In this document: positions 1 to 39,579 of the stretch, piece after piece
Position numbering within the stretch: position 1 is the stretch's first letter
Layout of the letters: each line of letters begins with the position of its first letter
Source: a virus
Virus record (IMG/VR): IMGVR_UViG_3300033153_004364
Location: 1 to 39,579 of that record
DNA length: 39,579 nt
Strand: one strand, 5' to 3'
Notes under the pieces: generated by a model
Told to the model about the DNA's origin: nothing
Database searches by the model: none
Seen by the model: only the letters and a program-made list of their open reading frames with translations
Translations under genes and position numbers: made by a program

Positions 1-148
1 TGATATGGGCGAATGGCTTTGGATATTCTTAGCTCTTATGGCATCTTTACACTTTAGAACTGTTACAGGCTTCTTTGGACAAACGCTAAAGCTTATCACT
101 ATGGGAGCATTAGATTTTTTAAAAGTAAAGTTAGGGGGCAAGAAATGA
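1..148 (+). CDS. Holin-like membrane protein, C-terminal part (continues from 39413)
   Basis: This is the 3' portion of a gene that begins at 39413 and runs across the end of the sequence. The last two bases (AG) plus base 1 (T) make one Ser codon, and the frame then stays open to the TGA at 146-148. The joined product is 104 aa. It has two hydrophobic segments, about residues 27-43 and 60-74, and a basic tail ending GGKK. Two transmembrane segments, small size and a place four genes from the GH19 endolysin suggest a class II-type holin, but no family signature was recognised. Its stop overlaps the ATG of the next gene at 145 (ATGA), so the two are translationally coupled. Confidence 0.7.
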   Translation, partial: DMGEWLWIFLALMASLHFRTVTGFFGQTLKLITMGALDFLKVKLGGKK

Positions 149-267
149 AAGCAGAGCAAAAAACATTTTGGCAAAGAACCCCGCTTATAGTTAAAGAGGT
201 TGCGATCATGGCAGTAGTGGCTTGTGTTCTGTGGTGTGTGAATTATTATTTGAAAGGGTTTCAATAA
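145..267 (+). CDS. 40-aa single-span membrane protein in lysis cassette
   Basis: A short protein with a polar, basic N-terminus (about 18 residues) and one hydrophobic segment at roughly residues 19-35, followed by a short basic tail. It starts in ATGA overlap with the holin-like gene and ends in TAATG overlap with the DUF1353 gene. This tight coupling is the main support that it is real. Small one-span proteins in this position can be antiholins, holin partners or inner-membrane spanin components. The sequence does not decide between these, and no lipobox or coiled periplasmic domain is seen. Confidence 0.6.
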   Translation: MKAEQKTFWQRTPLIVKEVAIMAVVACVLWCVNYYLKGFQ

Positions 268-596
268 TGGATAACTTAGAGTATGTTGATGTTCATGTTC
301 ACCCTGTAAAAAATGGGTGGATAACAGTCAAGAGGATAGAGTACAAAGATATAGTCATAAGTGAAGGGTACTACACTAATGGTGCGAATATCCCTCGATT
401 ACTATGGAGACTGATACCGCCTAACGACCCCTCTGTATTCCCCGCAGTAGTTGTGCATGATTATCTTTGTGAAGTAGAGACATACAAAAAGGCAGATGAT
501 TATATGGAAGAGATATTGATAGCCTCCGAAATTCCTATGTGGAAGAGGAAGTCAATAGTGATAGGCATAAGGTTCTATACCAGGTGGATAAGATGA
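267..596 (+). CDS. DUF1353 family phage protein
   Basis: A 109-aa protein with the DUF1353 signature: a 'GYYTNGANIPRLLW' stretch near residues 31-44, followed by a 'VVHDYLC' block. The start at 267 is preferred over an upstream in-frame GTG because it overlaps the preceding TAA (TAATG) and removes a cysteine-rich, out-of-context extension. DUF1353 proteins are common next to phage lysis genes. Their function is not established, although the conserved H-D pair suggests a metal site. It ends in ATGA overlap with the endolysin gene. Confidence 0.85.
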   Translation: MDNLEYVDVHVHPVKNGWITVKRIEYKDIVISEGYYTNGANIPRLLWRLIPPNDPSVFPAVVVHDYLCEVETYKKADDYMEEILIASEIPMWKRKSIVIGIRFYTRWIR

Positions 597-1063
597 ACAA
601 AAAAGAAACTATAAAAGCGATAATTGCATCATGTAGAAATCATGGCATAGTAAAGCCGGAACAAATACAGTATGTTATAGCTACAGTACAGCATGAGACG
701 AACAATACTTTTAAGCCTGTAAGGGAAGCGTATTGGTTAAGTGAAAGATGGAGAAAGAAAAATCTTAGATATTATCCTTACTATGGCAGGGGCTTTGTTC
801 AGATCACATGGAAAAGCAACTATAAGAAGTTTGGGGAACTATTAGGAGTTGATCTTGTTAAAACCCCAGACTTGGCCTTGGAAATAGAAAATGCTATCTT
901 TATTCTAGTCTATGGTATGAAACACGGAACCTTTACAGGAAAGAAACTTGATGATTATTTCAACGAAAAAGGCTCAAACTTTATAGGGGCCAGAAAGATT
1001 ATCAATGGAACAGATAAAGACAAGAAGATAGCACTATTGGCACAGAAGGTAAGTATCTCATAA
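593..1063 (+). CDS. GH19 endolysin (chitinase-like peptidoglycan hydrolase)
   Basis: A 156-aa enzyme expected to cleave the glycan backbone of peptidoglycan at lysis. The GH19 core is visible: His34-Glu35-Thr (likely catalytic acid), a second Glu at 45 in 'VREAYW', and the 'YYGRGFVQITWKSNY' substrate-cleft motif at about 63-77. No signal peptide is seen, so export should need the holin-like protein upstream. The start at 593 overlaps the TGA of the DUF1353 gene. An earlier in-frame start at 539 would lie inside that gene and is less likely. The protein is compact, with no separate cell-wall-binding domain. Confidence 0.88.
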   Translation: MNKKETIKAIIASCRNHGIVKPEQIQYVIATVQHETNNTFKPVREAYWLSERWRKKNLRYYPYYGRGFVQITWKSNYKKFGELLGVDLVKTPDLALEIENAIFILVYGMKHGTFTGKKLDDYFNEKGSNFIGARKIINGTDKDKKIALLAQKVSIS

Positions 1064-1065
1064 TA

Positions 1066-1074
1066 TGCTATAAT
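1066..1074 (+). promoter_or_regulatory. Extended -10 promoter (TGCTATAAT)
   Basis: A perfect TGnTATAAT lies between the endolysin stop and the next gene at 1105, giving an expected start near 1081. No -35 is seen at the usual distance. The surrounding 20 bases are almost the same as those at 31801-31820 upstream of the portal gene (two differences), so this appears to be a recurring phage promoter type. Confidence 0.65.
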
Positions 1075-1104
1075 AGGCTCACATGAACAAGAAAGGAAAC
1101 CATC

Positions 1105-1656
1105 ATGGAAAAGATCGATTATTTAAAAGAAGGGCAAAAGTGTTACTTGCATAAGGCAGGTTCAGAGAGTCAAGTATTCGAGTATGGTACAGAAAAGTAC
1201 GAAGAGGCAATAGAAGGCGGTTGGACTCATGCAGTACAAGCAGTCCCAGAACCAATAGAAGAGACAGAAGAGAAACCTATGTTGTTTGATGATGAAAATA
1301 TAGTGTTTTATAGAAAGAAAACTCTTCTCGAGGTAGTCGGTGTTTTTGAGAATGGAGATATCTTTGCTCAAAATGAGGGCGATACCTCGGACAGATGGAG
1401 AATACCTAAAGAGACTTTTGAGAGTACCTATGAACTTGCAGAGGACACAAAGGAAGAAGAAGTTATCTCTACAGGCTTTGAAACTATCGACCTATCAAAC
1501 CAAGAGACTATTGATGCACAACTGAAAGGGCTTGAGCTCTTCTCTTTGAGAACTCTTTGTGTAGAGTTAGAGATCGAAGGTATGGAGAAAGCTAACGGTG
1601 CTACATGTATCAAGCGTATTAAAGAGTTTGCTGCGAAAGGTGGAGAAGATGAGTAA
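1105..1656 (+). CDS. Phage structural-region protein with C-terminal HeH/SAP-like motif
   Basis: An acidic 183-aa protein first in the transcript from the promoter at 1066. The N-terminus (about 1-50) resembles small phage head proteins with a 'KEGQKCYLHKAG' start. The middle is acidic and low complexity. The last ~35 residues ('LFSLRTLCVELEIEGMEKAN' onward) form a helix-extension-helix/SAP-type motif often found in phage head-tail proteins and thought to touch nucleic acid. Its position before the gp4- and gp10-like genes suggests a virion assembly role, but the specific function is unknown. It overlaps the next gene by ATGAGTAA. Confidence 0.65.
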   Translation: MEKIDYLKEGQKCYLHKAGSESQVFEYGTEKYEEAIEGGWTHAVQAVPEPIEETEEKPMLFDDENIVFYRKKTLLEVVGVFENGDIFAQNEGDTSDRWRIPKETFESTYELAEDTKEEEVISTGFETIDLSNQETIDAQLKGLELFSLRTLCVELEIEGMEKANGATCIKRIKEFAAKGGEDE

Positions 1657-2146
1657 ATTAAAGCAATTCACTTGTAAAAAAGTGGTTAATGCTATGCCAA
1701 TGGATAGACTTGAAGCACAAAGACTAGGTATAGTTAGAGATCACATGGACGAAGATGAGCCAGGGTATTATGTAAAATATTCTGATGATTATACAAGTTG
1801 GAGTCCTAAGGCAGCTTTTGAAGATGGCTATTCATCTACAGAAGAGAAATCAGACAGGCCAAATACTTTAAATCTTTCTTTTGGGGAAGCGATATCTTTT
1901 CTTAAAAAGGGCTATAAAGTAGCTAGAAAAGGGTGGAACGGTAAAGGCATGTTTATCTATTATGTAAAAGCAAACTCTTACCCTGTTTCTGGTAATCCCG
2001 GTTCAGCAGTTAAAGGAATATTTAAAAATGATATGGTTCCGTATAGACACTATATAGCACTTAAAACAGCACAAAACGATATAGCTACCTGGTCACCATC
2101 TACAAGTGATGCGTTGGCAGATGATTGGGAAGTGATAAACTACTAA
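1649..2146 (+). CDS. Tad2-like (DUF2829) protein with N-terminal extension
   Basis: A 165-aa protein in two parts. Residues 1-70 form a compact domain with 'GYYVKYSDDYTSWSPK' at 39-54. Residues 75-165 match DUF2829: 'SFGEAISFLKKGYKVARKGW', then 'GKGMF', 'YIALKT' and 'TWSPSTSDALADDWEV'. DUF2829 contains Tad2, a phage protein that binds and sequesters the cyclic-ADP-ribose-type signal of the Thoeris defence system. The start at 1649 overlaps the previous stop and follows a GGAGAAG ribosome site. Unusually for an anti-defence gene, it lies among virion genes. Family membership is well supported; anti-Thoeris activity here is inference. Confidence 0.8.
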   Translation: MSKLKQFTCKKVVNAMPMDRLEAQRLGIVRDHMDEDEPGYYVKYSDDYTSWSPKAAFEDGYSSTEEKSDRPNTLNLSFGEAISFLKKGYKVARKGWNGKGMFIYYVKANSYPVSGNPGSAVKGIFKNDMVPYRHYIALKTAQNDIATWSPSTSDALADDWEVINY

Positions 2147-2157
2147 AGGACTATGAA

Positions 2158-2910
2158 ATGCTTACACCTATACCAATAACAGAAACTATCAGAGGAGCAC
2201 TTCTAAAACTAGGAGTGCTTGCAGCAGGTGAAGAGTTAGGAGGGGCAGAGTCTAAAGATAGCCTTATGGCCCTAAATAGGGTTATTGATATGTTCAATAC
2301 AGATGATATAAGTATTCCTCACACAATCTCTACAACACTACAGGCACCTTATGTAAACAATAGGTGTGATATCCCAACACCTACAGATGAAGAAAGATCT
2401 TGGAAAAGTTCTATCTCTCTTGGTAGCTGCATGGATTACAACATGGTGCCGCCTATTGGCTTTGATTTTCTCTTCTTTAGAGAGCCAGGCGGAACGGATT
2501 ACCCAATAACTATACTAGGTGCTTCTCAATGGGCCTCTCTCCCGGTTAAAAACGTTGTAGGCATACCAACACACGTTTACGTCTCAAAAGGGGCAGGAAA
2601 CGCTATGATACTTAACTTTGATTGTATTCCGCAGGATAACCTTTCATTGATGGGTGACTTTCGTATGCCTTACACCGGTTCAGATGCAAACGGTAACTTA
2701 TATGTAGCAACAGACTCTATCCAATGGGATTTTGGAATAGAACCTATGCTTATGTATGCGCTTGCGTTAGAGTTGGCAGATGATTACCAGGTGAAAGATG
2801 TTCAACTGATCGCTGCAAAACTTGATGGTATCGCGCAAGCAGTCTATAAGCGTAATGCTCCAGACCTAAAAATGTCAGTAGAGAGTAGCTATAATAGGGC
2901 AAGGTCCTAA
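2158..2910 (+). CDS. P22 gp4-like tail accessory / head-completion protein
   Basis: A 250-aa protein with the gp4-type N-terminus ('ITETIRGALLKLGVLAAGEE ... LMALNRVIDMFN', about 7-45) and a C-terminal region around an aspartate-rich 'LALELADDY' segment. In P22, gp4 is the first protein added below the portal after DNA packaging. The product is larger than P22 gp4 (166 aa), with extra sequence in the middle. The start at 2158 has AAAGGA eight bases upstream; a start at 2125 would run into the preceding gene. It is followed two bases later by the gp10-like gene, the same order as in P22. Confidence 0.8.
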   Translation: MLTPIPITETIRGALLKLGVLAAGEELGGAESKDSLMALNRVIDMFNTDDISIPHTISTTLQAPYVNNRCDIPTPTDEERSWKSSISLGSCMDYNMVPPIGFDFLFFREPGGTDYPITILGASQWASLPVKNVVGIPTHVYVSKGAGNAMILNFDCIPQDNLSLMGDFRMPYTGSDANGNLYVATDSIQWDFGIEPMLMYALALELADDYQVKDVQLIAAKLDGIAQAVYKRNAPDLKMSVESSYNRARS

Positions 2911-2912
2911 CG

Positions 2913-4310
2913 ATGGCAAATCTTAAAAATATCCCCTTTGCAACTTCTACCAACGAAGGGCGAAACAAAAAGAACACCAACGAGCTACTAATGAACTGTA
3001 TGGCGGTCTCACACCTTGGGAGTCCTAAGAACCAGGTAACCATACAAGGAACAGCAGGCTTCTCTTTTGTGCATGATCTAAGCGAAAACATAATAGGTAT
3101 GCATGTTGTCAAGGGTAGGATATTTATAGTAACTCCATCTAAGCTATACGAGTGCACAGAGGACAGCGTTACCCTAAGAGGTACGCTAGACTTTGAAGTT
3201 GATACAGTAAGGGTATCAATGGCCGACAATGGTTTAGATATGGTTATGGTAGCAGATATAGGGTATTACTATGTCCTCTCAACAAATACACTAACAAAGT
3301 ACACAAGCGGGGATAATTACTTAGGGGCCGATACTGTAACAAGTATTGACGGGTATTTTGTATTTAATAACCCAGACACTTTCACTTATTATATTTCAGA
3401 AGCATACAGCACAACACTCGATGCGCTTGATTTTGCCTCTAAAGAAGCAAGCCCGGATAATCTTGTAGGAGTGATCGCTTCAAATAGACAGTTATGGCTT
3501 ATTGGAGAAAAGACTACAGAGGTTTGGGGTAACGCAGGAGCCGCAGCCTTTCCTTTTGTCAGAGTATCTGGGGCAGTACATGAAGTAGGGTGTCTATGCT
3601 TTAATTCCATAGCTAAGATAAACAATTCTATCTTCTTTTTAGGTGATGATGGTGCGGTGTATCGTTCCAATGGGTATAATCTTGACAGGATAAGTACAGA
3701 GAGTATAGAGTTTTTATTCAACCCGGACAACCTAACAAAGGCAGACGCTTTCACCTACGAAGAGAATGGTCATGAGTTTTATGTATTAACGATCAACAAT
3801 ATAAATACTTTTGTTTATGACACTAGGACTACTCTATGGCATAACAGAGGGTCAGCAGGTACGGGAAGATGGAGAGTTAAGAACATTAAATCTTGCTCAT
3901 CAATGCTTAAAAATGTAGGGATAGACTCACGAAACGGGAAAGTGTATATCGTTGATACAGAACTTTACACAGAGAGTGGCGATATCATAACAAGACAACT
4001 CTTTAGCGTGCCTCTTCACAATGGAGTAGATTATGTAACCATGAGCGAATTACAGATAGACATGGTAACAGGCAACATAGACGAAGAAGAGAAGGAAGAG
4101 GACCAGGAAGCAGTATTAAAGCTTCAATTTAGTGATGATGGCGGGAACACATGGAGTAACATAAAAGAAGCACCTTTAGGAAATCTAAATCAACACAACC
4201 ATAGGGTAATGTTTAGAAGGCTTGGCAGGTTCAGACAAAGAACACTAAAGCTAACCTTCCAAGAGGACGCTGCGTTTAAAATGCTTGGCGCATACGCTAG
4301 AATAAGCTAA
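2913..4310 (+). CDS. P22 gp10-like packaged-DNA stabilisation / tail hub protein
   Basis: A 465-aa protein close in length to P22 gp10 (472 aa). It has the family N-terminus ('NTNELLMNCMAVSHLG' near 24-39, then 'IQGTAGFSF') and repeating beta-strand segments such as 'GVIASNRQLWLIGEKTTEVW', typical of a propeller-like fold. gp10 binds gp4 below the portal and closes the channel after packaging. Its place directly after the gp4-like gene supports the call. It ends with an acidic loop (EEKEEDQE) and a beta-rich C-terminus. Confidence 0.85.
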   Translation: MANLKNIPFATSTNEGRNKKNTNELLMNCMAVSHLGSPKNQVTIQGTAGFSFVHDLSENIIGMHVVKGRIFIVTPSKLYECTEDSVTLRGTLDFEVDTVRVSMADNGLDMVMVADIGYYYVLSTNTLTKYTSGDNYLGADTVTSIDGYFVFNNPDTFTYYISEAYSTTLDALDFASKEASPDNLVGVIASNRQLWLIGEKTTEVWGNAGAAAFPFVRVSGAVHEVGCLCFNSIAKINNSIFFLGDDGAVYRSNGYNLDRISTESIEFLFNPDNLTKADAFTYEENGHEFYVLTINNINTFVYDTRTTLWHNRGSAGTGRWRVKNIKSCSSMLKNVGIDSRNGKVYIVDTELYTESGDIITRQLFSVPLHNGVDYVTMSELQIDMVTGNIDEEEKEEDQEAVLKLQFSDDGGNTWSNIKEAPLGNLNQHNHRVMFRRLGRFRQRTLKLTFQEDAAFKMLGAYARIS

Positions 4311-4321
4311 GGAGGCTATTT

Positions 4322-4528
4322 ATGGATATTAGCAGTAACGAACTCCCCGAACTTACAATTCGAGACAGAATAGTAGAAGAAGAGAAGCGACCCTCTTTTC
4401 TCTTCTTTACGTTCCTGGACGTACTTAGAAAGCTTATCGCGGCCCTTGATGCACAAAAGCTAGAAGATGCGCCTAGTGACGGTAAACAGTATTGTAGAAA
4501 AGATGGCTCATGGCAGGAGATAGTATGA
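4322..4528 (+). CDS. Small phage protein with C-terminal 'APSDGKQYCRKDGSW' motif
   Basis: A 68-aa protein with a strong ribosome site (AAGGAGG) nine bases upstream. Residues 20-40 are hydrophobic/amphipathic ('RPSFLFFTFLDVLRKLI'). The last 20 residues contain a short 'DGKQY.RKDGSW' motif that recurs at the ends of many phage tail and fibre-associated proteins. No function can be assigned. It overlaps the next gene (ATGA). Confidence 0.6.
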   Translation: MDISSNELPELTIRDRIVEEEKRPSFLFFTFLDVLRKLIAALDAQKLEDAPSDGKQYCRKDGSWQEIV

Positions 4529-4971
4529 ATAATGATATCGAGATCTTTAGAAAAAAGCTTGATATAAAAGCTGCAACAGCTGCGTTTAAACAGATGGAGC
4601 AGGTTAGTTGCCCGGTAACACACCATTTCGCAGATGGGCAGTATGTAAGAGAAACTTTTATGCCCGCAGGTACACTTGTTATAGGCAAGAAGCATAGAAC
4701 AGAGGTTATAAATATACTCTTAAAGGGTAAGATCATTGTGTATATGGGTGAAGATGAGCCGATAAGAGAGCTTACGGCCCCTTGTATCTTTCCTACAGAT
4801 GCAGGAGTGCAAAAGATAGGATATATTAAAGAAGATGTTATCTGGGCGAACTGTCACCCAACAGAACATAAAGATTTAGAAAAAATAGAACAAGATGTTA
4901 TAATAGGCGATGATGAGGATTTATTACTTTATTGTAGTGATGATGAGAACAACACAGAAGAACACCACTAG
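4525..4971 (+). CDS. Cupin-like phage protein
   Basis: A 148-aa protein with a small beta-barrel pattern: 'RETFMPAGTLVIGKKHRTEV' followed by 'NILLKGKIIVYMGED' and 'APCIFPTDAGVQKIGYI'. These correspond to the two cupin motifs (G..H..E-like and PAG..H-like). Proteins of this type occur among tail and ejection genes in podoviruses, with unknown function. The start at 4525 has AGGAG upstream and overlaps the previous stop. The last ~20 residues are very acidic (DDEDL, DDENNTEE), perhaps an interaction tail. Confidence 0.62.
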   Translation: MNNDIEIFRKKLDIKAATAAFKQMEQVSCPVTHHFADGQYVRETFMPAGTLVIGKKHRTEVINILLKGKIIVYMGEDEPIRELTAPCIFPTDAGVQKIGYIKEDVIWANCHPTEHKDLEKIEQDVIIGDDEDLLLYCSDDENNTEEHH

Positions 4972-4981
4972 GAGCATAAAG

Positions 4982-5656
4982 ATGGCATGGATAGCAACAG
5001 CAATAATAGGTTCAGCAGTAATAGGAGGGGTTTCCTCATACCTTGGAGCAGAAGCGCAGGCAGACGCAGCGCAGGCGGCGGCACAAAGTTCAGCGTCAGC
5101 AACAGTTTATAGTATTGATCAGCAAAGAGAAATGTATGAACAGACAAGAACAGATCAAGAGCCTTGGAGACTTGCAGGCGAAAGAGGGTTGGAGCGCATA
5201 GAAGCTACACCAGACTTTGAGTTTACGGCAGAAAGTTTTATGGAAATGAAAGACCCCTCTTATGAATGGAGAGTAGATCAAGGTGTTAAAGCCATGGACG
5301 CTTCGGCAGCATCAAGAGGTAACATGTTTAGTGGTGCAGCAGCAAAGGCCCTTACAGAATACGGGCAAAACATGGGGAGTCAAGAGTATCAAAATGCTTA
5401 CAATAGGGCTGCAGATACTTATGATAGGAACATGAACACACAAAAAGGACTAGCAGGTATAGGACAGCAAGCAACTAACATGGTAGGACAGGCAGGTATG
5501 CAATCAGCAGGAGCGATAGGACGTACTTCTATGGCAGGAGCAGCACAACAAGGAAACTACCTTATGGCAGCAGGTCAGGCCCAGGCAAATATGTATAGCG
5601 GTATAGCGCAATCAGCGAACACCGGGATATCAAATGCACTCACTTATTATTTATAA
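4982..5656 (+). CDS. Ejection / DNA-transfer-type internal virion protein
   Basis: A 224-aa protein beginning with a hydrophobic, glycine-rich helix (residues ~4-20), then a long Ala/Gln/Ser-rich region. A 'PSYEWRVDQGVKAMD..AASRG' block follows, and the C-terminal half is rich in Gly, Ala, Gln and Met. This composition and the 'YEWR..QG..A.D..AA.RG' motif are typical of phage proteins annotated as DNA-transfer proteins (P22 gp7/gp20 group), which leave the virion with the DNA. The start at 4982 follows AGGAG. A start at 4910 would lie inside the cupin-like gene. It is first of three consecutive ejection-type genes. Confidence 0.7.
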   Translation: MAWIATAIIGSAVIGGVSSYLGAEAQADAAQAAAQSSASATVYSIDQQREMYEQTRTDQEPWRLAGERGLERIEATPDFEFTAESFMEMKDPSYEWRVDQGVKAMDASAASRGNMFSGAAAKALTEYGQNMGSQEYQNAYNRAADTYDRNMNTQKGLAGIGQQATNMVGQAGMQSAGAIGRTSMAGAAQQGNYLMAAGQAQANMYSGIAQSANTGISNALTYYL

Positions 5657-5667
5657 AGGATAAGATT

Positions 5668-6906
5668 ATGTCAAATAGATACGGGATAGACCTTGGTAAG
5701 ATCATGCAAACCACAAGCGCATTAAAGACAGCAAAGCTTAGAAGAGATAAGCTTAAAAGAGATATGGACCGAGAAGGCTATGAAGATGAGGCCTATGGTT
5801 CTTTTATCGAAAAAGATAGTCCTAACTCTATGGTGGCGGCTATTGATGCAGACGAAAGCGGAGATATCAGTGAAGAAGAAAAGAGAGCAGCGCGCAGAAA
5901 AACCGGGATGAAGTACAATGCACTATCTAAAATCGAAGCGCGTACTGAAAAAAGGATAGACCGAAAACAAATCAGGTCAGGAAGAGCAGCAGCGCAAGGA
6001 AGGGCAAGAAGAGCAGAGCAAAGGACTATAGATAGACAAAAGAAAAAAGATGCAAGAGAAGCAAAAGAACATTCTGCAGAAGTAGCTTACTACAAGAGAA
6101 TGGGTGCAAGTAACGAAGAGTCCGAGATCATGGCTACAAATGGGGCGGCAAAGTCCAAGAAGATGGTAAGTGCAGTAGAGGACATGGAAGAGAACCAACA
6201 ATACCAGGTACTTAACAGCATAAATAAAGGCGGGCAAGAGCTTAATAATGTGATTGAACTAGGTACTCAAAACCCACTAGAAGGGGAAAAGGCTTGGCAA
6301 ACAATCAGAAAAGGCAAGCAAGATCAAGTAAACAAGCTCTATAAAGATGGTAGAAAAGAAGAGGCAGGGCAGGCGGAAGAGTCTCTTAGCGGTATGGCAG
6401 AAACACTACTTAAAGAAGATGGTACCTTCAATGTTGGTAAGGCAGGAAAGTATCTCACAGACCTAACCAGACAAGAAAGAGATATCAAAGAGGCCATTGA
6501 CTTCAAGAAAGGTAAGAGAAATAAGAATGGACTTACTGAATATCAAAAGCAAACAAAAGCACAGTCAGACAGAACATACAAGAAAGACATAGCTAAGCAG
6601 CAAAGAAAGAATGTTGATAAGGCGCTAGGTGTTGATGAGTTCTCTTCTGATGAGGATAAAGCAAAAGCAAGCGCTATCAAAGAAGAGGCAGAAAAGTTAA
6701 TAGATACTAACCCCGATTGGAGTATCACCAAAAGGACACGCGTAGCAAAAGAGAAAGTAGAGGGCAAAGGTTCAAATGCCATTAAAAAAGCCTCACAACA
6801 AAGCGGAAATCTAAAAGCCTCTAAAAAGTTCTATGGAAAGAAAATAACTTACAAGGGAAAAGGGTATAATGTAGACAACAAAGGTAATATGACACCAATT
6901 AAATAA
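5668..6906 (+). CDS. Coiled-coil internal virion (ejection) protein
   Basis: A 412-aa, highly charged, mostly helical protein. The N-terminal half is rich in Arg/Lys/Glu, with long coiled-coil stretches around 70-140. The C-terminus ends with a beta-like 'KKITYKGKGYNVDNKGNM' motif. It lies between the first ejection-type protein and the 3067-aa protein, all in one run with short gaps and AAAGGATAAG as ribosome site. Position and composition match the second ejection protein of P22-like phages. No enzymatic motif is visible. An EF-hand-like 'DADESGDISEEE' (about 60-71) suggests a possible calcium site. Confidence 0.6.
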   Translation: MSNRYGIDLGKIMQTTSALKTAKLRRDKLKRDMDREGYEDEAYGSFIEKDSPNSMVAAIDADESGDISEEEKRAARRKTGMKYNALSKIEARTEKRIDRKQIRSGRAAAQGRARRAEQRTIDRQKKKDAREAKEHSAEVAYYKRMGASNEESEIMATNGAAKSKKMVSAVEDMEENQQYQVLNSINKGGQELNNVIELGTQNPLEGEKAWQTIRKGKQDQVNKLYKDGRKEEAGQAEESLSGMAETLLKEDGTFNVGKAGKYLTDLTRQERDIKEAIDFKKGKRNKNGLTEYQKQTKAQSDRTYKKDIAKQQRKNVDKALGVDEFSSDEDKAKASAIKEEAEKLIDTNPDWSITKRTRVAKEKVEGKGSNAIKKASQQSGNLKASKKFYGKKITYKGKGYNVDNKGNMTPIK

Positions 6907-6914
6907 GGGCTACA

Positions 6915-9900
6915 ATGACTATTAGTGATAATGAAATACAGGTTATAGATGATAGCGAGATAACAGTACAAGAAACGCTTATAAGTGATAGCGATATTGA
7001 AGTCATAGACGATAGTGAAATATCGTTAGCAGAAGAACCCTCTACTCTTGACAAAGTAAAAGACTTTTTCACACCGGAGGAAGAAGGTCCGGACTTAGCG
7101 CAAAGAGATCAAGACATAAGAGACGCTGCAAGAGTCAGAACTTCAAAAATGGCAGAAGAGCAGGGCCTTATCCCAGAAGAAGAAAGTATCACCGCAAGAG
7201 ACGTAGGTACTGCGTATATGAAGGGTTCAGCAGAGATAGCAAAAGGTGTTGGATATCTACTTGAAAAAGCAGGCGCAGAGAAGATAGGTAAAGTAGTAAA
7301 AGAAACAGGGCAGGAAGCTACAGACTATTGGCAAGAAGCCTTTTCGCCACAAGCAAAAAAGAAACAGCAGGAAACCTACACACAAACAGGTACACCAGAC
7401 GATATAGTTTCTACACTCTCATACATAGCAAACAACCCAGGCAAGGTAATGATGGATATCGCAGGGTCAGCCCCGGCCTCTGGTATGGGTATGGCAGGCG
7501 GAGCAGTAATAGGGAAAGCGTTTACTCTTATTCCGAAGATAGGAGAAGGTGTAGCGTATGCAATGGGTTACGGACTTGGAGAAGGTGCTATTTCTGCTTC
7601 AATGGGTGCCATGGAAACAGAAGAGGGTATCTTAGAAATGAGTCATGCAAAACTCATGGAACACCCAGAGTATAGAGCAGTATTCAAAGAAACAAGAGAT
7701 ATAAAGAAATCCAAACAACTTGTGGCAAGTGCAGCAGCAGGAGACAGAGCAGCATTTAATATGCTTACTACTACTATCCTATCTTCCCCAATGGGTTATG
7801 TTTTCGGACCTATACTAAAAGGCAAAGGGAATATAGCAGATGATTTCGCAGACTCTTTCGCAGTAGCGGTAGTAGGAGAAGGAATACAGGAAACTACACA
7901 GTCAGGCGCAGAGAAGATCGGTGAGAATATCGCAGTAGCAGCACATGCAGACCCTAAGATAAAAGCCTTAGATGATGTTGTAGAGGCTATGGTAGCAGGT
8001 GGAATAGCAGGTATGGGAATGGGTGGCGGTATCGCTACCGGTGCAGAACTTCATACAGCATATACCAAAAGCAATCAAGAGAAGATAAGAATTAAAGTTA
8101 TGAGAGATCATGCCTTATCTTTTACTTTCACAAGTTTAACCCCAGAGCAACAGAACCTAAAAGCACAACTTAGTGAAATGCAGTTCACATCATTAACACC
8201 AGAGCAACAAGAGATTAAAGCAGGCCTTGAAAATATGGTCTTTGATAGCTTAACACCAGAGCAGAGAACAGAGGTGCAGGCAGAAGAAGCCAGAATAGCA
8301 GGAGTGCAAAGCAGTTTTAGTGATCTCGTTAAAAAATACGGTGATATCCAATTCCCAGATGAAGTAATAGCAGATATCGCCCTCCAAGAGAGAATTCTTA
8401 AAGAGTATGAGACTATCGAGGAAACAGCAGAAGAGGCACTAGGGAAGAAAGAACCTACTTATGCAGAAATAGTGCAGGAAGAGAAGAAGGAAGCCAAGAA
8501 AGAAGAGGCAGCACTTGAAGAGGTAGGAGACTTCTTTGATGCAGAGGGCAAGAAGCCAGACAGCGCAAGCAAAAGAGCAGCAGGCAGACAAGCAGAGAAG
8601 CGCGAACTCCTAGAAAAACAGCACGGTGCAGACGAGGACATTATCAACGAGAAGATGAAAGTACCTCAAAAGAAGAAAATCTTACCAACAGAAGAGCAGC
8701 AGTATAAAGGGATGAGTAAAGAAGATCTTGCAGAGATAGAAGCCGCGACAAAAACAGAGGAGAGGTTCTTTTTGGGTGGCGAAAGTCCAGGAGCCTACAA
8801 GATAGCAGCAAACCAAGAAGGAATGAATACACCACAAAGCATAAGGGTCATAAGAGAAAGTGACGGTGCAGAGATTATAGCTAACAAAGCAGGACTTCAA
8901 AAGTATTCAGAAGAAGAGAAGGCTAAAAGAACTCAAGGGGAAGTAAAGGCAGCCGAAGAGCAGAAAACCTTTGAAGAAGAGATAGCAGAGAAAGACGCGA
9001 AATTATCACCAGAGCAATTCAAGGAATATGAAACTCTCAATGATACAGTCACAAAGTATTTATCTCCTAAAGAAAAAGCCAGACTTATAGAGCTTGAAGA
9101 AATAAGAGAAGGTAAAGTACCAGAGCCAGAGCCTACAAAAGGCCTCAACAAGTCAGAAGAGTACGAACTCACTAAACTACAAGAGAAAGACGCAGAGGGC
9201 GAACTTGACATAGACGAACAGATGCGCATGGAGGACTTAGAAGATAAGCAACTCAAAGCATACAAAGAAACCAAAAAGGAAAAACTTGACAAATTACCAA
9301 TACCACAAGAAAAAGAAGAGGTTAAAAAAGAGAGTATCTTCAAAGAGAAGCCTATCGAGAGTGAAAAAGACGTAGTATCAACAGAGAAGCACATCGAGAA
9401 GATTAAAGATGATCTCACAAGAGTCAAGAGTTTGGGGTCTAGGAAGAAACTTTTTAAGCATGTAAAAGATATGCAGGCAAAAGTTAAAACATTCAAAGAT
9501 AACATAACAGACAACTATAAAAACTTCACAGACGAAGAGAAGTTAGCTAATCAAGACTTCCTAGATAGCCAATTTCAAGAAAGAGCGCACAATATTTCTA
9601 ATGATCTAGGGCTGTTTAAAGATGAAATGAAAAAACACATTAAATTTACACACATGGGAGCAGGTAAAAATGTTGTTGGTATAGAAATTTATGGAGTTGA
9701 AGATAATCTTCAAGACTATAAACAGTTTTTAAAAGAAGTTGAGCAAGCAAAAGCAAAGAGAGAAACCACAAAAGAAAGAATACACCGCAGAGCATTAGAA
9801 GTAAAAGAAGAAGATAAGCAAGCACTCGACAAAGAAAAAGAGAGAAGAAAAAAGCTTAAAGCTAATCCGCAAGAACACACAAGCGCAGAAGCCAAAGAAA

Positions 9901-12900
9901 TAGTAATAAAAATCATAGGAGAAGAAATCCCTGTAGTCTTACATGGTGTAGAAAAGGATATAACCTATAGTGAAGCATATCAATCACGACAAGGCATAAG
10001 TATGTCACCAGAGATCAGAGCAAGAAGTATTGTCAAGAGTTATGCAGAAGGGATGGCAGAGACATATAAACATCTTAAGCAATATGCAAAAACAGAGGAG
10101 CAACAAGAAACACTTGACACCATGTTTGCAACATATCGTGACGGGATGGTTAAGCGTAAGAAACTAATGCTTGCAAGAGACTCTCGAGTAATGAGTACAA
10201 TGATTACCGGTCCGGCAAACTTTCCTGTCAGAAGCAATCAGAAAAAAAGTGACTCTGCACATAAGGCACTAGAGGACTTAGTAAGCTATGATACTTTTAT
10301 GACTCAAAAGATCAAAAACAAACTCACAGGCAAAGAGGCTATTAAAAGTACAGACGAGGACGCGGTAGAGAAGTTAGAGAAAAAACTTAAAGCCTTGACA
10401 GAAGCGCAAGAGAAAATGAAAACTGCTAACAAGATCATAAGAAGCAAAAAGCTCACAGAGGAAGAGAAAATAAATCAACTTCAAAAAGAATTAAAGTTTA
10501 GTGAAAAAGATGCCAAAGAACTTGTATCTCCTTCACCACAATGGAGAACAAAGCCCGGATTTGCTTCATACTCTCTTACAAACAATAATGCTAAAATCAA
10601 AGCTACCAAACAAAGAATAGCGTCCATTGAGAAGATGCACGAAAGAGCAGAAACAATAGGCACCGAAGAGATCCTTTTTGATGGCGGTAAATTAGTACAA
10701 AACTATGAGATAGACAGGGTACAGTTTTTCTTTGATGGTAAACCAAGTGAAGAGATAAGGACCATGCTTAAAAAGAATGGCTTTAGATACAGTCCTAAAA
10801 ATAATCACGCATGGCAAAGACAGATTACACACCAGGCACAGTACAAAGCTAAAACAATATTAGCAGCACTCAAAGAGTTTAAGTATGAAGAGGCAGAAGC
10901 CGGAGAGGTAAGCAGAAAGTACACAGTAGAAGAACTAATAGAAAATCTTGAAACAGAGAGTTTTGAGATTAAAAACTTTACAGAGAATAAGATAGTCACA
11001 GCGTTGTTTAAATTCGGAGATAAGGGATATTCTTATAGTACCGGAGAGCATAGAGTAGTAATAGGCGAAACAGCAGGACTTACAAAAAAAGAAGTCATTA
11101 AAAGAATAGAGCATGAGATAGTACACTTTAAAACTATTGGCTTTATTGCAGAGAACAGACAAGATAAAAATGTAGTATATGTAGAGAGCGCACTACAGTA
11201 CATGAAAGAACATCAAACAGAAATACTTAACAAACTTAGTCCGGAAAGCAGAAAAAGAGTTAAGTATGTACTCACAAGGACAGCAGGTATAACCAGACTA
11301 GCCGAGGGGATAGCTGTATTGGGCGCAGAGAGCGAAACAGCTAACGACCTATACAAAGTATTGGGCAAAGAAAAAGGAAACCTTAGAGACGCAATAATAA
11401 CCCTTTTAAGAAGAATTAAAAACTTTATTATCAGAAGAAAAACTATTGCTGCACTACAAAAAGAAGATGTGAATTATGAGAAGTTGATAGCTGCAATTTC
11501 ACAGACCATTAAACAAGGAAGCATTTTAAACGAAATGGCCCCAGATGTAGCAAGAATGGCAAGAACTAAGGCAATTAAACAAATGCCTTCAAGAGCTAAA
11601 GAGGTTTCTCAATTTGATTACGGGGAGTTCAAATCAAAGATTGAAACTACCCTTGAAGCAAAAATGCCAAAGGTGGCTACAATAGCACATGTAAAAGGCA
11701 TGCTAAAGGATATCAACAAAGATGAAATGAAATGGAGCGGGCTAGAAGAGTATCTTAATAGTAAAAATGATAACGATAAGGTCATAAAAAAAGAAATACT
11801 TAGAGAGATAAAATTACCAGAACTAGAAAGCGTCACACTTGGAGGGAAAGGAACGAACACCGCTGACCTACCCAAAACAAAAGATGATTTTGAAATATAC
11901 GACACAGATGAAGGAACAACAAACTACCAAAAAGAACTAGGCGACACCACAATATACGCAGACGAAGATAGCGACGGGATATATATAGTTTTAATGGACA
12001 AGGATTATTATAAGACTGATCTTGGTAATTTCGAAACCTGGAACGACGCAATAGAAGGGATAAAAGACGCAGACGAAGAAGGAATGTTTAATACCCCAGG
12101 AAGCACCAAGTTTAAAAACTACACCACAGAAGGCATAGGCACAAACTACAGAGAAGAGTTGGTAGTGCTAACACCAGAGGCAAAAACACGCATTAAGAAA
12201 ATAGATAGTGAGTTAAAGGTTTTAAATAAAGAGAGGGATATTTTATTTAAAGATGAAAAAGGGGATTTTGATTTCTTTAGATCACTCGACAACAAAGAAA
12301 CACCAGAAGCAAAAGCAAGAATTACAAACGCAAATAAAATAGATGCACTAGAGAAAGAGAAAGAGTCTTTATTATTGGAAGAGGACACGCAATACAAATC
12401 CGGCCATTGGGACAAGCCAAACGTACTCTATCACACAAGAAAACAAGACGCTAAGATAGACGGCGATAATACTTTACTTGTAGAAGAGATACAGAGTGAT
12501 TGGCACCAAGAGGGGAGGAAGAAGGGGTATAAGTCAAATAGAATTACAGCAAATCAAGTTGAAGCAGTACACCACAAAGGAGAGCAAGACGGCTCCCCTG
12601 GGTATTGGGAGTCCAGGGTAAAAGAAACAGGAGAACTGATACTGCGAGATCGTGGAGGGATTACTAAAAAAGAAGCAATAAAAGAAGCAGTACATGTACA
12701 CAATTCTCTTATTGGAGAAAAAGGAGTACCCCAAGCACCATACGCAAAAACATGGCACGAAAAAGCCATGAAGGATATCATAGCCGAAGCAGTAGAGAAA
12801 AACTATGGCCGTGTGGCATGGGTAGCAGGGAAAGAACAGGCTGATAGGTATAGTTTGGCGAAACAAATAGATGAGTTGGATTTACACGAAAAAGAAGGTG

Positions 12901-15900
12901 TATTCACAATATATGCAAGAAAAGGTGGTCACTCTGTTTTTTCACAAGACGGACTATCTGAAAAGCAAATAGAGGACTATGTAGGGAAAGAAGCGGCAAG
13001 GAAACTATTAAAACAGAAGCCTTCTGAATATAATCAATTTGGATATTCAGCTAGAAGCTTAAGTGGTATGGAGTTAGAAGTCGGTGGCGAAGGCATGAAA
13101 ACCTTTTACGACTCAATGCTTCCAAAGTGGACAAACAAATACATTAAAAAATATGACTCAAAAGTAGAGGTAAAAAAACTTGATAACGGCCAAGAGGTTT
13201 GGAGTTTTGAAGTAACCCCAAAAATGAAAGAGCAGATCACTAAAGAAGGACAGCCTTTATATGGTTCTTCTTTGACACCATCTAGCACTATGCGCCCTGG
13301 GTTTATTCACCTGGGAGACATGGCAAACCTACCTTTTGAGCTTACAGGAATGATAAACAAAGCTAAAAACGTACTCGATACGGTAGTGTCTCAAAAAGTA
13401 ACAGGCAAAATAAAAGGAACCAAGCTTGATGATTTTATCAGAAGAATAGGAGGAAGCCAGGCAGGACTAGGATTATTAACTAGATCACAAGAGCAATCTT
13501 TTGTTAGACACTTTAGATCACTCCAAAGAAAACTTGCAAAGGCAGATATCTCCGCAGAAGAAAAAGCAAAGCTCATAGATGAGAGCCAAGGCAGATTAAC
13601 AGATGATGTATTCAACCAGGTATCGATACAATACTTAGAGAACCCAGAAGCAAGAGGGGTGATAGAGTCAGAGTTCCCAGAGTTAGCAGAAGAACTTAAA
13701 AGAGTAAGAGAATATATTAGCAACCTAAGTTTAGAAGCTATGGAGAGAGGGCTTATCCTACCAAGTCAATTTGAGAAATGGAAAGATCGATATCTATCAA
13801 GACTCTACCTTCTTACACAAAAGCCGCAAATGGCCTCGAGGTTAGCAAGTGGGATTAAGCTCTATGAGCAAAAGGCAGGCAGAAAGATAGATAGTATTGT
13901 CGATTACCTCATGGAGAACCCAGAAGAAGCTGCAAGATTAGGCGCAGTCCTTGATATCGATATGGTAGTTAAGACTACAATCGCTAAAACACAAGGGAAC
14001 ATAGGCCTAGAAGAGTTTATGCGCGGGATAACTGAACGGTCCGAGATCGTTTCAAGTAGGCACCTAGTAACTATTCCTTTCAGGGTTGAGAACTTACCTA
14101 CAAAGTTTAGTCCTATTTACGCAAAAGAAACTTTTATTCCTTATCTGCAAGACATGATAGCAAGACTTGATAAGTCCACGCACCTTTCAGCAGACATGCA
14201 GGAAATAGCCAGAGCAGAAGCGGGAATACTAAAATTAGAGAAGATCATCGAACTTGCAGCAGAGAGGGCGGAAGTAGCACAAAGTGAAATCAGTTTACTT
14301 GATGATAAAACAAAAGCTACTCTACCAAAAGATAAAAGATACGGTGTACTCTCTGGACTCCCGGTATCTAAAGACGTAGCAAGCTTAGTGATCTCTCAGT
14401 TTAATGTTGTGAACAACCCAGAAATGCTTACAGATGGCATAGATACTTACGGGGCTAAGTTCTTATCTTATTTCAAATGGGCCAAAGTACCGGCAAATGT
14501 ATTCGCGTACCCTAGAAACTTTGCGAGTAATGCTTTTCAATGGACTATGAGCGGGGCAGACCCGGCACAATTTGGGAAAGAATACGCTAGGGCAGCGTTC
14601 AGTATGTATAAGCGAGATAAATGGCACAGAATAGCAAGAGAGGCAGGAGTATTAGATACAAATGCGATATCAGCAGAAGTAAACAATGCCTTAAAGATTT
14701 GGTCAGAGGGGATAGAGGAGGGAAGCTTCTTAAAGAAAAAAACACTTGCAATCATGCAGAATGTAGGCGATTATTACGGGCTTATTGATGATGTAGCCAA
14801 AATAGCAAGAATACGCTACGCAGTAGAGAAAGAAGGGAAGAGTATAGAGGAAGCGGTAGAGATTGCACAGAACACACACTATGACTACTCTTTGACCTAC
14901 GATATCATTAGAGCTATGAGAGACCCTAATATGACAAGAGGGGCCATGCTTAAGATCATTGGTACAGTCTTTCCAACATATACACAAAAGACAGTAGCCT
15001 ATGTATATGATACTATGCTAGAAAGACCGGTTACTTTTGCATTAATGAACGCTGCTTTATATATGTTCTTGCATGGTGATGATGATGAAACCAGAGAGGA
15101 GATAGGAGCAGCAGACTATGACGAGACAATGGATAAGCTACCAGATTGGATAAAGTATAATCCGATGGCCAGAGTGGACATGAAGAGACTTAAAGATGGT
15201 ACGATTGATGTAACGATAGTTGATCTTGCTTATATTATCCCTTATGGAACCCTAAACACCGCAGCAAATAACCTGGTCATGGGAACGATAGAGGGTGATT
15301 TTAAAAGGATAGGTACCGGTATAGGGGGTATTGGATTAGGAGGTTCTCCTATTATGATGCTAGGAGACTTTATAGCGAACAAAAGTACATTTACAGGCAA
15401 AACGCTTTACTACGAACACGATACAATGCAATTCATTAAGGATACCGGAATGTATGGGTTTAAACAGTTAGGCCCGGGAACCTTTACAAAACTATACAGC
15501 CTATCAGAAACAAGGCACCCGATAGTTCCTAGACTTGTAGGGCTTAATACTTATGTATATAACGATACCGACCTAGAAAGCATGAGAGAGGGAGCAGCAA
15601 AAAGAGCCTCAACAGATGCAGCAATAAGAGGGAGTAAATATAAAAGACTCATTACAGACGCAAAAGAAGAGTATCGCAAAGGCAACATTACCAAGGAAGA
15701 GAGAGACGCAAAAATAAAGAAGTCACAGGCAGACGTAGAGCATTGGGAAGATTTAGGGCAAAAGGCATTTGACAAGATAAGCAGCAGATCAAAAGAGTTT
15801 AAAGCTTATAGTGCAGAAGCAAGAGACGTAAGACGTGCCTTTAGAGAGTACAACGCACTAAAGAGAAAGGCAAAGAAAGATAAAAGCTACGCGGAAGAGT

Positions 15901-16118
15901 TCTTTGACATAAAGAGCGACCCAGAGAAGATGCTAAAAGTTAGAAAAAAGAAGATCATCAACAAAGTAGGAAGAGAAACAAAATACATCAAAAAACAAAG
16001 AGAGAAGATCTTACTCAATGTCACAGGTGATGCAAAAAGAAAACAAATGATGAAGGTGCTTGATGAAAGAGAGCGAACAATGTATAATAGGGCTTACAAA
16101 GCCTTAACCAAACAATAA
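6915..16118 (+). CDS. Giant (3067-aa) polyvalent / ejection protein with zincin-like motif
   Basis: Nearly a quarter of the genome. The N-terminus has two copies of a 'VIDDSEI' motif. Residues ~180-375 have glycine-rich hydrophobic segments and 'VGEGIQETTQSGAEK', common in large phage internal proteins. Three 'SLTPEQ' repeats follow (405-455), then ~500 residues of charged coiled coil. A block at ~1267-1315 holds 'GKPSEEIRTMLKKNGFRYSP' and 'WQRQ'. HEIVH (1400-1404) is a zinc-peptidase-type HExxH. A polyvalent-protein block spans 1856-2086 ('VEEIQSDWH', 'RVAWVAGKEQADRY', 'EGMKTFYD'). A module near 2523-2550 ('ANVFAYPRNFASNAF') and a basic helical tail finish it. It follows two ejection genes and is probably injected. 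Individual activities are inferred. Confidence 0.8.
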   Translation: MTISDNEIQVIDDSEITVQETLISDSDIEVIDDSEISLAEEPSTLDKVKDFFTPEEEGPDLAQRDQDIRDAARVRTSKMAEEQGLIPEEESITARDVGTAYMKGSAEIAKGVGYLLEKAGAEKIGKVVKETGQEATDYWQEAFSPQAKKKQQETYTQTGTPDDIVSTLSYIANNPGKVMMDIAGSAPASGMGMAGGAVIGKAFTLIPKIGEGVAYAMGYGLGEGAISASMGAMETEEGILEMSHAKLMEHPEYRAVFKETRDIKKSKQLVASAAAGDRAAFNMLTTTILSSPMGYVFGPILKGKGNIADDFADSFAVAVVGEGIQETTQSGAEKIGENIAVAAHADPKIKALDDVVEAMVAGGIAGMGMGGGIATGAELHTAYTKSNQEKIRIKVMRDHALSFTFTSLTPEQQNLKAQLSEMQFTSLTPEQQEIKAGLENMVFDSLTPEQRTEVQAEEARIAGVQSSFSDLVKKYGDIQFPDEVIADIALQERILKEYETIEETAEEALGKKEPTYAEIVQEEKKEAKKEEAALEEVGDFFDAEGKKPDSASKRAAGRQAEKRELLEKQHGADEDIINEKMKVPQKKKILPTEEQQYKGMSKEDLAEIEAATKTEERFFLGGESPGAYKIAANQEGMNTPQSIRVIRESDGAEIIANKAGLQKYSEEEKAKRTQGEVKAAEEQKTFEEEIAEKDAKLSPEQFKEYETLNDTVTKYLSPKEKARLIELEEIREGKVPEPEPTKGLNKSEEYELTKLQEKDAEGELDIDEQMRMEDLEDKQLKAYKETKKEKLDKLPIPQEKEEVKKESIFKEKPIESEKDVVSTEKHIEKIKDDLTRVKSLGSRKKLFKHVKDMQAKVKTFKDNITDNYKNFTDEEKLANQDFLDSQFQERAHNISNDLGLFKDEMKKHIKFTHMGAGKNVVGIEIYGVEDNLQDYKQFLKEVEQAKAKRETTKERIHRRALEVKEEDKQALDKEKERRKKLKANPQEHTSAEAKEIVIKIIGEEIPVVLHGVEKDITYSEAYQSRQGISMSPEIRARSIVKSYAEGMAETYKHLKQYAKTEEQQETLDTMFATYRDGMVKRKKLMLARDSRVMSTMITGPANFPVRSNQKKSDSAHKALEDLVSYDTFMTQKIKNKLTGKEAIKSTDEDAVEKLEKKLKALTEAQEKMKTANKIIRSKKLTEEEKINQLQKELKFSEKDAKELVSPSPQWRTKPGFASYSLTNNNAKIKATKQRIASIEKMHERAETIGTEEILFDGGKLVQNYEIDRVQFFFDGKPSEEIRTMLKKNGFRYSPKNNHAWQRQITHQAQYKAKTILAALKEFKYEEAEAGEVSRKYTVEELIENLETESFEIKNFTENKIVTALFKFGDKGYSYSTGEHRVVIGETAGLTKKEVIKRIEHEIVHFKTIGFIAENRQDKNVVYVESALQYMKEHQTEILNKLSPESRKRVKYVLTRTAGITRLAEGIAVLGAESETANDLYKVLGKEKGNLRDAIITLLRRIKNFIIRRKTIAALQKEDVNYEKLIAAISQTIKQGSILNEMAPDVARMARTKAIKQMPSRAKEVSQFDYGEFKSKIETTLEAKMPKVATIAHVKGMLKDINKDEMKWSGLEEYLNSKNDNDKVIKKEILREIKLPELESVTLGGKGTNTADLPKTKDDFEIYDTDEGTTNYQKELGDTTIYADEDSDGIYIVLMDKDYYKTDLGNFETWNDAIEGIKDADEEGMFNTPGSTKFKNYTTEGIGTNYREELVVLTPEAKTRIKKIDSELKVLNKERDILFKDEKGDFDFFRSLDNKETPEAKARITNANKIDALEKEKESLLLEEDTQYKSGHWDKPNVLYHTRKQDAKIDGDNTLLVEEIQSDWHQEGRKKGYKSNRITANQVEAVHHKGEQDGSPGYWESRVKETGELILRDRGGITKKEAIKEAVHVHNSLIGEKGVPQAPYAKTWHEKAMKDIIAEAVEKNYGRVAWVAGKEQADRYSLAKQIDELDLHEKEGVFTIYARKGGHSVFSQDGLSEKQIEDYVGKEAARKLLKQKPSEYNQFGYSARSLSGMELEVGGEGMKTFYDSMLPKWTNKYIKKYDSKVEVKKLDNGQEVWSFEVTPKMKEQITKEGQPLYGSSLTPSSTMRPGFIHLGDMANLPFELTGMINKAKNVLDTVVSQKVTGKIKGTKLDDFIRRIGGSQAGLGLLTRSQEQSFVRHFRSLQRKLAKADISAEEKAKLIDESQGRLTDDVFNQVSIQYLENPEARGVIESEFPELAEELKRVREYISNLSLEAMERGLILPSQFEKWKDRYLSRLYLLTQKPQMASRLASGIKLYEQKAGRKIDSIVDYLMENPEEAARLGAVLDIDMVVKTTIAKTQGNIGLEEFMRGITERSEIVSSRHLVTIPFRVENLPTKFSPIYAKETFIPYLQDMIARLDKSTHLSADMQEIARAEAGILKLEKIIELAAERAEVAQSEISLLDDKTKATLPKDKRYGVLSGLPVSKDVASLVISQFNVVNNPEMLTDGIDTYGAKFLSYFKWAKVPANVFAYPRNFASNAFQWTMSGADPAQFGKEYARAAFSMYKRDKWHRIAREAGVLDTNAISAEVNNALKIWSEGIEEGSFLKKKTLAIMQNVGDYYGLIDDVAKIARIRYAVEKEGKSIEEAVEIAQNTHYDYSLTYDIIRAMRDPNMTRGAMLKIIGTVFPTYTQKTVAYVYDTMLERPVTFALMNAALYMFLHGDDDETREEIGAADYDETMDKLPDWIKYNPMARVDMKRLKDGTIDVTIVDLAYIIPYGTLNTAANNLVMGTIEGDFKRIGTGIGGIGLGGSPIMMLGDFIANKSTFTGKTLYYEHDTMQFIKDTGMYGFKQLGPGTFTKLYSLSETRHPIVPRLVGLNTYVYNDTDLESMREGAAKRASTDAAIRGSKYKRLITDAKEEYRKGNITKEERDAKIKKSQADVEHWEDLGQKAFDKISSRSKEFKAYSAEARDVRRAFREYNALKRKAKKDKSYAEEFFDIKSDPEKMLKVRKKKIINKVGRETKYIKKQREKILLNVTGDAKRKQMMKVLDERERTMYNRAYKALTKQ
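8127..8283 (+). repeat. Three tandem 'SLTPEQ' protein repeats in the giant gene
   Basis: Three successive copies encode F-(T/D)-SLTPEQ followed by charged helix-forming residues (KAQLSEMQ, KAGLENMV and a diverged third copy). The first begins at residue 405. The period is about 17 residues. Copies differ at synonymous positions (acc cca, aca cca), so the duplication is old or kept by protein-level selection. The repeats join the hydrophobic N-terminal region to the coiled-coil region. Confidence 0.7.
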
Positions 16119-16127
16119 AGGACTAAC

Positions 16128-17393
16128 ATGGCAATATTACTACCAGGAATGGGGTTTCAAGCCCTGGACGAAAACGGAGAGATTATCCCTAGTGGTAATG
16201 TCAGGGTAAAGAATTATAGTGATGGAACACCGGCAGTAACCTACCAAGATAGCGCGGCCACGATACAGAACCCTTATATTATTCCTTTGAGTGAAAGCGG
16301 ATATGCAGATATCTACTTAGCAGGCGGAACGTATGAGATACTTCTAAGCGATAGTGATGATACACTCATAAGGACTATATCAAAGTTCACACCTTTCGAA
16401 GGGAACAACGGAGGAACGAACTACGGGAATAAGGAAGAGTTTATCGCCACAGCAAGCCAAGCAAACTATACCTCTTCTGATATCCCTATCGGAACAGTAT
16501 CGGTACATGTAAACGGCCTAATGTTAGACACCACACTTTATTCGGTATCAGGGAATGTTATTACTTTTTCCCCTGTACTAAATGCAGGTGATCAAGTCAT
16601 TTATGAATACTCCTCGGAGGCCATAGGCGGCGCAAGTAGCGGGGCCGGTAATATTTGGGCTAGTACAACTAACTACGGTGTAGGGATAATTGTCTCATAC
16701 AATGGTGAAGTATATGTATGTACGTCAAGTAACTTAAATAAAAGACCAGACCTGGAGCCTACATATTGGGCAATATCAAAAGGTAGTGCATTATGGAATG
16801 TTACTAAAAATTATGGGATAGGTGACATTATTTCTTATGGCTCATTTGTTTATGTGTCATTAGCCCTAAACATTGGAAAGCAACCAGACACCGAAACTAC
16901 CTATTGGAAGAACATTACCCTTGGTATGGTATGGGGTAGCGGGAAGAACTACTTAATAGGCGATGTTGTTACAGAAGGTACACTTATTTATATTGCACTA
17001 ACTGATAACATAAACAAACAACCTTCTACAAACGATACAGATTGGGAACAAATAGACAAAAGATCAGTAGTTCAAATCGCAGATGCTACCCCAGGAGACA
17101 CAACAACACATACTTTTGATTATGACGATGGAGACATGCAACAGATCACTTGCCCGGCAGCAGGAACACTAACGCTTGCATTTGATAATTTTCCAACAGG
17201 AAGAGTAGCCGGGTTTATTGTGGATCTTGTTAATGGTGGTGATTGTGAAATGGCATATCCTGCAGGCATGTTTTTTGCAAATAAAACAGAGCCAATACTT
17301 ACAGAAGCAGGAACAGATAGAGTATTGGTTATGAGTGATAAAGATGCTGTATTAACACTTACGGTAGTAGCATACGATATCGGAACAGTATAA
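16128..17393 (+). CDS. Tail fibre/spike protein with three CBM5/12-like repeats
   Basis: A 421-aa protein. Residues 1-85 form a conserved fibre N-terminus ('LLPGMGFQALDENGEIIPSG', 'PLSESGYADIYLAGGTYEI') that probably docks on the virion. Residues 95-165 are a beta-domain. Three tandem repeats follow, starting at Trp177, Trp223 and Trp269, each exactly 46 residues, with the pattern W....NY..G.(I/V)(I/V)......(V/I)Y......N...P.....W. This resembles chitin/carbohydrate-binding CBM5/12 modules. The C-terminal ~100 residues are a beta-rich domain. It is probably a host-surface-binding fibre. It is followed with TAATG overlap by a glycine-rich protein. Confidence 0.78.
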   Translation: MAILLPGMGFQALDENGEIIPSGNVRVKNYSDGTPAVTYQDSAATIQNPYIIPLSESGYADIYLAGGTYEILLSDSDDTLIRTISKFTPFEGNNGGTNYGNKEEFIATASQANYTSSDIPIGTVSVHVNGLMLDTTLYSVSGNVITFSPVLNAGDQVIYEYSSEAIGGASSGAGNIWASTTNYGVGIIVSYNGEVYVCTSSNLNKRPDLEPTYWAISKGSALWNVTKNYGIGDIISYGSFVYVSLALNIGKQPDTETTYWKNITLGMVWGSGKNYLIGDVVTEGTLIYIALTDNINKQPSTNDTDWEQIDKRSVVQIADATPGDTTTHTFDYDDGDMQQITCPAAGTLTLAFDNFPTGRVAGFIVDLVNGGDCEMAYPAGMFFANKTEPILTEAGTDRVLVMSDKDAVLTLTVVAYDIGTV

Positions 17394-17995
17394 TGGATTT
17401 ATTAAATAAAGTTCTAATGGGGTCGCTTGTCTCTCGACCTGGTAATGTAATAATTGATTATACAGAGGCAACAGGAGAAACCCCAGAGACAGTAACAAAG
17501 CAATCTGATGGTAATTTTACATTTACCGTACCCGCAAATGTAATCAAAGTAACGATATGTATGTGTGGCGGCGGCGGTAGGGGCGACGATATCTCAACTA
17601 AAAAAGGTGGTTCAGCAGGAGAAAAAGAGGAAAATATTGAAATAGATGTTATGCCATTTGAAGAAGTGACAGTCAAAATTGCAAATAGAAATTCATCTAC
17701 ATACTATTCAGAATTTAAATCACTAAAGACCTTTACAGGAATATCTTATTCATACGAAGGAGACGGTGCAGAGTTTGTCGGGTGCGGGGGAACCTATAAT
17801 GATGGTGTTGCCGGTTATGACGAAGAAACACATCTAACATGGTATGGAGGAGAGGCAGGGCTATTTGGGGATGGTGGTGATGGTTATGATGGCACACATG
17901 GTTTTAATAGTGAGGCTAAAGGTCCAGGCGCAGGTGGTGGTGGGCACATAGCAAAAAGCAACGGGGGATATGGTAGGTGTGTGATATCATGGTAA
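17393..17995 (+). CDS. Glycine-rich tail-tip receptor-binding protein
   Basis: A 200-aa protein. The N-terminal ~40 residues are variable, then 'FTVPANVIKVTICMCGGGGR' (about 43-62) starts a beta/glycine-rich domain. The end is 'GPGAGGGGHIAKSNGGYGRC' plus a final VISW. This layout, with beta-strands and repeated poly-Gly turns ending in an aromatic residue, is typical of phage fibre-tip adhesins. It is the last gene of the late block and starts in TAATG overlap with the fibre gene. The glycine-rich loops are probably the receptor-contact surface. Confidence 0.72.
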   Translation: MDLLNKVLMGSLVSRPGNVIIDYTEATGETPETVTKQSDGNFTFTVPANVIKVTICMCGGGGRGDDISTKKGGSAGEKEENIEIDVMPFEEVTVKIANRNSSTYYSEFKSLKTFTGISYSYEGDGAEFVGCGGTYNDGVAGYDEETHLTWYGGEAGLFGDGGDGYDGTHGFNSEAKGPGAGGGGHIAKSNGGYGRCVISW

Positions 17996-18000
17996 AAAAC

Positions 18001-18038
18001 AATACCCTAATTTAAAAAGGAGTGAAAATTAGGGTATT
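18001..18038 (+). terminator. 13-bp perfect hairpin just after the late block
   Basis: Bases 18001-18013 pair perfectly with 18026-18038. The loop is 12 bases of mostly purine (AAAAAGGAGTGA). It begins six bases after the last late-gene stop. On the + strand only a short T run ends the stem, but read on the - strand the stem is followed by GTTTTTT, so it would terminate better in that direction. It may be a bidirectional terminator between late and early blocks, or part of a structured 3' end with the next element. Confidence 0.65.
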
Positions 18039-18097
18039 TGTGACTAGGCAAGAAGGAAACACTTAGTGAAGGGGAAAGTGTTAGCTACCTAGTCACA
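18039..18097 (+). ncRNA. Nested double-stem RNA structure in late 3' region
   Basis: An outer stem pairs 18039-18048 with 18088-18097 (10 bp, perfect). Inside it, 18058-18064 pairs with 18076-18082 (7 bp) around a purine loop (AGTGAAGGGGA). The internal single-stranded part carries CAAGAAGGA. It abuts the preceding 13-bp hairpin directly, and both loops share AGTGA. No T run follows, so it is not a classical terminator. Possible roles are a 3'-end stabiliser, a protein-binding RNA or a small RNA made by processing. Confidence 0.5.
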
Positions 18098-18165
18098 TTA
18101 AAATTATACCACACTTCTTCTCTATTATGTATTTCAACCTCTTCAAGTTACATTTCAATTAAATA

Positions 18166-18174
18166 TGCTATACT
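18166..18174 (+). promoter_or_regulatory. Early-block promoter, extended -10 (TGCTATACT)
   Basis: TGCTATACT differs from the other phage promoters by one base. The expected start is near 18181, some 20 bases before the ATG at 18201, which has AAGGAA as ribosome site. An in-frame ATG at 18165 lies within the promoter itself and would not be transcribed. There is no clear -35. It would drive the early block. Confidence 0.6.
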
Positions 18175-18200
18175 TCAATAATCAAACACGAAGGAATAAT

Positions 18201-18347
18201 ATGAAAGATATTGATTTGCATAACAGATTTGGAATACCTATAAGCACATTATATGTATGGAAAAACAAGGAAAAGACAAATTGGAGATATAAACTTTATT
18301 GGTTTATGATCGAAAAGTTAGCGAAAGAAGAAGGGGGGGCAAAATGA
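18201..18347 (+). CDS. 48-aa helix-turn-helix protein
   Basis: The first early gene. Residues 2-24 ('DLHNRFGIPISTLYVWKNKE', residues 4-23) read as a helix-turn-helix in which 'IPISTLYVW' is the recognition helix, followed by a basic segment. The size suits a minimal DNA-binding regulator or excisionase-like protein. It is directly downstream of the early promoter and overlaps the next gene by ATGA. It may regulate this promoter, though nothing in the sequence proves that. Confidence 0.6.
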   Translation: MKDIDLHNRFGIPISTLYVWKNKEKTNWRYKLYWFMIEKLAKEEGGAK

Positions 18348-18619
18348 ACCCATGCACAGCAGAAATAATAGAAGTACCGGAAGATATTTATAGAAAAGCA
18401 CTTGAAGAAGAAAAAAGAATAATTATCAAAGGTGAAGAGTTTATACCTCTTGAAAAAGATTTAGTATCACAAGATGAAATACAACAAGGGTTTGCAAATT
18501 TTAAAACATGGTGTGAGGCACTTGGATTAAAATTAACTACTAGGCAAACAAGACGAAAAGCAGAAAGACGGTATGCGAAGGCGCTTAAAAAACTTAAAGA
18601 GGGGAAATCAAATGTATAA
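18344..18619 (+). CDS. Hypothetical 91-aa early protein
   Basis: Not recognised. The start at 18344 follows a GGGGGGC run and overlaps the preceding stop; a start at 18299 would lie inside the HTH gene. The N-terminal half resembles a small acidic domain ('VPEDIYRKALEEEKRIIIKG'). The C-terminal third is strongly basic ('TRQTRRKAERRYAKALKKLK'), suggesting nucleic-acid binding. It overlaps the SSB gene by eight bases, so the two are probably co-translated. Confidence 0.55.
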   Translation: MNPCTAEIIEVPEDIYRKALEEEKRIIIKGEEFIPLEKDLVSQDEIQQGFANFKTWCEALGLKLTTRQTRRKAERRYAKALKKLKEGKSNV

Positions 18620-19121
18620 CAAAATAATCCTAGCAGGAAACCTAACAAGAGATATCGAAATACGCTACTCACAAGGTGGCTCTGCTATAGGGAACACGGG
18701 TATAGCAACTACACGCAAATTTAAATCGCAAACAGGCGAACAAAAAGAAGAAACCCTCTTTGTAGACTTGACTTTCTTTGGACGCACAGCAGAGATCGCC
18801 AACCAATATCTAAGAAAAGGCTCAAAGGTTTTAGTCGATGGACGGCTTAAATTAGACCAGTGGGCTACACAAGACGGTACGAAGCGAAGCAAACATAGTG
18901 TGACAGTTGAAAGTTTGCAGATGCTAGGCACAAAAGACGACAACCACCAAGACGCACCGCAGCAAGACACCCAAGCACCACAAGCCAATACTCACAAGAT
19001 ACAGACTCAAGAAGGACATCCATACTCACAACCTGCACCAACACAGAACGCACACGCTTCACAGCCTGCACCGTCAAACATCCCAGAAATTGACATCAAC
19101 GAAGATGAGATACCGTTTTAG
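18612..19121 (+). CDS. ssb: Single-stranded DNA-binding protein
   Basis: A 169-aa SSB. The OB-fold covers about residues 1-105: 'NKIILAGNLTRDIEIRYSQG' at the start, 'FVDLTFFGRTAEIANQYLRK' and 'VLVDGRLKLDQW'. A Gln/Pro/Ala-rich linker follows, and the acidic tip is DINEDEIPF, the partner-binding tail of bacterial SSBs. It coats single-stranded DNA in replication and recombination and should support the RecT-like annealase in the same block. The ATG at 18612 is chosen because the protein then begins MYNKIILAGN as in the family. Confidence 0.93.
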   Translation: MYNKIILAGNLTRDIEIRYSQGGSAIGNTGIATTRKFKSQTGEQKEETLFVDLTFFGRTAEIANQYLRKGSKVLVDGRLKLDQWATQDGTKRSKHSVTVESLQMLGTKDDNHQDAPQQDTQAPQANTHKIQTQEGHPYSQPAPTQNAHASQPAPSNIPEIDINEDEIPF

Positions 19122-19130
19122 GAGGCTATG

Positions 19131-19460
19131 ATGATAAGTAAAGAATTATTAAGTGAAGTGTTAGGGTTGAAGCAAGAAATTGAACTTATTGAATATAGTG
19201 ATATTACTAAACAGTTAGATTACTATCATAATAGGTTTTGGAGACATGGTAGCCATATCAACATCCACGAACTAGCTTATAAGTGTAAAAAGTGGGGATG
19301 GAAAGAAGGGTACGAGATTGTAGAGCGAAAAACACAGGTTGATGTTTATAAAAATAACAAACGAAAAGCTCAGTTTATTGGTGATAGTAATGTTGCCTTT
19401 CTGCCAAATAGAGTATTTGAGTCGGGTGAATGGATAAGAGAGCAAAAGGCTAAAGTATGA
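19131..19460 (+). CDS. Hypothetical 109-aa phage protein ('NIHELAYKCKKWGW')
   Basis: A domain of the form 'NIHELAYKCKKWGWKEGYEI' spans about residues 44-63, a segment I associate with small proteins of Campylobacterota prophages. No enzymatic motif is visible. The ATG at 19131 is preferred to that at 19128 because AGGAGG (19120-19125) is then five bases away rather than two. It overlaps the NinG-like gene by ATGA. Confidence 0.55.
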   Translation: MISKELLSEVLGLKQEIELIEYSDITKQLDYYHNRFWRHGSHINIHELAYKCKKWGWKEGYEIVERKTQVDVYKNNKRKAQFIGDSNVAFLPNRVFESGEWIREQKAKV

Positions 19461-20050
19461 CCTTATCTAAAAAAGATCAACTCAAAACCAAACGATACAG
19501 AAGAAGAAAGTGTAAAGTATGTAAAGAGTGGTTCAGGCCAGAGAATGAGAACCAACCTATCTGTATGACCGCAGAGTGTTCTATCCCTTGGGCCAAAGAG
19601 AAGAAAGCCAAAGAGCAAAAAAAAGCAGCCAGAGAGTCAAAGCAGCAAACACTATCAAAGCAGAAGAAGAGGACGCAAGACACTTGTAACTCTTATGTGC
19701 GCAAAAGAGACAATCTTAAAAGGCTACCGTGTATCTCATGTGGTTACATTTGGATATCCCCAGAGATAGGGCGCAAACAAGACGCGGGCCATTACAAAAC
19801 AGTAAAGGCCCGGAGTGATCTAAGATTTAATGAGGACAACATACACCTACAATGTAACCTATGTAACGTACATGAGGGAGGAGGACTTCACCCAGGCTAC
19901 AGACCCAACATGATAAAGAGGATAGGGGTCGAAAGGGTAGAGATATTAGAGAGTAACAATGTGCCGAGATCTTATAGCTATGAAGATTTAGTAGAAATAG
20001 AGGCTATGTTTAAGCAGAAAGAGAAGGAGCTTGATAATGAGAGAGCATAA
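19457..20050 (+). CDS. NinG/Rap-like recombination protein
   Basis: A 197-aa zinc-binding protein. Cysteine pairs lie at 19/22, 36/41, 92/95 and 133/136. The basic linker is at about 45-72, and the NinG block has 'DAGHYKTVKARSDLRFNEDN' (109-128) followed by 'HLQCNLCNVHEGG'. NinG (Rap) of lambda is a structure-specific endonuclease that acts on branched DNA in Red-dependent recombination. Here it shares the early block with SSB, a RecE-like nuclease and a RecT/Bet-like annealase, the expected partners. Confidence 0.85.
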   Translation: MTLSKKDQLKTKRYRRRKCKVCKEWFRPENENQPICMTAECSIPWAKEKKAKEQKKAARESKQQTLSKQKKRTQDTCNSYVRKRDNLKRLPCISCGYIWISPEIGRKQDAGHYKTVKARSDLRFNEDNIHLQCNLCNVHEGGGLHPGYRPNMIKRIGVERVEILESNNVPRSYSYEDLVEIEAMFKQKEKELDNERA

Positions 20051-20468
20051 ATTTAAATATATTTGGGAAAATGACATAACAGGGGAATTTACATATAAAG
20101 TTTTTTCCCTTACAGAGATTGAGTGTGGCTTTCTTTCAAGGTTTACAAAAAACGAACTTTGTGAAGACCATGATATTCATTTAGGTAGGGCTGAATACAC
20201 AGGACTCAAAGACAAAAACGGTGTAGAGATTTATGAGGGGGATGTTATTATATGCACTAGATATACAGGAGGAAAGAAAGAAGGGCAAATATATTCTAGT
20301 TTTCATGTTAAATATGAGACATATGATATTGGCTCAAATGGATATGAATATTCAAATATAATACACGGTTTGCTTGTTGAAGATGAATATTTATACGGTC
20401 TAATGACTGAAGGTAAAACTGAAGTAATCGGAAACATATACGAAAACCCAGAGCTATTAAATGCCTAA
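20037..20468 (+). CDS. YopX-family phage protein
   Basis: A 143-aa protein with the YopX pattern: 'EYTGLKDKNGVEIYEGDVI' in the middle and 'TEVIGNIYENPELL' at the end. YopX proteins are widespread in phages and their function is not known. The ATG at 20037 has AAGGAG seven bases upstream; a TTG at 20031 is less likely. It overlaps the NinG-like gene at its start and the small zinc protein at its end. Confidence 0.85.
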   Translation: MREHKFKYIWENDITGEFTYKVFSLTEIECGFLSRFTKNELCEDHDIHLGRAEYTGLKDKNGVEIYEGDVIICTRYTGGKKEGQIYSSFHVKYETYDIGSNGYEYSNIIHGLLVEDEYLYGLMTEGKTEVIGNIYENPELLNA

Positions 20469-20622
20469 AAGAGTATGCTGCTTATGTGGAGAGCCTAATC
20501 ACAGAAAGACGAGATCTACATGTACTCTTTCTTGTGAAAGGGTGCGACTTTTTAGAAGTAAGATAAGATGCAGGGAAATAAATAAAGGAGAAAAGCCGGT
20601 AACTGAAAAAACTATGGTATAA
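20461..20622 (+). CDS. 53-aa zinc-finger-like protein
   Basis: A basic protein with cysteines at 6, 7, 9, 21, 25 and 37 (CCLC near the start, C...C in 'TCTLSC'), suggesting one small zinc knuckle. The start overlaps the end of the YopX gene by eight bases. The stop lies within the promoter at 20615-20623, so the end of this gene doubles as promoter sequence for the downstream RNA. Function unknown. Confidence 0.55.
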   Translation: MPKRVCCLCGEPNHRKTRSTCTLSCERVRLFRSKIRCREINKGEKPVTEKTMV

Positions 20623-20623
20623 T
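20615..20623 (+). promoter_or_regulatory. Promoter, extended -10 (TGGTATAAT)
   Basis: A perfect TGnTATAAT, giving an expected start near 20630, just ahead of the cloverleaf-like RNA. An inverted repeat, ACTGAA (20602-20607) and TTCAGT (20626-20631), flanks the -10 and could be an operator. No -35 is evident. Confidence 0.65.
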
Positions 20624-20641
20624 AATTCAGTAACTTGAAAA

Positions 20642-20731
20642 GTCGTCCAGACTCTCGAGTCCTCTATCTTTTAGAGGGCGACCTTTGAGGTTACTAACTT
20701 TTGTTAGGTTTATGTAGAGAGTTTGGACGAC
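20642..20731 (+). ncRNA. Cloverleaf-like structured RNA / leader before the replication gene
   Basis: A 15-bp closing stem pairs 20642-20656 with 20717-20731 (one G-U, rest Watson-Crick). Within it are three hairpins. The first is 20659-20666 with 20672-20679 (8 bp including one G-U, loop UCUUU). The second is 20681-20684 with 20688-20691 (4 bp, triloop). The third is 20694-20698 with 20703-20707 (5 bp, UUUU loop). The leader's AGTAAC (20629-20634) can also pair with GTTACT (20690-20695), an alternative fold. There is no T run after it, so it is probably transcribed with the gene at 20772. It is not a tRNA: no TPsiC-type arm, no CCA-type acceptor, and the stem is twice too long. Confidence 0.65.
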
Positions 20732-20771
20732 ATTCTATCAACCTTAAATTCAAATGTTCCGAAAGCACAGC

Positions 20772-21509
20772 ATGGCTACAAAATTCATTACTGTTTCAGT
20801 AGAGATAATGCGAGATCAAAATCTTAATCAAAGTCAAAAGTTTTTACTTGCAGAAATTGAACAACTCACAACACTAGAGAAAGGATGTATTGCTTCAAAT
20901 CTACATTTTTCAAATCTAATAGGCATAACAAAAGAGAATGTATCAAGAAATATAAATGATCTACAAAAAAAGGGATATATTTATACAGAAATTGTATCTG
21001 GTAGCCGTAACCATACTAGAATAATAACCCTTACTACTTTAGTAAGACCCCCTTATCAAAATAGTAAGACCCCCTTACTAAAACAGCAAGAGACTATAGA
21101 GAATAAACCAACTAATAAACCAACTAATAAAACAAAAGAGAAATCTCTCTCTAAAATAAAACCAAAAGGTTTTAAATATCCAGAGGTGTTTGACCTTATT
21201 TGGATGCATAATAGAAAAGGTGATAAATGGAAAGCCTATAGAGCCTATTATCCCATAAGATTTGAATATTCAATAGAGAAGTTGCAAAAAGCATTACAGA
21301 TAGAGGCATCAAAAACTTATGGAAGAAGAGATACTTCAACTGTTTTTAATGGAGATATTGATGATTTATTACTACAAGAACAAAGCATTAAAACACACCC
21401 AACTTTTAAAAGCAAAGAACCACAAGTAGGCTCTCTTGAATGGAAGAGACAGCAACAACTTAAACAGCAAGAGGAGACAATAGATGCAGAACTTATACAG
21501 ACTAGCTAA
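20772..21509 (+). CDS. HTH replication protein
   Basis: A 245-aa protein. Residues 1-90 are a winged-helix domain ('QSQKFLLAEIEQLTTLEKGC', then 'LIGITKENVSRNINDLQKKG'), like the HTH_36 domain of phage and plasmid replication initiators. A Lys/Thr/Asn-rich linker follows, then a second helical domain ('WKAYRAYYPIRFEYSIEKLQ'). It is the best replication initiator/loader candidate here. Neither ATG (20754 or 20772) has a good ribosome site. 20772 is chosen because homologous proteins start just before 'KFITVSVE'. The 140-base structured leader and poor ribosome site suggest translational control. Confidence 0.72.
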   Translation: MATKFITVSVEIMRDQNLNQSQKFLLAEIEQLTTLEKGCIASNLHFSNLIGITKENVSRNINDLQKKGYIYTEIVSGSRNHTRIITLTTLVRPPYQNSKTPLLKQQETIENKPTNKPTNKTKEKSLSKIKPKGFKYPEVFDLIWMHNRKGDKWKAYRAYYPIRFEYSIEKLQKALQIEASKTYGRRDTSTVFNGDIDDLLLQEQSIKTHPTFKSKEPQVGSLEWKRQQQLKQQEETIDAELIQTS

Positions 21510-21843
21510 TATCATAGGACTAGACACAACAAACGCACAGCACACAGTAGCACTAGAGGAAGCCATGCTAGGCATTGAAGAAGTAGAAGCGTTCCTAGAG
21601 TATGTGAGAGACAAAAAAGAAGCCATAGAGTACGCAACCAAGACAGAGAAGCTTGACACCCTGGCAACCATGTACAAAAAGCTACAAGCAAACGCAAAAC
21701 TCCCACATGAAACAGCGATGAACTTCTCAAAGCAACTCACGCACAAAGTGGAACAAGCCCGGACATTCATAAAGAACCAAATCGAACTTGGGAACGAAAA
21801 GCCTTTTTCATCTTTGGTGGTGGACGCTATCGGAGCAGCATAA
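21484..21843 (+). CDS. Hypothetical 119-aa helical early protein
   Basis: An entirely alpha-helical, charged protein with no recognised motif. It starts 26 bases inside the end of the replication gene, after AGGAGACAATAG, so expression is coupled. Overlap with a replication protein suggests a helicase-loader or accessory role, but this is only inferred from position. Confidence 0.55.
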   Translation: MQNLYRLANIIGLDTTNAQHTVALEEAMLGIEEVEAFLEYVRDKKEAIEYATKTEKLDTLATMYKKLQANAKLPHETAMNFSKQLTHKVEQARTFIKNQIELGNEKPFSSLVVDAIGAA

Positions 21844-21859
21844 ACTTACAGAGAGTTTA

Positions 21860-21958
21860 ATGAAGTTGTTTTTGAGTAAGTATGTAGCCAAGAGTAAGTA
21901 TGCCACGTTATCAAGTGGTCAAAAGAGAGTAAAGAGATTAATAGGAGAAATAAAATGA
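21860..21958 (+). CDS. 32-aa basic leader ORF (mosaic family, copy A)
   Basis: A small basic protein in ATGA overlap with the PP-loop ATPase gene. Its C-terminus (QKRVKRLIGEIK) matches that of the 23-aa ORF at 22776 (EQRVKRLKEME), and the underlying DNA is also similar. No strong ribosome site of its own is visible. It may be a coupling peptide rather than a functional protein. Confidence 0.4.
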   Translation: MKLFLSKYVAKSKYATLSSGQKRVKRLIGEIK

Positions 21959-22764
21959 TAGAAAGAGAAGAAGGAGTGACATATATAGCGACAATAAGTG
22001 GGGGGAAAGATAGTGTTACGATGTGTGATTTACTTATCAGAAAAGGGTACCCTGTGGACTATGTAGTATTTAATGATACTCTTGATGAGTTTAAAGAAAT
22101 GTATAAATATCTTGATAAGGTCGAAGACTATTTTAAACAAAGATACAAAAGAACTATTACAAGATTAAAGCCGTTAAAAGATTATGACAGAGATTACATC
22201 TTCGGAGTAATATCAGATAAAAGAGATGCAAAATTTGCTGGAATGACAAGAGGATTACCAAGTGCAAATATGAGTTTTTGTGGATGGAGGAGAGACAGTA
22301 AAATAGTACCTTTTGAGAAATGGAAAAAACAATTCGCCAAAACAAAAACTTATATAGGAATAACAATGGACGAAACTCACAGAGCCAACAGAGAAGATGA
22401 TAATTTTCTTTACCCATTGATTGATAATTTTAAAATGAGTGAACGTGATTGCAAAAAATATCTTATAGATAGAGATATGGAAAATCCACTCTATAGACAC
22501 TTTAATAGAACGGGTTGTGCAAAGTGCCAATATCAAAGCGAGGACTCTTGGTTCAAGGTTTGGAAATACTATCCAGAGGTATGGGCAGAGGTTAAAGATT
22601 ATGAAGCCAAGATAAATAAACTTGATAATGTAGTAGGTACACATTGGTTTACAAAATATAGAACCTGCACAGACATGGAAGCGAATTTTATGCAGGCGGA
22701 TAAGCAAGGCAGTTTATTTGATTTCTCAGACGAACCATTAAAAGACTGTTTTTGCAAAATATAA
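21955..22764 (+). CDS. PAPS-reductase-family / DndC-like PP-loop ATPase
   Basis: A 269-aa protein of the adenine nucleotide alpha-hydrolase (PP-loop) superfamily. The PP-loop SGGKDS is at 15-20, and 'NDTLDEFKEMYKYLDKVEDY' forms the second conserved helix. Cysteines at 109 (SFCGW), 188 and 191 (GCAKC) recall PAPS reductase and DndC, which use them for catalysis or an Fe-S cluster. Such enzymes activate a substrate with ATP, in sulfate reduction or in DNA phosphorothioation. No dndD/E partners are present. Its neighbours are two DNA methylases, so a nucleic-acid modification role is plausible but unproven. Confidence 0.75.
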   Translation: MIEREEGVTYIATISGGKDSVTMCDLLIRKGYPVDYVVFNDTLDEFKEMYKYLDKVEDYFKQRYKRTITRLKPLKDYDRDYIFGVISDKRDAKFAGMTRGLPSANMSFCGWRRDSKIVPFEKWKKQFAKTKTYIGITMDETHRANREDDNFLYPLIDNFKMSERDCKKYLIDRDMENPLYRHFNRTGCAKCQYQSEDSWFKVWKYYPEVWAEVKDYEAKINKLDNVVGTHWFTKYRTCTDMEANFMQADKQGSLFDFSDEPLKDCFCKI

Positions 22765-22788
22765 AGGACAACACCATGAATAAACACA
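22764..22788 (+). repeat. 25-bp direct repeat, copy 1
   Basis: Identical to 23431-23455. It contains an AAGG ribosome site, ACAACACC spacer and the first four codons (MNKH) of a mini-ORF. Copy 1 precedes the C5-cytosine methylase, copy 2 precedes the adenine methylase. The exact match over coding and spacer sequence points to a recent duplication or recombination. Confidence 0.85.
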
Positions 22789-22847
22789 CAACCAATGGCA
22801 ACACATTTAGTGAGCAGAGAGTTAAGAGATTAAAGGAGATGGAGTGA
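22776..22847 (+). CDS. 23-aa leader ORF (mosaic family, copy B)
   Basis: It starts MNKH like the ORF at 23443 and ends with the QRVKRL motif of the ORF at 21860, so it looks like a recombinant of the two. AAGGAC is its ribosome site. Its stop overlaps the GTG start of the cytosine methylase, and it carries that gene's AAAGGAG ribosome site. Probably translated; function unknown. Confidence 0.4.
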   Translation: MNKHTTNGNTFSEQRVKRLKEME

Positions 22848-23446
22848 AGATATTAAATCTATATGCGGGAATTGGTGGCAATCGTAAGTTGTGGGGAGAT
22901 GAACATGAAATAACAGCAGTTGAAAACAATATGCAAATAGCACAAATCTATACAGATTTATATCCAAGAGACAAGATAATTATAGGCGATGCACATGAGT
23001 ATTTACTTAATCACTACAAGGAATATGATTTTATTTGGACTTCGCCACCATGTCAAACCCATAGTAGGATGAGACAACATTTGCAGGTTCAATGCAGAGG
23101 GCAGAAAGCAGTATATGCAGATATGAAGTTGTATCAAGAGATTATCTTCTTGCAGCACAACTTTAATGGAAACTTTGTAGTAGAAAACGTTAAGCCGTAT
23201 TATAAGCCATTAATTGAGCCAGACTTTGAGTTGCAGCGTCATGTTTATTGGTCAAACTTTAAAGTTTCACATAAGGATTTTACAAAATCAAAACTAAGGT
23301 CAGCACAAATACCAGACCTAGAGGAATATATAGGCATTAATCTTAACGGGTATAAGGTTTCAAACAAAAGACAAGTATTGAGAAATTGTGTTCTTCCAGA
23401 TATAGGGCTGCATATTTTAGAGGAAGCGATAAGGACAACACCATGA
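22844..23446 (+). CDS. DNA (cytosine-5) methyltransferase, compact
   Basis: A 200-aa C5 methylase. Motif I is 'ILNLYAGIGGNRKLWG' (3-18), motif IV 'TSPPCQTHSRMRQ' with the catalytic Cys70, and motif VI ENV (114-116). A motif VIII-like QRHVYW is at 131-136 and a motif IX-like segment 'KRQVLRNCVLP' lies near the end. The region for target recognition is very short, so specificity may be low or the recognition mode unusual. It uses a GTG start with a good AAAGGAG site and overlaps the mini-ORF before it. No cognate restriction nuclease is seen, so it is probably a protective phage methylase. Confidence 0.85.
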   Translation: MKILNLYAGIGGNRKLWGDEHEITAVENNMQIAQIYTDLYPRDKIIIGDAHEYLLNHYKEYDFIWTSPPCQTHSRMRQHLQVQCRGQKAVYADMKLYQEIIFLQHNFNGNFVVENVKPYYKPLIEPDFELQRHVYWSNFKVSHKDFTKSKLRSAQIPDLEEYIGINLNGYKVSNKRQVLRNCVLPDIGLHILEEAIRTTP

Positions 23447-23455
23447 ATAAACACA
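23431..23455 (+). repeat. 25-bp direct repeat, copy 2
   Basis: Second copy of the repeat at 22764-22788, with the same ribosome site, spacer and MNKH codons. It overlaps the last codons of the cytosine methylase. After the repeat the two mini-ORFs diverge completely. Confidence 0.85.
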
Positions 23456-23505
23456 AAGCAAAAGGGCAGTGTATGTGGAAGACGGGAGATAGTAATCATG
23501 GGTAG
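23443..23505 (+). CDS. 20-aa leader ORF (mosaic family, copy C)
   Basis: It begins MNKH within the 25-bp repeat and ends inside the start of the adenine methylase. It overlaps the cytosine methylase stop by four bases. Its downstream part (CMWKTGDSNHG) is unlike the other copies. It may exist mainly to couple translation between the two methylases. Confidence 0.35.
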   Translation: MNKHKAKGQCMWKTGDSNHG

Positions 23506-24313
23506 ACATGTACCAATAGCCTTGCGGTATCATGGAGGCAAATCAAAGATAGCGGAATGGGTTATATCTCATTTTCCAAAACACGATGTTTATGTAGAAC
23601 CCTTTGGTGGTGGAGCGAGCATACTCCTAAACAAGCACCCTGTAAAGAGCGAGATATACAACGACTTAAACAAAGAGGTAGTAAATTTCTTTAGAGTACT
23701 CAGAAGTGATCAAGGAGAAGAGCTAATAGAACTTTTAGAATTAACTCCATACGCAAAAGATGAATTTAACATGAGCTATGAAGAGTGTGACTGTGTTATA
23801 GAGAGAGCAAGAAGGACCGCCATAAAATCTATGATGGCCTTTGGCGGGAATGGAATGACTAATAATAAAACAGGGTTTAGAGCAACAGCAAACAACAAAA
23901 CTTCTGCACCTGGAAGATTTGCAAGATATCCAGAAGAACTACGAAGAGTAATTAACCGCTTTAAAGAAGTGACTATCGAAAATAGGAATGCAATAAAATT
24001 GTTGCAAATACACGATAGTGAAGATACATTATTCTATTTAGACCCTCCCTATGTTATGGACACAAGAAAAAGTGGAACTCGACTATACGTCCACGAAATG
24101 ACAGACGAAGAGCATAGAGATCTTGCTGCAGTAGTTCATGAACTGAAAGGTAAAGTGATAATAAGCGGGTACCCTTCAAAATTATACAATGAGCTTTATA
24201 CAGATTTTAGAAAAGTGGAAAAAACTTCACAAGCAAACTCACAAAAAGGCGGTGTACCTACTATAGAAGTACTTTGGTTATCTAAGAATATTAGAGAACA
24301 GAGTTTATTTTAA
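23498..24313 (+). CDS. D12-class N6-adenine DNA methyltransferase (Dam-like)
   Basis: A 271-aa adenine methylase. 'RYHGGKSKIAEW' (10-21) is motif X, 'VYVEPFGGGASILLNK' (31-46) is motif I for S-adenosylmethionine binding, and DPPY (182-185) is the catalytic motif IV. The length and motif order match the D12/Dam class, which methylates adenine in short sites such as GATC. GGGAG lies upstream of the ATG. Together with the cytosine methylase it probably protects phage DNA from host restriction. Its site cannot be told from sequence. Confidence 0.9.
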   Translation: MGRHVPIALRYHGGKSKIAEWVISHFPKHDVYVEPFGGGASILLNKHPVKSEIYNDLNKEVVNFFRVLRSDQGEELIELLELTPYAKDEFNMSYEECDCVIERARRTAIKSMMAFGGNGMTNNKTGFRATANNKTSAPGRFARYPEELRRVINRFKEVTIENRNAIKLLQIHDSEDTLFYLDPPYVMDTRKSGTRLYVHEMTDEEHRDLAAVVHELKGKVIISGYPSKLYNELYTDFRKVEKTSQANSQKGGVPTIEVLWLSKNIREQSLF

Positions 24314-24324
24314 AGGAGCCAACA

Positions 24325-24528
24325 ATGATAAAACTATGCAGAGACTGTTTCACTCCCTTCTACTACTCCCCAGGGAATAAGATCAGGTGCAATCCGTGTC
24401 AAGAGGCATACAACAACAGACCCAGGCCAATACCAACAACAGAGAAGAAGTGCCGCAGATGCTTAGGAATGTTTACCGAAAAGGGCATGACTAGACTTTG
24501 TAAGAAATGTAAAGAGACAATAGCTTAA
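24325..24528 (+). CDS. 67-aa double zinc-ribbon protein
   Basis: Two similar halves, each with two cysteine pairs: CRDC...CNPC in the first and CRRC...CKKC in the second, joined by a Pro/Arg linker. This would bind two zinc ions and probably nucleic acid or a protein. AAAGGAG precedes it by seven bases. It is the last gene before the promoter near 24547. Function unknown. Confidence 0.6.
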   Translation: MIKLCRDCFTPFYYSPGNKIRCNPCQEAYNNRPRPIPTTEKKCRRCLGMFTEKGMTRLCKKCKETIA

Positions 24529-24546
24529 GTATTCTATAAGACAATA

Positions 24547-24557
24547 TGTATTATACT
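24547..24557 (+). promoter_or_regulatory. Possible promoter before recombination genes (TGTATTATACT)
   Basis: A TATACT -10 at 24552-24557 has a TG three bases ahead rather than one, so it is a weaker match than the other sites. It lies 30 bases before the DUF1351 gene in a 58-base gap. Confidence 0.4.
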
Positions 24558-24586
24558 TGTATTACCGTTTAGGTGAAGGAGAACAA

Positions 24587-25441
24587 ATGAAACTAATTAT
24601 CCAAAAATCAGTATTACCCATTATTCATGCAAACTTTGATGAGGTAAAGACAGCACTAAGCACACAGCTTAAAAAGTATGAGATCAATGTAACAGTTGAG
24701 AACATAGCAGAGGCAAAAGCCCAGGCAACAGAAATCAACAAGGTACAGAAGAGCATTAAAGAGTTAGGCAAGAGCGCAGTAGACATGCATCAGAAGCCTA
24801 TCAATGAGTTCAAAGACAAGATCAAAGAACTTGCCGGCCTTTGTGAAGATGCAAGACAGGCGATCATTAAGCAGGTTAGAGTATTTGAGGATGCAAGACG
24901 CTTAGAAGCCAGAGGCAAGATAACAGAGTATTTTAACTCAGCATGCGAACTAAAACAACTTAGAGACGAGTTCAAAACATTTGCTAATATTGATGCTGCA
25001 GTAACACTTACGGCTTTAACCACTAAAGGCGAACTCAACAAAAAAACCAAAGATACCGTAGATTTTGAAATCTCTAAAGCTTTTACAGCACAACAGCAAG
25101 CAGATTTAGCACAAGCGGAGAAAGACGCAGCCGCAGCCGCAGCAAAAACAAAGATGGACGCAGAACTAGCCGCAGCAAGAGCAGAAGCAAGGGAAGAAAC
25201 ACTAAAAGAGGTGCAAGAGGTATCAGAGGTCAAAGAAGAGACAAAAGAGCTTAAAACACCCACAGAGACAAAACCAACAGAACCCGCCCCAAAAGGCAAA
25301 AGTGTTTATAGATTAAAGCTTGAATATGAATTTGCAGCACAAAGCGGAGCAGACGCAGATAAGCTTTACAAGAAGATCTTGCCAATGATACAGTCAGGGA
25401 AGATACAGCCAACCTCACACTTGATAGTTGAGATAGAGTAA
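24587..25441 (+). CDS. DUF1351 protein, recombination operon
   Basis: A 284-aa protein of the DUF1351 type: N-terminal helical domain ('EINKVQKSIKELGKSAVDMH', about 47-66), central coiled coil, an Ala-rich segment around residues 180-205, a Glu/Thr/Pro linker, then a small C-terminal domain ('YRLKLEYEFAAQSGADADKL'). Such proteins usually sit beside RecE/RecT-type genes, as here. Their exact role is not known. The ATG at 24587 has GAAGGAG upstream. It overlaps the next gene by one base (TAATG). Confidence 0.75.
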   Translation: MKLIIQKSVLPIIHANFDEVKTALSTQLKKYEINVTVENIAEAKAQATEINKVQKSIKELGKSAVDMHQKPINEFKDKIKELAGLCEDARQAIIKQVRVFEDARRLEARGKITEYFNSACELKQLRDEFKTFANIDAAVTLTALTTKGELNKKTKDTVDFEISKAFTAQQQADLAQAEKDAAAAAAKTKMDAELAAARAEAREETLKEVQEVSEVKEETKELKTPTETKPTEPAPKGKSVYRLKLEYEFAAQSGADADKLYKKILPMIQSGKIQPTSHLIVEIE

Positions 25442-26175
25442 TGTATGACCTGGACGAAGAACTAAAACCACAAGGAGAGCTTGACTACCTATCGAATGAA
25501 GAATATCACAAGATAGAAGCGCTAAGTGCCTCCGGGTTGAAGATGATGGCCAAGTCATTTAGACTCTATTATCTAAAGCACGCACTACTAAGAACATACA
25601 GCCCCGCATTAGATATGGGAACAGCACTACATGAGGCGGTATTAGAACCAGAGAGGTTTGATATCGACAACTACCCAGAGATCACCGCAGCACAATCCAA
25701 TAGCCTACGCTGCATGATCAACAATACTAACGTGATGTTTGGCTACATACTGAACCATACAGAGAACGAGGCAAGCTTTTTATGTGAAGATAAAGAGTTA
25801 GAAGTAAAGAGAAAGATAAGAGTAGACGCATACGACAGAGCAAAAGGAATAGTTTATGATCTTAAATCAACGAGACATGGAACACCTAAGCAATTTGAGA
25901 GAGAAGCGTATGAGCTAGGATATCATATCCAAGCAGCCTGGAACCTAGATACTTTAAAGTTTATGGGCTTACCGGCTAAGCATTTCGCCTTTCTCGTAAC
26001 ACCAAGCATTTCACCGTTTGAGCCTTACGCTTATGTGGTGACAAAAGAGCTATTAGAAGAGGGAAGAGCGCAGTATGCATTTTTAATCAATGGGTACAAC
26101 GACTTTTTAAAGACAGATCAGAAGGAAGCTACATTTATGGAAATGGGTTTACCTTATTTTTTACAGAAGGATTAG
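25441..26175 (+). CDS. RecE-like (PD-(D/E)XK) 5'-3' exonuclease
   Basis: A 244-aa nuclease resembling the C-terminal domain of exodeoxyribonuclease VIII. Visible motifs are 'MGTALHEAV' (59-67), Asp129 in 'RKIRVDAYDR', the D-x-K motif Asp140-Leu-Lys142, and 'ELGYHIQAAWN' (158-168). These form the PD-(D/E)XK active site plus the conserved Gln/Tyr motif. It resects double-stranded ends so the RecT/Bet-like protein can anneal single strands. The tight operon DUF1351-nuclease-annealase supports this. Confidence 0.87.
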   Translation: MYDLDEELKPQGELDYLSNEEYHKIEALSASGLKMMAKSFRLYYLKHALLRTYSPALDMGTALHEAVLEPERFDIDNYPEITAAQSNSLRCMINNTNVMFGYILNHTENEASFLCEDKELEVKRKIRVDAYDRAKGIVYDLKSTRHGTPKQFEREAYELGYHIQAAWNLDTLKFMGLPAKHFAFLVTPSISPFEPYAYVVTKELLEEGRAQYAFLINGYNDFLKTDQKEATFMEMGLPYFLQKD

Positions 26176-26178
26176 AAG

Positions 26179-26907
26179 ATGAAAACTAACGCACTAATAG
26201 AATTTACAACAGAAGAGAAGAATGTAATTATAAGACAATTCTTTCCACAAGGAACAACGGAAGCAGAGCAGCGTTTTTGTATGAATGTAGCTACAAGCTT
26301 AGGGCTTAACCCTATTCTCAAAGAGATTTACTTTGTGAAAAGAAGCTCAAAAGTCAACAATGCATGGATTGACAAGATAGAGCCGCTTGTAGGCCGTGAT
26401 GCGTTTCTAAAGATAGCGCACAACTCTGGCAAGTTTGCAGGCATGGAAACCACAACAGAGCTAAAACCTACATACAAATTAGTAAATGGAGAGTGGGAAG
26501 AAAAGAAAGATCTTGTAGCAACATGTAAAGTTTACAGAACAGATACAGACAGACCTTTTGTAGTTGAGGTGGCATACAACGAGTACGCACAAAAGACCAG
26601 AGAGGGAGAACTAACTAAGTTCTGGAAAGAAAAAGGGCCTACCATGTTAAAAAAGGTAGCGGAGTCACAAGCCCTAAGAAAAGCCTTTAGTATCTCCGGA
26701 GTCTATGCAGAGGACGAACTACCAACTATCGAAGTAGAGACAACAGAGAAAGCAGCACCCAAAGGCATGAAAGAGCAGAAGGTAGGGATTGAAGCGCCTA
26801 AAGAGCCAGAAGAAGAGGCACTTAAAGGCACAGAAGATGTTTTAACAGACATGAAAGCCTCTTTAGAAGAGCCAGAACAGACATACATAGACATAGAGGA
26901 GGCCTAA
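26179..26907 (+). CDS. RecT/Bet-like single-strand annealing protein
   Basis: A 242-aa annealase. The conserved core is residues ~1-185: 'FCMNVATSLGLNPILKEIYF', 'VGRDAFLKIAHNSGKFAGME', 'FWKEKGPTMLKKVAESQALR' and 'FSISGVYAEDELP'. This matches the Redbeta/Bet branch. The C-terminal ~55 residues are acidic and low complexity, perhaps a partner-binding tail like that of Redbeta for SSB. It follows the RecE-like nuclease by three bases, so the two probably work as a pair. Confidence 0.9.
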   Translation: MKTNALIEFTTEEKNVIIRQFFPQGTTEAEQRFCMNVATSLGLNPILKEIYFVKRSSKVNNAWIDKIEPLVGRDAFLKIAHNSGKFAGMETTTELKPTYKLVNGEWEEKKDLVATCKVYRTDTDRPFVVEVAYNEYAQKTREGELTKFWKEKGPTMLKKVAESQALRKAFSISGVYAEDELPTIEVETTEKAAPKGMKEQKVGIEAPKEPEEEALKGTEDVLTDMKASLEEPEQTYIDIEEA

Positions 26908-26908
26908 T

Positions 26909-27100
26909 ATGGCAAAAGAATTTAAAGACGAGGTAGAGAGCTTTAAGAGATCACCGAAGAAGGTAATCTCTTTGAGAGTAGATATAAAAGTAGAAGACAA
27001 GTTTCATGCACTATGTGAAAAACATGAAGTAGTCAAAGCAGATATCTACTCGTGGGCCTTAGCACAGGCAGTAAAGAAGATGGAGGAAGAATATGAGTGA
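26909..27100 (+). CDS. Small ribbon-helix-helix-like protein
   Basis: A 63-aa protein. 'KKVISLRVDIKVEDKFHALC' (about 17-36) looks like the beta-strand and first helix of a ribbon-helix-helix fold, followed by a second helix ('ADIYSWALAQAVKKMEEE'). It could be a small transcription regulator or a partner of the annealase. GAGGAGG lies upstream within the end of the RecT-like gene. Confidence 0.55.
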   Translation: MAKEFKDEVESFKRSPKKVISLRVDIKVEDKFHALCEKHEVVKADIYSWALAQAVKKMEEEYE

Positions 27101-27272
27101 AGAATGTGAAAGCCAATCAGCGCTAATCGACAAGATAGAGACAGCCGCAGGAATGGCATACGATGAGATCAAGTATATCGTATCAAAAGGTACAGAGTAC
27201 CCAATAGGAAGCAGAAGCCTTGAAGAGATACTGTTTGATTTAGAAAACGGGTTTACCGCCTGTCCGTTTTAA
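27093..27272 (+). CDS. Hypothetical 59-aa protein
   Basis: It overlaps the previous gene by eight bases, with TGGAGGAAG as ribosome site. It is acidic and helical, ending 'ENGFTACPF'. Not recognised. Codon use and overlap support a real gene. Confidence 0.5.
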   Translation: MSEECESQSALIDKIETAAGMAYDEIKYIVSKGTEYPIGSRSLEEILFDLENGFTACPF

Positions 27273-27281
27273 GGAGATATG

Positions 27282-27473
27282 ATGTTTGATATGAAACAAA
27301 TTATCGAAACGGCTAAACTTACAATAGAGAACACTAGCCTAAAATATGAACTACAGGCCGAGAAGTCAAAAAATATCTATGAGAAACAGGACCTAAGGTT
27401 TGAAATAGAGTGCTTAAAGTTTGAAGTGAACAAGCTTAAGAAAAAGTTGAAAAAAAGGAAAGGTCAATCATGA
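27282..27473 (+). CDS. Hypothetical 63-aa coiled-coil protein
   Basis: A single long charged helix with heptad spacing of Leu/Ile, ending in a basic Lys run. The ATG at 27282 (five bases from AAGGAG) is preferred to the one at 27279 (two bases). It overlaps the next gene by ATGA. No function can be named. Confidence 0.5.
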   Translation: MFDMKQIIETAKLTIENTSLKYELQAEKSKNIYEKQDLRFEIECLKFEVNKLKKKLKKRKGQS

Positions 27474-27934
27474 ACCACTACCTACTAAACAAAGTAATCC
27501 TCTTCACAATAGAGAGTTACATAGACAAGTGTATCGAGGAAGGCACAGAGCCAACACCTCTTCACTTTAGAATACTTGCAGCTATCAAAGGGTGGAAGAA
27601 GTTTCACATGTTCAGCGTCCAGGAAGCAGAGCAGGTTATCAAGATAGCAGAGGATAAAGGACTTAGAAAGATACTTGACGAACAGGTGAGCTTTTTGATC
27701 TTCTCCCTGGAACTCATTAAGCAGCTAACAGAGCAGACACCAAAGAAGTATAGACCGGTATTGAACATAAGTCCTAAGAAGCTTGTAGGAGGCCGGGCAC
27801 TATACGCAATAAGCATGTTAAAACTCAAACAGCAAGACGAAGAGCAGTACAAAGAGACAAAGAATGTGATAGACACAAGTGTGATCACCGCAAAACACTT
27901 CTTTGAGTTTCATGCACAAAGGATATTGATATGA
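27470..27934 (+). CDS. Hypothetical 154-aa helical protein
   Basis: No family recognised. It is mostly helical, with 'FRILAAIKGWKKFHMFSVQE' in the first third and basic patches later. It overlaps its neighbours on both sides by four bases, so it is part of one translationally coupled chain of accessory genes. Confidence 0.5.
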   Translation: MNHYLLNKVILFTIESYIDKCIEEGTEPTPLHFRILAAIKGWKKFHMFSVQEAEQVIKIAEDKGLRKILDEQVSFLIFSLELIKQLTEQTPKKYRPVLNISPKKLVGGRALYAISMLKLKQQDEEQYKETKNVIDTSVITAKHFFEFHAQRILI

Positions 27935-28395
27935 CAAGAGAACAAGCAAGGAAATGGCTACTTGAAATAACTCATTATGCAAACGGTGGGGATTTATGGT
28001 CATTCAAAAACAATGAATGGGTTAGATATGAGAATGAGCAATTAGTATTTACATCAGATGAATTAAAAGCTTATGTAATTGAGGATAAACACTTCGAAGC
28101 TCGTAAAGCTTTTGCTCTTGGTGAACCTATTGAACAACAAGCTACCAATAAAGGATGGTTTGATAATAACAGTCCTGATTGGAGTGGCGATAAATACCGT
28201 CCAAAATCTAAAGAATGGTATGACAATATACCAAAAGAAGGTATTTTGTGTTGGGTGTGGGATGAAAATGAAAAAATTACCGTTGCTGTAAAGATTGTTG
28301 AATATGTTAATGGTAGGGTTAAAGATGAAGATTGTGTGAATTGGAATTATGCTAAACCTGTTAAACCCGAAGAATGTTGGAAGAGTGAAAAATGA
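27931..28395 (+). CDS. Hypothetical 154-aa protein of distinct composition
   Basis: Not recognised. The second half is Trp/Tyr/Asp-rich ('DNNSPDWSGDKYRPKSKEWY', then 'GILCWVWDE'), a pattern seen in accessory proteins of many phages. Its codon use differs from its neighbours: more CGT for Arg, GGT/GTT, and T-ending codons. This suggests it arrived recently by recombination. It starts in ATGA overlap. Confidence 0.5.
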   Translation: MTREQARKWLLEITHYANGGDLWSFKNNEWVRYENEQLVFTSDELKAYVIEDKHFEARKAFALGEPIEQQATNKGWFDNNSPDWSGDKYRPKSKEWYDNIPKEGILCWVWDENEKITVAVKIVEYVNGRVKDEDCVNWNYAKPVKPEECWKSEK

Positions 28396-28610
28396 CAGCA
28401 TTAGAGAGAGCATACAACGAGTACGCAGCCCTACCAATCCCAAAGCTTGACGAGAAACACCTTCACGACAGGCCCAAGTATCAATTAGAGAACGAAGCCA
28501 TCAGAGAACAGATAGCTTGGGTAGCACGAAAGCATGGTGTAGAGTTTAAAGATCTCGATAACTTTATTGAGATAGGGAGTGAAGCATTATTTAAAAAAGA
28601 GACGGGCTAA
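28392..28610 (+). CDS. Hypothetical 72-aa protein
   Basis: A small acidic-basic helical protein ('ERAYNEYAALPIPKLDEKHL' at the N-terminus). It overlaps the upstream gene by four bases and the downstream by one. No motif recognised. Confidence 0.45.
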   Translation: MTALERAYNEYAALPIPKLDEKHLHDRPKYQLENEAIREQIAWVARKHGVEFKDLDNFIEIGSEALFKKETG

Positions 28611-28900
28611 TGGAAAAAGAAGATTTAGAAAAAGAGTTTGATAAAAGTTCATATTCAGTAGGGTTTCCAAATGATAGGCATGATGTAATTCACAAAGAGG
28701 CTTTTATTCAAATTTGCGACAAGTTCATTAAAGATATTAAGTCAAGGACTTGTGAGAATTGCGAATACTATATACATACTCTTGAAGAGTGGAGTTGTAG
28801 TAATGTGAAAAGTATTTTATACACCTATGAGTACGCGTTAGAGAGAGACGAGACGTGTACGAAATTCAAGAGAAAAGAGAACCAATGCCAGAACACATAA
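28610..28900 (+). CDS. Hypothetical 96-aa cysteine-containing protein
   Basis: It contains CENC, a later cysteine in 'EEWSC' and another in 'DETCTKF', a spacing seen in small zinc-binding phage proteins (CxxC...C...C). The surrounding sequence 'RTCENCEYY' to 'CTKFKRK' is typical of phage accessory proteins of unknown function. Confidence 0.5.
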   Translation: MEKEDLEKEFDKSSYSVGFPNDRHDVIHKEAFIQICDKFIKDIKSRTCENCEYYIHTLEEWSCSNVKSILYTYEYALERDETCTKFKRKENQCQNT

Positions 28901-28956
28901 TACAATACCTAAAGATAGCAGCGATATTTTATGGATTATACAGGAGGACAATATGA
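28885..28956 (+). CDS. 23-aa coupling ORF
   Basis: A mini-ORF whose start lies in the end of the preceding gene and whose stop overlaps the ATG of the next (ATGA). It carries the AGGAGG ribosome site of the next gene. It may serve only for translational coupling. Confidence 0.3.
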   Translation: MPEHIIQYLKIAAIFYGLYRRTI

Positions 28957-29375
28957 CACAAATACCAATATACAGAGCAAAGAAGATAGATAGTGATGAG
29001 TGGGTAAAGGGTGATTTATTAACAGATGTCTTATATGAGTTAAAAAACGGAGAACAACTATATACATATCACATAGTAGAAAAAGGAAATAGTGAGAGAG
29101 AAGAATGTCCACCTAGTAGCTCAATATGTACTTACGGATATGAAATAGACCCAAAAACCCTGGCAATCCACTTCCCTTGGTGGGTAGAAAATATGTTTGC
29201 ATCATTTTCAAAAGATGGTATAGGCGCATCAATAATGCAAGAAGAAGGTGACAAATGGTTTTGGAAGATAGATGCAGGCGGAGAAGTTACATATACAGCC
29301 TTGACCGAGTTTGCTTACTTATATGATGAAATATCATTAGAAGAGGGAAGAGTAATCGAAATACATAAAGGATAA
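28953..29375 (+). CDS. YopX-like N-terminal domain protein
   Basis: A 140-aa protein beginning 'IPIYRAKKIDSDEWVKGDLL', the characteristic start of YopX-like phage proteins, and continuing with 'GYEIDPKTLAIHFPWWVENM'. The C-terminal half differs from standard YopX. It has a strong AGGAGG site. Function unknown. Confidence 0.6.
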   Translation: MTQIPIYRAKKIDSDEWVKGDLLTDVLYELKNGEQLYTYHIVEKGNSEREECPPSSSICTYGYEIDPKTLAIHFPWWVENMFASFSKDGIGASIMQEEGDKWFWKIDAGGEVTYTALTEFAYLYDEISLEEGRVIEIHKG

Positions 29376-29378
29376 CCA

Positions 29379-29477
29379 ATGAAAGTAGCAGGGATAGCAG
29401 TATGGGGAATGATAGCAATATTGGCGATAGTAGTAGTTAAAGATCACTTGATGCCTTATTTAGTTGGGGGTGGGTGA
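29379..29477 (+). CDS. 32-aa single-span membrane peptide
   Basis: The N-terminus is one hydrophobic helix ('VAGIAVWGMIAILAIVVV', residues 3-20), followed by a short tail with a Gly run. It fits between two genes with three bases before it and a TGATG overlap after it. Small inner-membrane peptides like this often modify host functions, but nothing more can be said. Confidence 0.45.
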   Translation: MKVAGIAVWGMIAILAIVVVKDHLMPYLVGGG

Positions 29478-29731
29478 TGAGGCACAATGTTGAAGTAAAA
29501 ATCCCAGATGATAGAGTAAGAGCAAATCTTTTACAAGATGCAACCGAAGAGAAAATGAACGAGTCTGCAGGATTATTATATTTATTCAGTGCAGAGTTAA
29601 AGTATGTAAGGCATAGACTATCACAATATGTGGTATATAAAGTGCAGACAGTAATAGATCATAATGATATTGAGATAACTTTCCGCAAGAGAAATGGAGA
29701 GGTTTACATGAGAGGGAGTATAGAGGTCTAA
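29477..29731 (+). CDS. Hypothetical 84-aa protein, last of early block
   Basis: Not recognised. It has a beta-strand-like start 'RHNVEVKIPDD', a helical centre and an end 'YMRGSIEV'. The ATG at 29477 overlaps the preceding TGA, so it is preferred over GTG at 29474. The late promoter begins six bases after its stop. Confidence 0.5.
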   Translation: MRHNVEVKIPDDRVRANLLQDATEEKMNESAGLLYLFSAELKYVRHRLSQYVVYKVQTVIDHNDIEITFRKRNGEVYMRGSIEV

Positions 29732-29736
29732 CAATA

Positions 29737-29745
29737 TGCTATAAT
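29737..29745 (+). promoter_or_regulatory. Late-block promoter, extended -10 (TGCTATAAT)
   Basis: A perfect TGnTATAAT with the same AATATGCTATAAT context as the promoter at 1066. The expected start is near 29752, and the terminase small subunit begins at 29779. The short leader can form a CCTT/AAGG hairpin next to the ribosome site. Confidence 0.65.
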
Positions 29746-29778
29746 CTCCTACACGACCTTCGAAAAGGACCTTAGATT

Positions 29779-30393
29779 ATGGCATTAAGCACCAAGAAAA
29801 AGAACATCATATTAGCTATGTGGAAAACAGGGGATTTTAAGTCCGCAAATGCACTAGCAAATCACTACAAAATTTCCCCAAAAACAGCAAGACATATTAT
29901 AGGCAATACAGCCCACGACAACGCGGAACTTGTAGAAAGATGCGTAGTCACAGAGAACGACAAAAAATCCCTAAAAAATCCCCAAGAATTAAAGGCCCTC
30001 GAAAGTGTGGTAAAAAAGCGCACTATCGCAGACGAGATACACGATATCGTAATGAGTGCAACCAAGGCTAACGTGAAGGCCATTAAAAAGGTGATCAAGA
30101 AGGGTAAAGCGGTTAAAGTAGTCACAGAGGGAGAAGGGAAAGGGTTCACAACCGCAAGGAAGATAGAACTAGACATGGGCCCAGAACACTACAAGGCAGC
30201 ACAAGAGGGGTTAGACAAAGCACTAATCACAGCAGGTAAGGCAGCAAGACACGCGCCAAGGGGTGATGTGCATGTAGGGGATAACAACAACATAACAGGA
30301 GTGATCGAGTATATTATTGAAATGCCAATAGAGGATAACCTTGATGAGCAGGACGTTATAGAAGTAGAGCCAATAAAGGACGATAATGAGTAG
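29779..30393 (+). CDS. Terminase small subunit
   Basis: A 204-aa protein, first gene of the late block, directly before TerL. The N-terminal helix-turn-helix covers about residues 18-42 ('SANALANHYKISPKTARHII'), the central region is helical and basic, and the C-terminus is acidic. This matches small terminase proteins that recognise the packaging site and form a ring that feeds the large subunit. P22 gp3 is 162 aa. The packaging site is likely in or near this gene. Confidence 0.75.
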   Translation: MALSTKKKNIILAMWKTGDFKSANALANHYKISPKTARHIIGNTAHDNAELVERCVVTENDKKSLKNPQELKALESVVKKRTIADEIHDIVMSATKANVKAIKKVIKKGKAVKVVTEGEGKGFTTARKIELDMGPEHYKAAQEGLDKALITAGKAARHAPRGDVHVGDNNNITGVIEYIIEMPIEDNLDEQDVIEVEPIKDDNE

Positions 30394-31813
30394 TATAGCA
30401 GCACAAGCACTTATAGACGTTGACATACTTGCAAGAGTATCACCAAGAGACCTACATACTGACTATGTAAGGTGGACTCCTACAGGGCAGCAAAAGAAAG
30501 CGCTAAGAAGTGCTGCTAAGTTTACACTCTTCGGAGGAGCCAGAGGAGGCGGGAAGTCAGACGGTTCTATCCATTGGCTCACAAAGAGAGTTAAAAACCC
30601 TAATATGTTAGGCCTAGTGTTAAGAAGGAACGCGAAAGACCTTATCGAGTTTATCAATAGGGCTAACAAAGTGTTTAAGAGACTAGGAGCAATAAAGACA
30701 GGAAGCCCGCAGAGTGGAGGGGTTAAGTTTGTCTTTCCTTCTGGTGCAGAGATATACACAGGCCACTTAGCAAACGAAGACTCTTTTGAGGCATACCAGG
30801 GTTGGAATATTACCGATATGGTTATAGAAGAGCTTACACACATACCTACACTCATATTATTTCAAAGCCTTCTGGGTTCGCTTAGATCAATAGACCCAAC
30901 ATTACCCCCACGGTTTTTCGCAACAACAAACCCAACAAACATAGGGTTTGAGTGGGTTAAGGCTTATTGGAGAATAGGAGATATCCCAGACGAGCAATAT
31001 TTCACCGAAGAAGGCATAACAAAGATATACATACCTGCAGGAGTATACGATAACCCTCACCTACTCAAAGGTGACCCAGAATATGTTAAATACCTTGAAA
31101 GCTTACCGGTGGACCTTAGGGAAAGATGGTTGAAAGGGTCCTGGGAAGATATTGTTAGCGACGCTCAAATATACGGTATCGATATGCTTAACGCTAAGAA
31201 ACAGGGGCGCATAACAAGTGTACCGGTTGAAGCAGCACTTAGAACCTTTGTAGCGTTTGACCTCGGGCTTAAAGACTTAATGGTGTATTGGATATTACAG
31301 ATACACGGCAGAGAGAAGAGACTCGTAAAGTGTTATGGAGAGAGGAATAAGCCTATCAAGCACTATTCTGACAAGCTTAGAGAGTTTGAACAGGAGACAG
31401 GAGCCACAATAGAGGAAGTATTCTTGCCGCATGATGCAGAAGTTAGATCAATGATACATGATGATCTAATGACCCGCAAGGAGAAGATGGAAGAATTGGG
31501 GTGGAGTTGTACGGTCCTGGGTAGATTGCCTAAGCCAGACAGTATAGAGAATGGACGAACATTAATACAAAGTGCCTATTTTGACAAAAAAGGGTGCAAG
31601 GACGGGCTTAGAGCATTAAGAAACTATAGTAAAGAGTTTGATGAGAAGGCGAACAGGTATAAAGACAAGCCTTTGCATGATTGGTGTGCAGATTGGACCG
31701 ACTGTATTCAGTACATGGGAACAGCACTCCCAGACATAGAAGGCGGGCAAGTGATCAACATAGACGATATCGCAAGAAAGATAAGAATGGCAAGAGGCGG
31801 TAATATGATATAA
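30386..31813 (+). CDS. Terminase large subunit
   Basis: A 475-aa packaging motor and nuclease. The ATPase part has Walker A GGARGGGKS (50-58), Walker B MVIEEL (145-150) and coupling motif ATTNP (179-183). The RNase H-like nuclease has Asp292 in 'VAFDLGLKD', Asp350 in 'LPHDAEV' and an Asp pair at 436/439 in 'CADWTDC'. It drives headful packaging and cuts the concatemer. It overlaps the small subunit by eight bases. The end of the gene holds the promoter before the portal gene. Confidence 0.95.
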   Translation: MSSIAAQALIDVDILARVSPRDLHTDYVRWTPTGQQKKALRSAAKFTLFGGARGGGKSDGSIHWLTKRVKNPNMLGLVLRRNAKDLIEFINRANKVFKRLGAIKTGSPQSGGVKFVFPSGAEIYTGHLANEDSFEAYQGWNITDMVIEELTHIPTLILFQSLLGSLRSIDPTLPPRFFATTNPTNIGFEWVKAYWRIGDIPDEQYFTEEGITKIYIPAGVYDNPHLLKGDPEYVKYLESLPVDLRERWLKGSWEDIVSDAQIYGIDMLNAKKQGRITSVPVEAALRTFVAFDLGLKDLMVYWILQIHGREKRLVKCYGERNKPIKHYSDKLREFEQETGATIEEVFLPHDAEVRSMIHDDLMTRKEKMEELGWSCTVLGRLPKPDSIENGRTLIQSAYFDKKGCKDGLRALRNYSKEFDEKANRYKDKPLHDWCADWTDCIQYMGTALPDIEGGQVINIDDIARKIRMARGGNMI

Positions 31814-31814
31814 T
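31806..31814 (+). promoter_or_regulatory. Promoter before portal gene, extended -10 (TGATATAAT)
   Basis: TGnTATAAT at the end of TerL. The expected start is near 31821, with the portal gene at 31844. The 20-base context at 31801-31820 differs in two places from that at 1061-1080. Confidence 0.6.
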
Positions 31815-31843
31815 AGGCGCAAATCTTTTAAAAGGCGGGTAGC

Positions 31844-33913
31844 ATGAACAATAAACACAAACCGATACAGTCAGAACCTATTAAAGTAAGAGACGGAGAT
31901 ACAGAAGAAGCCATACTCAAAGAAGCACAGGATAGGGCAACGATAGCCTATCAAGGGTGGAAAGAGAACTTTGAAGTATCTAGGGAGGACGTAACCTTCA
32001 TAGCCGGTGTTCAATGGAGCAAGAAAGAGAAGGACGCTAGAACAGCAGAAGGCAAGATCTCTTTAATCCTAAACAAGTTACCCCAATTCGTGAACAGAGT
32101 CATAGGCGCGCAACGAAAGAACGTACAATCTATCAAAGTATCCCCAAGGTCAAGTGCCAAAGGCAAAGAGAGAACACTTACAACAGAAAAAGGCGAAGAG
32201 CTTAAAGCTTCACGCGTAGTTTCAGACTTCATACGCAACATAGAATATCAGTCAAACGCTAAAGGTGCCTATAAGATGGCCTTTAAACATGCTCTCGAGG
32301 GTGGGTTTGGTTGGCTAAGAGTCTATACAGCTTATCAAGATGATGGCTTTGATATGGATATCAAGATAAAAGGTATTCGTAACAGGTATAGCGTTTATAT
32401 TGACCCAAGAGCAACCGAGGACGATTACAGCGACATGAACTTCGCGTTCATTACTGAGACTATGACTAACGCAGAATTTAACAAGAGATATCCTTCTGCA
32501 AGCAAAGGAGGGCTACAGATCACCAATGATATGACAAGCACCTTCTGGTATGGTACTGATACCGTAACAGTAGCGGAGTATTTCAGAAGAGAACCTATCA
32601 AGAAGAAGATAGCCCTTCTATCTAATGGTGAAATAGTAGACGCTAAAGATTTAGAAGATGATGTGATCATGGAAAAACTTGAAGATATGGGGATAACAGT
32701 AGTCAAAACGCGAACCATTAACAGCTATAAGGTTATCTGGTGCAAGATATCAGGCATGAACATACTAGAAAAAGAGAGAGAGTTTCCAACAACCACTATC
32801 CCTGTCGTCCCGGTATTAGGTAGAGAGATAGACTACGACAACGAAAGAGCATTTAGAGGGCTTACCTATGATGCTAAAGACGGTCAAAGAATGTTTAATG
32901 CTACACGATCTTCTGCTATGGAGAGAGTGAACCTAGTTACCAAGACACCATACATAGGCACAGCAGACGCAGTTAAAGGGTATGAGAGAGAATGGGCAAC
33001 AGCAAATACAGAGAATAGAGGTATTCTTGTCCACAACAAAGGAACAAACGCGCCACAACGTCAGCCTATGGCAGCAGTACCAACGGGTGAAATGTCAATC
33101 TCTAATGAACTAAACAATGATATCCAACAATCAATAGGTATCTATGATGCTTCACTAGGGGCAAAGAGTAATGAGACAAGCGGAAAAGCTATACAGGCCA
33201 GACAAGGGGAAGCAGACACAGGAACCTTTGAATACATAGACAATCTTGGTACAGCCATAAGAAGAGTAGGTATTCTTTGTGTAGAGCTTATCCCTAAAAT
33301 ATATGATACTAACAGAGTGATACAGCTTAGAAATCAAGACGGTACAGATGATACAGTAGAAATCAATAAAGCTGAACAGGTTGGGGGAGAAGAGGAAGTC
33401 ACAAATGACCTGGACGGCTTAAAGTATGATGTAGTAGTAGAGACAGGCGCAAGTTACGCAACCAAACAAGAAGAGAGCGCAGACCAGATACTAGACCTTA
33501 TGAGAGTAAATCCAAAAGTAGCAGAAGTAGGAAGCGATATCCTCATTAAAAACCTTGACTTTGCAGATAGTGACGTGCTAGCAGACAGAATGAAAAAGAC
33601 ACTACCTGCCAACGTACTAAGTAAAGAGGACCAGAAGGAAATCTCCAAAGACATGCCAGAACCACAACCAAGCCCAGAACAGATCAAAGCCAATGCAGAT
33701 ATAAAGCTTAAAGAAATGGATATGCAAATGAAAGATACAGAGCTTAAAGCAGGTACAGAGATCGAAGCAATTAAGCTAGAAACAGCACGCGTAAACCTAG
33801 CAGCCAAAAAGTTAGACCTTGCAGGGAAACAGAAGGAGAATGAAGAGAAGCGTAAAGATGGTGTAGTGAATACTGTGATAGATCAGATTAAGAAAAGTAA
33901 GGCGGCCAAGTAA
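31844..33913 (+). CDS. P22-like portal protein
   Basis: A 689-aa portal subunit (P22 gp1 is 725 aa). It has the P22 portal pattern: an N-terminal 'FIAGVQWSKKEKDARTAEGK' segment, 'LNKLPQFVNRVIGAQRKN', 'HALEGGFGWLRVYTAY' and 'NNDIQQSIGIYDASLGAKSN'. A long helical C-terminus forms the barrel. It makes the dodecameric channel for DNA entry and exit. The C-terminal ~90 residues are charged coiled coil. Only a weak ribosome site (AAAAGGCGGG) is seen. Confidence 0.92.
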   Translation: MNNKHKPIQSEPIKVRDGDTEEAILKEAQDRATIAYQGWKENFEVSREDVTFIAGVQWSKKEKDARTAEGKISLILNKLPQFVNRVIGAQRKNVQSIKVSPRSSAKGKERTLTTEKGEELKASRVVSDFIRNIEYQSNAKGAYKMAFKHALEGGFGWLRVYTAYQDDGFDMDIKIKGIRNRYSVYIDPRATEDDYSDMNFAFITETMTNAEFNKRYPSASKGGLQITNDMTSTFWYGTDTVTVAEYFRREPIKKKIALLSNGEIVDAKDLEDDVIMEKLEDMGITVVKTRTINSYKVIWCKISGMNILEKEREFPTTTIPVVPVLGREIDYDNERAFRGLTYDAKDGQRMFNATRSSAMERVNLVTKTPYIGTADAVKGYEREWATANTENRGILVHNKGTNAPQRQPMAAVPTGEMSISNELNNDIQQSIGIYDASLGAKSNETSGKAIQARQGEADTGTFEYIDNLGTAIRRVGILCVELIPKIYDTNRVIQLRNQDGTDDTVEINKAEQVGGEEEVTNDLDGLKYDVVVETGASYATKQEESADQILDLMRVNPKVAEVGSDILIKNLDFADSDVLADRMKKTLPANVLSKEDQKEISKDMPEPQPSPEQIKANADIKLKEMDMQMKDTELKAGTEIEAIKLETARVNLAAKKLDLAGKQKENEEKRKDGVVNTVIDQIKKSKAAK

Positions 33914-33923
33914 GGCCCTCTTG

Positions 33924-34064
33924 CTACAATGAAAGTAACGTGCCTACTCCAATAAGAAGGAGAGAGAAGAGGCCCACCAGAACATAGAGCATAAAAGCCC
34001 ACAACAAAGCAAAAGAAAACCCTCGTATCACTCCATACAAAAAAAGAATGATCTCTTTGATCAT
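33924..34064 (-). CDS. 46-aa hydrophobic membrane peptide (antisense cassette)
   Basis: On the minus strand, in ATGA overlap downstream of the ribbon-helix-helix gene. It begins MIKEI and is then almost wholly hydrophobic, with two likely spans ('LFLYGVIRGFSFALLWAFML' and 'YVLVGLFSLLLIGVGTLLSL') and one Arg between them. Such a peptide could depolarise the membrane or block DNA entry. Together with the regulator upstream it resembles a toxin-antitoxin or superinfection-exclusion cassette. It fills the gap after the portal gene, eleven bases from its stop. Confidence 0.6.
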   Translation of the reverse strand: MIKEIILFLYGVIRGFSFALLWAFMLYVLVGLFSLLLIGVGTLLSL

Positions 34065-34174
34065 AAGTAAGCCTCCACAAGTTCACTAACTATTTCACCT
34101 ATTGTCATATCTCTATCAACCGAAGCTTGCTTTAGTCTTTTCCAAATATCATACCCTATTGATATAGTTTTCAT
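34061..34174 (-). CDS. 37-aa Arc/CopG-like ribbon-helix-helix protein (antisense cassette)
   Basis: The sequence 'MKTISIGYDIWKRLKQASVD' starts with a short beta-strand (KTISIGYD), then helix A. 'TIGEIVSELVEAYL' forms the second helix, the classic Arc/CopG layout in a minimal version. The ATG at 34174 is four bases from AGGGAG; another ATG at 34177 is too close. It is driven from a promoter with a -35, unlike the rest of the phage, whose spacer is a palindrome. It probably represses its own promoter. Confidence 0.65.
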   Translation of the reverse strand: MKTISIGYDIWKRLKQASVDRDMTIGEIVSELVEAYL

Positions 34175-34207
34175 CATACTCCCTTTGTAGTAATGTAAGA
34201 TTACAGA

Positions 34208-34237
34208 ATTATAACACACATTATATAATTTGTGCAA
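34208..34237 (-). promoter_or_regulatory. Minus-strand promoter (TTGCAC - 18 bp - TATAAT, extended)
   Basis: Read on the minus strand, the -35 TTGCAC is at 34237-34232 and the -10 TATAAT at 34213-34208, preceded by TGT to give TGnTATAAT. The spacer is 18 bases. It is the only promoter in the window with both boxes. Transcription would start near 34201 and reach the ATG at 34174. Confidence 0.65.
34215..34234. promoter_or_regulatory. Palindromic operator inside the minus-strand promoter
   Basis: A 20-base palindrome with nine of ten base pairs symmetric (CACA.ATTATATAAT.TGTG). It covers the promoter spacer and part of the -35, a position where binding of a repressor would block polymerase. 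Ribbon-helix-helix proteins bind such inverted repeats as dimers or tetramers. On the + strand the same palindrome contains a TATAAT that could act as a divergent -10. Confidence 0.55.
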
Positions 34238-34252
34238 GCAAGTTTCTTGCTT
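34236..34252. repeat. 7-bp perfect inverted repeat beside the promoter
   Basis: AAGCAAG and CTTGCTT separated by TTT, touching the -35. It could be a second operator or, as RNA, a small hairpin in the leader of the scaffold gene starting at 34279. Confidence 0.55.
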
Positions 34253-34278
34253 AAATAACGTAATCCCGAAGGATAAGA

Positions 34279-35160
34279 ATGAAAACAGAACAAAAACCAG
34301 AAGTTAAGCCCGCAGAAGCAGAGAGTACAATCGTAGTATCTTCAAGTGAAGATGATGCAAAGACACTAGGCGGAGTAGGTAAAACAGAAGAGCAAGAAGC
34401 AGCACAAAAGCCAAAGGAAGAAAAGCCAGAGGACAACGCGCAGGAAAACGGACATAGTAAACCTCGTAAAAAAAATAGTGCCAAAGAGCGTATTCAAGGA
34501 CTCGTAAGAGACAGTAAAGACAAAGATGATCGTATCGCAGAACTAGAAGAAAAGCTTGAAGAACGTAAGCCAGAGAAGGCTAACGAAGATGCGAAAGAGC
34601 CGAACATAGATAACTTTGATACTTATGCAGAGTATGAAGAGGCACTTGCAGCACACGAAACTAAAGAAGCACAAGCACCAGAGACTAAGAAAGCAGCAGA
34701 CAATCAGGAAGCACCTAAAGAGGTGGAGAAGAGATTGAATGATGCTTATAAAGACTTAGACCCTCTTTTAGATGATGCGAGAGATACACACGAGGACTTT
34801 AACGATATTGTAGGCAACAATGAGCTACAGATCAGTATCGAACTTATGGAAACACTTACCTCTTTCGATGATAACGCAGGAGAAATGCTTTACGAACTTG
34901 CCCAGGACCCAGATAGACTATCGGAAATTTCGGGAATGAGTGAGAAAGAGCAGCTCAAGGAACTAATCAAAGTCGAGGACAACTTAGGGAAACCAAAGAA
35001 AGCCTCTGTTAAAAAGCACAGTAACGCACCAGAGCCTATTGAAGTTCTTGACGGTGGTAGTGATAAGGTTAAAAGCCTAGATGATGAAAATCTTAGCTTT
35101 GAAGAACACCAAAAACTACTAAATAGCCGGAAAGCAACGTCACGCGGTGGGTACTTATAG
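34279..35160 (+). CDS. P22-like scaffolding protein
   Basis: A 293-aa, very acidic, helical protein rich in Glu, Lys and Ala, directly before the coat gene (P22 gp8 is 303 aa). The C-terminal region ('PIEVLDGGSDKVKSL') and a basic patch around residues 56-75 ('KPRKKNSAKERIQGLVRDSK') are typical. It directs assembly of the procapsid and exits before packaging. AAGGA lies upstream of the ATG. Confidence 0.82.
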   Translation: MKTEQKPEVKPAEAESTIVVSSSEDDAKTLGGVGKTEEQEAAQKPKEEKPEDNAQENGHSKPRKKNSAKERIQGLVRDSKDKDDRIAELEEKLEERKPEKANEDAKEPNIDNFDTYAEYEEALAAHETKEAQAPETKKAADNQEAPKEVEKRLNDAYKDLDPLLDDARDTHEDFNDIVGNNELQISIELMETLTSFDDNAGEMLYELAQDPDRLSEISGMSEKEQLKELIKVEDNLGKPKKASVKKHSNAPEPIEVLDGGSDKVKSLDDENLSFEEHQKLLNSRKATSRGGYL

Positions 35161-35191
35161 GCTTTTTATTTTTTTACAATAGGAGAAAATT

Positions 35192-36451
35192 ATGCTTTTA
35201 CATAATGGTACAGCCAACAGTTTACTAACTACAGACAAAGTAGCCAATGACATGTTGGCCAGATGGCAGAACAATTTAGTTCTTGCAAAATCAATCAACA
35301 GAGATCTCGAAGGACAATTCGGGGAAATCGGTGACACGATTAGTGTTAAATTGCCTAACAATGTAATCGTCAATAACGGTTCAACAGCAACAACAACAAC
35401 ACCACTCAATGACAAATCAGTTTCTTTGGTAGTTGATACACAGAAAAACATCAAGTTTAGTTGGGGAATGAAAGATAAATCTTTATCAATCCTTCAATTC
35501 GGGGAAAGATATCTTGAACCTGCAGCTAACAGACTTGCAAATGAGTTTGATATCTCTATTGCGGGAGTTATGAGAGACGCTTACTTCCAATTTGGTACAG
35601 TAGGTAGTGCATTGTCAAGTAATGATTGTACTTTGGGTGCAGCATACGCACAAGACGTAGCAATCCCTACAGATGGTCTCACAAGATACATTTTAAATAC
35701 TATTGATAATGCAAACATTTCAAATGGTATGAAGAGTGTTTATAACGATGCAATCGTTAAAGAGGCTATCCAAAAAGGTTATGCAGGTGAGTTAGACGGA
35801 TTTGATAAGTTCTTCTCTCAAAACATCATCAAGCATACAGTAGGTGACCAGACAGGCAACGAAGTAGTAGCTACAGAGCTTAGTGATGGTTCAACGCTTG
35901 CAGTTAAAACAAGTCAAGCAGGTGCGTTCCTTAGAGGTGACAGATTTACTATTGCAGGGGTTAACGAGATCAACCCAATCACTAAAGCGGTTACAGGTAG
36001 ACTCCAGGTATTTACTGTAGTTACTCCGGTAGGCGCTACAGGCTTGACAGGTGCAACAGGGTCAATCGGTATCTCTCCGGCGATCAATGATGGTACAGGT
36101 ACAACACTTGACGGTGACGGTAACTCTATCACTACTGCTATGGACCAATCTGTAAGCGGTAAAGCGTTAGTTGATGCAGTAATCACGGTAATTGGTGATG
36201 CAAACGGTGTATATCGTGAAAACTACCTCATGCACAAGCACGCGGTTACAGCAGCATGTGTGTTTATGGAAATCCCTTCAAGTGGACACGGCCACAGAGC
36301 ACATGACAAACAAACAGGTCTAGCTCTCAATGCAGTTGAATACTTCAACGGTGATGATTACAAGAACGCGTTAAGACTCGATATCCTTTATGGTGTTAAG
36401 TTGGTAAGACCAGACTTGATCTTCAGAGCAACAAACCAGAAAATCGGATAA
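35192..36451 (+). CDS. P22-like major capsid (coat) protein
   Basis: A 419-aa coat protein (P22 gp5 is 430 aa). The N-terminus ('TTDKVANDMLARWQNNLVLA') and 'VNRD'-like block lead to the HK97-fold. The middle has an inserted beta-domain ('RGDRFTIAGVNEINPITKAV', then 'GRLQVFTVV') matching the I-domain of P22-family coats. The end is 'FRATNQKIG'. The gene has a perfect AGGAG site and a T-rich leader (GCTTTTTATTTTTTTAC), and codon choice is more selective than in its neighbours, all fitting high expression. Confidence 0.92.
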   Translation: MLLHNGTANSLLTTDKVANDMLARWQNNLVLAKSINRDLEGQFGEIGDTISVKLPNNVIVNNGSTATTTTPLNDKSVSLVVDTQKNIKFSWGMKDKSLSILQFGERYLEPAANRLANEFDISIAGVMRDAYFQFGTVGSALSSNDCTLGAAYAQDVAIPTDGLTRYILNTIDNANISNGMKSVYNDAIVKEAIQKGYAGELDGFDKFFSQNIIKHTVGDQTGNEVVATELSDGSTLAVKTSQAGAFLRGDRFTIAGVNEINPITKAVTGRLQVFTVVTPVGATGLTGATGSIGISPAINDGTGTTLDGDGNSITTAMDQSVSGKALVDAVITVIGDANGVYRENYLMHKHAVTAACVFMEIPSSGHGHRAHDKQTGLALNAVEYFNGDDYKNALRLDILYGVKLVRPDLIFRATNQKIG

Positions 36452-36458
36452 GTTAATA

Positions 36459-36481
36459 GAGTAGAGTGAAAATCTCTACTC
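36459..36481 (+). terminator. Hairpin after coat gene (attenuator-like)
   Basis: GAGTAGAG (36459-36466) pairs with CTCTACTC (36474-36481), 8 bp, 7-base loop. It begins eight bases after the coat stop and is followed by ACTTTAGTTT, not a clean T run. It could be a partial terminator or 3'-end protector that keeps the coat mRNA more abundant than those downstream. Confidence 0.55.
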
Positions 36482-36514
36482 ACTTTAGTTTAAACCAACA
36501 CACAAAGGAATACC

Positions 36515-36754
36515 ATGAAAGCAGGCCAAGGCGATACGTTACAATGTTTGGAAGTCAAAGAGGGTAGAGTTAATTTAACAAGCGGTACATATAAAAATGT
36601 AAATGTTGCACATTGTGTAGAGGATGGCAATATAGTAGTAACGTGGTTATCTGGGGAAACAGACACTATAGCTATGGTTACGGGAGACGATATCTCTTTT
36701 GATTGCACAAGCGTAGAAGTCTCTACAGGTAAATTCCACTTATGTAGCATGTAA
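36515..36754 (+). CDS. Small beta-rich virion protein (decoration candidate)
   Basis: A 79-aa protein of alternating beta-strands ('GDTLQCLEVKEGRVNLTSGT', 'NIVVTWLSGETDTIAMVTGD') directly after the coat gene. Position and size fit a head decoration protein, but no family is recognised. AAAGGAA is seen five bases upstream. Confidence 0.5.
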   Translation: MKAGQGDTLQCLEVKEGRVNLTSGTYKNVNVAHCVEDGNIVVTWLSGETDTIAMVTGDDISFDCTSVEVSTGKFHLCSM

Positions 36755-36763
36755 GGACACATT

Positions 36764-38572
36764 ATGAGATTTGGATTAGATTTCGGGTTTAGTGGACTTT
36801 CGGTTGCAGCAGCCCAAGCCCTAGCCCTCATAGAATACACTTGGAGTGCAGACAGCTACGCATTAACTCCTCATGATACAGAAACAACCACAGACACACA
36901 CGGTTCTGAAACATCAGCAAGTGGGACGGCATCAGCAATTTCAAATCTAGCAGGAGCCTATCCTTGGGAGTGTTTTAATAAATCTTTTACAGGAGGAGAT
37001 GGATGGATAGCAGCTAGTGGGACAACAACAGGTTGGATAAAATATGCTTTCTCATCCCCTATACAATTAAACACATTTAGATTTTACTCTCCTCTTGCTA
37101 CAGATGGAACAATTAGGGCAGATAGACAACCTAAAGACTTTACTATACAAGTATCAAATGACGGAACTAATTGGACTACTGTTAAAACGGTTACCAATGC
37201 AACCAAGTTAACCACTCCACAATGGAGTGAACTATATACAATAAGTATACCAGAAAACTCTATGTATATGAAAATGGACATAACCGCAAATCATGGCGAT
37301 GCTACCTATCTATCAATGCAAGAACTTGAGTTAAATTACCAAGAAGTAAATAATGAAGTAATAGTGACAAATCAAGGCTCATCAGGTGCAACAAACAACC
37401 TGCAACTGAACACGGCAGAAAATATAGAAGTATCAAGCGGACAAGAGTTCGATGTACCCGTAGAAGCTGATAGTGCTTGTGTGATGTATCACAGCATTAC
37501 GGCAAAATCAATGACATACGTTACTTCTATATCTTCCCCATCACATACTATGCCCCAAGATACAATAGGGGTAATCGCGACTTTAAAAACAGAGCCAGAC
37601 ACAACCGACAAAACAAGACTTGACGCTGAACCTTGGCAGATACTTAATCTATGGTTTGAAGAAACAACCAATCTTACGAGTATTGTTAAGGCAGATATAC
37701 AACATCTTTATAATCCTAATAGTTTGCAGGGAAAATACTTAATAGATTTAACTGTTGCAAAAGGGAGCAATTTGGTTACTAATGGGGACTTCCCAACCGA
37801 TGTAAGCGGTTGGACGGTACTTTTAGCTTCCTTTACATGGCACTCATCAGAAAGAGCAGAAACAGGCACTAATGGGCTTGCTTATCAAAGCATCTTGGAG
37901 ATAGGTAAAATATGTGAAGTTTCGTTAGATGTGGAAATAATATCAGGAGCAGTAAAAGTACAAATGGGCGGCTCTGGGGGACTTTCAATTCCTCTAGTTG
38001 AGGGCAACAACCCCTTCTTATCGGCTGTGCCAGCAGGAACATCTGACTCAGATAGATTTTATATTGGTAGAAACTCATCTGGTGCAGCTTATTTCGATAA
38101 TGTTTCAGTTAGGGAAATAGCAGCGATTGAAATCCCTAACTACGCAGCCTCAATGTATGAGAATGTGGACTTTAATAAAGTTGGTATTCAGACAACAATG
38201 CTTGATATAGATGGTACAGGTAGAACAACTGCTATGGTTTATGATGAGGAAGGGTTTTGGGCTAAAGGCTTTGGAAATACACAATTCAACCCATCATCAG
38301 ACGCTAGTGAATGGTGGCTTGAAGAGATTATAGACGGAGTGGTTTATCAGCATAAGTATGACGGTGTAAACCTCACAACCTATACAGATAACTCTTCGGG
38401 TGGGGCAGGTGCTCACAGTCCAGAAAATGCAGACTATCTACAGGGTAAAGGTGTTTATCCTAAAGTAGCGGCAGACCCATACACGACTTATACACTTAGT
38501 CATTTTATGTGGTGGACGGGTGACGGATACACAGGCTACAACCAATCAGATAGATATACTGAAATATCATAA
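36764..38572 (+). CDS. Adhesin with F5/8 type C and CBM-like domains
   Basis: A 602-aa beta-rich protein. Residues ~60-190 resemble an F5/8 type C (discoidin, CBM32-like) domain: 'PWECFNKSFTGGDGWIA', 'GWIKYAFSSPIQLNTFRFYS', 'DFTIQVSNDGTNWTTV'. Residues ~335-452 form a second jelly-roll ('NLVTNGDFPTDVSGW', 'YFDNVSVREI') of the CBM4/9/22 type. The tail holds 'DASEWWLEEIIDG' and Tyr/Gly-rich sequence. It probably binds host glycans. It lies after the coat gene rather than with the other fibres, so a head fibre is possible. No glycosidase motif was recognised. Confidence 0.72.
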   Translation: MRFGLDFGFSGLSVAAAQALALIEYTWSADSYALTPHDTETTTDTHGSETSASGTASAISNLAGAYPWECFNKSFTGGDGWIAASGTTTGWIKYAFSSPIQLNTFRFYSPLATDGTIRADRQPKDFTIQVSNDGTNWTTVKTVTNATKLTTPQWSELYTISIPENSMYMKMDITANHGDATYLSMQELELNYQEVNNEVIVTNQGSSGATNNLQLNTAENIEVSSGQEFDVPVEADSACVMYHSITAKSMTYVTSISSPSHTMPQDTIGVIATLKTEPDTTDKTRLDAEPWQILNLWFEETTNLTSIVKADIQHLYNPNSLQGKYLIDLTVAKGSNLVTNGDFPTDVSGWTVLLASFTWHSSERAETGTNGLAYQSILEIGKICEVSLDVEIISGAVKVQMGGSGGLSIPLVEGNNPFLSAVPAGTSDSDRFYIGRNSSGAAYFDNVSVREIAAIEIPNYAASMYENVDFNKVGIQTTMLDIDGTGRTTAMVYDEEGFWAKGFGNTQFNPSSDASEWWLEEIIDGVVYQHKYDGVNLTTYTDNSSGGAGAHSPENADYLQGKGVYPKVAADPYTTYTLSHFMWWTGDGYTGYNQSDRYTEIS

Positions 38573-38581
38573 GGAGATAAT

Positions 38582-38998
38582 ATGTCAACCAATTCAGAAA
38601 AATACGGAACAAACCTACTCAGCAATGCGTTCCTAATAATGCCTACAGCTGCATTAGATACCCCAATTTACGATGCTTCAAACCCTTTGGCTTTCCCTCA
38701 TTATTTGGTTTATGATGAGAATAAGGAAATCACAGGAGGAAACTCAATCAATGAGTATATTATAATTAACCCAAATAGAAAAGTCATATACACAGCAGAT
38801 GGAAAATATTGTTTCTTTGGTGTCATGATGGGCTTTATGAAAGATGCACAAGTGGCACTTAAAACTATCATGGGTGATGCAGGACTAAAGATAGGAAAAG
38901 AACTTGACGATGATGCTATGGATAAGTATTGGGTGGCTAACGAGCTTGAATTAAAAGAGTGGTTGAGTGTTACACCACACAATATAAAAGGAGAGTAA
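38582..38998 (+). CDS. Hypothetical protein following the adhesin
   Basis: A 138-aa protein not recognised. It could be a chaperone or accessory for the adhesin, since such genes usually lie directly after fibre genes. Features are 'PLAFPHYLVYDENKEITGG' and an acidic helical C-terminus. AAGGAG is five bases before the ATG. Confidence 0.5.
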   Translation: MSTNSEKYGTNLLSNAFLIMPTAALDTPIYDASNPLAFPHYLVYDENKEITGGNSINEYIIINPNRKVIYTADGKYCFFGVMMGFMKDAQVALKTIMGDAGLKIGKELDDDAMDKYWVANELELKEWLSVTPHNIKGE

Positions 38999-38999
38999 G

Positions 39000-39389
39000 A
39001 TGAAAAAGATATTTTTGCTACTAATGTTAACAATGGGTCTACATGCAGAGCCTTATTTCGGTATAGGTGGAACATTTACAGACAAGCAAGAAGATTGCAG
39101 AGCTTATGCCTTTGGTCTAGTCGGGTATAATATTAACGATAAGTTTGCGATTGAGGGTAGGTACTCACACATCATGCGTGGCGACACCCAAGATATAGGT
39201 ATTTACGGAAAAATGAAGGTGGGTGATAACTTCTATGGATTGCTTGGGATTGAGAAGTCTCTTGATGCAGTTAAGGAATATAATGGCTTTGTTTTTGGCG
39301 CAGGGTTTACAGTTAACAAAACCTCTTTCGAGCTTGGATATAAGCACTCTACAGAAGCACCGTTTTTGAATGTAGTGTTCAGATTTTAA
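39000..39389 (+). CDS. Phage-encoded outer-membrane beta-barrel protein
   Basis: A 129-aa protein with a clear Sec signal peptide: 'MKKIFLLLMLTMGLHAEP', cleavage likely after 'LHA'. The mature part has alternating beta-strands ending in aromatic residues ('YFGIGGTF', 'AYAFGLVGYNINDKFAIEGR', 'NFYGLLGIEKS', 'TSFELGYKH') and finishes with 'LNVVFRF', a C-terminal Phe as in outer-membrane barrels. It looks like a small eight-stranded barrel. A role in superinfection exclusion, receptor masking or lysis is possible; the place between adhesin and lysis genes fits any of these. Confidence 0.75.
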   Translation: MKKIFLLLMLTMGLHAEPYFGIGGTFTDKQEDCRAYAFGLVGYNINDKFAIEGRYSHIMRGDTQDIGIYGKMKVGDNFYGLLGIEKSLDAVKEYNGFVFGAGFTVNKTSFELGYKHSTEAPFLNVVFRF

Positions 39390-39412
39390 ATTAATAAATA
39401 AGGGAAAACATA

Positions 39413-39579
39413 ATGGTGACTATCGAAGCTACAGCTAAAGCAGGGGCTTTGGCGAGCATGGTAACAATAGCAGCGACAGACGCTAACTTACAAATGGTTT
39501 TACTTGTGGGGGTTGTTGGGGGTATAGCTTTTTTCTTTAAAGAGGTAACTCATTTAACTGTAAAAACAACTACGCTTAG
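39413..39579 (+). CDS. Holin-like membrane protein, N-terminal part (continues at base 1)
   Basis: It starts with ATG at 39413 (AAGGGAAAAC upstream) and remains open to the last base. The frame joins base 1 exactly and ends at 148, giving 104 aa. This part has the Ala-rich N-terminus and the first hydrophobic segment ('LQMVLLVGVVGGIAFFF'). See the entry at 1-148 for the rest. The continuity supports a circular sequence with an arbitrary cut. Confidence 0.7.
   Translation, partial: MVTIEATAKAGALASMVTIAATDANLQMVLLVGVVGGIAFFFKEVTHLTVKTTTL

Follow-up and report, generated by a model that had tools for sequence, protein, structure and literature searches.

A covarying leader RNA with two competing folds ahead of replication initiators and antirepressors in uncultivated phages: a possible switch for starting phage growth

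What is the structured RNA that lies directly ahead of the replication gene in this phage, and how might it act there? The DNA analysed (the window) is the whole of a 39,579-nucleotide virus record (IMGVR_UViG_3300033153_004364). An earlier note, made from the letters of the DNA, had described a promoter-driven RNA with a 15-bp stem enclosing three hairpins. The minimum-energy fold contains this arrangement: the stem 20642-20656/20717-20731, with one G-U pair, encloses hairpins at 20659-20679, 20680-20692, and 20694-20707. Its energy is -47.3 kcal/mol, which none of 200 shuffles matched (z -7.4). When 1316 windows were tiled along the record, the strongest fold fell in the leader region (z -5.7), and no other ungapped stem with a span of up to 180 nt is as long as this one. 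The RNA also belongs to no catalogued class, as had been claimed. Rfam gave no family at the gathering score in the window or the relatives examined, except an abiF RNA elsewhere in one relative (RF03085, L220:114-150, 42.4 bits). ARAGORN predicted no tRNA or tmRNA, and that identity was rejected. The description as a promoter-driven structured RNA ahead of a replication gene was correct, the promoter being predicted from sequence.

Most direct searches for relatives were negative. The replication protein alone as query found nothing in viral and genome collections, and a genome scan with the alignment of replication proteins also found nothing. BLASTN against phages and plasmids gave nothing, and a stem pattern search gave no relatives; a 14-base stem pattern gave, among the matches listed, at least about the number expected by chance. 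Portal-based relatives had neither the replication gene nor the RNA in common with the window, and a single-sequence model did not match in them. A profile of three distant initiators retrieved nine closer relatives of the gene, and their alignment retrieved more. A DNA pattern taken from the leaders of these relatives led to phages with other downstream genes. Altogether, 12 model-aligned copies and 6 more divergent ones were collected from uncultivated phages (metagenomic viral contigs), each ahead of a start codon. The canonical copy is present in 10 distinct phages, including the window; the model also found a second copy in L315 (E 3e-11) and one in L220 (E 2.5e-4). The divergent copies (L221, L222, L225, L229, L300, and L306) were recognised by eye, and afterwards by strand tests. 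As a negative control, the same model had no match in 9 portal-related records. BLASTN of two better-conserved members against named phages, and of one of them against plasmids, gave chance-level matches only. No described leader of such kind was found in the open-access literature.

Across these distant phages, structure was kept more than sequence. The conserved set consists of a long stem (P1), a hairpin (P2), two pseudoknots (PK1 and PK2), and the motif UGUUCYGAAAG before AUG; the element spans from just past a promoter-like site to the start codon. The features of the window, all on the plus strand, are as follows.

20615-20623, plus strand: extended -10 promoter element TGGTATAAT, predicted from sequence
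20629-20636, plus strand: PK1 5' strand (AGUAACUU), pairs with 20688-20695, covaries
20642-20656, plus strand: P1 5' strand, covaries with 20717-20731; its first 7 nt are strand 1 of the putative switch
20659-20679, plus strand: P2 hairpin, 20659-20666 with 20672-20679, from the fold and covariation
20676-20682, plus strand: strand 2 (GGGCGAC), alternative partner of strand 1, from covariation and forced-state energies
20688-20695, plus strand: PK1 3' strand (AGGUUACU), covaries
20706-20718, plus strand: PK2 5' strands, AGGUU 20706-20710 and GUAGA 20714-20718, covary
20717-20731, plus strand: P1 3' strand, strand 3 of the putative switch, covaries
20734-20744, plus strand: PK2 3' strands, UCUAU 20734-20738 and AACCU 20740-20744, covary
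20755-20765, plus strand: conserved UGUUCCGAAAG motif; UCCGAA 20758-20763 (strand 4) can pair with strand 3 (20722-20727), weakly supported
20772-21509, plus strand: replication initiator gene (winged helix), start fixed by relatives
21028-21093, plus strand: three 22-bp iterons in the initiator gene, the likely origin

From 5' to 3', the canonical order is PK1 strand, P1 strand 1, P2, strand 2, PK1 strand, PK2 strand, P1 strand 3, PK2 strand, UGUUCYGAAAG, and AUG. The last 2 nt of GUAGA in PK2 overlap the inner end of P1. This RNA structure is well supported. On a structure-blind MAFFT alignment, 14 of the 33 pairs in P1, P2, PK1, and PK2 showed double changes (6.3 in shuffles; 0/500 shuffles did as well), and 88.9% of the cells pair, dropping to 29-49% in slid controls. 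PK1 and PK2 also covary (0/500 shuffles) on alignment A7, for which the model was fitted to P1 and P2 only and did not include the pseudoknots. Comparison of own with swapped strands in 18 members gave 8.94 versus 5.32 of 9 for P1 and 6.78 versus 3.78 of 7 for PK1 (both 0/20000 permutations); the same test gave 2/20000 for PK2b. Because visual inspection supplied the strands of the divergent members, the alignments built by software deserve more weight. The earlier note had proposed to look for relatives without the stem, or with one arm changed alone; the stem held, and its pairs covary. The alternative pairing that it had named is PK1 (20629-20636 with 20688-20695). The four-way junction, by contrast, was not supported as the functional fold: relatives do not conserve cloverleaf hairpins 2 and 3 but keep P1, P2, the two pseudoknots, and an alternative extended hairpin.

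The genes downstream of the RNA vary. HTH initiators follow it in the window, L223, and L301, and in the divergent L221, L222, L225, and L229; a DnaD-like initiator follows in L314, an AntA antirepressor in L220 (E 7.7e-22), a DUF6291 protein in L358, and unknown ORFs in L226, L227, L308, and L328. The 60.8 kb phage L315 has two copies (2111-2246 and 5186-5328), ahead of a weakly Rha-like protein and a KilA-N protein, and their PK1, PK2, and P1 sequences differ. Since the downstream genes differ, the RNA and the start codon travel as a unit, and a promoter-like site usually lies directly before the RNA. A replication-origin RNA had been among the earlier proposals; an origin RNA tied to the replication gene was rejected, as the antirepressor and unrelated genes found downstream in other phages speak against it.

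The predicted RNA start is at about 20630, from TGGTATAAT. The strong extended -10 of the earlier note is present, but the spacing given there is not: the stem begins 12 nt after the predicted RNA start, not 12 bases after the -10. TATAAT is also found shortly upstream of the element in L220, L222, L226, L306, L315, L316, and L358. An extended -10 without a clear -35 would suit a Campylobacterota host. An unlisted 54-codon ORF (20461-20622) with a Cys-rich, zinc-ribbon-like start has its stop codon within the -10 element. The initiator gene starts at ATG 20772, not at the longer ORF start 20754, because the relatives begin MATKFITVSIEIM at that codon. There is almost no GGAG complementarity at this start, in line with the earlier remark that the gene lacks a good ribosome site, and a GGAG-type site precedes most genes of this phage. 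The place where such a site would be expected is occupied by UGUUCYGAAAG, which lies 5-9 nt before the ORF start in 10/10 canonical members despite their differing genes. GAAAG could be a weak ribosome site in hosts whose 16S RNA ends in CUUUC (-4 to -5 kcal/mol), so the lack of a ribosome site is not absolute. The divergent L221 has an ordinary AAAGGA ribosome site, and the divergent L229 is without the motif. Where the same initiator has no RNA directly upstream (L220, L224, and L228), an ordinary ribosome site is found.

Strand 1 (20642-20648) has two covarying partners: strand 3, forming P1, and strand 2, forming the extended hairpin. Strand 2 lies just 5' of the PK1 3' strand, and the extended hairpin (20629-20648/20676-20695) joins the 1:2 helix to PK1; as read from the sequence, about 18 of its 20 positions pair in the window. 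The 1:2 helix covaries in 9 of 13 pairs (0/500 shuffles). For example, GCGUCC on the 5' side occurs with GGGCGU and GGACGC; GUGUCC occurs with GGACAU, GGGCAU, or (G-U) GGGCGU, and with GGACAC; and GUCGUCC in the window occurs with GGGCGAC and GGACGAC. The per-strand swap test of the 1:2 helix alone was weaker (177/20000), because few variants exist. In forced folds, pseudoknot energy excluded, the gap between the P1 state and the extended hairpin ranged from -1.5 to 7.6 kcal/mol over 8 relatives, such as L328 (-34.9/-33.9), L301 (-39.8/-41.3), and L227 (-35.2/-32.8). The window, calculated in the same way, has -47.9/-37.2; its P1 fold is better by 10.7 kcal/mol, so a switch there would need help. 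RNAalifold set strand 3 against UGUUC. Another register that fits is UUUGGA/UCCGAA, strand 3 with strand 4; its counterparts are UUGAGA/UCUCGA in L220 and UUGGUA/UACCGA in L222. This 3:4 pairing is invariant in the canonical group, and 181/5000 strand swaps do equally well; in most of the divergent members, strand 4 remains complementary to strand 3 of the same member.

Two competing conserved folds are thus present, and the mechanism beyond them is what we infer from sequence. We give about an even chance to a cis-acting two-state leader that controls translation of the first gene of the lytic operon, here the replication initiator. During transcription, the 1:2 hairpin would form first, because strand 2 is transcribed before strand 3. 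In the off state, strand 3 would bind strand 4 (UCCGAA), which closely precedes the start codon, and so keep ribosomes from entering. In the on state, strand 3 would displace strand 2, forming P1 and both pseudoknots and leaving UGUUCYGAAAG free. The 3:4 pairing is weakly supported, so we infer, rather than observe, this last step and the direction of control. The trigger might be the speed of transcription, a protein of the phage or the host, or further copies of this RNA acting in trans. The RNA appears to be a hitherto undescribed switch that starts phage growth. More tentatively, the promoter, the self-competing double-pseudoknot leader, and the start codon might form a mobile cassette ahead of the gene that commits the phage to replication, with separate pairing specificities for copies in one genome and with initiation not reliant on a normal ribosome site.

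The leader might instead be a static translation aid, which stabilises the 5' end of the mRNA and offers a ribosome landing site (perhaps via S1) in place of the normal ribosome site, the alternative helix being a folding intermediate only. The motif and the start codon do move with the RNA between genes, and the P1 state is far more stable in the window. In the tisB leader of E. coli, binding of 30S and S1, and translation, were proposed to depend on a 5' pseudoknot (PMC7708055); tisB differs in being a toxin gene with an unrelated structure, and its standby site lies about 100 nt ahead of the ribosome site. However, IGR IRES pseudoknots proved dispensable in E. coli, and pseudoknots may not be the active part (PMC9458429). 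The covariation of the 1:2 helix and the near-equal energies in most relatives would also be unneeded, and a static role seems unlikely. The two covarying, mutually exclusive folds would also fit an expression platform, either of a riboswitch or of a leader that binds a protein. The leader might thus be a sensor; still, selection between the two folds by a ligand or by a phage or host protein appears quite improbable, as there is no conserved unpaired aptamer-like core except the start-codon motif, and the downstream genes have no common metabolic theme and suggest no ligand candidate.

The usual view is that protein repressors set the decision genes of phages, and c4 is, to our knowledge, one of few RNA systems known for antirepressor control. 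The present RNA resembles c4 of phages P1 and P7 in leading, in some phages, antirepressor-type genes (AntA in L220 and KilA-N in L315; in the window it leads a replication initiator), and in having a long stem enclosing hairpins, about 80 nt, with complementary sites on both sides. The order of the phage P1 c4 leader is also the same: upstream site, long stem with hairpins, downstream site, start codon. The sites corresponding to the c4 antisense sites, PK1 (upstream) and PK2 (downstream), covary; the strand 4 pairing at the start codon is weak. A c4-like antisense RNA would be cut from the leader as an 80-90 nt RNA and act in trans, repressing transcripts that carry matching sites close to their start codons; immunity or a copy-dependent shut-off would result, with PK1 and PK2 as cis versions of the antisense pairings. 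It is precisely in the pairing segments that the two L315 copies differ, as expected of separate specificities. Nevertheless, such a mode of action is doubtful. Strand 3 and PK2 do not face the downstream target in one continuous antiparallel order, and no integrase or repressor was recognised in the window. The outer-stem strand of the present RNA has alternative partners, unlike that of c4, and the upstream site abuts the stem; the RNA often leads replication initiators and has the start-codon motif. The Rfam c4 model (RF01695) gave no match at E <= 1 in the window and 12 member or relative records (phage P1 control, 68.8 bits), and membership in the c4 family was rejected. As this model finds the c4 of phage P1 and not the present RNA, "is c4" is not supported; the RNA may nevertheless work like c4.

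The nearest replication analogues are presumably the RepZ leaders of IncI plasmids. In IncI and IncB plasmids, an activator pseudoknot in the RepZ leader governs translation of the replication initiator. The present RNA likewise has a pseudoknot in the leader of a replication initiator, but it differs in topology and also leads antirepressor genes. A minus-strand promoter scan at the locus found none; one weak minus-strand -10-like site (TGATAGAAT at 20740) was the only sign of a RepZ-type antisense gene, and no convincing one was found. A RepZ-type leader peptide is not conserved, since the mini-ORF of the window (MFRKHS) is absent as such in L220 and L222. A covarying RNA family ahead of replication initiators and antirepressors suggests broader RNA control of lytic entry. 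The two separable states, and two differently pairing copies in one phage, make the proposed two-state mechanism directly testable. The family also provides a case for how structured leaders function without a standard ribosome site. The aapA1 toxin mRNA of Helicobacter is likewise described as containing metastable structures (PMC6733600); its gene and fold are unrelated to those of the present RNA.

Several other features were observed in the relatives and the window. L300:774-1000 (initiator segment 82% identical) contains an apparent half copy, with the 1:2 hairpin and no P1 partner; after it come a full divergent copy and UGAAAG-AUG. Ahead of the same initiator gene, L309:1490-1690 and L313:2770-2960 share a different leader-like sequence (AGTTTGNCGAC...AGTTTACCAT), which had no Rfam match. 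In the window, the second strongest locus by fold z-score (18001-18038) is a perfect 13-bp hairpin, possibly a terminator, that lies where the tail genes give way to the early region. A single ORF of 3067 aa (6915-16118) lies downstream of a DNA-ejection-like gene (PHROG match 4910-5656). The segment 21955-24313 encodes a PAPS-reductase-domain protein and, after it, C5 and D12 DNA methyltransferases.

Follow-up and report, generated by a model that had tools for sequence, protein, structure and literature searches.

Within the 39,579-nt viral sequence analysed here (the window; IMG/VR record IMGVR_UViG_3300033153_004364), the 365-bp gap between a P22-type portal gene and the scaffold gene, which is followed by a P22-type coat gene, contains two tiny open reading frames (ORFs) on the minus strand. 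Are these ORFs genes, and what would a regulator be doing there, inside the structural block? An earlier note on this DNA had described them as a ribbon-helix-helix (RHH) regulator and a membrane peptide, and both ORFs were confirmed where it had placed them. The features of the locus are as follows.

31844-33913, plus strand: portal gene, P22-type (Pfam P22_portal, E 2e-161)
33924-34064, minus strand: ORF of a hydrophobic 46-aa peptide (from the ORF list), predicted to be a single long helix
34061-34177, minus strand: minimal RHH DNA-binding protein resembling CopG, Arc and MatP_C, of 37 aa from the likelier start at 34174 or of 38 aa from 34177
34072-34076, minus strand: Shine-Dalgarno-like GGAGG in the sequence, within the RHH gene and 5' of the peptide ORF
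34179-34183, minus strand: Shine-Dalgarno-like GGGAG in the sequence, 5' of the RHH gene
34200-34229, plus strand: candidate scaffold-coat promoter, ATTACA-18-TATAAT, its hexamer 55 nt 5' of the scaffold ATG, overlapping the cassette promoter
34208-34236, minus strand: extended -10 promoter-like sequence of the cassette, TGCACA-17-TATAAT with TGT before the hexamer (10 of 12 plus TG)
34215-34234, no strand: 20-bp imperfect palindrome, candidate RHH operator, filling the spacer of the minus-strand promoter and covering the plus-strand -10 hexamer
34279-35160, plus strand: scaffold gene (PHROG head scaffolding protein, E 2.3e-36)

A small RHH protein and a hydrophobic reading frame

Our own hexamer-based caller found 48 genes in the window, 47 on the plus strand and one, the RHH gene, on the minus strand; the 46-aa ORF was left uncalled. 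The GC skew flips across the cassette and is clearly negative there (-0.25). The RHH gene starts with ATGATG at 34177/34174, and since GGGAG at 34183-34179 is better placed for the ATG at 34174, the product is likely to be of 37 aa, as the earlier note had it. Its hexamer score (0.298 per codon) lies well above the 99th centile (0.160) of 199 other short ORFs, while its synonymous codon use is uninformative (P 0.23).

The only Pfam family to reach its cut-off with this protein is MatP_C (24 bits, cut-off 24, E 5e-5), and the weak sequence matches in NCBIfam and the PDB, to MatP and a CopG-family protein, point in the same direction. With a four-row alignment, AlphaFold2 predicted with high confidence (pLDDT 91.8) the strand-helix-helix protomer of an RHH protein, comprising extended residues 1-7 and helices at 8-20 and 25-36. 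The top Foldseek rows for the model are MatP, CopG, StnY, PutA and other RHH proteins, none of them at E 0.001, as may be expected for a protein so short. The best VIA-align score was to the RHH domain of PutA (Z 6.3, rmsd 0.8 A over all 37 residues). CopG, a plasmid copy-number repressor, is also close in predicted fold (2cpg; Foldseek probability 0.99, TM to query 0.83; VIA Z 5.8, rmsd 1.3 over 37), but is only 17% identical, has a chain of 45 residues rather than 37 and, unlike the window protein, is not from a phage late block. The likeness to MatP is to its C-terminal RHH domain, with 30% identity in the fold alignment in addition to the Pfam match; the rest of MatP (solved chains of 134-150 residues) is missing, and a chromosome-organising role is not expected.

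Homologue searches in phages gave weak Phabio matches only (E 0.7), and those in plasmids weak matches to RHH-like proteins associated with staphylococcal replication (best E 6e-3); a profile of all four RHH rows found no RHH protein in the PDB (best E 0.11, to an unrelated chain), and a viral scan with a two-row RHH alignment found nothing beyond the contig of one relative, L100. At the same site and on the same strand, L100 has an ORF 54% identical to the window protein. Over 37 codons the two differ at 13 first, 7 second and 25 third positions, and the 17 amino-acid changes compare with a mean of 25.8 expected, none of 5000 simulations being as low and 80% of them gaining a stop. This third-position bias, together with the small number of amino-acid changes, indicates a maintained protein under purifying selection. 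Gene, fold and conservation at the site were all computed directly, and we conclude from sequence and model that the first ORF is an RHH protein, which would presumably bind operator DNA as a dimer.

The evidence for the peptide, which was seen in the window only, is weaker. It has 46 aa with 3 charged residues and a mean Kyte-Doolittle value of 1.95, and a single-sequence AlphaFold2 model gave one long helix (residues 2-45, pLDDT 97.8). No homologue was found in the six clade records searched, nor in named phages, the PDB or close-match scans, and no PHROG matched better than E 0.57. A holin identity was considered and set aside, the endolysin gene lying far off at 539-1063. Its synonymous codon use is uninformative (P 0.30), and its hexamer score (-0.555) resembles that of non-coding ORFs (median -0.52). 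These features, and the occurrence of the RHH gene alone in L100, would suit a chance frame downstream of a sole RHH gene. An open frame of this length from that ATG is indeed not rare by chance (12%), but one that is equally hydrophobic arose at a frequency of just 0.00105 in 20,000 Markov resamplings. The start, moreover, shares ATGA (34064-34061) with the RHH stop and has GGAGG (34076-34072) 7 nt ahead of it, so placed that the peptide may well be translationally coupled to the RHH protein. We therefore consider a chance frame rather unlikely; it can in any case be combined with most of what is proposed below for the regulator, whether or not the RHH protein acts on scaffold and coat. As for function, the peptide probably serves as an accessory at the host envelope, perhaps by excluding other phages.

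The island in related phages

Relatives were collected by a coat search (66-71% coat identity), and a portal search added two more contigs. The clade as counted here has eight members: the window, L097, L098, L100, L101, L102, L104 and L105. Left out of the count were L099, whose contig begins inside coat, the duplicates L103 (of L102), L106 (of L097) and L109 (of L101), and the outer relatives L107 and L108 (portal 44% and 39%), which have no insert. Six members (the window, L098, L100, L101, L102 and L105) contain reverse-strand genes in the portal-scaffold gap, always on the strand opposite to scaffold, whereas L097 and L104 contain none. The islands other than that of the window are listed here.

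L098: 46-aa RHH protein and a partner of at least 125 aa
L100: 42-aa RHH protein alone
L101: 76-aa gene, 48-aa RHH protein, gene of 91-99 aa
L102: 101-aa gene
L105 (record G008): 173-aa protein with sigma-70 region 4 (PF04545, E 1e-15) at 5995-5474, minus strand, and a 139-aa gene

Thus RHH proteins occur in four of the eight members (the window, L098, L100 and L101), and a regulator of either kind, RHH or sigma-70 region 4, in five. The sigma region 4 protein of L105, found in the gap where others have RHH, could redirect host RNA polymerase. A partner follows the RHH gene at -4, 0 and +1 nt in the window, L098 and L101, respectively, and these partners are mutually unrelated; elsewhere, the first 31 residues of the L105 139-aa gene match the gene of L102 (68%). 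Since the contig of L098 begins inside its island, we infer that this island, too, comes after the portal gene. The RHH profile found one copy in each of four records and none in the other three of the seven searched. As in the window, the island gene of G006 is the sole minus-strand gene called, while G005 and G008 have another minus-strand block elsewhere. The RHH proteins form two subtypes, window/L100 and L098/L101, which are so weakly alike (hhalign probability 64%, E 6.8e-5) that they may be separate acquisitions; scanned singly against Pfam, those of L098, L100 and L101 gave no RHH match.

Outside the clade, a nucleotide search with 31500-37000 found no match in named phages. For the named phages closest in portal (from Vibrio, Shewanella, Thalassomonas and others), the portal-scaffold spacing is -4 to 92 bp in 12 of 14 regions; plus-strand genes occupy the gap in two regions (L013 and L015), and a reverse RHH gene was found in none of the 14. 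Small plus-strand genes are frequent in the gap in 80 distant viral contigs, again with no reverse RHH. The RHH profile was also run over ORFs of at least 25 aa from the window, from 95 other loci (L002-L096) and from a further 43 (L103-L145); it matched the window protein and L109, everything else having an E value of at least 3.7. Bacterial genome contigs gave no match to a joined RHH and peptide query or to a coat alignment in close-match scans, which reach close relatives, and no report of a portal-scaffold gap with a reverse RHH island was found in titles and abstract openings. The earlier claim that P22-type phages have no extra genes at this position was therefore too broad, plus-strand inserts being common in distant relatives, although a regulator running in reverse was seen, of all the loci examined, in this clade alone. 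Of the pair, the RHH gene does recur at the same place and strand in a related phage, but the peptide does not.

Arc and Mnt of phage P22 are RHH proteins. The immI region of that phage is described as a variable region within the late operon with regulators of its own, mnt and arc (PMC8022706). The window clade is similar in that its late block, too, includes a variable stretch with an RHH regulator. However, immI (mnt-arc-ant, with sieA nearby) sits between genes 16 and 9 whereas the window island is between portal and scaffold, no antirepressor (ant) family was found among the scanned island partner genes, and the window has a single RHH protein of 37 aa, with no integrase or HTH_3 found. 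We propose that one P22-type podophage clade carries a variable accessory region on the reverse strand in the portal-scaffold gap, and that the island would be the form it takes in the window. It would represent a second site, besides immI, for a swappable regulatory island in the structural block of P22-type phages, and so tiny a gene is easily overlooked by annotation.

Neither integrase (PF00589) nor an HTH_3 repressor was found in five of five records, with controls positive in 14 of 14, so that a temperate life is not indicated, with the qualification that the records may be incomplete. Lysogeny-linked expression, which the earlier note had suggested in the form of a prophage-like state, was accordingly rejected.

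The same note had offered a toxin-antitoxin unit. In such an addiction pair the RHH protein would be the antitoxin, encoded first, and the peptide a membrane toxin, encoded second, and the gene order, the tight ATGA coupling and a second gene that is exchangeable in three of the four RHH members do resemble a type II system with an RHH antitoxin, in which a small regulator comes first and is coupled to a second gene. In the model, however, the RHH domain spans residues 1-37 of 37, leaving no neutralising tail for a toxin; the peptide has no toxin-family match in Pfam, NCBIfam or PADLOC at E values up to 1; L100 keeps the RHH protein alone; and there is no sign of lysogeny. A toxin-antitoxin pair is thus highly improbable, and we rank it last among the readings considered.

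Overlapping promoters and the proposed role of the regulator

The earlier note had given the cassette a promoter of its own, and the extended -10 sequence at 34236-34208 not only fits this but has the highest promoter-like score in the whole window on either strand. The motif TGnTATAAT occurs seven times in the window, twice on the minus strand including the cassette promoter, and six of the seven are intergenic even though called genes cover 94%; it is therefore probably a promoter type used by this phage. Promoters of the TGnTATAAT kind are a habit of Campylobacterota. The host is probably a member of that group, nearest to Sulfurovum and Nitrosophilus, since the single-stranded DNA-binding protein (SSB) is 67% identical to that of Sulfurovum mangrovi, whose gene lies in an rpsF-ssb-rpsR setting, and the best plasmid matches of Bet/RecT are from Nitrosophilus and Campylobacter. 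Host RNA polymerase would read the island from the extended -10 sequence, without dependence on late transcription. No terminator was found 3' of the cassette, and its transcript would therefore go antisense into portal.

The palindrome at 34215-34234 lies between the -35 and -10 boxes of the cassette promoter, where a bound RHH oligomer would shut off its own promoter. The palindrome is weak (shuffle P 0.03), the window has no second copy within 3 mismatches, and neither a significant palindrome in the corresponding place in the three further members with RHH (P 0.38 in L098, 0.955 in L100 and 0.26 in L101) nor an operator conserved across clade members was found, so that we put the operator forward as a proposal. 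In L101, a near-perfect inverted repeat of ~19 nt was noticed by eye at about 3957-4055, around the promoter region of the reverse operon.

The palindrome of the window is shared, on the plus strand, with the promoter-like element of scaffold and coat. This overlap was computed directly, and it means that a bound RHH protein would hold down the scaffold-coat promoter as well. An extended -10 sequence is found on the plus strand at -48 to -62 from scaffold in six of the eight clade members. In the window the TATAAT at -55 is without the TG, and L100 has no good plus-strand promoter there. A hairpin behind the scaffold promoter was noticed by eye and is not put forward as a finding. The statistic for this scaffold promoter (3e-13) is descriptive only, the pattern having been picked post hoc and related sequences treated as independent.

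Is the regulator more than a governor of its own cassette? A plain moron would be an autoregulated pair that simply occupies the gap and leaves scaffold and coat unaffected; its RHH protein would do no more than limit a peptide that protects the infected cell from other phages. The cassette's own promoter-like sequence would agree with this, as would the variable cargo, with the island absent from two of the eight clade members, and the unrelated partner genes; a terminator of its own was not found. On the other hand, L100 has kept the regulator without a partner, five of the eight members have a regulator, whether RHH or sigma region 4, and overlapping divergent promoters make some cross-control likely. 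We regard a plain moron as possible but unlikely, and place it second, ahead of the chance peptide frame.

We rank first, and hold to be somewhat better than an even proposition, that the RHH protein of the window represses its own promoter and belongs to a variable accessory island of the immI kind, and that it possibly gates scaffold and coat as well. The earlier picture of a seemingly self-regulated RHH protein and hydrophobic peptide with their own promoter, opposite in direction to every other called gene, is in this respect supported. RHH protein made early could delay scaffold-coat expression, with release as it becomes diluted. In its strongest form, the reverse regulator, whether RHH or sigma region 4, would have been inserted next to the scaffold-coat promoter as a capsid-timing switch and be exchanged among sister phages; through the divergent overlapping promoters and a common operator, scaffold and coat would stay silent as long as the early regulator had not been diluted. 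This stronger version we consider speculative and would not bet on. If the RHH protein does gate scaffold and coat, phages in which no lysogeny genes were found would have in it a simple means of timing capsid assembly. In either case, the locus offers a very small RHH protein, a candidate for its operator and a pair of overlapping promoters.

Other features of the window

A single ORF of 3067 aa (6915-16118) takes up 23% of the window; it has 55%-identical matches in one 9.9-kb ORF of G006 and in one 5.7-kb ORF of G008. A gene resembling phosphoadenosine phosphosulfate reductase (21955-22764; PHROG 424, E 1.9e-35) adjoins DNA methyltransferase genes and has a relative in G007 at 37%. A putative small RNA on the minus strand (18108-17990), with no Rfam match and no relative in G005-G008, comprises a TGGTATAAT promoter, two strong hairpins and a T-run terminator, and its predicted folding is unusually stable (MFE -37.9 kcal/mol, z -9.3).
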